Assembly (NCBI RefSeq): GCF_037081715.1
Contig: NZ_JAZDDH010000004.1
Coordinates: forward strand, 62,001-126,000
Direction: 5' to 3'
Length of the DNA stretch: 64,000 nucleotides
From: Halalkalicoccus sp. CG83
Lineage (GTDB): Archaea > Halobacteriota > Halobacteria > Halobacteriales > Halalkalicoccaceae
Of the stretch, positions 1-64,000 are shown piece by piece. The position numbers and the translations under genes are program-made. The notes beneath the pieces are model-generated. The model was not told the DNA's origin and made no database searches. It saw only the letters and a list, made by a program, of their open reading frames with translations. The first letter of the stretch is position 1; the number at the start of each line of letters is the position of its first letter.

Positions 1-2274
1 CAACTCCAAGAAGCCGAACTGCTATCCTACCAGACGCCTGCCGCAGCAGCGGAATTGTTGATTAATTGGACAACTACAGGTCAACGACGAACGATCCTGA
101 ATGCAGGATGCGGTATAGGACAAATACTGGTGGAAATCCGCGATCAACTCACCTCCAATGAAGAGGACACTCCGGACTACTCTCTCTGGGGAATCGATAC
201 CAGTCGAATTGCTAGTGAGATTGCCCAAAATTGTCTTGGGGAGGACGCAACGATACTAACGTCCGATTTTCTCGAGTTCCAGAATGAACACCGGCAAACC
301 ACCTTGGAGGACGTACAATCACGGTCTAGTAATACCGAATCAATTCCAGCGTTTGACGCAGTCATAAGTCATCCCCCTGCCGTGCGAACGTCCTCTTTGC
401 CGGAGTCTACAAAGGAGACGATCCGAGATAGATTTAGCTGCCGTCGTCTTGATCAAGCGTTCGTACTCCATTCGTTGTCGCTCTTGAGAAATGGAGGACA
501 TGGAGCGTTTCTTCTTCCTCAGTCGAGCCTAACCGAAAAATTTCTCAAGTCGATTCAATCACGAGGGCGAATCCACTGTCTGACCCGTCTCACTAACGCT
601 GAATTCCTTGCGCAGGGCATTGAGCCTGTTCTCCTCTTCTTAGAGAGAACTGAGATGAACAGCGGTGTTGATGACTCAATCAGACTGCTTCGCGTCGATA
701 GTACTGAGATCACACCCGAGCACATAGGATTGCTTCACGGTCATGCCGACAACGCGGTAAACCGAGCACAAGGAATAAATGACGTGAGTATAGTCGCTGT
801 CTCTCCGGATGAGATAGATCCTGATCTGCTCCCACTCGCGCTCAATGCCCCGGAAGCAGTCCCATTCCTTTTCTCGGAGACGTTTGATGAACTCGGTTTA
901 GTCGCTCAACCCTGTACTGGCCTCACAACGGGTGCAAACCAATTCTTCTATTTCGAACGCGAAGAGAGAGACGAATCAGCCATTCCAGATGAGTTGTTCA
1001 CCCCCGTCCTTCGTAAACTCTCTCCGGAATCTCACCGTATTACCGAACGAGACATTACTTGGTATCTTCTTGATCTTCGGGGCATCGTCAAGGAGGCTCG
1101 CGAAGACATCTCTCCTTCCGATGAGTTTCTCGACTGGCTTGCAGAACAGGGCTATCCATCGTTGGTCGATTATATCTCTGAATTCTGGCATCGGTTCGAC
1201 TTTGACCAGGACCATCTGGATACTCTGATCCCAAGTCGTTTTACAGACCGGGTGAGGAACCCGGACTTAGTCACACAGGGAATATTTTCACTGGAAAGTC
1301 CCGCTCAGCCAGAATGGTGGCTGGTAGACATCAATGAGGAGGTCGTCTTCGATAGTACCGTGGTTGGAATCCACTGTGAGGAGGAAACACCTCCACTCGC
1401 TCTTTGGTCGATACTGAATATCCCACTGTATCAGAGGATCCAGAAAGACTCTATGCCACTCCTGCGTAATGATCCAAACTACGCTCGATTTCGAATCAGA
1501 GAGCTTCAGAGTCTTCCGATTATCGAGTCCTGTCTGAGTGAGGAATTTGCACAGGAAATGAAGTCGTTGCTTCCCGTAGACTCCGCACACAAGGAAATCA
1601 CCCTGCGAAACCGCATTATCGAAGCGTGCAGTCCAGCAGAACGCGCGGCAGTAGATGCGGCATTCGAGGCGTTTTCACAGCATGCACTGACGTGGTTTCT
1701 CTCCGGAGAAGAATTGGAAAAGTTCCGAGAACGGATTGAAGGAGACGACAATCCGGAAGAATTCCTTCTAGAACAATTCGGGGATGATGTTCTCTCTGAC
1801 GTCCAGTATACGTTCTCGCGAACAGGCTTATTCGAGGGGCGACGGGAGGTGTTACTGGATCTCGTCGAACTATTCGACCAAGAGCGTTATCAGACGTTTC
1901 TCGTTGGATTGGCGTCCCAGTTTGAGGGAGTCCTCGTCGACTATGTCGAAGAAACCGGAGGCCGTATCGAATTTGAAATTCGAGAGGTTGAGCAAGACGG
2001 TGAGATGACTGAAATCGAGGTTCTCGTTTTCTATCGTCCAGGTCGACAGGAGGGGAAGAAAAAGGACCTCAAACGACTTTTTGACGAATTCTTTGAGGGA
2101 GAATATCTCAGGTATCTTCAGGAAACGGTACGGGAACGCCGAAACGAACTCGCTCACGGCTCGTTGGTCGACAACCCGGAACAGACAGCAGTGGTGTTAC
2201 TAGTCACCTTTTTCGGAATGATCAATAACATCCTCCATCGCTATAACCGGCATCTTGCCCGGGTTGGTGAGTAG
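1..2274 (+). CDS. DNA methyltransferase-like protein with C-terminal HEPN-like motif (5' partial)
   Basis: The frame is open from the first base, so the true start lies upstream; numbering here is from the TTG at 55. A Rossmann methyltransferase motif I is visible near residues 13-22 (ILNAGCGIG), followed by an acidic strand. The expected catalytic NPPY-type motif reads SHPPA at about residues 105-109, so the Asn/Asp and the aromatic residue are both changed and methylation may be lost. The middle resembles the target-recognition part of type I/II N6-adenine methylases. Near the end, R696-N-E-L-A-H701 matches the R-x4-H motif of HEPN ribonucleases or HEPN-like helical domains. The gene converges on the TrlF-type gene, with 70 bases between the stops, in a run of restriction-type genes. 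A role in phage defence is inferred from context; the methylase fold is fairly sure, the HEPN assignment less so. Confidence 0.7.
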   Translation, partial: QLQEAELLSYQTPAAAAELLINWTTTGQRRTILNAGCGIGQILVEIRDQLTSNEEDTPDYSLWGIDTSRIASEIAQNCLGEDATILTSDFLEFQNEHRQTTLEDVQSRSSNTESIPAFDAVISHPPAVRTSSLPESTKETIRDRFSCRRLDQAFVLHSLSLLRNGGHGAFLLPQSSLTEKFLKSIQSRGRIHCLTRLTNAEFLAQGIEPVLLFLERTEMNSGVDDSIRLLRVDSTEITPEHIGLLHGHADNAVNRAQGINDVSIVAVSPDEIDPDLLPLALNAPEAVPFLFSETFDELGLVAQPCTGLTTGANQFFYFEREERDESAIPDELFTPVLRKLSPESHRITERDITWYLLDLRGIVKEAREDISPSDEFLDWLAEQGYPSLVDYISEFWHRFDFDQDHLDTLIPSRFTDRVRNPDLVTQGIFSLESPAQPEWWLVDINEEVVFDSTVVGIHCEEETPPLALWSILNIPLYQRIQKDSMPLLRNDPNYARFRIRELQSLPIIESCLSEEFAQEMKSLLPVDSAHKEITLRNRIIEACSPAERAAVDAAFEAFSQHALTWFLSGEELEKFRERIEGDDNPEEFLLEQFGDDVLSDVQYTFSRTGLFEGRREVLLDLVELFDQERYQTFLVGLASQFEGVLVDYVEETGGRIEFEIREVEQDGEMTEIEVLVFYRPGRQEGKKKDLKRLFDEFFEGEYLRYLQETVRERRNELAHGSLVDNPEQTAVVLLVTFFGMINNILHRYNRHLARVGE

Positions 2275-2344
2275 GCTCATGAGCGGCTAGCGCTCAATTT
2301 GATTCGAATACGGTCAAGTCAGTAAGTACAGTGAGAGAGACGAG

Positions 2345-4918
2345 TCAGACCGATCGCCGATACTTATCGTTCCGATCGCGGAAGGCCTGTTCACCGCCCT
2401 CTAGGATACTCTGAGTCTTCATTTTGATACGCTCGTTGTCGATAGAACCACACGTGCTATAGAACCCCCTTCGTCCGTTTGCGTCCATCACGATGATCTG
2501 CTCTGCGTCACCCAGTACAGGGATATTTGCATTGTGTGTCGCGGTGATAATCTGCCGGTCATGCTTGATAGAGCGTATGAGCTGCACGACTTCAGAGAAG
2601 ATGAAATTGTTGTCCAGCATATCCTCAGGCTGATCGATAATTAATGGAACATCACGCTCGATCATTGTAATCGAAAGCAATGTCGTACACTGCTGACCGT
2701 CAGACATCTCATCAAGCGATTTCCAGCCTCCGTCGTTCAGCTCAAAAATCGGCTCGTCTCGGACCTCAAGCAACTCAAGCTCTGTCAGCCGCTCGTTGAG
2801 GTCATCATGCGTGACAAAGTTCTCCGCACTAGTCGGTGGACAATCAGCCTCCGCAATGAGTCGATCGGTATCATCTGTTCGAACGATCTCAGCGAGCGTA
2901 CGTGGTTCAAATGTCTTTGCAATAGCTTCCTTATGCCTCGTGTAAACACCCGACCCCTCAAGGACGTGGTTGATCCAGTCGATATACTCTATTCGATTCG
3001 CTTGGCTTTCGAGTGAGACTCTTACGTCATTCAGCTCGCCGTTTAGTGTCGAAATACCGTCCTGACGTGCCTCCGTAAGCGCTCGCCGAGCCTCAGCCAG
3101 GTCACCGAACAGTTCGTCTTTCTGTGTTTTCGCTTTCTCCAGTTCCTTGCGCATCGTCTCCAGTTCCTCTGAGACCCCGTGTAGCTCATGCATTTCCGAA
3201 CGTATCTCGAAGAACTGGTCGACATCGACATCGATTTCCTCATGAATCTCGTCGGCAAGGCGCGAGTGTTCTCGCTCCCGCTTCTTGTTGGCTTGGTTCC
3301 ATTCCTCTCGGACCTCACTAATTTCGGATTGAGCCTCAGCGACAGTTTCTTCTAGACTCTCCTGTAATTCTTCGACGTCGGCACGGAGATTCTCCACAAT
3401 GGAATTGGCATCTTCCAATAGTTCTTGGTTAGGACCACTAGTTGGAGAGATCTCGTTGATGACACCTGTAAGGTCCATACCACCCACTTTCTCATCGACT
3501 TCTTCGACTCCCTCAATCGCAGTAGCTAGGTTCGCACGCTCTTCTTCCCATTCTTCTTGGCCCTCGACGTACTCGTCAACACCCTTCTCACTCATCACCT
3601 CGATCTGTTCACGGAGTGTTTCGTAGTAATGCGTTTTATCGATAAGTTGGTCGACTTCATTCTGCATCGTCTGAACTTGGAGTGACTGGTCCTTGATTTC
3701 TGCCTTGGTCTCTTCACGGTCCCTCTTGAGTTCTGCTAGATCAAAATAGGTGTCCAACAGTTCAAGCTGATTCGTCTCGTTCCGTGCGAGATTGATGAGT
3801 TCCCGTTGGCTGTGTATCTCTGCGTCAAAGAACTCCTGCCGAAAGCGGTCAATAGGGATTGAAAGTGGTTCCTCAGCAGTGCTTTCATCATCGGAGACAC
3901 GGTAGATTACGGGCGCAGAATTATATTCCCGAACAATTTCGTACTGGTCGCCGGTGTTGCCCGTCAACCGGAGCCTTACAATCCCATCGGGAGCAAGAGT
4001 CCATTTAATAAGTGCAGCACATTCAGCAGCGATATCTTCGGAACGAGGCTCGATATCTAACACGTAGCGAATATGCTCAAGCACAGATGACTTCCCAGTC
4101 CCCTTTCCACCAATGAGACTATTGAGATTCTTATTGAATTGTAGTTTCCGGGGCTCTAAGAACCCGTTTTTGACTTGAAGCGAATCTATGCTCATGTGCG
4201 TGTTGAGCTGCCGCTGTACAGACATACGAGACCCAGGATCGGATAGAGCCATTCGAAAGCCCTCGAATGTAGGAGCATCCATCTTGAGGTACGTACACCG
4301 TTCTCCGATGCTATCGAGATTGTGTGCGTCAGATGAGCGAATGTGGGCGAATTCTGGGAACTGGTCAGCGGTGTCAAGAGATACTATCTCCAATGCTGCG
4401 ACTTTATCTGGGTCGAACGTCCGCTGTCGAGTAGGATTGTTCCGGTTGGCAAGCTCATGATGGGCCCCAGCATTCTGATCGATATGTGCAAGAATTGGGA
4501 GTCCGCCAGCATCCCGTACTGTATCGCAAATTGATGGAATTGTTGCGTCAGCAATGGCTGTCTCGGGATCGGTTCCTAATCCGATTTCATGCATGACTCC
4601 ACTTATCGCAGGTGCGTTATCTGGCGGAAAGATTGCAGTCATGTGGATCTGATTTTCGCCGCTTTGCCCTGTCGTAATCTCAACCCCAGGCAGCACAGTC
4701 ACGGGTTCAGCCTCCGCGGCTTCAACTAATTCTTCGTAATAGCCATCCGTATTATGGTCGGTGATAGCTACAAGTTCTATGTTCTCTTCGACGAAACGTT
4801 CAATGAGATCACTCGGCTCGGCCTCATCATCTTGATAATCATATGATTCAGGTGTATGAATATGAAGATCAGCTTTAATGAACCGCGCGCCCCCCGGCGT
4901 TTGACTTTCACTCATCAA
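2345..4918 (-). CDS. PHP-domain / SMC-like ATPase fusion (TrlF-family type)
   Basis: An 857-residue protein. The first 240 residues form a PHP phosphoesterase-like domain, starting with ADLHIHTPES and containing AITDHNTDG, which are typical metal-binding histidine motifs. Residues from about 242 on form an SMC/RecN-like ABC ATPase: Walker A GGKGTGKS at 270-277, a long Glu/Arg-rich coiled coil (about 370-600), a signature-like MSDGQQC, Walker B IIDQPEDML around 762, and an H-loop THNANIP. The layout matches the TrlF family of AAA-like ATPases. PHP plus SMC proteins are often found in defence islands; the activity (nuclease or phosphatase gated by ATP) is not established here. The start could be either of two adjacent Met codons. 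The gene faces the methyltransferase-like gene and precedes other nuclease genes, so a defence role is inferred. Confidence 0.8.
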   Translation of the reverse strand: MMSESQTPGGARFIKADLHIHTPESYDYQDDEAEPSDLIERFVEENIELVAITDHNTDGYYEELVEAAEAEPVTVLPGVEITTGQSGENQIHMTAIFPPDNAPAISGVMHEIGLGTDPETAIADATIPSICDTVRDAGGLPILAHIDQNAGAHHELANRNNPTRQRTFDPDKVAALEIVSLDTADQFPEFAHIRSSDAHNLDSIGERCTYLKMDAPTFEGFRMALSDPGSRMSVQRQLNTHMSIDSLQVKNGFLEPRKLQFNKNLNSLIGGKGTGKSSVLEHIRYVLDIEPRSEDIAAECAALIKWTLAPDGIVRLRLTGNTGDQYEIVREYNSAPVIYRVSDDESTAEEPLSIPIDRFRQEFFDAEIHSQRELINLARNETNQLELLDTYFDLAELKRDREETKAEIKDQSLQVQTMQNEVDQLIDKTHYYETLREQIEVMSEKGVDEYVEGQEEWEEERANLATAIEGVEEVDEKVGGMDLTGVINEISPTSGPNQELLEDANSIVENLRADVEELQESLEETVAEAQSEISEVREEWNQANKKREREHSRLADEIHEEIDVDVDQFFEIRSEMHELHGVSEELETMRKELEKAKTQKDELFGDLAEARRALTEARQDGISTLNGELNDVRVSLESQANRIEYIDWINHVLEGSGVYTRHKEAIAKTFEPRTLAEIVRTDDTDRLIAEADCPPTSAENFVTHDDLNERLTELELLEVRDEPIFELNDGGWKSLDEMSDGQQCTTLLSITMIERDVPLIIDQPEDMLDNNFIFSEVVQLIRSIKHDRQIITATHNANIPVLGDAEQIIVMDANGRRGFYSTCGSIDNERIKMKTQSILEGGEQAFRDRNDKYRRSV

Positions 4919-5037
4919 TAGACATTGATCTGAATCTTACTTCATATAATTTTGCATGTGTCGACACCGCCAATGTTATTTAGATAGATCCCCGGGATGA
5001 ACCTCTGTGGTTATTTGTTGACTGAAACGTGCTGTGA

Positions 5038-5202
5038 AGTCAGTGTACATCGCCCAAATTACTCAGAGTCTATCAGGAACGTCGTGACCGACTCAGAAGA
5101 GGTATTCAGCAGACAGACATCATTTGGTTCGCCCTCACGAAAGCATTTAAAGAAGCCATCGGCAAATTGAGCAAGAAAGTATTCGAAATGGCTGACGAGT
5201 AA
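5038..5202 (+). pseudogene. 3' remnant of an unknown gene
   Basis: A short frame bounded by a stop upstream encodes about 54 residues without a start codon, ending in a clearly protein-like helix (KAFKEAIGKLSKKVFEMADE). It is amphipathic and charged like a real C-terminus, so it looks like the tail of a gene whose front was deleted. The family is not recognised. One copy of the TGCTGAATA scar motif (5103-5111, read on the minus strand) lies inside it, which fits disruption by a mobile element. Confidence 0.3.
5103..5111 (-). repeat. TGCTGAATA end-like motif, copy 1
   Basis: Exact nine-base match to the motif seen at nine places in the window. It lies inside a gene remnant. Confidence 0.4.
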
Positions 5203-5259
5203 AATCCAGTTATCTATCTCCGTGACTTTCTCAAACGGCTGGGTATGGACAATTCCCGA

Positions 5260-6435
5260 TTAGTCTCGTGGATCCCACTCGTATCGTATTTCACCGTTCT
5301 CTTTGATCTCATTGTAGTGTAGCGATCCTGGCCACCCTGTTCGCATCCACAGTCGATACAGTGGTTGCTGAAGGATTGTGGGTACATCAGTGTCGTATCG
5401 ATCAATACGGATCTCCCCGAACCGAAAGACATCGTCACCGATCTCCCGACGGTTATGTGGCCCCCATATCGGCTTGGGGACATAGATAGTATACTCCGCA
5501 GCGTTGAGCACTGTTAGATAAGTGTAGAACGGCGGATTGATACCGACCTCCGCGTACCAGTCCAAAGCGTCCTCGACAAAGTCGACAACGTATTTGTCAA
5601 TCATCGTCGTTAGCTCCGGATTGTCGGTCTGAGGGAGGATATCAACAGTGACCACTTCCGCCCACCCGTCTTCGTGGAAACAGGCATAGGATGTGAACGG
5701 ATTCTCTCCGTTCAAACCATTGTTATCCCCAGTAATCACGAAATCGCCGTACTGTTGGGTATACCCGCTCCTTCTGAATCCTGGTGGATCAGGGAGCTCA
5801 GACCCCAATCGGTCGTGGTCGCTGCCGAATGCCTCGGCAGGAATCATATGTACTGTGAGGATCGGTCGTTCCTCCCGCCCGGTCAGATCATCCTCGGGTT
5901 CGATGGATCCATAATATCCATTGTACGCTTGCAATTCTTCGATTCGAGACTGGTAGAACTCTTGTGCGTCTTCCTCTGGGTCCTCAAATGCACGATTTGG
6001 ATTGATACGAAGGTGATCACGGATGAGATCGTGATTATCTGGATTACCCTGAAGCTTGTTTCTGAGCCGTTGCAAGTCTAGTATCTGGACTCTCCATCCG
6101 TATTCGTCTGAGATCTCGTCCTCCAATCGGTCCCGTTTACTGCCGGAGGGGTTCTGTGTCGTGGCGAAAATGAAAATATCGTAGCTGTCATTACGGCTAG
6201 CAGCTTTCTGTGCGTCATTTCGGAGCTTGTTCTCGAGGTCTTGGCTGATGCTGCAGTGGAGAATACCTTGTTCGTCGTTACGAGAAAGAAGGGCGTCCCG
6301 TTTATTGTCGGGACCGCGGGTGCCGGTTGGGTTGACATTATAGCCTTCGCGTTGGAGGAGATCAGAAGCGAGTTGCTCAAGTTGAGCTCCGTCCCCGATC
6401 GCCTGGAGAACGGCTTCGATTCGGGTGTTTGGCAT
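5260..6435 (-). CDS. Mrr-like restriction endonuclease-fold protein, otherwise unknown
   Basis: A 391-residue protein. The first 130 residues look like a restriction-endonuclease-like domain of the Mrr kind: a helix (GAQLEQLASDLLQREGYNV), a glycine turn with an acidic residue (TGTRGPDNKRDALLS), then a strand GILHCSIS that would carry the catalytic E-x-K but reads C-S-I-S. The key residues are therefore unclear and it may be inactive. The C-terminal 250 residues are rich in aromatic residues and match no family I recognise. It stands alone on the minus strand between the TrlF-type and DUF4238 genes. A defence-related DNA-binding or nuclease function is inferred from the N-terminal domain and neighbours only. 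Confidence 0.6.
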   Translation of the reverse strand: MPNTRIEAVLQAIGDGAQLEQLASDLLQREGYNVNPTGTRGPDNKRDALLSRNDEQGILHCSISQDLENKLRNDAQKAASRNDSYDIFIFATTQNPSGSKRDRLEDEISDEYGWRVQILDLQRLRNKLQGNPDNHDLIRDHLRINPNRAFEDPEEDAQEFYQSRIEELQAYNGYYGSIEPEDDLTGREERPILTVHMIPAEAFGSDHDRLGSELPDPPGFRRSGYTQQYGDFVITGDNNGLNGENPFTSYACFHEDGWAEVVTVDILPQTDNPELTTMIDKYVVDFVEDALDWYAEVGINPPFYTYLTVLNAAEYTIYVPKPIWGPHNRREIGDDVFRFGEIRIDRYDTDVPTILQQPLYRLWMRTGWPGSLHYNEIKENGEIRYEWDPRD

Positions 6436-6629
6436 TACAAGAATGGTCCAGCGCGTTTAGGATAAAGGTGCGGACCTTATTCTTAGATGGACTGTTGACC
6501 GCTCTGTACTCCATTTGCGAGATAGATGGCTGCCAATGCTACGAGTCCGATATAGTCAACTCACTACTCCATGATACAGACTACTAAGACCTCAAAGAAC
6601 ACGAGATCTGAAGTAGTAGCGTAAGGAAT

Positions 6630-6674
6630 CCTTGTGCAACGATCGCTATCTCCGAAACATTGTGTTGCACAAGG
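6630..6674. repeat. Hairpin repeat, copy a (CTTGTGCAAC / GTTGCACAAG)
   Basis: Perfect 11-base arms CCTTGTGCAAC (6630-6640) and GTTGCACAAGG (6664-6674) with a 23-base loop. It sits 22 bases past the stop of the DUF4238 gene, which runs toward it on the minus strand. Three other copies exist at 17907, 21759 and 58520, with conserved arms and different loops. It could act as a transcription terminator or be a REP-like or miniature mobile element. Confidence 0.75.
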
Positions 6675-6695
6675 GCGACCCGTTATAAGCTAAAA

Positions 6696-7832
6696 TCAGG
6701 AAAACCATTCGGTCAAGTATTGTATTGTAGCGATCAGGGAGACATCAGGGTAGCCGTACGCTTCCGTAGAAATCTGCTGGGCAAGTTGCTGCAGTCGTTC
6801 GACTCGTGCTGTCGGTCGTCTCTCAGTATAGGGAATTGTTCGGTTAATTCGATATGCGGGAAGGTCGGGCGAAGCAGCAGGGACTTGGTACGGTGGCGTT
6901 TTCTCAACGTCATATGTTTCACCGGTCGCAAGCTCATGTTCCTGGCTGATCGTTATTCTTGATCGCACCGTGTCCATTTGCTCGCGGAGCTCGTTCAAGT
7001 ACTCTGTCGAGGAGTTCCGATGCATGACGATGCTATCTGCGTTATGGAACTGGAGGAGATTCAGTTCGTCAACGACGGACGTAGACTTGATGAGGACCTG
7101 CTCTCGAGAGTTCGACTTGATAGAGTAAATAAGCGGGTCGTAGAGAAAGAGGAGTCGTGAGGAATCAATAGGACAGTAGATCTGTGTACCACGTTCAGCT
7201 AAGCCAGCTGGTCCCATGCCGGTCTGGCGTTTGAAACGTGGATTGTCTAATACAATCGGGAGGTCAGAAATCACGAATTCCTTGTTAGTTGTGTTGCAGA
7301 GCAGTACACCGTCAAGATCGTTAATAGAGAGATAGCCGAGGACGCCTTTAACCATCAAAGAAAGATGAATACCGAGAATCGACGCATCAACTAGCGTGTC
7401 TTCTCGCTCGTCGGTAGTGAGATCGGTCGTCCACTGGAGAAGGTCCTCGTACCGATTGTTAGTTATATCGGCTTGAACCCCGCCACGGAGGATTTCATCC
7501 CCTGCCGCGATATCCTCTTGCGTGAACTTCGACCGGGTACGCTGTGTTGTTACAAAGGAGAGAAGGAGCGCTGTTTCGGCGCGAGTAAGGCTGGAAAGCG
7601 AACTTCCGGAGTGGAGGGTCTTCAGCGGGCGGTGGTGGAGGTCTTCCAAATCGCTGAGTTCTTGTTCAACGTGCGGGGGGTTGCCGTAGAGATAGTCTTC
7701 TGAGCAGACCTTGCTAATGTGCGTTGCCGGGACGGAACCGTGTTCTAAGTGGAAGACTTCAATTCGGTCGTTGATAGCCCAGCCGCGGAGGAAGTGTTGC
7801 GGAACGTAGTGCTGATTCTTCCACTCAGCCAT
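6696..7832 (-). CDS. DUF4238 domain-containing protein
   Basis: A 378-residue protein whose start (NQHYVPQHFLRGW, about residues 6-18) is the hallmark of the DUF4238 family; the conserved pattern FVTTQRTRS follows near residue 95. The biochemical role of the family is unknown. Members are frequent in bacterial and archaeal defence islands. The protein has no signal peptide or membrane segment. It is monocistronic on the minus strand, followed after 22 bases by the hairpin repeat that may end its transcript. Confidence 0.8.
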   Translation of the reverse strand: MAEWKNQHYVPQHFLRGWAINDRIEVFHLEHGSVPATHISKVCSEDYLYGNPPHVEQELSDLEDLHHRPLKTLHSGSSLSSLTRAETALLLSFVTTQRTRSKFTQEDIAAGDEILRGGVQADITNNRYEDLLQWTTDLTTDEREDTLVDASILGIHLSLMVKGVLGYLSINDLDGVLLCNTTNKEFVISDLPIVLDNPRFKRQTGMGPAGLAERGTQIYCPIDSSRLLFLYDPLIYSIKSNSREQVLIKSTSVVDELNLLQFHNADSIVMHRNSSTEYLNELREQMDTVRSRITISQEHELATGETYDVEKTPPYQVPAASPDLPAYRINRTIPYTERRPTARVERLQQLAQQISTEAYGYPDVSLIATIQYLTEWFS

Positions 7833-8443
7833 TCACTGATACTAGATATGGGAGGTATGAACATAATATTGCGGGTAGAACATAGAACGGTCCTATTGGT
7901 TGCAACATCTCGGTCGATTCCCACACTAATGAGTCATACGCACACGCAACGAACTTCGCGTTTTGTTCGTTGTGAGGTTCTTCAAGCAGGTCCATCATTG
8001 GAACAATGAGATCGGCGAAGTGTCTCCACTCAAAATTCAGGCAATGGAAGGAAGGAGCTGTAAGGTTCTATCCAAGATCCGACTTGGTTAACAACCTTCT
8101 TACCGTGCGCGGCCGCAGTTGTTTCAATACTATACTTGCTGTCAACTTGTGTCCAGATGTATTTCATGATTTTCTTAATGACGTATATTATCACCTCATC
8201 GATACCACCAGTAACTGCAATTCGACATAACTTCAATACAGCCCTTCCAGCCGCCTGAACATCGGATTCAAGCTCCTTGTAGGGATTCGAACCCTACATA
8301 ACCATGGCTTATTGAAGCTACCGGCCAGACAGTAACTGACAATATTCTCTGCATAATAGTAAGTTATGAAAGTATATAAATGTTTCGTTTATTATTTTCT
8401 TAATTCAGTACGACTAAACAGAGCCCTCCATCTCTACGATTAC
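7833..8443. other. Gap with inverted repeat and tRNA-like fragment
   Basis: No convincing gene. Arms CAACGAAC (7948-7955) and GTTCGTTG (7965-7972) form a small hairpin just upstream of the DUF4238 start. A tRNA T-arm-like sequence lies at 8273-8296. A minus-strand frame at 8030-8236 is open but not recognisable. Confidence 0.4.
8273..8296 (-). other. tRNA 3'-end-like fragment (possible old attachment site)
   Basis: Read on the minus strand, this has a perfect T-arm (stem TAGGG/CCCTA around a TTCGAAT loop) followed by CAAGGAG, which looks like the 3' strand of an acceptor stem. The upstream sequence does not fold into the D and anticodon arms of a tRNA, so only the 3' end is present. Such fragments are often left where elements integrate into tRNA genes. 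No integrase is visible nearby. Confidence 0.35.
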
Positions 8444-9808
8444 TCACCCAGAGTCGAATTCGAGAACCTCTTCAAGAGTTTCTTCATAGATCTCGTCGAT
8501 CCGTCCAATCAAGGAATGATTCGACACGATGTGGTCGTCGACAGCAGTAGCTAATGCAGTAACGTAACCAGCGAACAGACTAGCATGGCCATCGACATCG
8601 ATCTCGTATGTTCCCTCGATGATATTCGATTTTCGACCACGCCGCTCAGATCGCTCTGGGAGTGCAGCGGCAACCCCCTCGTCAGAATTGAACCGTTCCG
8701 CGAATCGCGGATAGAACTCGTCGTTACCGGAGGGTGCATTCCGGAGATAGAATGTCAACTCGTGATCGCCAAGCACAGTCTCTCGATCGAAATTCGGGCG
8801 GTGGAGGAATCCGACACGTGCATTAGGCTTCTCGTTTCGGTAGACCGGTTCACCGCGGTCTAGACGGGTCCACCAGTCCGTTGGGAACAGCCATGACCAC
8901 TTGCCGTTAGCTTGGCGACACAGCCAGTAGCGGCGACGGCCCTCTCCATCTGGGAGTTGAAGCATCACGTCCTCATCGGGTACCGGCGGGACACCCTCCG
9001 GGCCCTCAACGAGTTGAACATCATCAAGGGTAATGGCGAGCCGGTGCCCCCAATTATCGATGAGATCGTTCCACTCATTCTGGAACGCACCCTGGACTTC
9101 ATCAATTTCGTCGTAGTAGTCGACGTACAGGCTAGCCTTTTCAGTCTCATTTCGTTCGTAATCAGTCATCGTGAGTTCAGTTTCGATCGTATCAATGAAG
9201 TCGTCCAGTTGTCCGGTTGTACGCGCTGGATAGCTGCCGTAATCCGATTCTTGAACGGCCCGGAGTTGTGCGGTGATCCACGACCACCCAATAGCGATAA
9301 AGGCGGGCGACTCAGGTAACGACCGGTCAGGTGTAACATAGAGGTAGTGCCGACGGTCTTCCGGGACAGCAGTGGGATCAAGGTTAACGTCCTTGAACGT
9401 CTCGGCTGCGGCGTATTTCGGTGTTTGTCCGTCACCCTCCGAGGAATCGATCTTCAACTCACAGAGGACGAACCACTCTTCCTCACACCAGACCAGAAGG
9501 TCAAGCCGACCATTTGGAATCGGGACTTCAGTTGCCACGTCGATGTCTTCGAGGTCGAACCGTGAGAACTCGAAGTTGATATCATCTCGGTCACTCAAAC
9601 CCTGTAGGAACTGCTCTACCACGGCATAGTCAAGCCCGTGTGGTTTCTCTGGTGAGAGGAAATATGCAAGGAAACGTTGCCAATCACCTTCTTGTCGACT
9701 CTGGCCGAGGAGTTGGAGAGTCGTCAAGGGTGGTTCTTCCGTCTCTGGAAGTCGCTCTAGCTGACGGCATAGTTCGTCAAAACGCCGAGCAAGGGTGTTC
9801 TGAGTCAC
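8444..9808 (-). CDS. PD-(D/E)XK nuclease superfamily protein
   Basis: A 454-residue protein with a classic PD-(D/E)XK core near residues 95-130: NGRLDLLVW, then VLCELKIDSSEGDGQTPKYA. This gives the D...ExK triad and the trailing Gln-x-x-Tyr typical of the PDDEXK_4-type family. The C-terminal half (aromatic and acidic) is likely the specificity or regulatory part and is not assigned. The catalytic residues are intact, so it is probably an active nuclease in the defence island. It is transcribed alone on the minus strand, divergent from the DUF4268 gene at 10018. Confidence 0.75.
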   Translation of the reverse strand: MTQNTLARRFDELCRQLERLPETEEPPLTTLQLLGQSRQEGDWQRFLAYFLSPEKPHGLDYAVVEQFLQGLSDRDDINFEFSRFDLEDIDVATEVPIPNGRLDLLVWCEEEWFVLCELKIDSSEGDGQTPKYAAAETFKDVNLDPTAVPEDRRHYLYVTPDRSLPESPAFIAIGWSWITAQLRAVQESDYGSYPARTTGQLDDFIDTIETELTMTDYERNETEKASLYVDYYDEIDEVQGAFQNEWNDLIDNWGHRLAITLDDVQLVEGPEGVPPVPDEDVMLQLPDGEGRRRYWLCRQANGKWSWLFPTDWWTRLDRGEPVYRNEKPNARVGFLHRPNFDRETVLGDHELTFYLRNAPSGNDEFYPRFAERFNSDEGVAAALPERSERRGRKSNIIEGTYEIDVDGHASLFAGYVTALATAVDDHIVSNHSLIGRIDEIYEETLEEVLEFDSG

Positions 9809-9893
9809 GAGTGTAGTCCATACTATTGCCCAATCAAACTATTGCTACTCCAGATATACTCTTGAATAGGTGCCCTGTTAGAGACGCCCTCTA

Positions 9894-9902
9894 TATTCAG
9901 CA
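9894..9902 (-). repeat. TGCTGAATA end-like motif, copy 2
   Basis: Exact motif read on the minus strand, preceded by CG and followed by TAGAGGGCG, close to the extended form of other copies. It lies between the PD-(D/E)XK and DUF4268 genes. Confidence 0.5.
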
Positions 9903-10017
9903 CGCCTGCGCAAGTTATCACCAATTGAGGACCCGTACTGTTGTGTCCAATATAGTAATTGAAGGATACTAAACCTGCATAGTGTATTATTCCTCAGTAC
10001 GATAGTCCGCTATAGAG

Positions 10018-10974
10018 ATGACTCACGAGATCGGAAGTATCGAAGAACACGACCTACGAAGCGTATGGCCACACGAAGAATACGACTTCACAAAGTGGTT
10101 GATGGAGAATATCGATCACCTCACCGCCAAACTGGGAATTGAGGTAGAAGACGTCTCTCACGAGGAAGCAATAGGCAGTTTCTCCGCCGATATCGTCGGC
10201 ACTGAGATGAATACCGGCCGGCCTGTCGTCATCGAAAACCAGTATCAGATGACGGACCACGATCATCTCGGCAAGCTACTCACCTACTCAGCTGGGAAGG
10301 ACGCTGGTTTCACAATCTGGGTGGCCGAGAACTTCCGTCCCGAACACAAGAGCGTTCTCGAGTGGCTCAATGAGAGTGGCCCGAAAGACGTCCGGTTCTT
10401 CGGTATTAAGCCGCGGGTCATCTCGATTGATGGGACCGAAGCGAGAGGATTCGAGTTCGAAATCGTGGTTGAGCCGAACGACTGGGAACGAGAACTGACG
10501 GGAGATCTCAGTGAAACCGAACGGACGTATCTGGAGTTCTATGAAGCGCTAACGGAGGCGTACTCACAACAGCGTTCCGACTGGTACAAACTTACACCGC
10601 AACCCCAGAGTTGGTTAGTATTTGGAGCGGGTATTGGGGGTGTCAGTTTGGGGTGGGCGTTCCATCAGGGGCCCGAGTTCTCAGTCGAACTCTATATCGA
10701 CACCTCGGATAAAGAACGGAACGAAGCGATCTACGAGGCTCTAAAACAGCACCAAAATGAGATCCACACGAATCTCGCGGATTTCGATGAAGAACTCGTC
10801 TGGCAGCGACTCCCCGAGAAGCGGGCTTGCCGCATTAAATGCCCGCGTAGTATCCCAGACAAGCTATCTGAGCTATCAACAGAAGAACGGGATCAACTTG
10901 TTAGATGGGGTGTTGATACGATGAATCAGTTCCACGATGAGTTCGAGTCACGAATCGCTGATCTAGGAATCTAG
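10018..10974 (+). CDS. DUF4268 domain protein with nuclease-like N-terminus
   Basis: A 318-residue protein. Residues about 50-130 form a restriction-endonuclease-like fold: FSADIVGTEMN, then VVIENQYQMTDHDHLGKLL and TIWVAENF. The usual E-x-K reads E-N-Q, a substitution common in this family, so activity cannot be judged. The C-terminal half (YKLTPQPQSWLVFGAGIGG, about 195 onwards) matches the DUF4268 domain seen in many restriction-like and phage-defence genes. It starts a plus-strand run continuing with the DUF262 gene. DNA cleavage or DNA-end sensing is inferred. Confidence 0.75.
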   Translation: MTHEIGSIEEHDLRSVWPHEEYDFTKWLMENIDHLTAKLGIEVEDVSHEEAIGSFSADIVGTEMNTGRPVVIENQYQMTDHDHLGKLLTYSAGKDAGFTIWVAENFRPEHKSVLEWLNESGPKDVRFFGIKPRVISIDGTEARGFEFEIVVEPNDWERELTGDLSETERTYLEFYEALTEAYSQQRSDWYKLTPQPQSWLVFGAGIGGVSLGWAFHQGPEFSVELYIDTSDKERNEAIYEALKQHQNEIHTNLADFDEELVWQRLPEKRACRIKCPRSIPDKLSELSTEERDQLVRWGVDTMNQFHDEFESRIADLGI

Positions 10975-11254
10975 ATCGAAACTAGTCGCTATTCATAGTT
11001 GCTGCAAACCAGCCCTCACTTCACACCTTCTTCCGCTCAGGAGCCGACTCGCTACTATTCCGAAGGTCACTCAACGTGCGAGATTCGAACTCTGGATGAT
11101 ACCAATACTTGTAGCCGCTCAACGCCTTTTCGTTTGGTCAATCAACGAACCAGTGTAGAATCCCCTTTGAGAGGCCACTAAAGGAGTACTCCTCATTCTG
11201 AATAATGCGCGCACTGCCAAGTTCTTAAGTAGTCGCCGGAAGGCTTCATAGAAC

Positions 11255-13078
11255 ATGTATGACCAGCGAGTAACAATTTCAGAAGCAGTCCACCATATCC
11301 AGAACGAGGATTACCTTCTTCCAGCCATCCAGCGAGAGATTGTCTGGGAGCGAGACCAAATTACAGATCTTTTTGACTCTGTCCTTCAAGGGTATCCGAT
11401 TGGAACGTTCCTGTACTGGGACATACGGGATGAGAACCGTGATGAATACAAGATGTACGGGTTCATCAAGGACTACATCACTACGACTAAATACATAAAC
11501 ACGAACGCTCGGTCACGAAATTCTGAGGTGGTTCCTGATGGCGCTGGAGACCTCAAGTTGATATTAGACGGTCAACAGAGGCTCTCCTCATTCTATATCG
11601 GACTAAAAGGGACGTATACCTACAAACAGGATTACAAGTGGTACCGGAACGAGGACGCTTGGAACAAATCACGGCTGTACCTTAACATCACCTCGAATCC
11701 CGAAGAGGAACTCTCTGAAGACGGAGACAGACAATCTCGGTACGATTTCGCATTCCTACCAATGGGTCAATATGATGAACGCGTAGTCACACGAGGGGAT
11801 GATTTGTGGTTCAGAGCAGGAGCGATTCTGAACTATCCGAAGAACGAGGATCAAGAGGACCTCGTGTTTGAGGTGATAGATGAGTACGCCGACCACTTGG
11901 ATCGAGAGCGTGAACGAAATGTCGGCCGCAATCTCCGTGCTCTATGGCGCGCTATTCACGACAAAGCGTACATCACGTATTTTGAGGAAAAGGAACAGGA
12001 CATCGACAGAGTACTCGACATCTTCATCCGGACGAACGACGGCGGAACTCAACTTCAGAAATCCGATCTGCTCCTATCGATTGCCACGGCGAACTGGGAG
12101 CAGTACGATGCCAGAGAGGAGTTGACGTCCTTCGTCGATTACCTTAACAGCCAGCTACCGTTAAAAAACAACTACGACAAGGATTTTCTTCTCAAGTCGT
12201 GTCTGGTGCTCAGCGATCTCCCTGTCCGGTACCGAGTCGGACAGTTCAACCGGGAGAACGTCTCCAAAATCGAGAGCGAGTGGGAGGCAATTCGGACCGC
12301 GATTAAGGCAGCTGCAACACTCGTCAATCAATTCGGGATCGACGAAAATACGCTTACGAGCCGTAACGCAGTCATCCCCCTTGCGTACTACTTCAAAAAT
12401 ACGGGTCTTACCGTGGATCACGTACAGCAGAACGCGGAGGAGTATCATCAAACGAAACAGGCGATGAAGAAATGGCTGCTCACTACTCTTCTGAACGGGA
12501 CACTCAGTGGGAATTCCGACACGGTTCTTCGCACAATTCGGGAGGAGTTGAGTGATGCGGAGGATGAAAGATTCCCACTTCAGGAGATCAACGATGCAGT
12601 CAAGGGACTCAACAAAGTCGTCGGATTCAACGAGGAGATTGCCGAAAACGTACTGGAAAACGAGAAGGGGAGCAAGCGAACCTTCCTCGCTCTCACCCTG
12701 CTCTACCCTGAAAATGACTGGGGGAGCGTCCAATATCATCAGGACCATATTTTCCCCGCATCGAAACTGGATGAGGAGTACCTTCGAGATCAGGGATTTC
12801 CAGAAAACAAGATTTCCGAGTTCACTGAAGAGCAGGACAAACTGGCAAACCTCCAGTTGCTTACTGAAAACGAGAACGAAACAAAGCAAGACAAATTGTT
12901 TGAAGAATGGGTTATAAATCAGAACGAGGGATTCTATCAGCGCCACTTCATCCCCGAGGACCCGGACTATTACAAGTTAGAAAACTTCGACCAGTTCGTC
13001 GCGGAGAGGCGCAAACGCGTCAAACGGCACCTACTATCGATGTTGACTGGCACGGAAGCAGAAACCACAGCTCACTGA
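11255..13078 (+). CDS. DUF262 domain protein, GmrSD-like type IV restriction factor
   Basis: A 607-residue protein. The N-terminal DUF262 (ParB/GmrS-like NTPase) is clear: LPAIQREIVW near residue 25, YPIGTFLYWD near 45 and the DGQQRLSS motif near 108. The C-terminal 130 residues contain QDHIFPASKL, the His-containing motif of the DUF1524/GmrD HNH nuclease, followed by LANLQLL. It is thus a single-chain GmrSD-like enzyme; the family cuts modified phage DNA in an NTP-dependent way. Promoter sequences upstream (TTCTTAAG near 11222) suggest a short or absent leader. A frameshifted HNH gene overlaps its end. Confidence 0.85.
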   Translation: MYDQRVTISEAVHHIQNEDYLLPAIQREIVWERDQITDLFDSVLQGYPIGTFLYWDIRDENRDEYKMYGFIKDYITTTKYINTNARSRNSEVVPDGAGDLKLILDGQQRLSSFYIGLKGTYTYKQDYKWYRNEDAWNKSRLYLNITSNPEEELSEDGDRQSRYDFAFLPMGQYDERVVTRGDDLWFRAGAILNYPKNEDQEDLVFEVIDEYADHLDRERERNVGRNLRALWRAIHDKAYITYFEEKEQDIDRVLDIFIRTNDGGTQLQKSDLLLSIATANWEQYDAREELTSFVDYLNSQLPLKNNYDKDFLLKSCLVLSDLPVRYRVGQFNRENVSKIESEWEAIRTAIKAAATLVNQFGIDENTLTSRNAVIPLAYYFKNTGLTVDHVQQNAEEYHQTKQAMKKWLLTTLLNGTLSGNSDTVLRTIREELSDAEDERFPLQEINDAVKGLNKVVGFNEEIAENVLENEKGSKRTFLALTLLYPENDWGSVQYHQDHIFPASKLDEEYLRDQGFPENKISEFTEEQDKLANLQLLTENENETKQDKLFEEWVINQNEGFYQRHFIPEDPDYYKLENFDQFVAERRKRVKRHLLSMLTGTEAETTAH

Positions 13079-13404
13079 GGATCGAGTCGAATATACAACA
13101 GTCCGACGGCGCACACGTGATCGGGACTTTCGGGAACTCGTACTCGAAGTCTACGATAAGACCTGTGCTGTCTGTGGTGCAGACCGACGGGACGCCAGAA
13201 GTCGAAGCCGCACATATCTACCCACGGAGCGACAACGGTCAAGACGACGTTCGCAACGGAATCGCACTTTGTCGATTGCACCATTGGGCGTTCGATGGTG
13301 GCTGGATCGAGATTACAACTGACTACGAGATCAGCGTGCTCGAAAAGCCAGATCAAGAGAAATACTGTGAGTTCGAGCAGCTGGATGGACAAGAAATAGC
13401 ATGA
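13047..13404 (+). pseudogene. HNH endonuclease, frameshifted 3' fragment
   Basis: Two reading frames together encode one HNH domain. The first (frame of base 13122) gives RDFRELVLEVYDKTCAVCGA, with the CxxC zinc pair. At about 13180-13198 the frame changes and the second gives EVEAAHIYPRSDNGQDD then GIALCRLHHWAFDGG, the AHI and C-x-x-H-H parts. The first frame has no start codon and is open only from 13047, overlapping the DUF262 gene. This is a dead C-terminal domain of an HNH restriction-type nuclease. An alternative is programmed frameshifting, but the missing 5' end argues against it. Confidence 0.75.
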
Positions 13405-13603
13405 CCAGACGACACGACTCGTCCGTAGCAGCCAAAGCCAGCATCAACACACCGGTGAGCGTAACGAACGCACCAGTCTGCGATCTCGGCAAATGCGTGA
13501 ACAAGTAATGAATACAGACAGCGCCGATTAACAGGTACGCTGGCATCTTCAAATAGTTCCGTAACGAGATTTTTCGCGTGATATAGTATATACCGGCGGT
13601 CAA
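13331..13603 (-). CDS. Possible small membrane protein (weak)
   Basis: A 90-residue frame with two hydrophobic stretches (about residues 22-35 and 45-72) overlapping the HNH remnant on the other strand. No family is recognised and no clear promoter is seen. It may be chance or another remnant. Confidence 0.25.
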   Translation of the reverse strand: MTAGIYYITRKISLRNYLKMPAYLLIGAVCIHYLFTHLPRSQTGAFVTLTGVLMLALAATDESCRLVMLFLVHPAARTHSISLDLAFRAR

Positions 13604-13759
13604 TAAACCAATTTCAAGTAAATTATTTGAATTACTGTTGTTCTATGTGATTATTGCGCTACTTTCTAATCAAAAATGTTGTGATATACTTTATATAAGT
13701 GCCTCCGATCTACACAAGAATCAAGACAACAACGCAGTACCTACTACTAACCACCGCCA

Positions 13760-14485
13760 ATGGCACGTCCATTCCGTCTGTTTAGCCAATACGACTTCTT
13801 CAGCGTGTTTCTACCAGGTCTAGCTACTCTAATGAGCTTCTACATGGTCATCCCCCGGGAAATCTCACTGGGACCGATCGCTGCGATAATTCCTGTCCTG
13901 GTCTTAGCGTTCGTTCTCGGTCAAGCACTCCACTCACTCGCCGCCCTATTTGAACAACTGCTTGGAAAAACTGGTTCCGTGTCAAGCCACAGAACACTCT
14001 TCGCAGAGAAGGTATTAGACCACGATAACGCAGAAAAACGGATTGTAGATGAATTCAAAGTAGAATGCAGCCGTCTACTCCATGATCCCTCACTACTCAA
14101 AGGAAACGAAGATGAGGAATCTCCCTCACTTCAAGAATGGAAAGAGCTCTATCCCACGATTCAAAGCTATATTTACAACAGAGATATCGGGCGCTCACGT
14201 ACCTTCCAAGCGATCTATGCCTTCTCACGAAGTATGTCCGTACTCTTCGCAGGACTCCCTCTTTTCTATATAATCTATTACTGTTTGCAGCAGAACGGTG
14301 TCTTCTTCGATAGACCATCCAAATACCTGTCATTCTTTCCGAACTTCGGAGAATTCATTGAGGTGGCTTGGCCGCTCTGCTGGATCGGAGCAGCGTTATT
14401 CTTGTACTCTACGTACTCCTACCGCAGGTTTTTCATTCAGTACTTGATCTCAGATTTCGTTGCTCTTCGAGCAGTTGACCACTGA
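13760..14485 (+). CDS. Four-helix membrane protein of unknown function
   Basis: A 241-residue protein with two hydrophobic helices near the N-terminus (about residues 14-62, including LAFVLGQALHSLAALFEQLL), a charged, probably cytoplasmic middle (65-150) and two more helices (about 158-225). I do not recognise the family. An AT-rich TATA-like element (CTTTATATAAG, near 13689) lies upstream. It sits between two HNH-related genes, so it could be a membrane effector in the defence island, but that is only inferred from position. Confidence 0.65.
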   Translation: MARPFRLFSQYDFFSVFLPGLATLMSFYMVIPREISLGPIAAIIPVLVLAFVLGQALHSLAALFEQLLGKTGSVSSHRTLFAEKVLDHDNAEKRIVDEFKVECSRLLHDPSLLKGNEDEESPSLQEWKELYPTIQSYIYNRDIGRSRTFQAIYAFSRSMSVLFAGLPLFYIIYYCLQQNGVFFDRPSKYLSFFPNFGEFIEVAWPLCWIGAALFLYSTYSYRRFFIQYLISDFVALRAVDH

Positions 14486-14488
14486 CCA

Positions 14489-14602
14489 CTACTCTGCCCT
14501 CTTCACCACCTCAATCTCCGTGTCATCATCGGACAGATCCACTCCCTGGCTTCGATCCCGCAGCTTCCGAGTTCGCTGAATTATGTGTTCCTGTTCATCG
14601 GA
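14489..14602 (-). pseudogene. 3' remnant of an unknown gene
   Basis: An open minus-strand stretch of about 38 codons ends in a charged, protein-like tail (DDDTEIEVVKRAE) but has a stop upstream and no start codon. It probably belongs to a deleted gene; the family is unknown. Confidence 0.25.
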
Positions 14603-14686
14603 TTAATTGGCTGCACCGTAGGCAGCACCAATCAAATCAAATGCTCAACGAAATCATTATCTTCTGCCTGCCTGAAATTGTCTCAC

Positions 14687-15475
14687 ATGGCCAAAGGATA
14701 TCCATCAGACTGGGATTCACGCCGACGAGCAGTCTACAAAAGAGATGGATACACCTGCCAGAACTGCGGAGCACAAGGCGGACCATACGGAAACACGGAG
14801 CTGAACGCCCACCACATCGTACCCAAAAGCAAGGGAGGAACCCATTCTAAGAACAACTTAGTAACGATATGTAAACCGTGTCACAATGCAGTCCACTATA
14901 ACCAGCAAACACCTCCACCAACACAGCATCAAGCACCTACTCAACCACAGCAAAACCAAAATATCGCTCTGCAAATGGCAGAGAAAGATGACCTGGACCA
15001 AGCAGAAACGTTCTTCGCTGATTTCGGAGAAACATGCATAGAAGCCGCCGACTTCGTCGAAAATCTAGGAGGGGATCTTGCCATCCTTTCCGACGGCACT
15101 CTCGAAGACGATACGCTTGAAGAGAAACGAGTAGATCTTCTACAACAACTAGGGACAATAGATTTCCAACTAGAAGGATTCGAAGGAGATTACAGACTTG
15201 TTGACGATATTGAAATCTTCATAAACAGCTTGATATCTCTCTTTATCACCTTTGAAAACGTTGGAGAAATAATCGAAGATGATTCAAAAACTGCCTCAGA
15301 GAAACGGCAGCTAATCGAACCAAAGCTTAACAGGAGAATTCAACAGGTACGTCAAGATAGTCAACGAGTAAAGAGATCCTTGGATGATTTCAACCGACAA
15401 GTAGGAGAAGCACAGAAAGCTGTAGAAGCTGAGCAGAAATCATCTTCATTTCTTTCTCGATTATTTAATTTCTAA
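14687..15475 (+). CDS. HNH endonuclease with coiled helical tail
   Basis: A 262-residue protein. I place the start at 14687 (MAKGYPSDWDSRRRAVY) rather than at earlier in-frame codons, because the conserved HNH sequence begins there. Zinc and catalytic residues are intact: CQNCG (about 22-26), AHHIVPKSKGG (about 39-49), and CKPCHNAVH (about 63-71). A Gln/Pro-rich linker follows, then a 170-residue acidic, mostly helical region that is not recognised and may sense a trigger or bind a partner. It probably cuts DNA, in a defence setting. Confidence 0.85.
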   Translation: MAKGYPSDWDSRRRAVYKRDGYTCQNCGAQGGPYGNTELNAHHIVPKSKGGTHSKNNLVTICKPCHNAVHYNQQTPPPTQHQAPTQPQQNQNIALQMAEKDDLDQAETFFADFGETCIEAADFVENLGGDLAILSDGTLEDDTLEEKRVDLLQQLGTIDFQLEGFEGDYRLVDDIEIFINSLISLFITFENVGEIIEDDSKTASEKRQLIEPKLNRRIQQVRQDSQRVKRSLDDFNRQVGEAQKAVEAEQKSSSFLSRLFNF

Positions 15476-15534
15476 ATGCGGGAGAAGAATATGTCTACGA
15501 TAGGTACTTCTAACAGCTTATCTCTACAAGGGAG

Positions 15535-15681
15535 CTACTGGTCGAAGAAGTCGTCAAGGTTGTCGAACATCCGGTCCTGATGTTTCTCAGCGGTTTTCTC
15601 ATTGTACTCGAGTTTGTTGAGCGGAGGGCTCTTCATGAAATCCTCGTCCTGGTACTCGGGATCTGATTCGCCATGTATCAT
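15535..15681 (-). CDS. Small acidic protein, unknown (48 aa)
   Basis: A short frame starting MIHGESDPEYQDEDF and ending FDNLDDFFDQ. It has the strongly acidic make-up of haloarchaeal proteins, and an AT-rich TATA-like stretch lies 20-35 bases upstream of the ATG. No family is recognised. It may be a genuine small protein or the remnant of a larger one. Confidence 0.4.
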   Translation of the reverse strand: MIHGESDPEYQDEDFMKSPPLNKLEYNEKTAEKHQDRMFDNLDDFFDQ

Positions 15682-16022
15682 AACACTGTTTCTATAATTT
15701 GTTGTTTAAATTGGTAATGGGTGTTCACCGGTAGGGCACACTCACCTGGTTCCATCTGAATCACTTGATACCGGTCATCAATCACCTGCACCGCCTACAC
15801 ACCCATATACTCCTCTTCTTCTACAAATCTCAAATCTTTCACGGAACTACTACGCGTGCTTATATATATCAAATGTGCTCGATCAATCAGCAACTGCATC
15901 AGCCTTCACCTCACGTCCCCACCGAGAAACAGTTGACTGGGTCACCCCAATGAAGTAGTGGAAAATACATCTATTGAGCAGCTCAGCACGACACTTTTCT
16001 ACTTAGAATATGATTAATACCT
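15682..16022. other. Gap without recognisable gene
   Basis: AT-rich sequence between the divergent small protein and the helical protein at 16023. It probably holds both promoters; nothing else is seen. Confidence 0.4.
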
Positions 16023-16784
16023 ATGTGGACTAAGTATGATTTCGAGACTATTGAAAACCTCCACCAAGAAGCTGCAGAAGACTACTCCTATCCTCATCCG
16101 AACCAAAACGAAGCCCAAACACTCCTTGTCTCTGCACAGAACCTTCACGACTTCCACACGCAGCTAGAAAAAACACAAGGCTCAGCGATCGGTGATGAGC
16201 ATACTCTACAGCTATCTTGTCTGCGACGCGGAGTTAGAGCAATAATCTCCATGTACTGGTTATGTAAGCATCACTGCTACATTGCAAGCTATGGCCGGGT
16301 GAGATTTCTGCTGGAGCTTTACTTAGTGGTACGAGAGTTCAACCGGGAGAAAGAGAAGACAAAACGAAAGTGGCAGGAATTCAAACGCGATCTCAGAAAT
16401 AATGACTACGGACCTTATGAGACGCTTCCGATGACGGACTACTTCGGTGGAAAACGACGCCAATTAAAAGGAGAGCTAGCCGATAAAGAAGAACTGTATG
16501 GGGACGTCTATGATCACCTGAGTAATATTGCATCGCATCCACACTCAATGAAATCATCGCGGAATGATGGTATATGGACTAAAGATCAAGAGGAAGATAT
16601 CTTCCGATTTGGATTGATATTCGCGTATGCGTTGGCCGTACAGTATATCCGAACTTTTGAAGATACAGATATTGAACGGTTCGTACACAAAGAGATGGAT
16701 AATGTCATTGTTCAAGCTCTCTTATCCTTCGATTATCTTCCATTATTTCTTGAAGAAGACTTAGAATTTGATTTATTGGTCTAA
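16023..16784 (+). CDS. Helical protein of unknown function (DUF5677/HEPN-like appearance)
   Basis: A 253-residue, almost entirely alpha-helical protein. The pattern YGRVRFLLELYLVVREF (about residues 95-111) followed by VYDHLSNIASHPHS (about 167-180) resembles DUF5677-like helical proteins, in which an Arg-rich helix and a late Ser-x-x-x-His are conserved. This is a similarity by eye, not a firm assignment. It has no signal peptide. It is the last gene of the defence-type region; base composition is AT-rich like its left neighbours. Confidence 0.55.
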   Translation: MWTKYDFETIENLHQEAAEDYSYPHPNQNEAQTLLVSAQNLHDFHTQLEKTQGSAIGDEHTLQLSCLRRGVRAIISMYWLCKHHCYIASYGRVRFLLELYLVVREFNREKEKTKRKWQEFKRDLRNNDYGPYETLPMTDYFGGKRRQLKGELADKEELYGDVYDHLSNIASHPHSMKSSRNDGIWTKDQEEDIFRFGLIFAYALAVQYIRTFEDTDIERFVHKEMDNVIVQALLSFDYLPLFLEEDLEFDLLV

Positions 16785-16966
16785 CTTCAGTACCTAGTCG
16801 ATAGGATCTTTCACTTTCTGTAGCTGACAACATTCTGGGTTGGATCCAATTGCGAATCCGCTGGTTCCGCAGGACATATTCGTTGTATCTACTCTACTTG
16901 CGAAGGGTATCACTGACAGTGAGAAGAACAGTCCGTTTTTCACCGCATCACCAGAAGCCACCCCCA

Positions 16967-17881
16967 ATGGCCGACCGCCCACCGGTGAGCGTCCTCCTGC
17001 CAACAACACGCTGGACCGACGCCTGTACGGAGCTGGCCGCCCAACTCGAGGACCACGACGAACTCCTGCTCATCCACGACGTCGAGGACGACCCCATCAC
17101 TGAACAACAACACACCCCCGAAGGCATCCGACTCATCGCCGCCGGTGAACCCGAGCACTGTTCGGGGAAGGCTAACGCCATCGCCACCGGGATGGAGGCC
17201 GCACGCCATGACCGTCTCGTCTGGACGGACGACGATTTTCACCAGCCCCCGGACTGGCTGGCAACCCTCAGTGCCGACTACGAGAAGTATGGGCCAGTCT
17301 CGGAAGTCCCGTACTTCATCGGGCAGGATCCCCTATCAGTACTACTCGAACCACTATATGCCTCGGCGGGTTCACTGAGTATCTATCGCGACAACCGAAT
17401 CTGGGGTGGCGCGGTCATCTTCGAACGAGGCGACATCGACGAGGCCGCGTTTCTCGATGAACTTCGACGAACCGTCAGCGACGACGGACTCCTCATGGAG
17501 TACCTTCAAGTGACGACGGTCGGCCGGACACGGATCGTCCCGATCAGGGGCACGATCCGTGAGACGGTTGAGCGCCAAGTCCGGTGGACGCAGATTCTCC
17601 GGTGGCATTTCCCTGATGTCGTCGCCGGGACAGTGCTCGTCTTGCTACTCGTCCTCGCCAGTGCAATCATGGCTCCGCTTCCTGCGGCAGTCCTCCTCAC
17701 CGTGTTACACCTCACCGTCAACAAGGTCCTGGGCGTCCGCCGATGGACGGCCGTACTAGCCTACCCGGCGGTGTTCGTCTTCGTGCCCCTGATCGTGTAC
17801 GCACTGACTCGTCGGACGTTCGTTTGGGGTGACCGACGATACCGCTGGCGTGGGAAATTCGACGTGACGGTCCTCGACTAG
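16967..17881 (+). CDS. Family 2 glycosyltransferase with C-terminal membrane anchor
   Basis: A 304-residue protein. The start at 16967 (MADRPPVSVLLPTTRW) is chosen because the duplicate at 20110 begins at the same codon. The GT-A fold is shown by VSVLLPTTRW at the start and the metal-binding TDDDF with QPPDWL about residues 85-98. Later come IWGGAVIFERGDID and a C-terminal pair of hydrophobic helices (about 225-285) that would hold it in the membrane. It probably transfers a sugar to a lipid or surface glycan. The hairpin repeat lies 26 bases past the stop. A broken duplicate sits 3 kb downstream. Confidence 0.85.
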   Translation: MADRPPVSVLLPTTRWTDACTELAAQLEDHDELLLIHDVEDDPITEQQHTPEGIRLIAAGEPEHCSGKANAIATGMEAARHDRLVWTDDDFHQPPDWLATLSADYEKYGPVSEVPYFIGQDPLSVLLEPLYASAGSLSIYRDNRIWGGAVIFERGDIDEAAFLDELRRTVSDDGLLMEYLQVTTVGRTRIVPIRGTIRETVERQVRWTQILRWHFPDVVAGTVLVLLLVLASAIMAPLPAAVLLTVLHLTVNKVLGVRRWTAVLAYPAVFVFVPLIVYALTRRTFVWGDRRYRWRGKFDVTVLD

Positions 17882-17906
17882 CGACCCCAGTTTCACATTA
17901 CTACCA

Positions 17907-17951
17907 CTTGTGCAACGATTCTCTTTATCCAAGTTGCTGGTGTTGCACAAG
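17907..17951. repeat. Hairpin repeat, copy b
   Basis: Perfect 10-base arms CTTGTGCAAC (17907-17916) and GTTGCACAAG (17942-17951), loop 25 bases, 26 bases past the glycosyltransferase stop. The copy behind the duplicate gene (21759) has the same relative position. Confidence 0.75.
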
Positions 17952-18172
17952 GCGGGATACTCGATAACCAAACCCACCGAACTGCTCGCTCCTTGACTAG
18001 ACACTTTCCGTCAATGAGATGTGAAATTTTGGGAATAGAACGACGTTCTGATCCGTTCTAAACGCCGGCACCAATCCCGTTGATTCGATACGTATAATCC
18101 GTATGATGTCCTCTAAAGCCGGTCTCGAATACAGAAGCACTACACGTCAGGGTCGATGTCGTTACTAGTAGA

Positions 18173-19204
18173 ATGGTGCAGAAGTCTGACAGAGATAATC
18201 GTAGTATTAACCGCAGAAGTTATTTGAGTGCGATCGCAGGGGTCGCCGCGGCGCCGGTAGTCGGCTCGGCTGTCGGTGCGGCTGACGTCGACGAGGAAGC
18301 GGAGCTCGAAAACGAGATCGAGAGTGGGGGGACGGTCAATCTCGACTCCGATACCGTCTACGAGGTAGACGACACGATACGGGTCACCGGTCTCGACGAT
18401 CTCACGCTGGACGGCAACGGCGCGACGGTCAAGATCGGCCCGACAACCGGCTACGTGTTCAAACTGGGTATCTCGGACGACCCGATCGGCGACCTCACCG
18501 TCAAGAACTTCAACATCGATCTCAGCACCGACGGCGCGGGTGGCCGCGTCTTCGAGTGCCATGCAGCCGACAACCTCGAAGTGAGCGACATCACCGTTGA
18601 AGGCGAGCACGACACCGCCGGTAAGGGTCCGATGCTGGTGGGTCTCCACACGAGCGATGGCAGCGGTACCGTCTCGAACGTCAACCTTCCCGACGGCGGC
18701 GAAAACTCGAGCAGTGGCTACGGCGGCACGGGGATGTTCGTCAGCGACAACCACACGGGAGAGGTCACGATCCGGGACTGTCACATCGGTCCGTTCCCGG
18801 ACAACGGGCTCTACTGTTCGAACAGCGAGGGCGAAGTCCACGTCGAGGGCGGTCACTTCGAGAACTGCAACGTCGCGGGCGTTCGTCTCGACGGCGACAA
18901 ATGTTCGCTGAAGGACGCGGAGTTCGAGTACGACGAGGACATCTCGGGCTTCGACGGCCAGCGCCCGGTTCGCTGTGACGGCGGCGACATCGAGATCGAC
19001 GACATCCACGTCGACATGTCGATCAACCAGACCGAAGCCATCCGCGTGATGAGCGGCGCCGAGTCGGTCAGCATCGAGGACTGCTCGATGGATCTGCACG
19101 GCGAGGTTCGCGACGCCATCTCGGTCACGACCGGTGCCGGTTCGGTCACGACGAGCAACAACGACATCAGCGGCGAGCAGCGAGACGACGTCTACCACTA
19201 CTGA
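18173..19204 (+). CDS. Tat-secreted right-handed beta-helix protein
   Basis: A 343-residue protein with a twin-arginine signal (NRRSYLSAIAGVAAAPVVG, about residues 14-32) ending in small residues. The mature part is a ladder of Asp/Gly/Asn-rich turns with repeated strands (for example DDLTLDGNGATVKIG), typical of pectate-lyase-like or copper-binding-type right-handed parallel beta-helices. It is probably exported folded to the cell surface, where it binds or cleaves polysaccharide; no catalytic residues can be named. Base composition is clearly GC-richer than the genes to its left, suggesting a different origin. Several conserved Cys residues are unusual for a haloarchaeal secreted protein. 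Confidence 0.8.
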   Translation: MVQKSDRDNRSINRRSYLSAIAGVAAAPVVGSAVGAADVDEEAELENEIESGGTVNLDSDTVYEVDDTIRVTGLDDLTLDGNGATVKIGPTTGYVFKLGISDDPIGDLTVKNFNIDLSTDGAGGRVFECHAADNLEVSDITVEGEHDTAGKGPMLVGLHTSDGSGTVSNVNLPDGGENSSSGYGGTGMFVSDNHTGEVTIRDCHIGPFPDNGLYCSNSEGEVHVEGGHFENCNVAGVRLDGDKCSLKDAEFEYDEDISGFDGQRPVRCDGGDIEIDDIHVDMSINQTEAIRVMSGAESVSIEDCSMDLHGEVRDAISVTTGAGSVTTSNNDISGEQRDDVYHY

Positions 19205-19308
19205 ACCGGCGACTGAGATCGACGATCGGACGCTTCCTTCGAACGACTACTCATACTCATCGTAAAGCAGCAGTTCGAAGTCCTAATTTTCCTTCTCCTT
19301 CTCCTTCG

Positions 19309-19758
19309 ATGAAACAGATGGTTCAGTCCGGATCCGTCGAACCTGTTGCAGACGAGATTTTTGGTCCAATGCCCGTCGTATGGGACGACCAGAATCGTCG
19401 GCCATCAGCACTCAAACCTGAGACGGCATTTCGCTGGTTTATCGCGTACGGGAATCAGCCGGGCATGAACTGGACGAACGAAATCACGGTCGTCCGTCCG
19501 AAGAAACCCGTCCAGTGGTATCCAGGACTGTGCGCCACGGACGTAACGTCTCCAACCATGTTTGTGGTAGCTCCCGAAGACGAGATGCCTCGAGCCACGC
19601 CTGCTGTAGCCCGTGACGCCTACGAGCGAGTCGCTGGGCCAAAAGAATGGGTGGAGATCCCCGGCAGGCACTTCGGGTTGCTGTATTACCCGAGTGAAAC
19701 GTTCGACCAGGCGTCATCCGCTCAATCGCGGTTCCTCACCGAGACTCTTCTCTCATAG
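19309..19758 (+). pseudogene. alpha/beta-hydrolase C-terminal fragment
   Basis: 149 residues matching only the cap and last third of an alpha/beta hydrolase: SPTMFVVAPEDEMP carries the acidic residue of the triad, and IPGRHFGLLYYPSETF the histidine. The nucleophile elbow and N-terminal strands are missing, and upstream sequence holds no matching frame. It is most likely a 5'-truncated gene; the in-frame ATG at 19309 may be incidental. Substrate unknown. Confidence 0.65.
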
Positions 19759-19890
19759 GGTGATTGATCGCCCAGTGTTGAGACGGGTTTTCACAATCCG
19801 TTCTATAGATACTGTCTGTTCCCTCGCTTGCTTGTTAATGAGAAGAGTTATCATCCCTCATTCTAGATTTGTCGTAGAGAGGGTAGCAAA

Positions 19891-20058
19891 ATGAGTGCAT
19901 TCAGCTTCAAGCAGATATTCAAGCGTGCTGGATCTCCACCGGTACCAGATCAAGCACCGAAGGAGAGGAACGACGCCCGTACCAGTACCTGTTCCAGCTG
20001 TGGTGCCTCCCTCACGACGTCACTGACGTTCTGCCCTGGCTGCTTAACGTCCTACTGA
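19891..20058 (+). CDS. Zinc-ribbon miniprotein (55 aa)
   Basis: A short protein starting MSAFSFKQIFKRAG and ending with a two-knuckle zinc ribbon: CSSCGASLT and then FCPGCLTSY. Four Cys in CxxC pairs would bind one zinc. Small CxxC proteins of this sort are common in haloarchaea and some act in regulation; the role here is unknown. It lies just before the broken glycosyltransferase copy. Confidence 0.6.
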   Translation: MSAFSFKQIFKRAGSPPVPDQAPKERNDARTSTCSSCGASLTTSLTFCPGCLTSY

Positions 20059-20109
20059 ACTCGAATGCAGTGACCGGTTTTTTCACCGCATCACCAGAAG
20101 TCACTACCA

Positions 20110-20328
20110 ATGGCCAACCGTCCACCGGTGAGCGTCCTCCTGCCAACAACACGCTGGACCGACGCCTGTACGGAGCTGGCCGCCCAACTCGGGAATCGCG
20201 ACGAACTCCTGCTCATCCACGACGTCGAGAGCGACCCCGTTACCGGACACCAAAACACCCCCGAGGGTGTCCGACTCATCGCCGCCGGTGAACCCGAGCC
20301 CTGTTCGGGGAAAGCCAACGCCATTGCC
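20110..20328 (+). pseudogene. Glycosyltransferase duplicate, N-terminal fragment
   Basis: Residues 1-73 closely match the intact glycosyltransferase at 16967 (both begin with a VSVLLPTTRWTDAC sequence), and about 45 bases before the ATG also match (TTTTTCACCGCATCACCAGA). Similarity stops at about 20328, within KANAIA, before the DDD catalytic motif. The C-terminal part resumes at about 21204. The centre was lost and replaced by the block carrying the Bat-type regulator. Confidence 0.85.
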
Positions 20329-20389
20329 GGTATACGCATCGCGACGGTGAGGTCACCACGCCTTTTTAGCCGGCTCGCCTACTAGATGT

Positions 20390-21052
20390 ATGGTAACTAT
20401 TCTCGAACTTGAACTCCCCACCGAAGAATTCGCGCTCGATAAGACACTGACAACGGTCTCAGAAGCTCATATCGAAATCGAACGGGTCGTCGCCGATGAT
20501 TCTGATCGTATCACCCCCTATCTATGGGTGCGTACCGATGACTTCGATGCATTCGAAGCCGCCCTTGACGATGATCCGACAGTCAAGGACGTTACCGAAT
20601 TAGCTGAAACGGATGACGAACGGTCGTATCAGATGACCTGGATCGAGTCGATTGATTTGATCCTTCAATTACTCACTGACCACGAGGGAACAGTCACTCA
20701 TGCTGAGGGATCAGCTGACGGGTGGCATCTCCGTGTCGTGTTTCCGGACCATGAATCACTCTCACAGGCGCACGATGCTATCAAAGAGGACGGGTTTCGG
20801 TTTGAGGTGCGAGCGGTCTATGATACAGATGATCCCCGGCATACTCAATATGGACTCACAGAGATTCAACATAACACGATGGTAGCAGCTCTCGAGGCGG
20901 GTTATTTCGACGTACCACGCGAAGTGACGCTCACAGAGTTCGCCGAGCAACAGGGTTTAACACACCAAGCAGTATCAGAACGGCTTCGACGAGCAACGCG
21001 TCAACTCGCAGAGTCCACACTAACCGCTCATGGCGATGAAGAAGAGGAATAA
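20390..21052 (+). CDS. Bat-type HTH-10 transcription regulator
   Basis: A 220-residue protein in the bacterio-opsin activator family. The N-terminal 150 residues form the typical sensor-like BAT domain (acidic, mixed alpha/beta). The C-terminus has the HTH_10 helix-turn-helix: LTEIQHNTMVAALEAGYFDV, then EFAEQQGLTHQAVSERLRRA. It acts as a DNA-binding regulator; ligand and targets are unknown. It lies inside the block that split the glycosyltransferase duplicate and has its own TATA-like box (CTTTTTAG, near 20362). Confidence 0.9.
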   Translation: MVTILELELPTEEFALDKTLTTVSEAHIEIERVVADDSDRITPYLWVRTDDFDAFEAALDDDPTVKDVTELAETDDERSYQMTWIESIDLILQLLTDHEGTVTHAEGSADGWHLRVVFPDHESLSQAHDAIKEDGFRFEVRAVYDTDDPRHTQYGLTEIQHNTMVAALEAGYFDVPREVTLTEFAEQQGLTHQAVSERLRRATRQLAESTLTAHGDEEEE

Positions 21053-21203
21053 CACCCAGACCCTGAGAGGACACCTCAATTTCCGCGACGACAAGACGGT
21101 CGGCACCTCGGGATTGCAATTAAGACGTGAATCCTAATCAACAGAGGCGAGGGACGAATCTCTTAGCAATCAATCCACTCCTCTCTAAATCGCGTTTCAC
21201 GCA

Positions 21204-21734
21204 CCGCTGTATGCTTTAGCGGGTTCGCTTGGCATCTATCTCGGTAATCAGATCTGGGGCGGCGGGGTCGTCTTCGAGCGAGACGACATCGACGAGGCCG
21301 CATTCGTCGAGCACCTTCGGCGGACCGTCAGCGACGACGGACTCCTCATGGAGTACCTGCAAGTAACGACAGTCGACCGAACGCGGATCGTCCCGATCGG
21401 GGGCACGATCCGCGAGACGGTTGAGCGCCAAGTCCGATGGACACAGATTCTCCGGTGGCATTTTCCCGGAGCGGTCGTCGGAACCGTTCTCGTCTTGCTG
21501 CTCGTCCTCGCTAGTGTAATCGTGGCTCCGCTCCCGACGGCAGTCCTCCTCACAGTGTTGCACCTCGCCGTCAACGAGATTCTGAGCGTTCGCCGGTGGA
21601 CGGCCGTGCTGGCCTACCCGGCGATGTTCGTGTTCGTGCCCCTCGTTATGTACGCACTGACTCGTCGGACGTTCGTTTGGGGTGGCCGGCGATATCGCTG
21701 GTGTGGGAAATTCGACGTGACAGTCCTCGACTAG
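21204..21734 (+). pseudogene. Glycosyltransferase duplicate, C-terminal fragment
   Basis: An open frame resumes with PLYALAGSLGIYLGNQIWGG, matching the intact copy (from about 17351), and runs through the two membrane helices to the same VTVLD ending. Compared with the intact copy about 165 bases of centre are missing, replaced by roughly 875 bases. A start at 21348 could give a short membrane peptide, but a function is unlikely. Confidence 0.85.
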
Positions 21735-21758
21735 CGATCCCCGTGTCACACTACGATC

Positions 21759-21804
21759 CCTTGTGCAACGATTGCCGTTATGGACCAGTCACTGTTGCAC
21801 AAGG
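21759..21804. repeat. Hairpin repeat, copy c
   Basis: Perfect 11-base arms CCTTGTGCAAC (21759-21769) and GTTGCACAAGG (21794-21804), loop 24 bases, about 25 bases past the glycosyltransferase-fragment stop. The arms are identical to those of copy b while the loops differ. Confidence 0.75.
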
Positions 21805-21865
21805 TCCCAAAAAATCGAGCGCTTGTCTGAAGCGGTAGCACACCTCGGCGGTAATAGAAGTGACG

Positions 21866-21892
21866 TGCTGAATACAGCGCGCGTATTCAGCA
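21866..21892. repeat. Two TGCTGAATAC ends head to head (copies 3 and 4)
   Basis: Perfect inverted repeat: TGCTGAATAC (21866-21875), seven bases AGCGCGC, GTATTCAGCA (21883-21892). It looks like two element ends brought together, or a short palindromic element. Confidence 0.65.
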
Positions 21893-21997
21893 GGGCAACG
21901 ATTGCTCAATAGAGAAAATACAGGAAGGAAAAACAAGCTATCCACTGATATAGAGCGAAATACAGGTTTTTTGCAAGTATAGTGCGATACAGCGGCT

Positions 21998-22921
21998 ATG
22001 GCACACCCCGTTTACGTTATCGGGCATCAACAGCCGGACACTGACACCATCTGCTCTGCCCTCGCGTATGCACGGTTGAAGCAGGCGCAGGGAGCGGATG
22101 TCGTCCCGGCCCGGGCTGGGAAGGTGAATCCTGAGACCCGGTTTGTCCTTGATCGCTGGGACGTCGAGATCCCCACCCTCATCGATGATGCAGCGACGGA
22201 CCGGCTGATCCTCGTTGACCATAATGAGTACAGTCAGGCCGTGTCCGGCGCGCGGGAGGCGGAGATCGTCGAGATCGTGGACCACCACCGAATCGGGGAC
22301 ATAGAGACCAGCGACCCCATCTTCTTCCGAAACGAACCAGTTGGATCCACCGCCACCATCCTCACGCAACTGTACGACGAAGCGGACGAGGCGATCGACA
22401 CCGAGACCGCCGGTCTGCTGCTCAGCGGTCTACTGAGCGATACTCTTGTGCTTCGATCCCCGACGACCACCGACACGGATCGAAGTATAGCCGAACGACT
22501 GGCTGAGACAGCCAGTGTGGACTACGAGGAGTACGGCAAAGAGTTGCTCCAACAGAAAAGCAAGCTCGGGGAGAAACAGCCTCGGGAGATGGTGCTGAGT
22601 GACTTCAAAGAATTCGAGTTCGGATCTCATCATGTCGGCATTGGACAGATTGAAACCGTAGAACAGGAGGAGGTGTTGAAGCAGCGCGATGCTATACTCG
22701 CCGCGATGAACGAACTCGTCTCAGAGCGGGACTACGCCGTACTCCTGTTACTTGTCACAGACGTGCTTGGGGAGGAATCCATCGCCCTCATCGCCGGCGA
22801 CCATGTGGACACGGTGGAAGATGCCCTCGATACCACGTTCACGGATCGGGAAGCATTCTTGCCCGGCGTTATGTCTCGCAAGAACCAGGTCGTCCCGCCA
22901 CTTGAGGAGACCTTCAGCTGA
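21998..22921 (+). CDS. ppaC: Manganese-dependent (family II) inorganic pyrophosphatase
   Basis: A 307-residue enzyme of the DHH family that hydrolyses pyrophosphate in the cytoplasm. The metal ligands are all visible: GHQQPDTD (H10, D14, D16), VDHNE (D74), and the DHH motif IVDHHR (95-97). The C-terminal substrate-binding motif SRKNQVVPPL near residue 296 matches the family S-R-K-K-Q. Length is normal. It is monocistronic and intact amid remnants, so it is under selection. Confidence 0.95.
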   Translation: MAHPVYVIGHQQPDTDTICSALAYARLKQAQGADVVPARAGKVNPETRFVLDRWDVEIPTLIDDAATDRLILVDHNEYSQAVSGAREAEIVEIVDHHRIGDIETSDPIFFRNEPVGSTATILTQLYDEADEAIDTETAGLLLSGLLSDTLVLRSPTTTDTDRSIAERLAETASVDYEEYGKELLQQKSKLGEKQPREMVLSDFKEFEFGSHHVGIGQIETVEQEEVLKQRDAILAAMNELVSERDYAVLLLLVTDVLGEESIALIAGDHVDTVEDALDTTFTDREAFLPGVMSRKNQVVPPLEETFS

Positions 22922-23266
22922 TCCAGCGTGAATCCAATTGCGCCGGTCGATGGACAGGAACCGATAGCTCAGACTCCGATCCCAGCGCTGACAACTCGGG
23001 ATCACAATCCATCTGCAGATGGACAGGTGCGAACGCAGTGGTTCCGGAGTTTGTCGAAGTTGAGAACGGCTATGTCGTCGCCAACTATAGACACGCAGGA
23101 ACGCACATGACTGTCGATTCATCTTCTCCCGTGCGAGCACCCGGAGGCGACGGAGATAGGTATGGATGGAGCAATGCATTTGGAGCCAGTACCCCACTAC
23201 CGTGCTTGTTCAGTTTGATACCACGTCGGATGGGTGTTACTCTTGTCCGCGCTCGGTGATATTCTC
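22922..23266. other. Gap with no recognisable gene
   Basis: Short open frames exist in both directions (for example VPEFVEVENGYVVANYRH on the plus strand near 23041) and may be decayed coding sequence, but no family can be named. Confidence 0.3.
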
Positions 23267-23476
23267 CTATGCGGCAATCCAGAGATCCTGGTTGGCGAGT
23301 GTCTCAACCCGGTCCCGCCAATCAAAGTCGCAGTAGCTGACTCCCTCATCGACTGAGATTACGGTTTGGGCTTCAATGCGGGTCACGTTCTCCGTGTTCA
23401 GCACGCAATGATTCGCGGGTGTATCCGGACGCAATGCATACAGCCAGTCCGAGTCGTACTGCCTGATGACGACGCT
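23267..23476 (-). pseudogene. 3' remnant of an unknown gene
   Basis: About 69 codons open to a normal stop, reading YDSDWLYALRPDTP and, near the end, CDFDWRDRVETLANQDLWIA. The sequence is protein-like with haloarchaeal composition but has no start codon. It is in a different frame from the M23 fragment just upstream, so the two may be parts of one or two decayed genes. Confidence 0.45.
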
Positions 23477-23497
23477 GTAGGCTGTCGCTGTTCCGTC

Positions 23498-23868
23498 AGT
23501 GAGCTACTTGGCTGGAAGTGCGCATAGAGGGCATAGGTGTCATCGCCGAAATCAAGAATAACGGCGTTCCCATCTGCCTCCTCAAGAGTAATTCCGGCTG
23601 GATACTCGCCCGGAACGTTCTTAGTAATCTCATCGATTACGGTATGTACAGTACTGTCAGCAACCGCAATCGCCTCCTCCCCGTAGATAGTGTAACTCTC
23701 AAGGTCCTGTTGTGCCCCATTGTAGAGACGATCCTTTGCATCGAGTTGTTCGTAATCTATAGTATATCGCTGTGCAAGCCAGATGCGACCATTAATCGGC
23801 AGTGCCGCTCGCGTGTGGCGAATCGCGTCACAGCAGGCATCAGCCGCGACGCGAAAACCTGCTATGTA
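23498..23868 (-). pseudogene. M23-type metallopeptidase fragment
   Basis: An open stretch of about 120 codons with the first half of a peptidase M23 (LytM) domain: ALPINGRIWLAQRYTIDY, later GNAVILDFGDDTYALYAHFQ, matching the family pattern GNHVxIDxGxGxYALYAHL. The end with the final catalytic His is missing and the frame breaks off near 23500. No start codon is present. It is a dead peptidase gene. Confidence 0.7.
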
Positions 23869-23939
23869 AATAATAAAACATTTATTTATACTTGCACAGT
23901 CCCCCTCAATCTTAACACCTCGTGAACCATATACGACGC

Positions 23940-25040
23940 ATGGTTGAGTTCAAGGACCTCACACTCCGTGAGGGTTCGCAAGTACCAGGACTCCACATTT
24001 CGACGGAAATGGGCACACAAATACTAAATCATCTCGCTACACTACATATTGATCGTGTTGAGGTGTCGTTTCCTCGTGCACATGCGCGCGAGTCTTGGTA
24101 TCGACACGCCGATGATCTTGGACTCCGGACGGCGGCGCTCGCTCGGGCGATATCAGGCGACATAGATGCAGCACACGCTGTTGATCCCGACGAGATCGAG
24201 GTCATTATCAATAGCTCTGATGTCCAACTTGAGCACGCACTCGGGAAAACACGTGAAGAGGCCTGCGACATACTCGTTTCAAATGTAGAGCGGGCACTCA
24301 AGGGTGGCGTAGACGTAGGCGTGACCTTAATGGACGCAATTCGCGCCGATAACGACTTCCTGGTTACAACCGCTCGCGCTGCCATTGACACAGGCGCTAA
24401 GCACATTACACTCGCAGACACAACTGGTGCCGGTATCCCCAAGGAGGTCTACGAAACCATCTCCGTAGTCACAGATGAAATCGGTACGGAGGGTGGGATT
24501 GCAATTCACACCCATGACGATATGGGCATAGCGACCGCAAACGCAGCCGCCGGTGTAGCAGCGGGTGCCACAAGCGTCGATGCCACGGTCGGCGGTATCG
24601 GCGAACGCGCAGGGAACGCGCCCCTTGAAGAGATCGCAGTATTGCTTGCTGAGCGGGGCGATGACCCTGAACTCGCACTTGACGAACTGGTACCTATTTG
24701 TCAGCAGATCCATGAAACACTCAATATTGATATCTCCCCCGGTAAACCGATCATCGGCGATCGTGCTTATCGCCATGAGAGTGGAATGCATACTGCAGCG
24801 ATTCTTCAAGAACCTAGCACTTACGAACCATTTGATCCTGCAAGTTACGGTGGCCAACGCGAACTCCTCTTTGGGACCGACACAGGACGTGGAGCAGTGC
24901 GTGCTCTCCTTAAAGACGCCGGTATTGAAACAACTGACGAAGCTATTACAGCACACCTCACAGCGCTAAAGAAAGCTTCTGAACAGGCAGGCGAACCACT
25001 CACTGAGGATGATGCGCGCCGTCTAATTCGAGATGATTGA
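23940..25040 (+). CDS. LeuA-like / homocitrate-synthase-like DRE-TIM enzyme, short form
   Basis: A 366-residue TIM-barrel acyltransferase. DLTLREGSQ at residues 6-14 is the active-site signature (catalytic Arg10), IHTHDDMGIATANAAAG gives the metal HxH, and VGGIGERAGNAPLEE is the second family signature. Such enzymes condense acetyl-CoA with a 2-oxoacid. It lacks the C-terminal allosteric LeuA dimer domain, which fits homocitrate synthase-like or unregulated forms. The start at 23940 follows an in-frame GTG at 23922 that is also possible. The aconitase paralogue follows 127 bases later on the same strand, suggesting that the two act in sequence: synthase, then hydroxyacid isomerase. The exact 2-oxoacid is unknown. 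Confidence 0.8.
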   Translation: MVEFKDLTLREGSQVPGLHISTEMGTQILNHLATLHIDRVEVSFPRAHARESWYRHADDLGLRTAALARAISGDIDAAHAVDPDEIEVIINSSDVQLEHALGKTREEACDILVSNVERALKGGVDVGVTLMDAIRADNDFLVTTARAAIDTGAKHITLADTTGAGIPKEVYETISVVTDEIGTEGGIAIHTHDDMGIATANAAAGVAAGATSVDATVGGIGERAGNAPLEEIAVLLAERGDDPELALDELVPICQQIHETLNIDISPGKPIIGDRAYRHESGMHTAAILQEPSTYEPFDPASYGGQRELLFGTDTGRGAVRALLKDAGIETTDEAITAHLTALKKASEQAGEPLTEDDARRLIRDD

Positions 25041-25167
25041 TGGCACAGATCGTTTGATTATAGAGACTCCCATCTTTCACCAATAATAAGTTGTTTTTGT
25101 GGAATATTGTGTCTGCTACTCTTGATAGCTTTTGACACCAATCGGTGACAGAGGTGAATTTATACAT

Positions 25168-27126
25168 ATGGAGCGCGACCCTATGTATATGGCTAACACC
25201 CCTCAGACACTCACAGAATCTATTCTCGCAGACCATCTCGTTAGTGGATCGCTCAAACCGAATACGGATATTAGTATCAGCGTTGACCAAGTGCTACTTC
25301 AAGATGTACTTGGGCCGCTAGTTTGGATGGAATTCGAGGCATTAGAGTTTGATAAGGTTCAACCTAACCTTGTTGTAACCTATGCTGACCATCAAGTATA
25401 TGAATTTGATCAACGAGACACGGCCACGCACCGGTACCTCCGGACGGTGGCACAACACCATGGTGGGTATTACTCAAAGGCTGGCAACGGTATTTGTCAC
25501 CAAGTTCATCGAGAACGATTCATCAAGCCAGGATGCACGTTGCTTGGTAGCGACTCCCATTCGACGACTGCCGGTGGATTCGGTGCCTTCGGTATCGGGG
25601 CTGGTGGTCTTGATGTCGCCGTCTCAATGGGCGGGGAACCGTATACCTTTGAAATGCCGAATCGTGTTAACGTTCAGTTGGTTGGTGAACTCGATAAGTG
25701 GGTCTCAGCAAAGGACGTAACTCTTGAACTCTTGCGTCGACTCTCCGTTGAAGGGGGCGTTGGTTCAGTTATCGAATTTACTGGCCCTGGCATAAAAACT
25801 CTCTCAGTCCCTGAGCGATGCACTATCACGAATATGACGACTGAACTCGGTGCGACTACTAGTTTGTTCCCGAGTGATGAGCGCACGCGGCGACATCTCG
25901 CCCGGCTTGGTCGCGAAGGGGACTATCAGCCCTTGACAGCCGATGAGGGAGCAGAATACGATGAAAGTATTAAAGTAGACTTATCTGATATCGTTCCCTT
26001 GATTGCTGCGCCATCAATGCCTGACAACGTCGTCCCGGTCGCGGAGGTTGCCGGTACTGAGGCTGATCAGGTGATCGTCGGCTCTTGTACAAACGGCTCC
26101 TACACAGATATCGCCACAGTCGCGGATATCATTGCAGGGGAATCTGTTGCCGCTGAGACAGATATGGTCGTCATTCCAGCATCTAAACGAGCGTCTGAGC
26201 TCATAGCTAGGGAGGGCAAGATTGCGGATCTCTATGCTGCAGGTGTAAACCTCTCAGAAAGTACCTGCGGTGCGTGCATTGGCCAGGGACATGTACCTGC
26301 ATCTGGTACTGTGAGTCTCCGCACGTTTAACCGCAATTTCAAGGGCCGATCTGGTAATGAAGAAGACGCTGTCTACCTCTGTTCGCCAGAAGTGGCAGCA
26401 GTGAGTGCTGTTTATGGCGAGATCACTGATCCACGCACGACCGGCCTTAAGCCGCCTGATATCACGCTACCAAATGATATGACTGGTTCAAATGTTGATA
26501 TTCTCTCCCCAGACGCGAATGTTGAGGTTCAGCGCGGTGAAACTATTGGTCATGTACCACTACGAGAGCCGCTCACGAGCGACCTCTCTGGTACGCTGCT
26601 GCTAAAGGTAGGTGACAATATCTCAACTGATCATATTATGCCTGCGACAGCCGAAGTTATGTCTCTTTGGTCAGATCCGCAGGCTGCTGCGGACTATACT
26701 CTAGCACGTATCGATGAACAGTTCTCTGATCGAGCGCGCGCCGCTGATGGCGGTTGGATCGTCGCAGGTGAGAACTACGGCCAAGGATCTAGTCGAGAGA
26801 ACGCAGCACTTGAACCCGCCGTACTCGGCGTCAATGGGGTGCTAGCACAGAGTTTTGCACGAATCCATGTTGCCAATCTCTTCAATTTCGGCGTGATACC
26901 ACTGACCTTCGAAAATCCCGCCATCTATGAGGAGATTCAGGAAGGAGATTCACTTGAGATCATCGACGATGTTGCGATGGGTATCACGAATGGACAGGAG
27001 CTCTTCACAATGGAAGTGAACAATGATTGGCAATTTGAGGTTCGATTGAAAGGATCTGAACAAGAACGCGTCGTGCTGGCTGGAGGTGGAAAACTTCAGT
27101 ATCTCAAACAACAGCACACTGACTAA
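25168..27126 (+). CDS. Aconitase-family hydratase (single chain, haloarchaeal type)
   Basis: A 652-residue protein with fused large and small domains, like haloarchaeal aconitases. The [4Fe-4S] ligands are C307 (SCTNG), C367 and C370 (CGACIG). Substrate motifs GSDSHSTTAGG and GENYGQGSSRENAA are present. The last motif usually reads SSREHAA, so His is replaced by Asn. The start at 25168 is chosen because GAGGTG lies upstream; 25189 is also possible. Its composition and substitutions suggest a paralogue of the TCA aconitase rather than the housekeeping copy. Beside the LeuA-like gene it probably isomerises that enzyme's product (an (homo)citrate-like acid). Confidence 0.85.
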   Translation: MERDPMYMANTPQTLTESILADHLVSGSLKPNTDISISVDQVLLQDVLGPLVWMEFEALEFDKVQPNLVVTYADHQVYEFDQRDTATHRYLRTVAQHHGGYYSKAGNGICHQVHRERFIKPGCTLLGSDSHSTTAGGFGAFGIGAGGLDVAVSMGGEPYTFEMPNRVNVQLVGELDKWVSAKDVTLELLRRLSVEGGVGSVIEFTGPGIKTLSVPERCTITNMTTELGATTSLFPSDERTRRHLARLGREGDYQPLTADEGAEYDESIKVDLSDIVPLIAAPSMPDNVVPVAEVAGTEADQVIVGSCTNGSYTDIATVADIIAGESVAAETDMVVIPASKRASELIAREGKIADLYAAGVNLSESTCGACIGQGHVPASGTVSLRTFNRNFKGRSGNEEDAVYLCSPEVAAVSAVYGEITDPRTTGLKPPDITLPNDMTGSNVDILSPDANVEVQRGETIGHVPLREPLTSDLSGTLLLKVGDNISTDHIMPATAEVMSLWSDPQAAADYTLARIDEQFSDRARAADGGWIVAGENYGQGSSRENAALEPAVLGVNGVLAQSFARIHVANLFNFGVIPLTFENPAIYEEIQEGDSLEIIDDVAMGITNGQELFTMEVNNDWQFEVRLKGSEQERVVLAGGGKLQYLKQQHTD

Positions 27127-27659
27127 GCCATAGTGAATTCCAATATGGATGGCAAGCGGAGTAAGGCGCCGGAGACGAAGACTTAGAAGGCGAATGTCTG
27201 AAACACAAGATACCCAGTCCGGTCTCGAATGGCAAGAGAGACAAATCGTAACTGTGCAAGGGGTTTCATTGACACAAGGATAATCACCGTAAGCGTTGGA
27301 AGGTTCTTATGATATATCCCGATATACCCTGCGACCTCGCCAATCGCACTAATTCGTATTTTGCTGCGCACAGTAGGGGTGGTGCGCGCTTTTCGATTCG
27401 AATAAACAGCGTACACCGCGCCGCATTACCAGGTTCCGAGAAAGGGTGGGTTAGAGTTTAGACACTCGCACCACGAGGATTGCGGGTGATTTGAATCCAT
27501 GTTCAATCTACATAGTTCGATAGGTCAGGTCTGAGTATAAAATTGGGGCTACATTCCAGGTTGAAAAGAATAATACGTTAGAATAGGACAATCTGAGGTT
27601 AAAAACCCAAATATTAGACAGTCAGACAGACTCTAGCCTGTATCTGAATATTGGCAGAA
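27127..27659. other. Gap without recognisable gene
   Basis: 530 bases between the aconitase and the stress protein. One minus-strand open frame (27183-27416) has no family resemblance. I see no repeat or clear promoter. Confidence 0.3.
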
Positions 27660-28097
27660 TTACTTATTTCCATCGTGCGTCACTACAACGACGGGACACT
27701 TTGAATTGAGGAGTACGGATTGGGTGACACTTCCGAAAATGGCTTTTCCCGCTGGCGAACGCTTTCGTGGTCCGAGAACGATGTATCGAACGTTGTTTTC
27801 GGTGGCATATTGCAGAATTTCGTCCTTCGGATTGCCCATCACGCCGACGGTTTCACCATCAATGTCGAGTGATGCCGCCGCCACCTCTGCGATCTCTTTG
27901 GCTGTCTCCTTCACCTCGTTGATATCGAGCACGTTGCCGGTTTGGTTGACGTTAGTTCGTTCGAGATCGACGAAGTCTGAACGACTGAGTACGTGGAGTA
28001 CATGGACTCGCTCGTCGAACGCCCTCGCTAAAGCGGCTGCTTCCTTGAGGACATTTTCAGCTTTCTCTGAATTGTCGACTGGTGCAAGGATTACCAT
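27660..28097 (-). CDS. Universal stress protein (UspA family)
   Basis: A 145-residue single-domain Usp. It begins VILAPVDNSEKAENVLKEA and carries the ATP-binding loop GPRKRSPAGKAIFGSVTQS (about residues 109-127), followed by VLLNSKCPVVVV. The G-x2-G-x9-G(S/T) pattern has a Pro-Ala variation but is recognisable. It is cytoplasmic and probably binds a nucleotide. Such genes often accompany transporters in haloarchaea; here the Tct genes are 1 kb away. Confidence 0.9.
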   Translation of the reverse strand: MVILAPVDNSEKAENVLKEAAALARAFDERVHVLHVLSRSDFVDLERTNVNQTGNVLDINEVKETAKEIAEVAAASLDIDGETVGVMGNPKDEILQYATENNVRYIVLGPRKRSPAGKAIFGSVTQSVLLNSKCPVVVVTHDGNK

Positions 28098-28225
28098 ATT
28101 CTCATTACTCGCGTTGCAGGTATTAATATTCCTCTTATAGAGCGGTTGACTAGTCGATTTGTGTTATCAAGGGTGCCGTCGAATCGAGTTAAGTCGAGTT
28201 CAAGCCAGCTGTGGCCAGACAATAC

Positions 28226-28768
28226 TCAGGTGCTGGGGTCCCAGCCGACGAATTTATCACCAGTCTCGATTTCGATGCCAAGAGCATCGATAAAGTTGCC
28301 GAGGGCAGCATAACTACCTGCCGTCACTACGATACCGACAATTGTTCGATCATCAAAGTGCTCCGAAATGGCCTTGTAAAGTGGCTCCTCGACTCGTCCC
28401 CGAGCGACGGCTCACGTGTACGCCATCAAGATCTCTTCTGGCATTGAAAACGGTATTTGACCGTCTCTTGCGCTCGCTCTGATCTCCGCCTTAGTAATGC
28501 CAACGTTCATCGCGATATTCACGTGTTCATGCCACTCATACGTCGACCGTATCTCCGAGGCAGCAGTCAGGATGACAATATCATCTATCTGACAGGACAA
28601 ATCTGCCCGAAGTGAGCTGAAGAACCGTCAAAGACCTCTCAATACGACTGGATTATTTCCGGTTCCTGCGTACACGTTGGCTGCCTTATCCGGTTGGAGA
28701 GATAAGACAAGAAACTCTCGATATTCTGAATCCAATTCATCTTCGGTTAGGTGTGCAACGCGTGCCAT
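28226..28768 (-). pseudogene. Carboxymuconolactone decarboxylase (CMD) family gene with two in-frame TGA codons
   Basis: One continuous minus-strand frame of about 180 codons matches a CMD/AhpD-type protein along its length: MARVAHLTEDELDSEYREF, GNNPVVLRGL, then STYEWHEHVNIAMNVGIT, and finally DDRTIVGIVVTAGSYAALGN. It is interrupted only by two TGA codons, after VVLRGL (28628-28630) and after ILMAYT (28409-28411). Both stand where the family often has Arg, so CGA to TGA transitions are the simplest explanation. No frameshift is seen. This is a recently broken gene, or less likely one read through. Confidence 0.8.
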
Positions 28769-29145
28769 CACTCCACAAGAGACGGTGAGAGGATGATTAT
28801 TTCCCATTAACAATTATCATTGATAATTATTTATATTTCATTCTATATTACAATAGATATATTTTATCTTAATCTCTCTATAAAGTCTCCAGCCTCAAAC
28901 TGGCTAATCGAACGCGTAGACTATGATCGTTTAAGGCCCGTAGTGTTACTGGACACAACGGGAATGTTTCTACTGAGAAACCTCATTGATCGAATGGTCC
29001 AAGAATCGTTCAGTGACGCCGTCCTGCAAGACTATCTTGGTGAGCAGAAAGCTACGACAAAACATGCACTGACCGAATTCTGTACAACGCAGATCGACTT
29101 ACTATGGCATAAACCTTATATATAATAGCTACATTGGTTGTTCCC
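28769..29145. other. Gap with promoter and possible remnant
   Basis: AT-rich. A plus-strand open frame up to 29125 (DYDRLRPVVLLDTTGMFLL is the best part) looks protein-like but overlaps the tctC promoter and is not recognised. Confidence 0.3.
29117..29126 (+). promoter_or_regulatory. TATA box of tctC-like gene
   Basis: TTATATATAA ends 20 bases before the ATG at 29146, the spacing expected for a leaderless or near-leaderless archaeal transcript. Confidence 0.65.
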
Positions 29146-30141
29146 ATGGTTGGTATTAACAGACGTAGAGCTCTTACCATGATCAGCGGAGCTGCATTTA
29201 CGGGATTAGCTGGTTGCGGTGGTCTTGGTGGTGGTGGCGAGGACTTTCCGACACGGGATATTCGAACCATCGTCCCATACGGACCTGGTGGTGGCGTCGA
29301 CGCGTACGCTCAAGGTTACACGCCAGCGGTATCGGACGAGCTTGGTGTGAATATTGAAATTGACCACATCGAAGGCGCGGCCGGACTTCGAGGCCTTGGT
29401 GAGTTAGCGGGAGCCGACCCGGATGGATACACCATTGGGCAGGCGTCTCCACCAGCGGAAGTCCTTCCAGCGCTGCTTGAGGATCCAGGGTTCGACCAAA
29501 GGGAACTCACCGGAATCGCTCGTGTCGGCTACAGTTCCCTCACAGGGATTGTCAATGCTGATCATGGTATCGAGTCGTACACCGATCTAGTCGATGCGTA
29601 CCAAAGTGGTGAGTTCTCACAGTGTGCCGGTCTTGGAGAGGGCGGACAACAGCACGCCGCCGCGCTGACCGCCCGCGATAAACACGGTCTCGATTTTGAT
29701 TCATACGTCGCCTACGGCGGGACCGGCCAGGTCGAGGAAGCCGTCGTGAGCAATGAGGTTCCCTTCGGTTTCGGGACTGACGCTGGATTCCTGTCTGCGG
29801 TGGAATCAGACTCTGCGTACCCAGTCGCGATTTTGAGTGCCGAACCGAGCGGGGTCTTCCCTGATTGGCCAACGGTGACTGACGAAGGGTTTGAAGACAT
29901 CAGCTTCATCGGTGTACTGCACCGAATGTGGATGGCGCCGCCCGATACTCCCGACGATATTCAACAAACCCTCCAGGATGCGTTCGAAACAGCGTACAAC
30001 AGCGATCATGTTCAGCAGTGGTCGGAGGACACCGGTAACGCCATAACCTTCGACGAGGGTGAAGAAGCCGAACAGATGATAACGACGATGTATGAAGAGA
30101 TTCCTGCAAACGTCGATATGGAAGAACTAGCCGGTAATTAG
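29146..30141 (+). CDS. tctC: Tripartite tricarboxylate transporter, substrate-binding lipoprotein (TctC/Bug family)
   Basis: A 331-residue extracytoplasmic solute receptor. INRRRALTMISG with LAGC (Cys24) is a Tat-type lipobox, so the protein is exported folded and lipid-anchored. The mature part has family features: RTIVPYGPGGGVDAYA, IEGAAGLRGLGEL, DPDGYTIG, and GGTGQVEEAV. It binds carboxylates such as citrate, aconitate or dicarboxylates and passes them to TctAB. The start at 29146 is supported by the TATA box. It is first in a three-gene operon with tctB (26-base gap) and tctA. Confidence 0.9.
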   Translation: MVGINRRRALTMISGAAFTGLAGCGGLGGGGEDFPTRDIRTIVPYGPGGGVDAYAQGYTPAVSDELGVNIEIDHIEGAAGLRGLGELAGADPDGYTIGQASPPAEVLPALLEDPGFDQRELTGIARVGYSSLTGIVNADHGIESYTDLVDAYQSGEFSQCAGLGEGGQQHAAALTARDKHGLDFDSYVAYGGTGQVEEAVVSNEVPFGFGTDAGFLSAVESDSAYPVAILSAEPSGVFPDWPTVTDEGFEDISFIGVLHRMWMAPPDTPDDIQQTLQDAFETAYNSDHVQQWSEDTGNAITFDEGEEAEQMITTMYEEIPANVDMEELAGN

Positions 30142-30167
30142 ACGTCTAACCCCCATACATCAATCAC

Positions 30168-30704
30168 ATGCTAGAAAAATACCAAAAAAAGGCTAATTCT
30201 GAGCAAATGCTACTGATATTAGTGACGGGAATAAGCGTGTATATGTTCGTTGAATCATTCACTTTTCATCCAGATGCCGCTAACTTTCCTCAAATAATGT
30301 CGAGTAGTGTTATAATTTTCGGCATATTATTGCTATTCAAGAACTATCTTCCGGAAGCTATTCAGAAATATTTGATGCAGGAACAGACAATCGACGTGGG
30401 GTCAGTCGGGGATGACGAGATCGAAGAAGATCTTGAAGAAACCGGTGAGAAACTCAAAGGAAGTGCGGAGGCCTTAGATCGGCCAATTCATCCCTCACTT
30501 TTTACCACTATTGTAACAATTTTGTATCTAGTTAGCTCGTACCTATTTGGCCTGTTCTGGATGACCCCCATCGTTGTCGTTGGATACCTCGTTTGGTTCA
30601 AGCAACCGTGGTGGAAGATCGGTGTTGTGACCGCAGTCTCGATCATCGCCGTGTACGGGTTTATTGAGCTCCTGAATATGAGATTCTTCAGTGGAGTGTT
30701 GTAA
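30168..30704 (+). CDS. tctB: Tripartite tricarboxylate transporter, small membrane subunit (TctB)
   Basis: A 178-residue protein with hydrophobic helices near residues 15-35, 40-58, 106-128 and 130-172, and an acidic loop between (DDEIEEDLEETGEKL). The order C-B-A and length match TctB. It forms the membrane complex with TctA. The stop is 8 bases before tctA. It is weakly conserved, so identity rests mostly on position. Confidence 0.85.
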   Translation: MLEKYQKKANSEQMLLILVTGISVYMFVESFTFHPDAANFPQIMSSSVIIFGILLLFKNYLPEAIQKYLMQEQTIDVGSVGDDEIEEDLEETGEKLKGSAEALDRPIHPSLFTTIVTILYLVSSYLFGLFWMTPIVVVGYLVWFKQPWWKIGVVTAVSIIAVYGFIELLNMRFFSGVL

Positions 30705-30712
30705 TAAAACCG

Positions 30713-32191
30713 ATGTCTCTTTCATCAGTAGGTCAGGGACTGCAACTCGTCCTTAGCTGGCCAACAATAGGTTTTGTCATCTTGGGCGTCTTGCTCGGCA
30801 TATTCATTGGATCGCTACCGGGGCTCGGACCCGATCTGGGAATGGCAGTTATGTTGCCGCTGACACTCCCACTCGAGGGTCTTGATGCGATTATCCTACT
30901 CGTGGGCATCTATAGCGGAGCACTGTATGGTGGAAGCATCTCGGCCATTCTAATTAACGTTCCCGGGACGGCAGCGTCCGCTGCAACGACGTTCGACGGG
31001 TATCCGTTGACACAGCAAGGAAAGGCGCTCGTCGCGCTGACGACGTCCGCAAGTGCGTCCGCGATTGGCGGGTTCTTCACCGTCCTCGCACTCTTTGCGC
31101 TGTCCCCGGTTTTGATTGGCGTCGTACTGGCGTTCGGAACTCCCGAGTACTTCCTCATGGCCGTTCTGGGTCTCGCGATGATCTCAGTCATCGCGAAAGG
31201 GTCAATATTGAAAGGGTTGTTTATGGGTGCCTTCGGGTTCCTGATCGCCACTATGGGTGTTGCACCGATGGTTTTTCAGCGACGCTACACCTTCGACACT
31301 ATTGCCCTATATGATGGGCTTGATTTCGTCGCTATACTCATTGGACTGTTCGCTATCTCCGAGATGTTCAAGCTGGCGAACCAGGAAGGGGGTATCTCGG
31401 GTGGACTTGAGTTACAGGGGAAAGTATCCGATGGCGTTCGGAATATTATCACCTACAAATTTCTCATGCTCAAATCTGCATTCATCGGAATGGGTGTCGG
31501 CTCAATTCCAGGAGCGGGTGCGACCGTAGCGAACTTCCTCTCGTACGCAGAGGTTGTTCGAAGTGTTCCCAATCCAGAGATCCCATTCGGAGAGGGAAAC
31601 ATCCGAGGACTCATTGCGTCCGAGGCATCGAATAACGGGACCGTCGGTGGGTCGTTGATACCAACCTTCTCGTTTGGTATTCCGGGAAGTGCATCGACTG
31701 CGGTTCTGCTCGGTGGACTATTGATGCACGGTCTGCAGCCTGGGCCACAGTTGTTCTCCGCACAGTTACACGTCACCTATAGCGTATTCTTCGCACTCCT
31801 ACTTGGAAACATTTTGATACTTATTATTGGACTGGGATTTGTCTCCTACGCTAGTCACCTAACGAGGATTGACACAGAACTGATTATTCCGATCGTCATC
31901 GTCCTTGCGATGGCTGGGAGTTTCGCGCTGCGAAGAAACTGGCTTGATCCCCTGACTATTGTTGTTCTGGGGATCGTCGGCTACTATATGTACAAGAACA
32001 ATTACTCCGTCATTGCATTCATTCTCGGGGTAATCCTCGGTCCGATCGCAGAGGAAAACTTCCACCGGAGTCTCGTGCTCTCGGAGGGGTCATACGCCAT
32101 CTTCGTCACGCGGCCACTTTCTCTTTTACTGGTGCTCGTGACGGTACTTGTGCTTATTGGGCCAGCTCTCAATGACCGAATCAAGGGCTGA
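30713..32191 (+). CDS. tctA: Tripartite tricarboxylate transporter, large permease subunit (TctA)
   Basis: A 492-residue membrane protein with about 11-12 helices. The two family glycine motifs are clear: GSLPGLGPDLGMAVMLPLT near residue 31 and VGSIPGAGATVANFLSYAE near 260; GGSISAILINVPGTAASAAT near 77 is also typical. It carries an organic acid across the membrane, probably with sodium or proton. Located next to CoA-ligating and lyase genes, it probably imports their substrate. Confidence 0.93.
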   Translation: MSLSSVGQGLQLVLSWPTIGFVILGVLLGIFIGSLPGLGPDLGMAVMLPLTLPLEGLDAIILLVGIYSGALYGGSISAILINVPGTAASAATTFDGYPLTQQGKALVALTTSASASAIGGFFTVLALFALSPVLIGVVLAFGTPEYFLMAVLGLAMISVIAKGSILKGLFMGAFGFLIATMGVAPMVFQRRYTFDTIALYDGLDFVAILIGLFAISEMFKLANQEGGISGGLELQGKVSDGVRNIITYKFLMLKSAFIGMGVGSIPGAGATVANFLSYAEVVRSVPNPEIPFGEGNIRGLIASEASNNGTVGGSLIPTFSFGIPGSASTAVLLGGLLMHGLQPGPQLFSAQLHVTYSVFFALLLGNILILIIGLGFVSYASHLTRIDTELIIPIVIVLAMAGSFALRRNWLDPLTIVVLGIVGYYMYKNNYSVIAFILGVILGPIAEENFHRSLVLSEGSYAIFVTRPLSLLLVLVTVLVLIGPALNDRIKG

Positions 32192-33306
32192 ATTTGAAAG
32201 CTCCTGTTTCGATACTTATGCACAATCTCTAGAAGGGTAGTGTAGATACATCAATCATTCACTAGTTCTTAAAAACTGAAGCAAGTTAGAAAATAGACAT
32301 TCCAACCGCCCCGGTACATCGTTCTCACGATAGTCATTTTCTTAGAGCTCAAAACACACCGCAGAATCACGACTGGACGCTCTTCTCTAGAATCGAACTG
32401 AATCTCTTCGTTGTACCCCTGCTATGTCAGCTGACGCTCACCATGATTGAATATTCTAAGCAGGATTCTTTTCTGTTCTAGTAGTGACGGCAGGCGTATA
32501 CCTCACTGTGGGATCATCTATCGAAGACCAACATAGCCGGCGCACTCATCAGTTTCGACCTTAGAACTCGGACAGTAGCTCAGGCTTTGTTTGATGGCGT
32601 GAGTTCCGTCTCCACTTCATCGGAGTTGGACTGAAAGCTCATCTGACACTATCTGCTTGCAGTGTATTCAATCATTTTCTTCGATATTTGTAGATCGCCA
32701 AAATAAGACGTGGCTCTCACATTTGGGCTGATAGAGGTCAGTATCTTCACACGCATCGGAAGCGGGTATATAGCGGATTGAATGGATATCAGCGAATATA
32801 CTTTATGTCACTACTACTCCTCATTGGAAAAACCGTGTCTTAGCGTCATTCGTTTCAATAATCTACGTCGCGGCATTGCTCTTCGGGACCAAACTGGTAT
32901 CATTACTTCATATTCAATTTATTCTCTTCATGAGATTAGAATTACTATATAATCATCGGATAATCAATGTCTTGTTCGGACTGTTCGTGCTTGAGTAAAC
33001 CCTTTAGAACTGACGATTAACAATCTTTTTCTGAAAATTCGTCAAAATACACCGCTCTATTCTTACTAACTTCATATAATTATACTATAAATATGATGAT
33101 TGGCAGTATTATTATCCACATTCAGAAGTATCGCTTGGAATTTATCGCTTACGTTGAGTTCACGACTCATCTTGAACTGTCGGGCCAAAAGTAGGGGTGC
33201 TTGCGAGGAGAGGCCAGCTCAATCATGTTAAGCGATCCTTTCCAAGACCTCATAGAGTAGGCATCCACGCATTAGTTACCGTTGTTATTATAACATGAAA
33301 CCAATC
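32192..33306. other. 1.1-kb desert
   Basis: No gene could be supported. The sequence is AT-rich (especially 32930-33120) with frequent stops in all frames. It may be an old insertion site or hold an unrecognised RNA. Confidence 0.35.
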
Positions 33307-33313
33307 TATATAT
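33307..33313 (+). promoter_or_regulatory. TATA box of LLM oxidoreductase
   Basis: TATATAT lies 23 bases before the ATG at 33336. It contains an in-frame ATG at 33312, which should therefore not be taken as the start. Confidence 0.65.
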
Positions 33314-33335
33314 GGGTGCGTACAGGTGTTTGCGT

Positions 33336-34310
33336 ATGCAACTCGGGGTCGGCCTACCATCGTTTGCCAGCAGGACGCACGCTATTCCACCGGACCGGTT
33401 CCGGCGGTACGCACGACTTGCTGAAGAGTACCGATTCGCCGGCGCATGGGTGATTGAACATATGGTTAAACCACCGTCCTACGCCACATCTCTTCTCGAT
33501 CCATTAACAACCCTATCAGTCGTTGCAGGGGAAACAAAGACCCTGCCAGTCGGTACAAGCGTCATGCTGTTACCCCTTCGAAACCCAGTCTTGGTCGCAA
33601 AACGAGCTGCGACGCTTCAGCACCTCTCGGGTCGACAGCTCACGTTAGGAATGGGAACAGGATACGTCGAGGCAGAATTCAACGCAGTTGGAGTACCGAT
33701 GGCTGAACGGTCTTCCCGCTACCGCGAGGGGATTGAATTGATTCGGCGGTTGTTCGACGAGAACAGGGTCACGTTCGATGGAGAATTCTTCTCCGTAGAA
33801 AATCTACAGCTTGAACCAAATCTTGGGCAACCGCCACGGATTCTCGCGGGCGGTGGCGGCGTCGACACCGCTGAGGGTCGCCAAGTGCTTGATAGTGTAA
33901 AAAAGAGGTTGCTTCATGCCGATGGATGGATTGCAGCCCCACGCTCTCCGGAAATCCTCAAAGCAGATTGGAGTCATTTCGCATCGTACCTCGAATCAAA
34001 GGAGATTGACCCAGACGCTATGGACAAAGTCGCCCTCCAGTATCTCCATCTTGTTCCTAGTGAGGACCCTGAAAAGGTACGCCGAACCCAACAAAACGTC
34101 TACGATCGGGTGATCGGTGCAGACCGGTCCGTAGACCACGCAACGGCGAACTGGTTAACCGGAACCGTTGATGAGGTGAAAGAGACACTTGAAGCGTATG
34201 AATCGCAGGGATTTGACGAAGTCATATTACATCCAATGAGTACAAATCCTGCCGAACTCGACCGTCAACTTCAGTTGTATCAACAGTTTTTACTCCCTGA
34301 GTACCCCTAG
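33336..34310 (+). CDS. LLM-class flavin/F420-dependent oxidoreductase
   Basis: A 324-residue luciferase-like monooxygenase-fold protein. It begins MQLGVGLPSF; later it has LPVGTSVMLLPLRNPVLVAK and LTLGMGTGYVEAEF, then a C-terminal GFDEVILHPM, all typical of F420- or FMN-dependent members. Haloarchaea have F420, so F420-dependent oxidation or reduction of a small alcohol, aldehyde or imine is plausible. The start is set by the TATA box. It converges on the Fe-ADH-like gene (69-base gap), within the catabolic island. Confidence 0.85.
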   Translation: MQLGVGLPSFASRTHAIPPDRFRRYARLAEEYRFAGAWVIEHMVKPPSYATSLLDPLTTLSVVAGETKTLPVGTSVMLLPLRNPVLVAKRAATLQHLSGRQLTLGMGTGYVEAEFNAVGVPMAERSSRYREGIELIRRLFDENRVTFDGEFFSVENLQLEPNLGQPPRILAGGGGVDTAEGRQVLDSVKKRLLHADGWIAAPRSPEILKADWSHFASYLESKEIDPDAMDKVALQYLHLVPSEDPEKVRRTQQNVYDRVIGADRSVDHATANWLTGTVDEVKETLEAYESQGFDEVILHPMSTNPAELDRQLQLYQQFLLPEYP

Positions 34311-34379
34311 TGCAGCGATTTGCCCTTGACATCAGTAGATGGATTACCCCCTCAAGAAAGTCTTAAGGTTCGGATTCCG

Positions 34380-35567
34380 TTACCAAGCATCGCGAAGCAC
34401 TGCTTCGATTTCGTCAGCTGTTGGATCAAGCCCGTCTGGCCCTTGTGGCAGGATCCGATCATTCAAGATATACTCTGCAGTTTCCGGGAAGTCGGCATCA
34501 GTAAGTATATCGATATCGCGGAGGCGTGTTGGTAGATCCATGGAATCACGGACGGTGGCAACTTCCGCGATAATTGCTTCGGCGATCTCTAAATTTGATA
34601 GTGGTGTGGGGTCAATACCGAGTCCCTCAGCGAGTAGTTCTCGCCGACCGTCAGTGTTTTCGAAAATATATCGAAGGACGTGTGGGACTAAGATGCCGTG
34701 AATTTCTCCCTGCTGGACAGGATACCGCCGTGTATATCCGTGTGCGAATGCGTGAATCACCGACAGCCGACGCTCAAATTGGACCAGCACGATACCAATA
34801 ACTGCACGTTCCATGGCTGTGGCATCATCAGGGAGCTTCGGCAACCCATCGTGCATCATTTGAAGTCCACGTATTGCGGTGGCATCGGTGATCGGCGTAG
34901 ATTCGTTCGAATAGATCCGTTCAAGACCCTTGTTGAATCCGTTCATTGCCGATCCGGCAAGGGCACCCATGGGTGTCGTCTCGAAGAGGTTTGGATCATA
35001 GAACATTGCGGTTGGATCTATTGAGCCGCCGCCAGTAATTGTCTGTCCAGTTGGAGATTCCTCAGCCGGAAGCACCTCGACTACGCTTCTTGTTGAAATA
35101 TCAGCTCCGGCGAACGTCGTGGGGACAACAATTAGCGACGTGAGTGGCTGCATCGGCTCAGGTGGTTCGAAGTTCTCTTCACGGGCCATCTCTCGAAATG
35201 TATCCAATGATCGGCCATCAGCTTTGAATACGCTCATCTGTCGGGCAATATCGAGACTACTTCCGCCCCCCACGCCGATGAGCACATCAGCATTGGTATC
35301 GTGCATAGCTGCAATTCCGTCGTAGACGGTCTCTATCAACTTATTAGGTGTAGTCTCGTCGAATACTCCATTGAGCCGGTCGCCCAATCCCGCTCGTAGC
35401 GGGTCCATTAGGTCTTCATTTGATCCAACGTTCGATCCGCAGACAACAAGAGCATTGTTCAGCCCTTTCTCTTCAAGGTATGTCTCTATGTCAGCAATGC
35501 GCCCGCGACCGTAAATAATATCTCGACCATAGTAATCAAATTCGAACGAATCTTGGATTGGTAACAC
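34380..35567 (-). CDS. Iron-ADH family protein, maleylacetate-reductase-like
   Basis: A 395-residue dehydrogenase with the NAD-binding GVGGGSSLDIAR (about residues 97-108) and a C-terminal helical domain. The usual metal site D-A-L-x-H is replaced by MNGFNKGLE (about 210-218), while HAFAHGYTRRYPVQQGEIHG keeps the later histidines. Loss of the first metal ligands is a feature of maleylacetate reductases, which do not need iron. It probably reduces an oxo-acid or aldehyde using NAD(P)H. It is convergent with the LLM gene. Confidence 0.8.
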   Translation of the reverse strand: MLPIQDSFEFDYYGRDIIYGRGRIADIETYLEEKGLNNALVVCGSNVGSNEDLMDPLRAGLGDRLNGVFDETTPNKLIETVYDGIAAMHDTNADVLIGVGGGSSLDIARQMSVFKADGRSLDTFREMAREENFEPPEPMQPLTSLIVVPTTFAGADISTRSVVEVLPAEESPTGQTITGGGSIDPTAMFYDPNLFETTPMGALAGSAMNGFNKGLERIYSNESTPITDATAIRGLQMMHDGLPKLPDDATAMERAVIGIVLVQFERRLSVIHAFAHGYTRRYPVQQGEIHGILVPHVLRYIFENTDGRRELLAEGLGIDPTPLSNLEIAEAIIAEVATVRDSMDLPTRLRDIDILTDADFPETAEYILNDRILPQGPDGLDPTADEIEAVLRDAW

Positions 35568-35776
35568 TATTTGAGATATGTCTGATACGTGTATAACTAT
35601 TGCGTTAAATGAGCCTAAGGTTTGAGTCCCACCGATCCCACCGATTGGGTTTCCGAAATACTCGCCCGATCTATGCTCACGAACTAGCGTTGTGTTGGCT
35701 ACTGTCCGAGCCGGCTATCTCATTGAACTACCACTCGCGACACTATCTACGACTTGATCGACAACTACCCATGTGC

Positions 35777-35784
35777 TTATATAC
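35777..35784 (+). promoter_or_regulatory. TATA box of the first SDR gene
   Basis: CTTATATA-type element about 22-29 bases before the ATG at 35806, consistent with a leaderless transcript. Confidence 0.6.
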
Positions 35785-35805
35785 AAATGCGTTTATTACC
35801 TTCGC

Positions 35806-36576
35806 ATGGATTTCAGTGGTAAAACTGCGCTCGTGACCGGATCAAGTCAGAACATTGGGCGTGCAATCGCGATAGGAATGGCTGAGCGGGGGGCAGATGT
35901 GGGCATCACTGCTCGGAGCAACATCGAGGGATGCGAGGAGACCGCACAACAGGTAGAAGCCACGGGATCGGACGCAGCTGTTGCACTTGCCGACCTGGCA
36001 GATCCAACGGATATCGAGGAGATGGTCACCTATGTTCGCGAAGAACTCGGACCAATAGATATCCTTGTGAACAACGCGACCTACCGGCCGATCAAGCCGT
36101 TTCTGGATGTTGAACTCGAAGACATCGACCGGGTTCAGGACGTAAACTTCCGTGGACTCTTCTTGACAACCCAGCACGTGGTGCCCGACATGCTAGACAA
36201 CGCTGGCGGAGCAATCGTGAACCTCATTGGCGCGATGGTATATCTCGGTCGTCCCAGCCACACACACTCTTACGGAACGAAGATGGCTATCGAAGGGTTG
36301 GTCCGACAGTTGGCGACCGAACTAGGCCCGAGTGGGATTCGAGTGAACGGACTCTCTCCAGGATTGATTGATGTCGGACGCGAGCAGACCGCCGAGTGGC
36401 AACAAATCGAAGAGAAGGTGATCGAAGCGACTGCCCTCCGACGACTAGGTACAGTCGAAGAGATGGCCGACGTATGCTGTTTCCTCGCGTCAGATCATGC
36501 ATCGTTCGTCACAGGCCAGGTACTACATGCAAACGGCGGAACCTATCCAATACCGAATCTATTGCCAACTGAGTAA
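35806..36576 (+). CDS. Short-chain dehydrogenase/reductase with altered active site
   Basis: A 256-residue SDR. Cofactor binding is normal: TGSSQNIGRAIAIG near residue 10 and NNAT near 88. The catalytic site is not. Aligned on the conserved EGL, the family YxxxK reads S155-Y-G-T-K159, so Tyr is shifted by one, and the catalytic Ser region reads NLIGAM. The fold is sure but usual oxidoreductase activity is uncertain. The start at 35806 is set by the TATA box at about 35777. It may have a changed reaction or be in early decay. Confidence 0.85.
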   Translation: MDFSGKTALVTGSSQNIGRAIAIGMAERGADVGITARSNIEGCEETAQQVEATGSDAAVALADLADPTDIEEMVTYVREELGPIDILVNNATYRPIKPFLDVELEDIDRVQDVNFRGLFLTTQHVVPDMLDNAGGAIVNLIGAMVYLGRPSHTHSYGTKMAIEGLVRQLATELGPSGIRVNGLSPGLIDVGREQTAEWQQIEEKVIEATALRRLGTVEEMADVCCFLASDHASFVTGQVLHANGGTYPIPNLLPTE

Positions 36577-37496
36577 GAAGGGACGTTGACACTGAGAGAT
36601 ACTGCTACGATTTCTTATTTATCAATTAGAATGAATTTCTGGTTGTCGGGGTCGACCCAGCAGGATTGCGGTCGAATGAGGTGGGATTGTCGTTAGACTG
36701 TTTGAGCATGAGGCAATACAGCTGCCGGCGAAACCTATCATGAGAATTTCAATAGACGTCAATGAAGACGTCCAATAACATTGACGCTGAGTAAGAGCCG
36801 GCTCAACTCGGGTCCTCCTCGGTAAGGTAGTGCTTGATCAAGACGGTGAATTCATACTGCTTTATGTTGCCAGCTTCAGGCAGAGTACAACGTCTATTTC
36901 GATGAGGATCAATTTTGATCTCAAGAATAGATATAAGTATTGATTAACACTAATTCCGATATTTGAAATTGAGTTCTTCGGGTGGTAGATACGCCAATAT
37001 CAACACTTACGGTATCCATGTCCACGTGTTCGTTCCTCCTTAGTACCTGGTTTCCACTCTCGGTGAACTGGTTCAAAGACTCCTGCTAGAGGTATTGAAC
37101 GTACATTACTGTAATCACTCACTGAATTCTCATGGTGCAAATAGCAAGAAATGCATCAAAAATCACCATGTATATTCACTAGACTATAGTATTATTTTAT
37201 ATAATTATTCATTATATCTCCAATCCTGGATGGTTACAAATGTATATCTGTAAATCCACGATTCGTATATATGAAATACGCTTAGCTCCGTGTAACCGTC
37301 CATCTTCTGCTTAATTAAATCAACATTTTATAATAACTAATATATCGGAGTAATAACGGCTCTGTTTCAGAAAGCTCTTAACCAACTTCTTGACTACGAA
37401 TCCGTAGCGCTCTTTGACTATTTTCCATAGAGTGAATTATAAATAATGTAGTTCCGGGTTATGCCTGTGAAAGATAAAACCAAGTAATACCCTTAC
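36577..37496. other. Desert upstream of the IclR remnant
   Basis: No supported gene in 920 bases. Much of it (37140-37350) is very AT-rich. The lost front of the IclR gene may once have lain at its right end. Confidence 0.35.
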
Positions 37497-38126
37497 CAGG
37501 TGGAGCGAGGAGTTGAAATCATCTCTTTTTGATCGGAAGATTAGATATGAATATTATGTGGGAATGCGGTTTCTCACTATCGGAGAATATGCTAGACACA
37601 GAAAGAAAGCGTACGAAGTAGCAATCGAAAAATCCCTGTTTTAGCGAAGGAAACTGGCGAGCGAGCACAGTTTGTGATTGAGAACACGGTCGTGAAATCT
37701 ACGTCCAGACCAGTATAGGAGATTCGGCGGCAGTCATGACTACCGCCAGGTAGGGCAGACTCGCTACCTCCATTCCAGTGCAGCTAGGAAAACGATCCTA
37801 GCGTTTCAGCCGGATTGCAGTGTTGATCAAGTCGTTGAACGGTGTGATTTCCCTGCAGAACCGGGTGCTACGATTTCCGACCGTGCGGTCCTATATTCTG
37901 AACTCTAGCCGGTTTGCTCCTCCGATGTCGCATTCAACGACGAAGAGTAAATCAAGGGTCTACGGGCCATTGGTGTTCCGGTTCGGAGACCGGACAACAC
38001 GATAATCGGTGCAGTCAGTGTCTCAGGCCAGCCCGCAGATTCAAGGGCTCGCGATGTAGGGACGAATTACCTGATATCGTGTTAGGCGTCATGAATAAAT
38101 CCGAACTCAAAATAAGTTATTCTTAA
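37497..38126 (+). pseudogene. IclR-family regulator, decayed
   Basis: Piecing the frames together gives an IclR effector domain: YYVGMRFLTIGEYARHRK, LAKETGERAQFVIEN, then in other frames SAAGKTILAF, FPAEPGATISDRAVLY, AFNDEE (stop TAA) IKGLRAIGVPVRRPDN, and a final RDELPDIVLGVMNKSELKI. At least three frame changes and stop codons interrupt it, and the DNA-binding end is lost. IclR proteins commonly control catabolic genes; this one probably governed the adjacent hydrolase or the CoA genes. Confidence 0.75.
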
Positions 38127-38203
38127 TATCTGGGATTTATACAATAGCGGTGGGGCACAATTAATGGAGAAGAGTTGAATATTGGTCGGCTATAAGGTTA
38201 GTT

Positions 38204-40174
38204 ATGCAAGACCTCGGCATAGATCTCGATCCAGAGCTGTCGATACCCGTTGGAGGTGAGACCGTCGCAGCGACCCGTTACAAACCGACAGCATACGATG
38301 AACCCTTGCCGCTCATTCTCATTGCCACGCCATACCGGAAAGACGATTGGATTACCTTCGGTGGATGGGACCCCTCGATTCGGTACTTTTGCCATCAAGG
38401 ATACGAAGTTGTGGTCGCAGATCTCCTCGGAACCGGGGCATCCACTGGCGACTCTCCACCATTCCATCGATCCGAAGGTGACCAGATTGCCACCGTCATC
38501 GAGTGGCTAGCTGACTGTGAGTGGACGACAGGTGATATCGGAATGTTCGGACTATCTTACGGCGCCTGGACACAGTACGTTACTGCAGCTGTCAACCCCG
38601 AGCCCCTGAAGGCAATTGTCCCCGTGGCCGTATCTCCCTCTGTATATCAGAGTTCCTCGCCTGGCGGGGTGTTCAATCCAATGAAGCGAGCAACGTGGTC
38701 GGTGCTGATGCAGACGTTACGGGTACTACCGCCGAGCCGCCGCGATGGTACGGGTCAGTGGTTGGAGGTCTGGAATGAACGACTCAAATCGATTGAGACT
38801 ACGACCCCCTGGTTGTTTCGCTTTCTCGGACATGAGGCAAAAGACGACTTCTGGGTGTCCCGCGAGGTCAACCCTGACGAGATCACAGTTCCCACGTTCG
38901 CCGCTTGCGGATACCGCGACGACCACACTGCGCCAATGGTCGAATTCTTCGACGAGATCGACGCTCCGAAGCGATTGCTGCTCGGTCCTTGGCGGCACCG
39001 CATGCCGGAGCAGGGTCGTGAGTGTGCAGTCGACTTTCGCCGTCAAGCAACAGCGTGGTTCGATCATTTCCTTAAAGGGGATCAAAACGATGTCTGCTCC
39101 GAGCCAACCGTGGTCTATTGGACCGAACAAGATGGCGGGTGGACGATGGGGGCAGGAGCATGGCGTGGAATTGACCAATGGCCGACGACCCAGGAATCAT
39201 CGTTGTCGTACGCTGTTACGCCGGACGACCTTCGAAACGCTGACACCTTCACCGAGGGTCGGTTCGAGAAGACCTACGAAATTGACCATACCGTTGGTGT
39301 CGAATCTCTTGATCGAGTTGGACGAGTAACAAATCCAGGAGTGCCCACCAACGGGGACGATGCCAGGTCGCTCGTCGTCGAAACAGACCGCATCGAAACT
39401 CCACTCGAGTGGACCGGGACCGGGTATGCTACCCTCGCCGTTCGGCCGACAATCACACCGCTGATTCTCGCCGTCCGTATAGCCGACGTCGACTACGGCG
39501 GAGCGGCTCGACTGGTTTCGGCCGGCAGTCTTCATGCAAGCCAGAGGACCGATACCGGCGAACCTCTCCAGCCTGGGATCGTATCTCCAATACAGATCCC
39601 ACTGAAACCGAAATCGCATGTCTTCGAGCGAGGACATAAGATCTGTATGGCCATCAGTGGTGCGTACTTCCCTCGAGCACTGCCGCTACGCACCAGCGGT
39701 CAATTCGATATCGTCTCGACACCGGAACTACCTACGGAGATCGTCTTTCCCGGCCAAATACACTCTGAAGCCGTTCAGTTTGACAATTGCATCACTACTG
39801 CGCCGCCAGACACTACCGTCCCGACGAGATCTCCGTTCAAAACTACAATCGACTCACAGTGGGCCGTTGACCGGAATCATTCGACGAATTCGGCGACACT
39901 GCGAATGGTAACGGCATCCATTATCGATCTCCCACACGGTAGCGAATTACACACTCAACAGCGTGTCGAGGCAGGTGTTGCGAGCGATGACCCGAAGACG
40001 GCTGCTGTTAAGATAGACGTCGCAGCAGAACTCAAATACGACACTGAGACGTGGAGCGTTTCAACGACATCGCGAGTCACCAGAGGTCTCGCAACTCTTA
40101 CAACAACGGTTACAGTTGACGGCGAGCCGACGTTCAAACGGACATGGCGCCGTCTCGATCCTATGCAGAAATAG
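38204..40174 (+). CDS. CocE/NonD-type (peptidase S15-like) hydrolase
   Basis: A 656-residue alpha/beta hydrolase. DLLGTGASTGDSPPF (about residues 82-96) and GMFGLSYGAWTQ, with nucleophile Ser118, are the S15/CocE hallmarks; GPWRHRMPE supplies the His. The second half includes the jelly-roll lectin-like domain (LILAVRIADVDYGG, then RGHKICMAIS), followed by a further C-terminal beta part of about 120 residues that is longer than usual. It has no signal peptide, so it acts in the cytoplasm on an ester, amide or acyl compound. The decayed IclR gene is directly upstream. Confidence 0.88.
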   Translation: MQDLGIDLDPELSIPVGGETVAATRYKPTAYDEPLPLILIATPYRKDDWITFGGWDPSIRYFCHQGYEVVVADLLGTGASTGDSPPFHRSEGDQIATVIEWLADCEWTTGDIGMFGLSYGAWTQYVTAAVNPEPLKAIVPVAVSPSVYQSSSPGGVFNPMKRATWSVLMQTLRVLPPSRRDGTGQWLEVWNERLKSIETTTPWLFRFLGHEAKDDFWVSREVNPDEITVPTFAACGYRDDHTAPMVEFFDEIDAPKRLLLGPWRHRMPEQGRECAVDFRRQATAWFDHFLKGDQNDVCSEPTVVYWTEQDGGWTMGAGAWRGIDQWPTTQESSLSYAVTPDDLRNADTFTEGRFEKTYEIDHTVGVESLDRVGRVTNPGVPTNGDDARSLVVETDRIETPLEWTGTGYATLAVRPTITPLILAVRIADVDYGGAARLVSAGSLHASQRTDTGEPLQPGIVSPIQIPLKPKSHVFERGHKICMAISGAYFPRALPLRTSGQFDIVSTPELPTEIVFPGQIHSEAVQFDNCITTAPPDTTVPTRSPFKTTIDSQWAVDRNHSTNSATLRMVTASIIDLPHGSELHTQQRVEAGVASDDPKTAAVKIDVAAELKYDTETWSVSTTSRVTRGLATLTTTVTVDGEPTFKRTWRRLDPMQK

Positions 40175-40659
40175 TGGTTTCAGTCCTAGGGACGGAACGG
40201 CAGTCTCGACACGCGACACCCTACTCGTGTTAAAGTTAGTATGATGCTGCCAGACAATGAAGGTTGGAACCACAAGTCTGCCGTTGTCGGCATGGCTGTC
40301 CGTCTGTGATACTGGAAAGTCCACCGTGTTCCCTTAAAACATCAACATTCCAACTTCCAGGGTTGAATTTTTGTAGCTAGTTATGAATAACGATATACCG
40401 TCGGTCGACACTTAACCTCTTAAAATAATGTCTTGTATTTAGTAAATATCATCCAGACAAGAGAACTGAAGACCAACTTCGATCCGCTGTTGGGTAGCCG
40501 TTCTTCCTCAATGTCCCCTAAATCCATTCAGTCGATACTGGTGTTCTGGTGATTGATTTCGGCCATAGGTATTCAGAACATCGGTCAACTCACTCTCGAC
40601 GTAGCATCACTAGAGATCTCTATGCATACATTTATTGCTCCGAACAGCAACGGCGGCGT

Positions 40660-41460
40660 ATGGACTATAATATCGCAGGCCAACGAGTGATTGTAACCGC
40701 CGCGAGCAAAGGACTTGGACGGGCGGTTGCCCAGGAGTTCGTTGACCAGGGTGCGACCGTTGTTATCAATTCGCGAAGCGAGGAAAACCTTGAAGCGGCC
40801 AGAGAACACATTGAAGCGAACGTCGACGGTGATGGATCGGTACTCATCGTCCCTGGTGACCTCTCGGATCCGGAGGTGGTAATTGAGGTGTTCGACGCTG
40901 CTATCGATAAGCTCGGAGGACTCGATACGCTTGTAACCAACCATGGCGGGACAACCCGTCGAAGTTTCGAGAAGATGACCACTGAACTACTTGATGAGAC
41001 GTACGAATCGGTTATCAAATCGACGTTTCTGATGGTAAAAAAGGCGCTTCCGGCGTTGAAAGAGAGTGACGGAGGTAGCATCACTCACATCGTCTCGACA
41101 TCTGCCCGAGAACCGCCTCGTAATCATATCCCGTCGAACATCCTTCGATTGGGCATCTACGGTCTCTCTAAGAGCGTCTCGAATGAGTACGGAGAGTACG
41201 GTGTCCGGTCCAATTGTGTTGGCCCGCGCATGGTGATGACCGACCGGATCGCCAGCATCTTTGAGGATGACGCCAAGCGACAGGGAATCTCAGTCGAAGA
41301 AGCGAAATCCCAACACGTCGACTCACTGCCGCTCAGCCGAGTAGGCGATCCACAGGAGTTTGCCGAAGCGGTCGCATTCCTGTCGTCGGACGCCGCCAGC
41401 TTCATCACTGGTACGTCGCTCGCTATTGATGGTGGCTGGACGAACGGCGCGATTCTCTGA
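40660..41460 (+). CDS. Short-chain dehydrogenase/reductase
   Basis: A 266-residue SDR with all key residues: TAASKGLGRAVAQEF (cofactor), NHGG, catalytic Ser in HIVSTSAREPP and the YGLSK (YxxxK) motif. The C-terminus FITGTSLAIDGGWTNG is standard. The start at 40660 is supported by an AT-rich ACATTTATTG element about 25-30 bases upstream. It probably oxidises or reduces a hydroxyacyl or sugar-like substrate with NAD(P). It precedes the enoyl-CoA hydratase family gene on the same strand. Confidence 0.9.
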   Translation: MDYNIAGQRVIVTAASKGLGRAVAQEFVDQGATVVINSRSEENLEAAREHIEANVDGDGSVLIVPGDLSDPEVVIEVFDAAIDKLGGLDTLVTNHGGTTRRSFEKMTTELLDETYESVIKSTFLMVKKALPALKESDGGSITHIVSTSAREPPRNHIPSNILRLGIYGLSKSVSNEYGEYGVRSNCVGPRMVMTDRIASIFEDDAKRQGISVEEAKSQHVDSLPLSRVGDPQEFAEAVAFLSSDAASFITGTSLAIDGGWTNGAIL

Positions 41461-41781
41461 CAGCGCTTTAGGTATTGGCTGAGCCCGTTCCACGTTAGTT
41501 GTGGCCGTCTATAAGCGAACAGTATCTCCCATTCGTTGAGGGCGACATACGATACTAAGGGTAAGAGACGACCTATTGAAGTAGTGAAATTCCGGATGAC
41601 TGCCTCGAAAGACCGAATAGCCGTCGCAGGAGAGAAGCTCGTGCTCATACGGGCAATATCGAAGTACAGTCTCTGAGTATGAGCCTGTATTGGGTTCGTT
41701 TTCCCACTTGAGAACGAGGCTAATCTCCCAACTGCCGGTAAGAAAGAACTAATAAGTTACTTCGTGAACTGGTATCACACA
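41461..41781. other. Gap before the first enoyl-CoA hydratase
   Basis: 320 bases with no gene. An AT-rich TAATAAGTTA element lies about 25-30 bases before the ATG at 41782. Confidence 0.35.
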
Positions 41782-42549
41782 ATGAGTGGCTCTATCGAAA
41801 CACACATAGAGGGAGGCATCTGCACGATGACCCTCAAAAATGAGGGAAAACGAAACGCGATTAGCTATCCGATGATGGACACAGCGATCGACGAAATCAA
41901 TGAACTAGAAGCAATGGACGATGATTACGTACTCGTCATTACGGGTGCAGGAGATAAAGCGTTTAGTGCTGGGTTTGACCTCTCGCAGGATCGCGATTCC
42001 GAGAAGGAAAAATGGTGGAAAGATCTTAATGAGGCCATAGAATCATACGAATATCCAACTATTGCGAGAATAAATGGGGATACTTACGGTGGGGCAATTG
42101 AATTAGTATGCGCCTGTGACATCCGTATCGGGGTGAAAAACGCCCGGTTTGGCATCACTCCTGCAAAGATCGGTATCGTCTACAGCCCCGAAGCCATCAC
42201 ACGCGTCATCCGACTTGTTGGCACAGCGAAGGCCAAAGAGCTGTTATTCACTGGAAACGCAATTAAGGGGGAACACGCATATGATATTGGATTGTTAAAT
42301 CACGTTGTCAGATCCGAAGACCTCGATGAAAAAGCGTACGATCTGGCCGGTACGATTGCGAGCAATGCTCCAATATCGTTGAAGAGCATGAAACAAATCA
42401 TTTCCGCGATCAATGACACGAGCTCACTCTCGCGAACAGAGCGAGAGTGGGGTCGATCGATGCGAACTAAAGCCTTTGAAAGCAGAGACCACCAGGAAGG
42501 CGTTGAAGCATTCTCAGAGAATCGTCAACCCGAGTTCGAAGGACACTGA
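41782..42549 (+). CDS. Crotonase-superfamily protein lacking one catalytic Glu
   Basis: A 255-residue enoyl-CoA hydratase/isomerase fold. The first oxyanion-hole part (KAFSAGFDLSQD) and GGAIELVCACDIRI, with Glu107, are present. The second catalytic Glu, normally in a GxPExxLG motif, is replaced: residues 125-131 read ITPAKIG. It therefore may act as an isomerase, decarboxylase or hydrolase rather than a hydratase. The start at 41782 is preferred over the GTG at 41764. A perfect hairpin terminator follows 6 bases after the stop. Confidence 0.87.
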   Translation: MSGSIETHIEGGICTMTLKNEGKRNAISYPMMDTAIDEINELEAMDDDYVLVITGAGDKAFSAGFDLSQDRDSEKEKWWKDLNEAIESYEYPTIARINGDTYGGAIELVCACDIRIGVKNARFGITPAKIGIVYSPEAITRVIRLVGTAKAKELLFTGNAIKGEHAYDIGLLNHVVRSEDLDEKAYDLAGTIASNAPISLKSMKQIISAINDTSSLSRTEREWGRSMRTKAFESRDHQEGVEAFSENRQPEFEGH

Positions 42550-42554
42550 TCCAT

Positions 42555-42579
42555 CGTCACCGGCGGACCGCCGGTGACG
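42555..42579. terminator. Perfect 12-bp inverted repeat
   Basis: CGTCACCGGCGG (42555-42566), one base, CCGCCGGTGACG (42568-42579), only 6 bases past a stop codon and between two convergent genes. It is probably a two-way transcription stop. Confidence 0.6.
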
Positions 42580-42674
42580 TGCTGTCTGCCGTCTCTCTCA
42601 GGTGAGCAATAGTACCCCGACCTGTCCTCGGGATCAGTCTATCTTTGACATGTCCTTTTTGGATTCGCCTTCTG

Positions 42675-43865
42675 TTACTCGACGATGTCCTCGTTGCGTA
42701 ATTTCTTGATTTCTTCGGACTTGAGACCGAGACGTGTCTCAAGTATGTCTTCTGTGTGTTCGCCAAGTGTCGGTGACCCATGATCGAGCCGTGGTTCGCT
42801 ATCCGAGAAATGAAGTGGGTGCCCATGCATTAACACGTCTCCAGCATGTTCGTGCTGGTACTCGATAACATAGTCGAGTGCCCGTGCCTGTGGGTGGTCG
42901 ACGACATCACTAACCTCGTTGAGGGGCCCGTTCGGAAAGTCGTATTTATCAAAGATTTCTTTCCATTCTTCAGTGGTCTTCTCTTTTAAGACTGGATGTA
43001 TCTCAGCAGCAATCCTCATGTAGTTTTTTTGCCGTTTACTTGGGGTGTCATACTCAAGTAACGACTCTTTGCCGATGATTTCGGTAGCGAAGGTTTTCCA
43101 ACCCTCCTCGCCGCCGGCAGGCCAGAAGGCAATATAGCCGTCTTTGGTCTCAGCTACCTCGTATGGGACGGTAGTCTGGTGTCGTCGGCCGTATGGTGAC
43201 GGGTTCTCACCTGTCATTCCGTAAATCGTGAGATACTCTTCAAGAAACGAGACGATGGTCCCAAAGAGATTCGTTGAGAAACGCTGGCCCTCTCCTGTTC
43301 GTTCCCGTGCGTATAAGGCGGTCAGAATCCCGATGACTGCGTAGAGGCCCGCGCCGATATCGCCGATTGCCTGTCCAACCTTCACCGGTGGCCCCCCCTC
43401 CGGGCCGGTCACACTCATGATGCCTGCTTCCGCCTGCATCACCAGATCGACTCCCTTCTTATCAGAGAGGGGTCCTTTCTCTCCATACCCTTTTATCGAG
43501 GCGTACACTAGCTCCGGATTCTCAGCAGAGAGCGCGTCATACCCTAATCCAAGCTTTTCCATTGATCCCGGGCTAAAGTTCTCGACAACGACATCAGCGT
43601 CACGAGCGAGTTCTCTGGCAATGTCTCGCCCTCGCTCGGATTTCAAATCTATTGCAATACTCTCTTTGTTGCGATTTCGGGCAATATGTTCTGCGCTGAA
43701 CCCTTCCTGTTTCGGATCCGTTGTTCGTTCAAGTGCACCAATTCCTGGTCGTTCGACCTTGATGACTTCCGCACCGAGTTCGCCAAGTATCTGCGTCGAC
43801 CACGGACCAGCGCGAATCTGGCTGAAGTCAACGACTGTAATATCGTCTAGTGGAGCGGCACTCAT
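42675..43865 (-). CDS. Family III CoA-transferase (CaiB/BaiF), copy 1
   Basis: A 396-residue protein. It begins with DDITVVDFSQIRAGPWSTQ and has LGAEVIKVERPG and the nucleotide-contact region NRNKESIAIDL. The catalytic Asp is present in GVDLVMQAEAGIMSVTG. Such enzymes move CoA between acyl groups, for example to dicarboxylates, without ATP. The start at 43865 agrees with family length. It is divergent from the acyl-CoA dehydrogenase, so the two may share a control region. Confidence 0.9.
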   Translation of the reverse strand: MSAAPLDDITVVDFSQIRAGPWSTQILGELGAEVIKVERPGIGALERTTDPKQEGFSAEHIARNRNKESIAIDLKSERGRDIARELARDADVVVENFSPGSMEKLGLGYDALSAENPELVYASIKGYGEKGPLSDKKGVDLVMQAEAGIMSVTGPEGGPPVKVGQAIGDIGAGLYAVIGILTALYARERTGEGQRFSTNLFGTIVSFLEEYLTIYGMTGENPSPYGRRHQTTVPYEVAETKDGYIAFWPAGGEEGWKTFATEIIGKESLLEYDTPSKRQKNYMRIAAEIHPVLKEKTTEEWKEIFDKYDFPNGPLNEVSDVVDHPQARALDYVIEYQHEHAGDVLMHGHPLHFSDSEPRLDHGSPTLGEHTEDILETRLGLKSEEIKKLRNEDIVE

Positions 43866-44022
43866 ACAAACTACCGTAGCTATGCACCGACTTGATTGTT
43901 GTGTTAGACACTCCCATGGTATCAAAAGGAATCCAACAGGGCAAACACTGTCCCCCAGGCGGATCGGCATGTACTTGTTTTCAAGACCCTACCTATTTGT
44001 CCTCAGATGCTGTAAGTGCTTT

Positions 44023-45159
44023 ATGGGTGTCAGAAGTCTAAACGAAGAACAGGAGAAAATCGTAGACGTTGCAGCGCAGATCTGCGACGAGCAATTTGCC
44101 GAGACGGCATTCACCTGGGGCGGCAAAACTCCATGGGAGAACCTGGAGACTCTCTCAGAACGTGGATTCTATTGTCTAGCTATTCCCGAAAAATACGGCG
44201 GTGGGGGGATGTCTATCTTCGAAGATACGCTTCTGATAGAGGAGGTTGCATCGGTCTGTCCAGATACTGGGTGGCAAGTACTCGTTACCACGATTGCTCC
44301 GCACAGCGTCGTCCAGTTCGGTAGCGAGGAGGCAAAAGAACGGTATCTCCCGCCAATCTGCAGTGGTGAAAGACAGATGTCGATTGGTATTAGCGAACCA
44401 GAAGCGGGAAGCGATGCAATGAATATGAAGACAACCCTCGAAAACGACGGCGATGAATACCTCTTGACAGGAGAAAAAACCTGGGTGGGCGGCGTCGGTG
44501 ATTCGAACGCTGCGGTTATCTGGTCAAAGATGCCGGACGGGAACATCGGTTCAGTCATTATGGATTTTGATGCCAACGGCGTTGATCTCATTACAGAATA
44601 CGAAAACATGGCTGGATACACCCAGACGCACTTTAGCATGGATCGTGTTCGTATACCTGAGGAGAACATCCTCATCACGAATCAGACAGAATGGAAAGAT
44701 CAACTTCAGCGGCTTAACTGGGAGCGCGTCACCATTGCGATGTGGACTAATGCCCTCGCTCGTTGTGCTATCGAACACGCACTGGAGTACGCACAGACTC
44801 GCGAACAATTTGGGCAAAAAATCGGGGAATTTCAGGGAATGCGGTGGAAGTTTGCTGACATGGTTAAAGAGTATGAGGTCGGACGGAGCCTTATCTATCA
44901 AATTGCAGCGACCGCCGCTGAGAACGACGATGTTCCCGACCGACTCAAATCGAGCATTGCGAAGCTATACGCGGCTGAAACGACCGAGCGAATCGTCAGT
45001 GAATCACTCCAGGTCTTCGGGGCTAAGGGCTACCAGAAGGGACATCCACTCGAATATCTATATCGATATAACCGGTCACGCCGTATCGGTCACGGCACAG
45101 ACGAAATAATGAAGAACGGGATCGCGGACCAGCTGTTCAAGCACGGCCTCCCGAAGTAG
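44023..45159 (+). CDS. Acyl-CoA dehydrogenase
   Basis: A 378-residue flavoprotein. The start at 44023 (MGVRSLNEEQEKIVDVAAQ) fits the family N-terminus; the upstream open frame is antisense to the CoA-transferase. FAD and substrate motifs are visible: MSIGISEPEAGSDAMNMKT, EKTWVGG, YAQTREQFGQKIGEFQGMRW, and a final RRIGHGTDEIMKN. It removes two hydrogens from an acyl-CoA to form the enoyl-CoA for the nearby hydratase. Electrons would pass to electron-transfer flavoprotein, not encoded here. Confidence 0.92.
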   Translation: MGVRSLNEEQEKIVDVAAQICDEQFAETAFTWGGKTPWENLETLSERGFYCLAIPEKYGGGGMSIFEDTLLIEEVASVCPDTGWQVLVTTIAPHSVVQFGSEEAKERYLPPICSGERQMSIGISEPEAGSDAMNMKTTLENDGDEYLLTGEKTWVGGVGDSNAAVIWSKMPDGNIGSVIMDFDANGVDLITEYENMAGYTQTHFSMDRVRIPEENILITNQTEWKDQLQRLNWERVTIAMWTNALARCAIEHALEYAQTREQFGQKIGEFQGMRWKFADMVKEYEVGRSLIYQIAATAAENDDVPDRLKSSIAKLYAAETTERIVSESLQVFGAKGYQKGHPLEYLYRYNRSRRIGHGTDEIMKNGIADQLFKHGLPK

Positions 45160-45197
45160 CTGATTGACATACCGCTGTTTCGAATAGACTTTTAGTA

Positions 45198-45971
45198 TTA
45201 TTTACCCTTGAATTCTGGTTCGCGATCCTCCAGGAAGGCTTGGGCACCTTCCTTCTGATCTTGGGTCCCGAAGAGGATGCCTCCGGCAACGCGGTCAATG
45301 CCGAGTCCAGCCTCCATATTCAGCCCACGGTGCATGCTCTCCTTAGCGAGCGAGAGTGCGAGTGGGGGATGTTTTGCAAGCTTTTTCGCGAATGCGTACA
45401 CCTCCTCTTCGAACTCCTCTGGCTCATAGATCCTATTCGCCAGACCAATCCGTTCAGCTTCTTCGGCATCAATGATGTCGCCAGTGTACACTAGTTCCTT
45501 CGCTTTTCCGAGGCCGACGATTCTAATGAGTCGCTGACCGCCGCCGCCGGTAGGGTATAACCCGACCCGGGATTCAGTTAATCCAAACTTTGCGTCCGTC
45601 GAGGCGAGGCGGATATCACAGGCGGTTGCAATCTCGGTCCCGCCGCCGAGTGCATATCCGTCAACTGCGGCGATAGTCGGCTTCGATATTCGCTCGACAA
45701 ACGTGTACAGACCTTCTGCATACTTTTGGACGTATTTGAGCCCTTCCACCATATCAAGCTGGCTGTAGAACTCAAGATCCCCACCAGCACTGAACGCCGA
45801 GCCAGCACCGCGCAGCACGACAGCGCGAACATCCTCACGCTCTTCTGCCTCCTTGAATGCTTCCCGTATCGCATCACGGGTCGGTTCATCCATCGCGTTT
45901 CGTTTCTCCGGTCGGTTAATCGTAATCGTCGCCACCGCATCTTCTACATCGAACAAGACTAGTTCGCTCAT
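45198..45971 (-). CDS. Enoyl-CoA hydratase
   Basis: A 257-residue crotonase with both catalytic glutamates: GGGTEIATACDIRLA (first Glu) and FGLTESRVGLYPTGGGGQRL (second Glu). It begins MSELVLFDVEDAVATITINR. It would add water to an enoyl-CoA, consistent with the acyl-CoA dehydrogenase convergent with it 38 bases away. The start at 45971 is preferred over the next upstream Met. Confidence 0.92.
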   Translation of the reverse strand: MSELVLFDVEDAVATITINRPEKRNAMDEPTRDAIREAFKEAEEREDVRAVVLRGAGSAFSAGGDLEFYSQLDMVEGLKYVQKYAEGLYTFVERISKPTIAAVDGYALGGGTEIATACDIRLASTDAKFGLTESRVGLYPTGGGGQRLIRIVGLGKAKELVYTGDIIDAEEAERIGLANRIYEPEEFEEEVYAFAKKLAKHPPLALSLAKESMHRGLNMEAGLGIDRVAGGILFGTQDQKEGAQAFLEDREPEFKGK

Positions 45972-46576
45972 GCATCTTCTCATACTCTGTAAGGGGTCTT
46001 AATCTCGAGGCTTGATGACAATTGACGATGCGAATCCAGTTCCATCTTCTCTTGTGGGAGCTATCGGTGACGGTTCTTAATTTCTCCATGTTGACTGATT
46101 CTCAGTCCAGTAAGACTAATAACAGTTCAGGGATCAGTTATCTAACGGGAGAAACTCATTGTTTGAGCAGCATCCGGCCGCACTTCATCAGATGTGCTTA
46201 TTGATACGACCTGGTAGGTTCCCGAGAAATCTGTTGATTCGAATGCGCCCGGGTTGCGTGGCAGTACGACAATGGGTAAGCCCAACTCGTCTTTGAAGAT
46301 AGGTTTGACGAGTCTTGACTTGTGTACAATAATCAGTTCGTCGAGTAGTTCAAGAATCGTGATAGAGACTGGAATGGGTTATTGAGGACGATGACAGATT
46401 CGTAGACTCTGTCAGCAGTTTTAGCAATGATGAGTTCTTCGCGGAAGGGTTACTCATACGTTCATTAATAGTAACTACATTGATATTAACTTTCCCGATG
46501 CTGATTGAAGTCGTAGCGAATGAGTTCGTGATTCTGACTTCTATATCCTCGTCAAAGGGATGATCTGAGTTGTATC
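45972..46576. other. Gap holding a coding remnant
   Basis: Between the hydratase start and the second CoA-transferase end. The right part has decayed minus-strand coding sequence (see 46200-46560); the left part has none I can recognise. Confidence 0.35.
46200..46560 (-). pseudogene. Decayed coding sequence of unknown family
   Basis: Minus-strand frames give continuous protein-like pieces: HPFDEDIEVRITNSFATTS, then EELIIAKTADRVYESVIVLN, ILELLDELIIVHKSRLVKPI, and LPIVVLPRNPGAFESTDFSG. They are separated by frame changes. The order looks like one gene running away from the CoA-transferase, but the family is not recognised. Confidence 0.35.
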
Positions 46577-47788
46577 TTATATCACCCCCTCATCCCGTAA
46601 CCGATCATACTCCTCCGTTGAGAGGTTGAGTTCGTTAAGGAACACGTCCTTATTGTGATGCCCCTGAGGCATGCCGGCGTGAACGGCCTCCCCGGGCGTT
46701 TTCGAGAGTTTCGGCACTGGACTAGGAGTTTGGAGTGTGCCAAACGTCTCATCGTCCATCTCAACGATGTTGTCCCGTTCATTAAACTGTTCATCCTCGT
46801 AAATATCGGCGATGTCGTACACCGGGCCAACAATGGCGTCGTGTGCACGCATTGTTTCGAGTACCTCATCGGTCGAGCGCTCTCTGGTCCACGCCTCGAT
46901 GATTTCGTCGAGTAGGTCCGCGTTCTCAACTCGTCGGTCGTTCGTTCGGAACCGTTCGTCCTCTATCAAATCCGTCCGATCAATTGCCTGGACAACGTTC
47001 TCGTAAATCGCTTGTGAAGATGCTGACAGTGTTATCCACCCGTCAGTTGTCTCGTAGATTCCCCTCGGTGCGGCACTGGGGTGATGATTTCCGGTTCGCT
47101 CTGGGACCCTCTCAAGTCGGTCATAGGTCTCAACGTCGGCAGCAAATAACCGGAACAGCGGTTCGTAGAGACTGATGTCGACTACTTGACCGTCTCCGTC
47201 AGTATGATCGGGCCTGAGGTGCTGTTCGTACAGAGCAAACATCGCGCCGTGAACGGCGAATAGTCCTGCGGTTAGGTCTGCGAGGCTAATGGGTGGCAGG
47301 AGTGGTTCTCGATCTGGAAATCCGTTGACGTGTGCCCAGCCAGAGAATCCTTCGGCGATCGTGCCAAATCCAGGGTGATCCGACAGAGGGCCGGTCTGGC
47401 CGAAACCGGAGACACGAACGAGGATGACTGAGGCATTCACTTCCTGTAGCTGCTCCGGCCCGAGTCCCCACCGTTCCATCGTCCCTGGGCGGAAGTTCTC
47501 AAAGACTAGGTCTGCATCTTCGACGAGCTTCAACGCTATCTTTTTTCCATCTTCAGTGCTCAGGTCCAGCGTAATGCATCGCTTGTTTCGGCCGATCGAT
47601 TTCCACCATAACGACTCTTCTTCGTCGAATGGTGGCCACGATCGGAGTGGATCAGGATATTTCGGATGCTCTATTGTCACGACGTCTGCGCCGAAGTCCG
47701 CAAGCTGCATCGTCGCAAAACCACCAGCAATCATCCCAGAAAAATCAATCACACGAAGGCCCTCTAACGGCTGATGTGCTGACTGCAT
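46577..47788 (-). CDS. Family III CoA-transferase, copy 2, with the catalytic Asp replaced
   Basis: A 403-residue CaiB/BaiF protein: LRVIDFSGMIAGGFATMQLA at the start, then FGADVVTIEHP and RNKRCITLDLS. Where copy 1 and copy 3 have Asp (GVDLV, GMDVV), this one reads HPGFGTIAEGFSG with Gly142. Known members of this subgroup with FGxIAE exist, so this may be a different reaction (for example racemase- or ligase-like handling of CoA esters) rather than a defect. It lies upstream of the CitE-like gene on the same strand. Confidence 0.87.
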   Translation of the reverse strand: MQSAHQPLEGLRVIDFSGMIAGGFATMQLADFGADVVTIEHPKYPDPLRSWPPFDEEESLWWKSIGRNKRCITLDLSTEDGKKIALKLVEDADLVFENFRPGTMERWGLGPEQLQEVNASVILVRVSGFGQTGPLSDHPGFGTIAEGFSGWAHVNGFPDREPLLPPISLADLTAGLFAVHGAMFALYEQHLRPDHTDGDGQVVDISLYEPLFRLFAADVETYDRLERVPERTGNHHPSAAPRGIYETTDGWITLSASSQAIYENVVQAIDRTDLIEDERFRTNDRRVENADLLDEIIEAWTRERSTDEVLETMRAHDAIVGPVYDIADIYEDEQFNERDNIVEMDDETFGTLQTPSPVPKLSKTPGEAVHAGMPQGHHNKDVFLNELNLSTEEYDRLRDEGVI

Positions 47789-47899
47789 AGGTGACTATGC
47801 CTTGGGAGGCTACATAAAAATTCGTGAGGTACCATCTCTGGGATTGTTCTAATAGGTCTCGTCTGTCGGGGGCACGCTTGCAGCGACAGATCATACTCA

Positions 47900-48739
47900 C
47901 TACTCAACCGATTCCCCCGCTCGGTGCAATATCTCCTCTGCCCGGGAGAGGATTGGCGCATCGATCATCTGACCATTCAACTCGAAGACGCCCTTGCCAC
48001 CGGCTTCACTCCTCGCCGAGAGGACTTCTCTCGCCCACGTGATGTCCGTGTCCGACGGAGTGAAGACATCATTGAGCACTGATAGTTGCACAGGATGAAT
48101 AGCGACCTTTCCGTCGAATCCGAAATTGAGTGCTTGTCTCGCATCGGTCCGAAGGCCCTCCAAATTCTCGATATCTGTATACACCGTGTCAATAGTAGCG
48201 ATGGCAGCGGCGGCTCCCGCGACGGCGACTCGGCTTCGAGCGTAGGAGAGATAATTCGTGTCTTCGAGCTTGATAATTCCCATGTCCGCGGTGAAATCCT
48301 CCGCACCAAAGATGATGCCTGTCAGTTGTGGGTGGGTGGCTATCTCTTCGACAGCGGTCAACCCCGCTGCCGTCTCTATGATCGCGATGATTTCCGAGTT
48401 GAGGCCCATCTCGTCAAGTTCATTCGCGGCGTCCTGTATATCTCCAATCGAATCCACCATCGGTACAACGATATTCTCGGGAGCAGTTTCGGCGGTTGCG
48501 AGTGAACTGATGTCCTCTTGACCACCCACTTCGAGCGGGTTTATGCGGACCCAGACCCGCGGTCGTGCATTACTATTCTCGGTTAATACCGTCGAAACTG
48601 CCTTTCTTGCCTCGTCCTTAGCGGTTAGGGCGACTGCGTCTTCCAGATCGAGGATTAAGACGTCGGCGTCACTCTCAAGTGATTTCCGCATCATCGTGAT
48701 CTCGTCACCGGGCGTGAATAGCACTGATCGAGTAGGCAT
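47900..48739 (-). CDS. CitE-like HpcH/HpaI lyase (citryl/malyl/citramalyl-CoA lyase type)
   Basis: A 279-residue TIM-barrel. RSVLFTPGDEITMMRK, then ILDLEDAVALTAKDEAR supplies the metal-binding Glu/Asp; RPRVWVRINP and IIFGAEDFTADMG are also family motifs. Such enzymes split hydroxyacyl-CoAs such as malyl-, beta-methylmalyl- or citramalyl-CoA. The start at 48739 is chosen for the family N-terminus. With the CoA-transferase downstream and hydratases nearby, it would cleave the hydrated CoA ester, giving acetyl-CoA plus an oxoacid. Confidence 0.88.
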   Translation of the reverse strand: MPTRSVLFTPGDEITMMRKSLESDADVLILDLEDAVALTAKDEARKAVSTVLTENSNARPRVWVRINPLEVGGQEDISSLATAETAPENIVVPMVDSIGDIQDAANELDEMGLNSEIIAIIETAAGLTAVEEIATHPQLTGIIFGAEDFTADMGIIKLEDTNYLSYARSRVAVAGAAAAIATIDTVYTDIENLEGLRTDARQALNFGFDGKVAIHPVQLSVLNDVFTPSDTDITWAREVLSARSEAGGKGVFELNGQMIDAPILSRAEEILHRAGESVE

Positions 48740-48795
48740 AGTGCCACAGGGACACACCAAAGCAAAAAACTTCGTATGGATCATATACCAGTTGG

Positions 48796-49089
48796 CTAAA
48801 GCCGCTGAACTAGGATGGTCATCGCTTCGGACAACACGGCGAGATCAAAAAACGGCTCGTTGAAGAAGCCCTGGTCGGCCAGCGCACCGACCATGACTGG
48901 GCTAGCCGCACCGATACCAAATGAGATCGTTCGCAGCAGTCCGAACCCAGCCCCCTGTGTGACATTAGGGAGAATGACGAGCAGATATGACTGTGTGATC
49001 GTCGCGAATCCGAGCGTGGCACTTGAAAGGACGATAATAGCTACCACGGACCAGGGTACATCGGTCAGCGGTAGACAGACCATCGACAT
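48796..49089 (-). pseudogene. MFS transporter C-terminal fragment
   Basis: 97 residues with LGFATITQSYLLVILPN and FGLLRTISFGIGAASPVMVG, closely matching the last 95 residues of the intact transporter at 55082 (LGFAPVTQSHLILALPEN, LGILRTVSFTTGAASPVFVG). Everything before is absent. It is a 5'-deleted paralogue. Confidence 0.8.
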
Positions 49090-49300
49090 GGTTAAGTCTC
49101 CTATAATGACCGTCAGTGATTTTCGAATACCGAACTAATCATATACGCCGCCCGATAGCGGCTGTACCACATCAATTACTCTAATCAGGACTTTTGAACA
49201 CCAATTGATCTTAAACGCCCAAATACCAGCTTCAAATCGGGCTATCTACTCTCCGCACTCGACTAAGAAGTGCTAGTCTGCGTGTCCAACCCCTTCCGTG

Positions 49301-50515
49301 CTACTGACACTCCTTCCGTTGTCCGAGCGCACCGCTCTCCCAGAGCTCGTCGAGTTCAGAGCGAGTGTACCCATACTGCCTGAGTATCTTTTCAGTATGT
49401 TCGCCTACTCGTGGAGGCGCGCGTTTGTGTATTGGACGTATGGATTCAGTAGAGATAGGGGTGAGCAGTGACTTGAACTCCGTATTACCGTCGCTGGTCT
49501 GTGACTTCGCTATGAGACCTGTCGCTTCCAAGTGGGGGTCGTCGACTAAGCTAGATGGATTGTTTACAGGCGCTGCTGGAATCCCTGTATCAATGAGTTG
49601 TAGTACCAATTCATCTCGGTCCCACCTGCGTACCTCGGAGGCAATCGTCTTCGACAGTTCTTCTTTGTGTTCGAGCCGCAATGCTGCGGTCTCATAGTTA
49701 GGATTCGCCAGCAGATCTTCGCGACCGAGTATTGTACAGAGATCAACCCACTGGCCTTCGCTCACAATACCAATGAACGCCCATCGGTCGCATTCGAATT
49801 GGTAGGCATCGTAAACCGCCTGTGAAGGATGTGACGCACCGAGGGGTGGGTGGTCCGCTCCCACGAACTGGGTATACGCAATCCAGTAATTCATCCAGTG
49901 TGAGAGTGACTCAAAGATCCCTGCCGTAATCTTCTGTCCCTCGCCTGTGGCTTTCCGATGACGCAACGCCAGCAGAATACCGACGATCCCATACAGTGCA
50001 CAACTGAAGTCGCCAATAGAGGTTCCTGCCCGTAGCGGTTTCTCTCCTTCCTGACCCGTCATCTGCATGAATCCAGACATTGCCTCTCCGACTACGTCCA
50101 TTCCCGCTCTATCTCCGTATGGGCCGTCATAGAAGCCCTTAATCGACAGATAGATGAGTCCTGGATTGACGGCCGAGAGCGACGCGTACCCCACATTGAG
50201 ATGTTCGGCTGCACCAGGACGGAGGTTCTCAATGACGATGTCCGCGTCTTCAACCAGTTCTGTGTAGATTTCTTGTCCACGGTCGGCTTGCAGATTAATA
50301 GTAATCGATCGCTTGTTCCGGTTGAGTGACTGGAACATCGCGTTGCCAACATTTCCTGCGTGTCGAATCCGATCTCCGTCGCCCGGACGTTCAACCTTGA
50401 TGACCTCGGCACCGAGGTCAGCCAAGACAGCTGTAGCCATTGGACCGGAAACGATCTGTCCGAGTTCAATGACGGTGATATCAGAGAGTGGTTGTCGCTC
50501 ACCTTGTGCTGACAT
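49301..50515 (-). CDS. Family III CoA-transferase, copy 3
   Basis: A 404-residue protein: LSDITVIELGQIVSGPMATA, LGAEVIKVERPGDGDRIRHA, and NRNKRSITINLQ. The catalytic Asp is present in AGMDVVGEAMSGFMQMTG. The domain order is normal. The start at 50515 is chosen over the upstream Met codons to fit family length. It ends near the truncated MFS copy and begins some 550 bases before the nitrile hydratase operon. Confidence 0.9.
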   Translation of the reverse strand: MSAQGERQPLSDITVIELGQIVSGPMATAVLADLGAEVIKVERPGDGDRIRHAGNVGNAMFQSLNRNKRSITINLQADRGQEIYTELVEDADIVIENLRPGAAEHLNVGYASLSAVNPGLIYLSIKGFYDGPYGDRAGMDVVGEAMSGFMQMTGQEGEKPLRAGTSIGDFSCALYGIVGILLALRHRKATGEGQKITAGIFESLSHWMNYWIAYTQFVGADHPPLGASHPSQAVYDAYQFECDRWAFIGIVSEGQWVDLCTILGREDLLANPNYETAALRLEHKEELSKTIASEVRRWDRDELVLQLIDTGIPAAPVNNPSSLVDDPHLEATGLIAKSQTSDGNTEFKSLLTPISTESIRPIHKRAPPRVGEHTEKILRQYGYTRSELDELWESGALGQRKECQ

Positions 50516-50723
50516 ACTATCATTCCTCATCCAGGTCACATAAATCTACGGTCATATAGAATAAACGACAGCGGAGCTATGGCTCTAAGTCTTCGTGATA
50601 TGGTAAAATTTGGCTTTGTTGAAGCTCCATTGTTTATTATTAATTGGTCTGAAATATATTGAGTAGATCTGCAAACCTAACGCTGTTACTTCTATCAGTC
50701 CTCAGTAATTTTGAGTGGATTCA

Positions 50724-50732
50724 TGCTGAATA
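50724..50732 (+). repeat. TGCTGAATA end-like motif, copy 5
   Basis: Exact motif followed by GAAGGCGCG, close to the extended form at 21866. It lies near the change of base composition before the nitrile hydratase operon. Confidence 0.5.
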
Positions 50733-51034
50733 GAAGGCGCGTATTGGTCACGAAGCCACGGAGCAAGACCCAGACTCTTGGACAGAATATTTCGGGATGT
50801 CACCTATCGCCGCATCAATGGCTTCGACTCCTTCCGCTTCACCTACATTGCCCTTTCACTCGAATACCGATCGGGATGGTCAGGACCGAGCGCCGCCCGC
50901 AATGTAGGCCGGGAAGCGAGTCCGCTAGTTGTCCGGAGCTTTTACTCGACGGGATCGACGCGGGGCGGCCACTGGCCTGAAATCCGTCTCGACGGGTCGT
51001 CTGAAGATGTATTCTTTCCCCGTCGACGACAGAC

Positions 51035-51042
51035 TTTTTATT
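51035..51042 (+). promoter_or_regulatory. TATA-like box of nitrile hydratase operon
   Basis: TTTTTATT ends 22 bases before the ATG at 51064, the spacing of a leaderless archaeal promoter. Confidence 0.5.
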
Positions 51043-51063
51043 CGGAACCTTATACTTCAACCG

Positions 51064-51741
51064 ATGAACGGCGTCCACGACATGGGCGGGATGCACGGTT
51101 TCGGTGCCATTGCCACTGACGATACGGCACAGTTTCACGCCGATTGGGAGCGTCTCGTCTTCTCCATGGATAAGGCTGTCAAGGCACAGGAGATCATCAA
51201 TATCGACCAGAAGCGCCACGCGATTGAGCGGATGGGGCAGGCAGAGTACCTGCGCTCGACGTACTTCGAGCGCTGGATGGCGGCCATCGAGATCATGCTC
51301 GCTGAGGAGGGATACCTAACCCCGGACGAGCTCGAAACCCGCCTTGAGGAGGTTCTCGTAGCGGAGGATCCAATGAACGTGGTCCCGAACCGGACGGACC
51401 CGGACCTTGCCGCGAGGATTCGGGAGGCTTTCGAATCCGAGGCGTCGTTCGACCGCGATCCAACGGAACCCGCCTACGAGGAGGGTGAGACCGTCCGAGT
51501 GCGGAACACCCATCCCGAGGGACACACCCGGTGTCCGCGCTACGCCCGCCGCGCAGTGGGTGAGATAGAAACGGTCCACGGAACGTTCATCTACCCAGAC
51601 ACCAACGCTCACGGTGAGGAACGCGCCGAACCGCTGTATACGGTCGGCTTCGACGCCGCCGAACTCTGGAGTATCGACGCCGAGACTCCCAACGACACCG
51701 TCCACATCGATCTCTGGGAACCCTATCTGGAGGAACCATGA
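51064..51741 (+). CDS. nthB: Nitrile hydratase subunit beta
   Basis: A 225-residue protein starting MNGVHDMGGMHGFGAIA, the defining N-terminus of beta subunits. The C-terminal SH3-like barrel has YEEGETVRVRNTHPEGHTR and RCPRYARRAVGEIETVHGTF-type sequence. It pairs with the alpha subunit to hydrate a nitrile to an amide. The start is placed at this Met because the upstream open frame has no family match. It is the first gene of the operon, overlapping alpha by ATGA. The sequence is much GC-richer than the neighbours, suggesting later acquisition. Confidence 0.95.
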   Translation: MNGVHDMGGMHGFGAIATDDTAQFHADWERLVFSMDKAVKAQEIINIDQKRHAIERMGQAEYLRSTYFERWMAAIEIMLAEEGYLTPDELETRLEEVLVAEDPMNVVPNRTDPDLAARIREAFESEASFDRDPTEPAYEEGETVRVRNTHPEGHTRCPRYARRAVGEIETVHGTFIYPDTNAHGEERAEPLYTVGFDAAELWSIDAETPNDTVHIDLWEPYLEEP

Positions 51742-52391
51742 CCCACGATCACAACCACGAACATGACAAGGCATCCCCCAAGGATCCACGACCGCGCGCT
51801 CGCGCGCTCCAGTCGCTACTCGTCGAAAAGGGACTACTTTCGACCGACGCGGTGGACACAGCAATCAGCGCTTACGAGGAGGACATTGGACCGCTCAACG
51901 GTGCGCAGGTCGTCGCCAGCGCCTGGGAGGATCCCGCCTTCAAGCAGCGTCTGCTGGAGGACGCCAACGAGGCGCTCAAGAAGTTCGACTTCGACGTCGG
52001 GATCCAGCACATTGAGGTGGTGGAGAACACCGAGGACGTCCACAACACGGTCGTCTGTACGCTCTGTTCGTGTTACCCGTGGTCGCTTCTGGGCCTGCCG
52101 CCGACGTGGTACAAGTCTCCGGAGTACCGCTCGCGGATGGTCCGGGAACCGCGGGCCGTGCTTTCGGAGTTTGGAGTCGACCTCGACAAGGACACAGCGG
52201 TGAAGGTCTGGGACTCCAGTTCGGAGATCCGATACATGGTGCTTCCCCGACGGCCATCCGGAACGGGAGGCATGAGCGAGGAGGAACTCGCCGACATCGT
52301 CTCCCGGGACGCGATGATCGGCGTCACACGGGTGACGCCCCCGGGTGCAGACGAGGAAACGACAGACGAGGTGGTCCAGACAGATGACTGA
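51738..52391 (+). CDS. nthA: Nitrile hydratase subunit alpha, cobalt type
   Basis: A 217-residue subunit. The metal-binding loop reads VCTLCSCYPW (C107, C110, S111, C112); the Thr108 and the Tyr after the last Cys are marks of the cobalt rather than the iron form. Two of these Cys are normally oxidised. The His-rich N-terminus (MTHDHNHEHD) may bind metal. The start overlaps the beta stop by four bases. The operon ends with the activator, in the usual beta-alpha-activator order of cobalt enzymes. Confidence 0.95.
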   Translation: MTHDHNHEHDKASPKDPRPRARALQSLLVEKGLLSTDAVDTAISAYEEDIGPLNGAQVVASAWEDPAFKQRLLEDANEALKKFDFDVGIQHIEVVENTEDVHNTVVCTLCSCYPWSLLGLPPTWYKSPEYRSRMVREPRAVLSEFGVDLDKDTAVKVWDSSSEIRYMVLPRRPSGTGGMSEEELADIVSRDAMIGVTRVTPPGADEETTDEVVQTDD

Positions 52392-52749
52392 GCGGAACCG
52401 GTTGCTGTCGGACCTGTTCGATTCTAAAGACCGCGACGGTCCGGTCTTCGACGCTCCCTGGCAGGCGCGGGCATTCGGAATCGTCGTCGCGCTTCACGAT
52501 GAGGGCGACGGCTTTGACTGGATGGAGTTTCAGGGGCGGCTCGTAGATGAGGTCGCGGCCGCCGACCCCGACATGGCCCCGGAAGGCGCCCTTGAGGAGG
52601 CCTACTACGAGCAGTGGCTCGCCGCCTTCGAGTGCCTGCTGGTCGAGGAGGGCCTCCTCTCGCCCGAAGAGATAGAGGCCCGCGCCGCCGAGTTTGCACG
52701 AGAAGAACGCACAGCTGAGGAGTTCGTCGACGGCGAGCGCGTACACTGA
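52384..52749 (+). CDS. Nitrile hydratase activator/accessory protein (P14K-like)
   Basis: A 121-residue protein resembling the beta-subunit N-terminus, typical of the cobalt-type activators that carry the alpha subunit during metal loading: PVFDAPWQARAFGIVVALHD, then FDWMEFQGRLVDE and EQWLAAFECLLVEEGLL. It overlaps alpha by eight bases. It is cytoplasmic. Confidence 0.88.
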   Translation: MTERNRLLSDLFDSKDRDGPVFDAPWQARAFGIVVALHDEGDGFDWMEFQGRLVDEVAAADPDMAPEGALEEAYYEQWLAAFECLLVEEGLLSPEEIEARAAEFAREERTAEEFVDGERVH

Positions 52750-53418
52750 ACGGCCGGGAGCTCCATTTCTAGGGGGGTGCCTCTGTCCGGACGCTTTCGA
52801 ACGCTTCCTGTACCCTTAGTCCCCCTCCTATCGATTGGCCTATCTCAGGGGAGAGTCGTCACTCTCGAGGTGGGCGCCCACACCGCGTTTCGAGAGTGAT
52901 TATCGAATAGGGTTCTTACCGAACTGCGTGCAGAGCATAAATCAGATATCATAATAGCTTGAAGATGGAAAAGTAACGTACTACTTTGGGAGATATGTTC
53001 TCTGTATTCAGCACGCTGTTTTTTGACAGCTATTGGGGAGATCGATTGCCGCTCCATTAACTGCTTGACCTGTACGTACCGTTGAAGGTGTCAAATATGT
53101 TATCAAGTAATAATTTCAATCTTTGCTGAAATCTTGCTTGACTAATGCGGTCCACGATGTAGCGTTGCAAGACCCAACCATGGAGCAGTCACAAACCGAT
53201 GGTATATTAGAAAGGTCGGCTCTGTTGAAACCCTCTTCACGTCTTGCGATTTCGTATAGCAAGTGAATTCCACAGCTCTGGTCGTGAACACCACGTAGAA
53301 CCTCTCTCCCGAATGTCAATGGTAAAGGGCTTCAACAAGGCCGAAAGGTCCGTCCCTACAGTAGTCGCGTTTAGACAGCCGAAAGCCGACGGAGCAGACG
53401 TGATTCAGTCGGTAGAAA
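52750..53418. other. Gap after nitrile hydratase operon
   Basis: Composition drops back to AT-rich after about 52900. It holds a scar motif at 53005-53013 and a minus-strand open frame (53116-53319) with SCGIHLLYEIARREEGFNRA, which looks protein-like but is not identified. Confidence 0.35.
53005..53013 (-). repeat. TGCTGAATA end-like motif, copy 6
   Basis: Exact motif on the minus strand, preceded by CG and followed by CAGAGAACATAT. It lies about 250 bases past the nitrile hydratase operon, mirroring copy 5 in front of it in opposite orientation. Confidence 0.55.
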
Positions 53419-54333
53419 TCATTCCGAGAGATCCAGTTCTTCGAACTCATTTGTTCGCATGTATTCGAAGAAGTCGTCAGCGAGTTCAATGAGGCGCTCA
53501 CTGGGCGACCTCTGGAGTAGCTGACCGCTCAGTTCGGTTATATGTGTTATGAATCTCGACGAACATAGGATAAGATCGCTGGATGTATAGAGGTCGTATG
53601 GTGTTAGCGTCGTCACCTCGACCTCAATTCCAAGTGCCCTTGCTCGTTCGAGCAACACTTCACGGGTGATGCCTGCTAGCGTGTACGTCGTTGGCGGCGT
53701 TTTGAAAACGCCGTCCTCGTCAAAGAGCAGTACATTAGCGATATGGGCCTCAGCCACGTGTCCATGTTCATCGAGCAGGATTGCGTGGTCCGCTTCCGTT
53801 CCGACGAGTTCCCGTTCTGCGAGCACGTTGTTGACGTAGCTAGTGCTTTTCATCCGGGGGTCGATTGTCTGTGGCCGTATTGCGGTTGTGGACACAATTC
53901 GCGCCTTCCCGGTCGTCACCTCATCATAACTGAACGTGTTGGCAGACAATTGTTGTGGTATGACGAAGATGATAGGTCCCATGACTGCATTTGTGTTGGC
54001 AATTCCTTGCGGCCCGACGCCTCGCGAGACGATGATCCGGACAACGCCGTATTCCATGGCGCTGGCTTCGAGCGTCTCGACGAGTCTATCAGACAGCGTC
54101 TCCTTCGATAACGGAATCTCGATCTTCATTGCTTTCATCGATCGGAAGAGACGGTCAATGTGGCGATCGATGACGAGTACCTTTCCATCTGACACTGGAA
54201 TCGACTCAAAGACCCCATCGCTGTAGAGGAAGTTCCTGTCGAGAAGCGAAACAGTCGCTTTCTCGGCAGGAATTAATTCACCATCGATGTTCACATATGT
54301 CCCTGCAGCCGTATCGGGAATATCCCAGTCCAT
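53419..54333 (-). CDS. Class IV PLP aminotransferase (branched-chain/D-amino acid type)
   Basis: A 304-residue fold-type IV enzyme. SLLDRNFLYSDGVFESIPV near residue 32, the PLP-binding Lys in DPRMKSTSYVNNVLAERE, and HVAEAHIANVLLF are all characteristic. TLAGITREVLLERA binds the phosphate. Class IV includes IlvE, D-alanine transaminase and aminodeoxychorismate lyase; sequence alone does not decide. In this context a catabolic amino acid transamination is possible, or a branched-chain step related to ilvBN. The start at 54333 (MDWDIPD) matches typical length. Confidence 0.88.
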   Translation of the reverse strand: MDWDIPDTAAGTYVNIDGELIPAEKATVSLLDRNFLYSDGVFESIPVSDGKVLVIDRHIDRLFRSMKAMKIEIPLSKETLSDRLVETLEASAMEYGVVRIIVSRGVGPQGIANTNAVMGPIIFVIPQQLSANTFSYDEVTTGKARIVSTTAIRPQTIDPRMKSTSYVNNVLAERELVGTEADHAILLDEHGHVAEAHIANVLLFDEDGVFKTPPTTYTLAGITREVLLERARALGIEVEVTTLTPYDLYTSSDLILCSSRFITHITELSGQLLQRSPSERLIELADDFFEYMRTNEFEELDLSE

Positions 54334-55081
54334 TGTACTCCGAACGCAAGAGAGGGACTTAATTATTGGTAGGCAGATAGTAGTAGTGTTAAAATACACT
54401 CGATTTCGTGCATTAGATGGTTGAGACCCCTATCTGGACGGTGAGACGAATCATCAAATCAGGCATCGCTTACGAAGATCCGATCCGCTATCTCATTAAG
54501 AGAGGGCGGGAGGTTATTAGGCTAATCTCGCGCTAACCAGCTATATAGCGCATTACATTCACGGACAATCTCAGTTATGCTGCTTGAGTTATTAGAAGTG
54601 CTTAGCGAAGACTAGTAGTGAATCACTGAGAAATGGGCCAGAATCATAACTAATTCTGTGAAGGTGTAGTATTTTCTGAATATTTGTTTCTTAGTTTCTT
54701 GTCAATGCGAGAGTTCTAGCAATCCGATTTTGGTCTACTCGTAACTACCCAATAATACAGTACATCTAATAATATTGAGTGTCTAAATAGAAAATCAATA
54801 CAAATCTATCTGTAAATAAGTAGTTTTACTAGTTTTTCATTTTGAGGACTCCTGATGATGGTCTTTTTGGCGCTCTTCAAGAAGTTGGACGCAGTGTTGT
54901 TCGCATTCATGCAGGCGTTGATATGCGTTAGAGCTCATCAAACTGTTTCCAAGAAACTAGAAGCCTACAATCTGCTTTACCTCGTCTTCAATTGCTGTTA
55001 GAGCACGCTTAGTCTGCTGGAAGTGGTTCTCTTCGCCATCAAGTACTGGCGTGGATTTACTGTAGCGAACACCTGATTTAT
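54334..55081. other. Gap with short open frames
   Basis: AT-rich, no recognised gene. On the minus strand are a possible 33-residue peptide (54837-54938) and, just upstream, an open run ending in KRALTAIEDEVKQIVGF. These may be remnants of one gene. Confidence 0.3.
54837..54938 (-). CDS. Possible 33-residue peptide
   Basis: Begins MSSNAYQRLHECEQHCVQLL, is helical and charged, and has two Cys. No family and no clear promoter. Could be a remnant. Confidence 0.2.
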   Translation of the reverse strand: MSSNAYQRLHECEQHCVQLLEERQKDHHQESSK

Positions 55082-56380
55082 GTGTCGCGCGATCAAGTCC
55101 CGAAACTTCATAGCCTCAGGCAGTCAACTCCGACAGAAGGAGAACATTACGTGCGCCATTTTTCGTTTCTCAAACGTGAAGCACGAAGTCTCTGGAGCGA
55201 CGGCCGCGGACCTATATTACTCGCTATCGCCGCCGGATGGTTCCTCTCAATCGGCACTAGAATGATCTATCCGATATTACTTCCACAGCTTCGGACCGCT
55301 TACGAACTCGACCTCACAGCTGCAGGGCTTCTGCTGACCGTGTTATTCGTTGCCTACGGACTTGGACAATTTCCCGGTGGCATCCTTTCCGACCGTTTCG
55401 GTGAGAGATTACTCCTGATCCTGAGTACTGCCATCTCCGTGTTGACACTTATTTTGATCGTGACTGCACGGTCGACACTAATCCTCTTTCTAGTGACTGC
55501 GCTGTTTGGCGCGGGTGTCGCCCTGTATGCGGTTGCTCGGTACACCATCCTTGTCGATCTCTATCCAGAGCAGGTTGGGGCCGCAAACGGCGTCACGTCG
55601 GCGGCTGCTGACGCCGGACAGTCGCTTCTTCCCCCAGTCGCTGGATTAATCGTCGGCGTCTTCGCCTGGCAGTTTGGCTTCGGATTCGCCATTCCACTGT
55701 TTGTCATCGCAGCGATTGGGCTCTGGTTGGTCGTCCCGTCGAAGCCACCCGATCCTCCAACACACGAAACATCAATGCTTGAGACAGCGGAAGATGTCCT
55801 CTTGGGACTGCGTGGCTTACCAGTCGTCTATGGGACAGGGACGCTCCTGCTCGGAGTCTCGATCTGGCAGGCGGTTACGGGGTTTTATCCGACCTACCTG
55901 ATAGAGGTGAAAGCGCTATCAGGAACACTCGCCAGTGTATTGTTCGGCCTATTTTTTGCGTTGGGCGTCGTCATTCAACCTGTATCGGGTGCTGCCTATG
56001 ATCGTATCGGGATCAGCTGGTCACTCCTGTTCGTAATGGGTATCTCCGGTATCGGGCTCATGCTCCTACCATTGCTTGAGGGGTTTTGGCCACTTGTGGG
56101 CGTCACGATCCTCCTGAGCACGCTGCTTGGGTTCGCCCCGGTCACCCAGTCACACCTCATTCTGGCGCTCCCTGAGAATATTCAGGGAACGGGGCTTGGT
56201 ATTCTCCGGACAGTCTCGTTCACGACCGGTGCGGCCAGCCCAGTCTTCGTCGGCGCCGCGGCCGATCGAGGATACTTCGATGAAGCCTTTTGGGCGCTCG
56301 CCGTTCTGGCAGGCTTGACGGTCATTCTCGGTATGATAACGCCAGAAGCTAATGATGATGTACATCATTCCTCGAACTGA
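55082..56380 (+). CDS. MFS transporter
   Basis: A 432-residue protein with 12 predicted helices. The loop 2-3 signature reads GQFPGGILSDRFGERLLL, typical of the major facilitator superfamily; the central loop (about residues 225-245) is charged. The start used is a GTG at 55082; a later start is possible because the first 40 residues are hydrophilic. It probably moves an organic acid or other small compound. A truncated paralogue lies at 48796. Confidence 0.9.
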   Translation: MSRDQVPKLHSLRQSTPTEGEHYVRHFSFLKREARSLWSDGRGPILLAIAAGWFLSIGTRMIYPILLPQLRTAYELDLTAAGLLLTVLFVAYGLGQFPGGILSDRFGERLLLILSTAISVLTLILIVTARSTLILFLVTALFGAGVALYAVARYTILVDLYPEQVGAANGVTSAAADAGQSLLPPVAGLIVGVFAWQFGFGFAIPLFVIAAIGLWLVVPSKPPDPPTHETSMLETAEDVLLGLRGLPVVYGTGTLLLGVSIWQAVTGFYPTYLIEVKALSGTLASVLFGLFFALGVVIQPVSGAAYDRIGISWSLLFVMGISGIGLMLLPLLEGFWPLVGVTILLSTLLGFAPVTQSHLILALPENIQGTGLGILRTVSFTTGAASPVFVGAAADRGYFDEAFWALAVLAGLTVILGMITPEANDDVHHSSN

Positions 56381-57182
56381 CCGGATGGTGATCAGCGTAT
56401 TTTGCTCAGTGAGACACTGAATTACATGCAGTTCAGCTGAATGGTTAGCTTAGTATGAATGAAACGAAATAAATGATTACGCACCAGTTGTCAGATGTGG
56501 CATACTTAGAAATGACTGAGGTGCTCAGACGCTAACCGCCGCAAGAGCGGGCCAATCCTCCAACACGATGTCGTCTCAATTTCCCGAACTCGGTTGTTCA
56601 TCCGATACCGTTACACTTAGATTCATTCCTTGAGCGTCGATTGGCGGCTCTACCCAAGGGCCCTGCATGAAAGGCCACTCTCCGACAACGATTGTCCAGG
56701 AAGAGTACCCCCCACTGCTATTCATCTTCTCGAAACATGAAAATGTGGTCTGGATCGTACTGTGTACGATAAAGTGATTTCCACCGTCTGAGGCCTTGAA
56801 CAGTCTCTACTGGGTCTCGCTGCATTTCTCTGTTACAGATTGTGATCTCTTCGATAATCGGTGTGTGAGGATCGAACGCTATCCCAACGTATTTGCTAAT
56901 GATTCTGATGAGACGCTCTCTGCCTATGCGATAGCCCAAGAGGGGACTCTCTCCTGTCCGAACAATCCTTCAGATTGCCCAAGACGGTGAATAGGATTAC
57001 GAGTATCGGAGCTTCGTTGATCATATTGTGTATCCTACGGCCGCGGATACAGATGTTGCGCCGATCAAATTACCAGAATCGGATCCCATTAATAGTAGAG
57101 CGGCCAAATGTACCGTCTGATATACATCCATTTTCAGCGTGCAAAAGGTACTTATGGATATTTAGCGTGCTACTCTCTTACA
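56381..57182. other. Gap with remnants upstream of Zn-ADH
   Basis: Contains minus-strand pieces: an open end GEWPFMQGPWVEPPIDAQG (about 56576-56712) and the FAD-oxidase-like tail listed separately. The Zn-ADH promoter lies near 57152-57165 (TTATGGATATTTAG). Confidence 0.35.
56718..56939 (-). pseudogene. Possible FAD-linked oxidase C-terminal fragment
   Basis: 73 codons ending RRWKSLYRTQYDPDHIFMF, resembling the C-terminal (berberine-bridge-like) end of FAD-binding oxidoreductases, where L-x-x-x-Y-D-P-D-N-x-F is conserved. The rest of the gene is missing. The assignment is tentative. Confidence 0.35.
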
Positions 57183-58247
57183 ATGCGCGCAGCTGTCCTC
57201 AAAGAGTACCAGGAACCGCTGGCGATTCAGGATGTCGACGCTCCCGACCTGGATGCCGAGGGAGCAATCGTGGAGATAGAGGCGTGTGGAATCTGCCGCA
57301 GCGACTGGCACGGATGGCAAGGTGACTGGGATTGGCTCGGTATTCAGCCACCAATTGGCCAGATCCTCGGCCATGAACCCGCGGGCAAAGTAGTCGAAGT
57401 CGGCAACAACGTCGAAAATGTTATCGAAGGTGATCGTGTCACGGTCCCGTTTAATATTGGTGACGGAAGCTGTCACCAATGTCGTACCGGGCACGGAAAC
57501 ACGTGTGCGAATGTGAGACCGCTGGGCTTCGCTGAATCCGTTCCAGGCGCATTCGCTGAACAACTCCACGTTCCAGCAGCCGATCATAACGCCGTCCGGT
57601 TACCCGAAGGCGTCTCTTCAATCGATATGGCTGGACTTGGATGCCGGTTCATGACCTCATTCCACGCGCTCGCTCACCAAGCAGATCTTGAGGGGGGTGA
57701 CTGGGTTGCCGTCCATGGCTGCGGTGGTGTCGGTCTCTCTGCCGTCCACATTGCCGACGCTCTCGGAGCAAACGTCATTGCGGTTGACCTACACGACGAG
57801 AAACTACAAAAAGCAACGGAGCTGGGTGCAGTCGAGACCATCAACGCAACCGAGGCCGACGACACTCCCAAGGCAGTCAAGGCGGTCGCTGGTGGTGGCG
57901 TCGACATCTCGGTCGATGCACTTGGCATCGAAAGCACATGTCGTAACTCCGTGATGAGCCTCGCCACTCGTGGCCAACACCTTCAGGTCGGCTTGAGTAC
58001 TCAGGACGAAGAAGGCATGGTGGCCCTACCGACAGACCTGATGGTGATGAAAGAGATCGAGTTTATCGGATCACTCGGTATGCCTCCAACCCGCTATGAG
58101 GAGATTTTCCGAATGGTCGATACCGGCAAACTCGATCCGGGTGCCGTAGTTTCGGAGACGGTGACGCTCGCTGATGTCTCCAATAAACTCGCGTCGATGA
58201 GTGACTTTGAAACGATGGGTATTCCTGTTATCAATGAGTTCGCCTGA
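57183..58247 (+). CDS. Zinc-dependent alcohol dehydrogenase
   Basis: A 354-residue MDR-family enzyme. The catalytic zinc ligands are in CGICRSDWHGW and GHEPAGKVVEVG; the NAD-binding site reads GCGGVGLSAVHIADALGA. The structural zinc lobe reads GDGSCHQCRTGHGNTC, with the first Cys replaced. This occurs in a known subgroup, so it is not necessarily a fault. It probably interconverts an alcohol and aldehyde with NAD(P). The start at 57183 fits the promoter and family N-terminus. Confidence 0.9.
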   Translation: MRAAVLKEYQEPLAIQDVDAPDLDAEGAIVEIEACGICRSDWHGWQGDWDWLGIQPPIGQILGHEPAGKVVEVGNNVENVIEGDRVTVPFNIGDGSCHQCRTGHGNTCANVRPLGFAESVPGAFAEQLHVPAADHNAVRLPEGVSSIDMAGLGCRFMTSFHALAHQADLEGGDWVAVHGCGGVGLSAVHIADALGANVIAVDLHDEKLQKATELGAVETINATEADDTPKAVKAVAGGGVDISVDALGIESTCRNSVMSLATRGQHLQVGLSTQDEEGMVALPTDLMVMKEIEFIGSLGMPPTRYEEIFRMVDTGKLDPGAVVSETVTLADVSNKLASMSDFETMGIPVINEFA

Positions 58248-58420
58248 TTTATTAGATTGATTGAGACATATTCAATTCAAATATCACACATTCTATGACA
58301 ATCAAGACTGCTGTAGCTACTACCGCTGTGATCAGTGTAAAATCTACATATTGTATCTATCAGTCTCTTTTTGATGACTGCTGGAGAAGGCGGTGAGAAG
58401 GATGCGAGAAACAGAGCGTC

Positions 58421-58429
58421 TATTCAGCA
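58421..58429 (-). repeat. TGCTGAATA end-like motif, copy 7
   Basis: Exact motif on the minus strand, followed by GACGCTCTG, about 90 bases from hairpin copy d. Confidence 0.5.
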
Positions 58430-58519
58430 AAAGAGTAAGCAAGAGTGGAAACCACAGGATACCGGACACCTGCTTCGAAGAGACCAACGACCACTCTTCG
58501 GAGTATAAACTATTCCATA

Positions 58520-58565
58520 CCTTGTGCAACAGTTGTCTTCCAGTAAGGGCTGATGTTGTACAAGG
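58520..58565. repeat. Hairpin repeat, copy d
   Basis: Arms CCTTGTGCAAC (58520-58530) and GTTGTACAAGG (58555-58565), with one G-T wobble-compatible change; loop 24 bases. Unlike the other copies it is not just past a stop codon. Confidence 0.65.
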
Positions 58566-58728
58566 TAAAGTGTTCACTTGTACATTGACCTACAGGATTG
58601 GTAGAAGCCTTTATGCGTTTCAATATGTGACTCTCTTATTCAGTGTAAAAGAGTTATGAATACAGAATACTTACTCCTCAGAATAACCAGTTATTACATG
58701 ATTCTTGGTTAAGTGTGGTAGTGTAACG

Positions 58729-60072
58729 ATGTTCCACACTAACGGTAGGCTGTTCAAGAACGCGTTCGGGACCCCTGAGATGCGGGAGGTTTTCAACGAA
58801 GCGAAGTACGTTGAACAATTCATGGTTGTCGAGGCGGCTCTAGCGCGTGCACAGGCCGACCTCGAAATAATTCCCGAGGAAGCCGCTGAGATGATCACCG
58901 AGACTGCCTCGCTGGAGTATCTCGATCTTGAAAAGGTTGAGCAGAAGATCGACAAAATCGATCTCTTCACTGTCGCTATCATCGAAACCTGGAAAGAGGC
59001 AATCGGCGATGGTGGTGAGTACATCCATTACGGTGCGACCAGCCAGGATATCGCTGACACGACAATGGTACTGCTCGTCCGAGATGGAATTGAGCTGCTC
59101 AGGGAGGAACTCGCGACTATCAAAGGTCAGCTGGAAGAGCTAGCCAGTGAGCACGCTGAGACCCCGATGATAGGTCGAACCCACCACGTTCATGCACTAC
59201 CAATCACGTTTGGGTTGAAGGCCGCCGACTGGCTCGACGAACTTACCCGTGGGATCAAGCGCTTGGAAGCCGCCGCCGAGCAGGCCCTCGTCATCGAATT
59301 CTTCGGTGCCGTTGGATCACTGGCCTCCCTCGGAGAAGATGGGCTGGATGTCCAGGAGCGCTTCGCCGAGAAACTTGATCTCGCGGTCCCAAATACGGCC
59401 TGGTTCGCCTCCCGCGATCGGTTTCTCGGACTTCTCAACGCGTTTATTACAATCGGTGGAACTGCCAGCCGGATCGCCCGTCAGGTGCTATTGCTCAACC
59501 GTGAAGAGATCGGCGAGCTCTCCGAGCCGATCCCCGAGGGAATAGTCGGGTCTTCAACGATGCCGCACAAGCGCAACCCGGTCATGAGCGAACGGACTGT
59601 CGGCCTGGTAGCGCTGCTGCGCGGCCACGCCAACGTCATGGGATCGTTGCTTGAGAACTATGATGAACGTGACGCTGGGCTCTGGTACGCTGAATACGCG
59701 ATCATCCCCGAAGCGTTTCTCTATCTTCACCGCACGCTGCGCAACATTCGTGAGACACTCGATGGACTGGGCGTCCACGCTGATGCCATGCGGGGAAACA
59801 TGGATATCCACGGCGGTCTCGTGACCTCGGAAGCGGTGATGATGGCACTGGCGGAATCGATCGGACGGATCACTGCACACGAACTCGTCCACGAAGCCGC
59901 GATGGAGGCCTACGAGAGCGACCGACCCTTTGAGGAAATTCTCTTAGACGACGATCGTGTCACTGAGACGCTCTCCGCGGAAGAATTGTTGGAGATAACA
60001 GATCCGACACGGTACACCGGTGTCTCGAATCAGATCGTCAAGCGAACCGTTGAGGGCAGCCGAGACCTGTAG
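58729..60072 (+). CDS. Fumarase/aspartase superfamily lyase (PurB- or PcaB-like)
   Basis: A 447-residue lyase. The superfamily signature GSSTMPHKRNPVMSERT lies near residue 280; HYGATSQDIADTTMVLL and MIGRTHHVHALPITFG are also present. It resembles adenylosuccinate lyase and 3-carboxy-cis,cis-muconate cycloisomerase. Being an isolated copy in a catabolic island, it more likely acts on a dicarboxylate or tricarboxylate (beta-elimination, fumarate-like product) than in purine synthesis. The start at 58729 (MFHTNGRLFKNAFGTPEM) fits. Confidence 0.85.
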   Translation: MFHTNGRLFKNAFGTPEMREVFNEAKYVEQFMVVEAALARAQADLEIIPEEAAEMITETASLEYLDLEKVEQKIDKIDLFTVAIIETWKEAIGDGGEYIHYGATSQDIADTTMVLLVRDGIELLREELATIKGQLEELASEHAETPMIGRTHHVHALPITFGLKAADWLDELTRGIKRLEAAAEQALVIEFFGAVGSLASLGEDGLDVQERFAEKLDLAVPNTAWFASRDRFLGLLNAFITIGGTASRIARQVLLLNREEIGELSEPIPEGIVGSSTMPHKRNPVMSERTVGLVALLRGHANVMGSLLENYDERDAGLWYAEYAIIPEAFLYLHRTLRNIRETLDGLGVHADAMRGNMDIHGGLVTSEAVMMALAESIGRITAHELVHEAAMEAYESDRPFEEILLDDDRVTETLSAEELLEITDPTRYTGVSNQIVKRTVEGSRDL

Positions 60073-60818
60073 GCTGAAAGTTGTTATGGCGTATGAAGTT
60101 TAATCAAGGTTATTATCCTCATTCTATATCTTCAGGAGATGAGGCGTTCGTATAAGGCGAAATAAATATCATTTTCTCAATATATCTGTTCGTCTTTAGA
60201 TCATCGTGCTGAATGCTTTGTGAGCGACTACCATCGACCTGTAGTCGAATCTGGACATCTCGAATCTAGAGGCAAAATTCTAATAGGTATTTTGTGTCTC
60301 GCTATTCAATAGCTTCGAGAAACTCAGATAGCGTATCGGTGAGGTCATTGACCCATCCACTACCCCTGATCGGCCGAATAGAGGTACTGTTGAATACATG
60401 TCCTCGGCCTTGTTTAGATGTGGCATAGAGACGTTTGCTCTCGTATAGATATCCGGACGGAATAAGGACACAGGTGCTGTACCGGCTTCGTTAGAGAAGC
60501 GGGTCTGTTTAGAAACTCCGCAACCGGTTAAGAAAGTCGAAAGTCGTCATAGACGAACACCGCCTCGTCACGAGCCAACCTCCCAAGACCATTATTCTCT
60601 CTCCAAGTCCGGCCCACTGGCGGGATTTTGCCTGCTTGATCTACTAACTCATCATCACTTCGATCTACCCTATCCACCCCGGATAGCATCCATTTCGTTT
60701 TAAGGGAGTAGGCCGGCTCGTCGCGCGCCGCTTAAGGAAATTTAGAAACATAGAATATTTCGTACGCATAACGTAGGCGGAGATGATATACCGCTGGAAT
60801 CTGTACTTTCTTCCAGCC
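60073..60818. other. Gap with decayed sequence
   Basis: Contains a near-copy of the scar motif (CGTGCTGAATG, 60205), a 13-base word shared with 61637 and a minus-strand tail TLSEFLEAIE ending near 60306 that looks like a gene remnant. No complete gene. Confidence 0.35.
60407..60419 (+). repeat. Word GGCCTTGTTTAGA, copy 1
   Basis: Thirteen bases repeated exactly at 61637-61649. Both copies lie in gaps flanking the MBL-fold gene, like ends of an insertion. Confidence 0.4.
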
Positions 60819-61484
60819 ATGCCCATCGAACACCGTGGACTGACCTTTAAGCAGCTCGCTCATGCCAGTATCCGTATCGAAACCGAGGACGGCTCCGTCA
60901 TCTACATCGATCCATGGACAGAGGTGCTCGACGACGAACCAGGTGATGGTGACGTGGTGTTCGTCACACATGACGATTTCGACCACTACGACCCCGACGC
61001 CATCGACGCGGTTGCGAAGCCCGACGCTACCGTCGCCGTCTACGAAGCGGTCGATACCGCCGATTTCGGCTTCGAGGTCGTCGATCTCTCGTACAAAGGT
61101 GAGACGACCATCGACGATATAGACGTTCGGAGCGTCCCTGCTTACAACGACCCCGACAGCGATCATGTCGACGATGACGGCGACCCCTTCCACGCCGACG
61201 GGGAAGTGATCGGCCTTCTGCTGACGATCGAAGGAACGGTCGTCTTCTTTCCCTCTGACACCGACTTCCTCTCACATCACGAGTCCATCGATGCTGAGGT
61301 GTTCGTACCGCCCATTGGCGGCCATTTCACAATGGACCGGCACGAGGCTGCGGAGTTCGCCCGGAGCGTCGATCCTAATCTGGTACTTCCGGTCCACTAC
61401 GACACGTTCGACCCCATCGAAACCGACGCGGCAGCCTTCGCGGACGAGCTCGAGGATGAGGGGATCCGTGTCGAACTTTTCTAA
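60819..61484 (+). CDS. MBL-fold metallohydrolase (UlaG-like)
   Basis: A 221-residue metallo-beta-lactamase-fold protein. Metal-binding motifs: FVTHDDFDHYDPD (replacing HxHxDH with H-D-D-F-D-H), VVFFPSDTDFL, and a final VLPVHYDTF. The first His of the usual motif is Asp, as in the UlaG/RomA-like subgroup. The start at 60819 (MPIEHRGLTFKQLAHASI) is the family N-terminus. Substrate unknown; often lactone- or phosphodiester-type. It is bracketed by GGCCTTGTTTAGA repeats. Composition is GC-rich compared with the gaps around it. Confidence 0.85.
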   Translation: MPIEHRGLTFKQLAHASIRIETEDGSVIYIDPWTEVLDDEPGDGDVVFVTHDDFDHYDPDAIDAVAKPDATVAVYEAVDTADFGFEVVDLSYKGETTIDDIDVRSVPAYNDPDSDHVDDDGDPFHADGEVIGLLLTIEGTVVFFPSDTDFLSHHESIDAEVFVPPIGGHFTMDRHEAAEFARSVDPNLVLPVHYDTFDPIETDAAAFADELEDEGIRVELF

Positions 61485-61618
61485 AAAATCAGTAAGAGTT
61501 CCACGGGTCGGGTGACCTATGGAACTTCACGCCGATCGCATAACCAGTTCATCTAAGGATTAGCGGAAGTCTCGTACTTTCTATCCCAGTAACGGACACG
61601 ATTTCTCGATTCTCTTCT

Positions 61619-61627
61619 TGCTGAATA
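61619..61627 (+). repeat. TGCTGAATA end-like motif, copy 8
   Basis: Exact motif, followed 10 bases later by the GGCCTTGTTTAGA word. Confidence 0.45.
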
Positions 61628-61636
61628 TGTGCGCTA

Positions 61637-61649
61637 GGCCTTGTTTAGA
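61637..61649 (+). repeat. Word GGCCTTGTTTAGA, copy 2
   Basis: Second copy of the word at 60407, in the same orientation. Confidence 0.4.
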
Positions 61650-61898
61650 GCGGAGTAGAACGCCCACAGTGGACAGTTAACCGAATCGGGAATGCGCTGA
61701 AGACGCACTAAACAGTCTGATCCCTCTACGTAGAATGCTCCCACATGCGCGTTTCATCTACACGTTTAAATAAGGTTTAGAGGCTGCATTTCGATGGCTT
61801 TGGTTGTTTCAGAAGATTTGTGCTGAACCACCTGCTTTGTAATCGGGTGAACCTATCACAGGATATTTTACCAACTCTGGATAATCGTTACGGAGTCG

Positions 61899-61907
61899 TG
61901 CTGAATA
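61899..61907 (+). repeat. TGCTGAATA end-like motif, copy 9
   Basis: Exact motif in the form CGTGCTGAATAAAGGGTGTC, close to copy 2 in extended form. About 280 bases before ilvB, the first core gene. Confidence 0.5.
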
Positions 61908-62179
61908 AAGGGTGTCTATCCTGCAGATCAAGCCATCACACTGGACGAAAGATTAATAAGCGTCGTTGACCCTCTTGTTTATAATGCAGTGGAGCACCAT
62001 ACCAGGACGTTCGTCCGTTGGTAGTGGTGCGTCTATTATCGCTATCATTGCGATTATTGGGGTTTCTTAGTAGCCCCATACTTCATTCCATACCTCGACT
62101 TTAGTCCGGTTCGCAACGATTCCTAATTAACAGTGTCACCGGTCTATCCGGCGATGCTGTGGCCTCTACACAACCTAGA

Positions 62180-63931
62180 ATGACAGAACAAGCGGCAGTC
62201 CACGAAGACACGACAGAGGACACGTCCCCACGACCGATCACAACCGGAGCTGACGCTGTCGTCGCAGCGCTCGAGGCTGCTGGCGTCGAATACGCGTTTG
62301 GAGTACAAGGCGGTGCCATCATGCCTGTCTACGATTCCCTGTACCACTCCGATATGCAACACATCACAATGGCACATGAACAGGGCGCTGCCCATGCTGC
62401 CGACGCCTATGGAATCGTCTCCGGCGAACCGGGTGTCTGTTTAGCTACGTCCGGTCCTGGTGCGACCAACCTTGTTACAGGATTGGCTGACGCAGACATG
62501 GACTCAGATCCAGTGGTAGCCTTGACTGGACAGGCCCCTTCAGACTTGGTCGGTAAGGACGCCTTTCAGGAGACGGATACAACGGGCATGACCAGACCAG
62601 TAACGAAGACGAACTACTTTGTCACTGATCCCGACACAGTTGGAGACACCGTTGATGAGGCGTTCACGCTCGCACGTGACGGGCGGCCAGGCCCAACACT
62701 GGTTGACCTCCCGAAGGACGTTACTTTGGGTAATACTGATTCAATGCCCAGCGAACCCCAACAGTCCACAAACATCGAGGTGCCCGACGCAGCCGATGGT
62801 GAGCGTATCACTGCGGCCGCGAACGCGCTTGCAAACGCTGAGCGGCCCATCATCCTCTCGGGCGGCGGCGTGGTCAAAGGTGAAGCGTGGACCACGCTTC
62901 AGCGATTGGCCGTCGAGTACGGGATTCCCGTCGTGACGACGATGCCGGGGATCGGCTCGTTCCCGGAAGACCACGACCTCGCGATGGAGGTCGCAGGAAT
63001 GCACGGCACCGGCTATGCGAACATGGCTCTCCAACACTGCGACGTGATGCTCGCGGTCGGAACGCGCTTCGATGACCGCCTTACGGGCGGTGTCGAGACA
63101 TTCGCGCCCGAGGCCGAAATCATCCATGTTGATATCGACGCCGCGGAGATCAGCAAGAACGTCTACGCAGACTACCCCCTCGTAGGCGACGCGGCGACGG
63201 TACTTGACCAACTTCACAATACAATGCCGCGCACGCCCGACTTGGACGAGTGGCACGAGCAGTGTCACCAATGGAAAGATGAGTACTCGATGGACTACGC
63301 AATGTCCGAGGATAATCCCCTAAAGCCCCAATTCGTTGTCGAGGCGACGGACGCACTGACGCCTGATGAGACGATCGTCACGACGGGTGTCGGCCAGCAC
63401 CAGATGTGGGCGATGCAGTACTGGACGTACCGGCACCCACGGACGTGGGTATCCTCTCATGGACTGGGGACGATGGGCTATGGACTACCCGCAGCTGTCG
63501 GGGCTCGTCTTGCCGCGGATGACGACCAGTCGGTCGTCTGCTTCGAGGGTGATGGATCGTTCCTCATGACGCTCCAGGAACTTGCGGTCGCCGTTCGGGA
63601 GAACCTCGATATCACGGTGATCGTCCTCAACAACGCCGCCATCGGGATGGTTCGCCAGTGGCAGGACGCCTTCTTCGAGGGACGCCGGATGGCATCGGAG
63701 TACTCCTGGGTGCCCCAGTTCGACGTCCTAGCGGAGGCATTCGGCGCCCAGGGCTTCCGCCTCGAGACGGACAACGAGGTCGAGGAGACGCTCCAGGCCG
63801 CCCTCGATTACGACGGTCCGTCGGTGGTCGACGCGCACGTCGACCCTGCAGAAGACGTCTATCCGATCGTGCCCAGCGGCGGCGATAACGCGAAGTTCGC
63901 GATGAACGGTGCGCAACTAGAGGAACTATGA
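62180..63931 (+). CDS. ilvB: Acetolactate synthase, large subunit
   Basis: A 583-residue thiamine-diphosphate enzyme that makes acetolactate or acetohydroxybutyrate for valine, leucine and isoleucine. Catalytic Glu lies in MAHEQGAAHAADAYG; the FAD and substrate part is normal; the ThDP-Mg motif reads GDGSFLMTLQELAV... followed by LNNAAIGMVRQWQDAFFEGR. The start is at 62180 (MTEQAAVHED) or an upstream GTG. ilvN begins within its stop (ATGA overlap). Base composition rises from about 53% to about 64% GC near 62780, within the gene. Confidence 0.95.
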   Translation: MTEQAAVHEDTTEDTSPRPITTGADAVVAALEAAGVEYAFGVQGGAIMPVYDSLYHSDMQHITMAHEQGAAHAADAYGIVSGEPGVCLATSGPGATNLVTGLADADMDSDPVVALTGQAPSDLVGKDAFQETDTTGMTRPVTKTNYFVTDPDTVGDTVDEAFTLARDGRPGPTLVDLPKDVTLGNTDSMPSEPQQSTNIEVPDAADGERITAAANALANAERPIILSGGGVVKGEAWTTLQRLAVEYGIPVVTTMPGIGSFPEDHDLAMEVAGMHGTGYANMALQHCDVMLAVGTRFDDRLTGGVETFAPEAEIIHVDIDAAEISKNVYADYPLVGDAATVLDQLHNTMPRTPDLDEWHEQCHQWKDEYSMDYAMSEDNPLKPQFVVEATDALTPDETIVTTGVGQHQMWAMQYWTYRHPRTWVSSHGLGTMGYGLPAAVGARLAADDDQSVVCFEGDGSFLMTLQELAVAVRENLDITVIVLNNAAIGMVRQWQDAFFEGRRMASEYSWVPQFDVLAEAFGAQGFRLETDNEVEETLQAALDYDGPSVVDAHVDPAEDVYPIVPSGGDNAKFAMNGAQLEEL

Positions 63932-64000
63932 GCGGGGGACTAGACGGTCCGGGACCGCACGAGCGCTCCCAACCCAGCGGGCGACGGACCCGAGCAGGAG
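63928..64000 (+). CDS. ilvN: Acetolactate synthase, small regulatory subunit (5' end only)
   Basis: The first 24 codons read MSGGLDGPGPHERSQPSGRR, the usual haloarchaeal IlvN start. It overlaps the ilvB stop by four bases, so the two are translated together. The rest lies beyond the window. Confidence 0.85.
   Translation, partial: MSGGLDGPGPHERSQPSGRRTRAG

Follow-up and report, generated by a model that had tools for sequence, protein, structure and literature searches.

Archaeal genes inactivated by point nonsense mutations ordinarily carry few stops in a frame that is otherwise alignable, and sit on an accelerated branch. The intact genes closest to the one described here form a haloarchaeal subfamily of carboxymuconolactone decarboxylases (CMD; L032–L039, L003 and L071–L077, including those of Halomarina halobia, Natronococcus pandeyae and Natrinema ejinorense), with which it has in common the start motif, alignment over the full length, a core of the YEW[HQ]QH type and the [FV]GW end. 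In a review of recoding in archaea (PMC8211752), the demonstrated cases of archaeal stop read-through are selenocysteine and pyrrolysine. Within a window of 64,000 nucleotides from Halalkalicoccus sp. CG83 (the whole stretch of DNA analysed, lying on a 127 kb contig of the 3.64 Mb genome), a CMD-family frame is interrupted by two TGA codons (Table 1). Comparison with homologues makes it very probable that the locus is a fairly recently inactivated CMD/AhpD-like gene, an ordinary pseudogene, and set against the ordinary archaeal cases of point nonsense it shows nothing beyond them. The subfamily members differ from it in being intact, in having two extra residues, in keeping a [ST]DRQRE motif and in carrying Arg at both TGA sites, with the exception of one (L074) that has Cys at the second.

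Table 1. Features at the CMD locus, in window coordinates.
Feature	Position	Strand	Basis
CMD-family (PF02627-like) pseudogene, two internal TGA	28226..28768	-	frame, homology, Pfam, alignment
First internal TGA, codon 47	28628..28630	-	Arg in 9/9 closest homologues
Second internal TGA, codon 119	28412..28414	-	Arg in 9/9 closest homologues
Damaged segment, codons 47–63	28580..28630	-	2 residues missing, 11/12 invariant columns lost
Near-palindrome	28806..28834		14-nt arms, 86% complementary, 5' of pseudogene start

The frame runs over 180 codons from a MARVAH N-terminus, with the start ATG at 28768–28766 and the terminal TGA at 28228–28226 of the minus strand, a strand left unstated in the preliminary description. 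Its internal stops number exactly two, as had been claimed, both TGA and none of any other type, and a search of the whole genome recovered the same locus with the same two TGAs inside. When the frame is read through, residues 1–179 align with homologues, the highest identity being 53% and the best E value 1.0e-56. Since this alignment spans the stretches around both internal TGAs, the stops do lie inside matching sequence, as the preliminary description had said, and the frame is more than a product of chance. Full-length homology to intact members, at the same E value, places the gene in the CMD family; with the stops set to X, its score against the Pfam CMD model (PF02627) is 19.2 bits, under the 23-bit gathering cut-off, and three intact relatives score 42.2–48.5 bits. 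Third-position GC of the frame is 0.51, similar to that of neighbouring genes, which counts against a pseudogene.

Homologues were drawn from a first search of 98 genomes including its own, 31 of which gave a match at E ≤ 0.001, and from a second search of 392 genomes of the order, 46 of which gave a match at E ≤ 1e-30. Of the 47 loci L002–L048, 46 were aligned, the other having no usable tblastn match. The closest subfamily comprises nine loci (L032–L039 and L003), all intact and 50–54% identical to this gene. Both TGA columns are occupied by Arg in all nine, encoded by CGN or AGG, so that a C-to-T change from CGA to TGA explains each stop, as had been proposed; homologues without Arg at both positions, named beforehand as the finding that would speak against this origin, were looked for and did not occur in the closest subfamily. 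With four members from named genomes added, the first site is Arg in 13 of 13 and the second in 12 of 13, the remaining one being Cys. This Cys is encoded by TGC, one C-to-T step from CGC, in Haloferacaceae archaeon XH8 (L074 8001–8537). Across the wider family (46 aligned homologues, distant ones included) Arg is found at the first site in 30 and at the second in 17; the Arg prediction holds for the subfamily and not across the whole CMD family. Among the matches listed in the 392-genome search, internal stops occur in this gene only. In the 98-genome search one other match, L021, shows a TGA, which lies at the extreme end of the match and is the terminal stop.

Damage to the gene extends beyond its two stops. 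Across eight of the subfamily sequences (a near-identical pair being represented once) 69 columns are invariant, and this gene has lost 21 of them; when each subfamily member is itself held out and compared with the rest, it differs at 2–7 of 71–76. The losses cluster in codons 47–63, where 11 of 12 invariant columns are gone, against 10 of 57 elsewhere; over the same segment no loss is seen in seven of the eight members, L032 being the exception with 2 of 14. Here two residues are absent relative to all nine subfamily members, Arg stands in place of a conserved Trp, and SCQIDD in place of the [ST]DRQRE motif. As some distant homologues (L017, L020, L025 and L030) are intact without both residues, the two-residue deletion alone need not be fatal; taken with the clustered loss of invariant residues, it nevertheless means that the lesions of this gene are not limited to the two stops. 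Judged from the alignment, the damaged segment is a third lesion that the preliminary description missed. The gene had been called otherwise unbroken, which stands for the reading frame but not for the protein, in which the two-codon deletion and the loss of invariant residues follow the first TGA. Counting against a pseudogene, only 4 of 27 columns conserved family-wide are lost (the intact but distant L028 loses 7 and L020 loses 4), and YEWHEH and other core residues are retained. The two TGAs, the two missing codons and the lost invariant residues are, all the same, disabling lesions not found in intact homologues, as expected of a pseudogene.

Paired compensating frameshifts within codons 47–63 would explain the damaged segment, a possibility that our controls do not establish. 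The alternative frame in the segment reads LSDR, where intact members have L[ST]DR, and a scan in four-residue windows singles out this gene, its score being reached by 0 of 46 homologues; scans in five- and six-residue windows do not, the score being reached by 9 and 24 of the 46, respectively. In a frameshift-aware alignment of the whole gene the alternative frame is not preferred at penalties of −8 or stronger, and when all 47 sequences were run as a control at a penalty of −5, 18 of 46 homologues gained more than this gene. The observed gain was also reached in 231–249 of 300 codon shuffles, a control that is flawed in that shuffling ruins the in-frame score.

In the maximum-likelihood tree this gene has a terminal branch of 0.78, whereas none of the other 13 tips of its subfamily clade exceeds 0.29; several nodes within that clade are weakly supported. 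It contains 28 rows, a part of the 46 homologues, with L073, L075 and L076 omitted as copies of the L035, L036 and L037 records. Of the 112 columns that vary among subfamily members, 77 have in this gene a residue shared with one or more of them. Divergence from the eight members is 0.33–0.38, 0.22–0.28 and 0.55–0.69 at first, second and third codon positions, respectively, showing that purifying selection acted through most of the gene's history. The ratio of divergence at positions 1–2 to that at position 3 (0.44–0.57, compared with 0.57–0.80 for an intact paralogue measured against the same genes) counts against a pseudogene, as does the presence of only two stops in 180 codons with no net frameshift. 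Together, the two stops, a frame that is mostly alignable and the signature of purifying selection fit a fairly recent death. The earlier suggestion that recent death is likely is therefore supported, most of the frame being alignable, with the deletion and the clustered losses now added to it. In the account we propose, C-to-T changes at CGA codons would have created both TGAs, translation would now end after 46 residues, yielding no enzyme, and a dispensable product would have let constraint relax.

The intact paralogue (L002, C1:1709976–1710509) lies on the largest contig of the same genome and is 46% identical; its presence counts in favour of a pseudogene. It is likewise a PF02627 member, but falls into another subfamily, one that occurs throughout the genus. 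No near-identical copy of the interrupted gene was detected in a first scan of genome contigs, nor in a plasmid collection, where the matches listed fell only in other genes of the window and covered at most 4% of the 24-kb query; the best plasmid matches to this surrounding 24 kb are from Halalkalicoccus, with a few percent covered. In a DNA search of six other genomes of the genus the CMD gene appeared only as a 112-base piece, in G002. Titles and abstract openings retrieved for haloarchaeal UGA readthrough, for Halalkalicoccus pseudogenes and for CMD together with nitrile hydratase do not mention this gene.

These lesions bear on other readings of the locus. That the TGAs were made by sequencing or assembly error in an intact gene seems very improbable, as two independent Arg-codon substitutions, a missing codon pair, a cluster of missense changes and the long branch would each need to be put down to error, a pattern not expected from simple base errors. 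Harder still to credit is a shorter piece, such as codons 48–118 with YEWHEH, being made as a functional small protein: an open stretch of 71 codons is indeed left between the stops, but it starts in the very segment that has lost 11 of its 12 invariant residues, and intact homologues are single-frame proteins of ∼180 residues.

A second disrupted gene lies 9 kb from the CMD pseudogene. On the plus strand at 37744–38037 an IclR-type regulator survives as a remnant (IclR_C, E 2.2e-13); TAG and TAA interrupt the match itself, and a TGA and a TAG precede it closely. Being broken by mixed stop types, this remnant indicates that the area has at least one other dead gene.

Read-through of the TGAs, by a suppressor tRNA, selenocysteine insertion or leaky termination, would give a full-length protein, and is about as unlikely as the small protein. 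It is prompted by the exclusive use of TGA in a frame that goes on beyond both breaks, and by the '(seleno)protein' in the names of two NCBIfam entries that intact relatives match weakly. The stops, however, stand at Arg columns rather than at a site of the Cys/Sec type, the damaged segment would remain even if the TGAs were decoded, the nearby IclR remnant is broken by TAG and TAA besides TGA, and the usual machinery was not found in the genome. A search of the genome for tRNA-Sec gave 0 matches over the cut-off and 14 below it; all 14 control genomes also give matches, and the eight sub-cut-off matches that were fetched are ordinary, canonical tRNAs. For SelD nothing exceeded the cut-off, the best score being 77 against 125 bits, and of the features of a selenoprotein or UGA-recoded gene (tRNA-Sec, SelD and UGA at a Cys/Sec position) none was found. 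ARAGORN called tRNAs at 43 of 44 tRNA places, none with a UCA anticodon (the exceptions being L135, with no call, and L112, with one extra, unreadable call). Internal stops occur in 0 of 46 ABC-domain matches of the genome, and TGA terminates 18 of 41 window ORFs picked by length, the CMD gene among them. UGA read-through in the CMD gene is thus poorly supported, and its variant in which an unknown suppressor or leaky termination decodes UGA at the two Arg positions, giving a conditional full-length protein, is the least likely reading of all.

A two-TGA frame, which in a haloarchaeon might have hinted at recoding, here behaves as a normal decaying gene, closing that lead, and the CMD locus should be annotated as a pseudogene. 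It also illustrates that frames broken by TGA only may mask additional missense and deletion damage.

On one side of the CMD pseudogene is a gene for Usp, on the other a TctCBA transporter set in divergent orientation. This divergent unit (window 27660–32191) is also present in five further species of the genus (L121–L125), and no CMD gene was matched between Usp and TctCBA in those five; as their proteins are only 26–56% identical to the window's, orthology of the sets is not proven. The near-palindrome lies 38 bases upstream of the pseudogene start, and its 17-base core has no other occurrence in the genome at up to two mismatches; it may be an old operator. Intact subfamily members have no fixed neighbours, with nitrile hydratase genes nearby in two of nine loci. 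At L050 and L051 an intact CMD member lies within ∼3 kb of nitrile hydratase genes, the interval in L051 being occupied by a creatininase-like gene and another CMD-like gene. Nitrile hydratase genes are also present in the window, 22 kb from the CMD pseudogene, where a catabolic cluster (38204–52391) contains three CoA-transferase III genes, two enoyl-CoA hydratases, an acyl-CoA dehydrogenase, an HpcH-type aldolase and nitrile hydratase.
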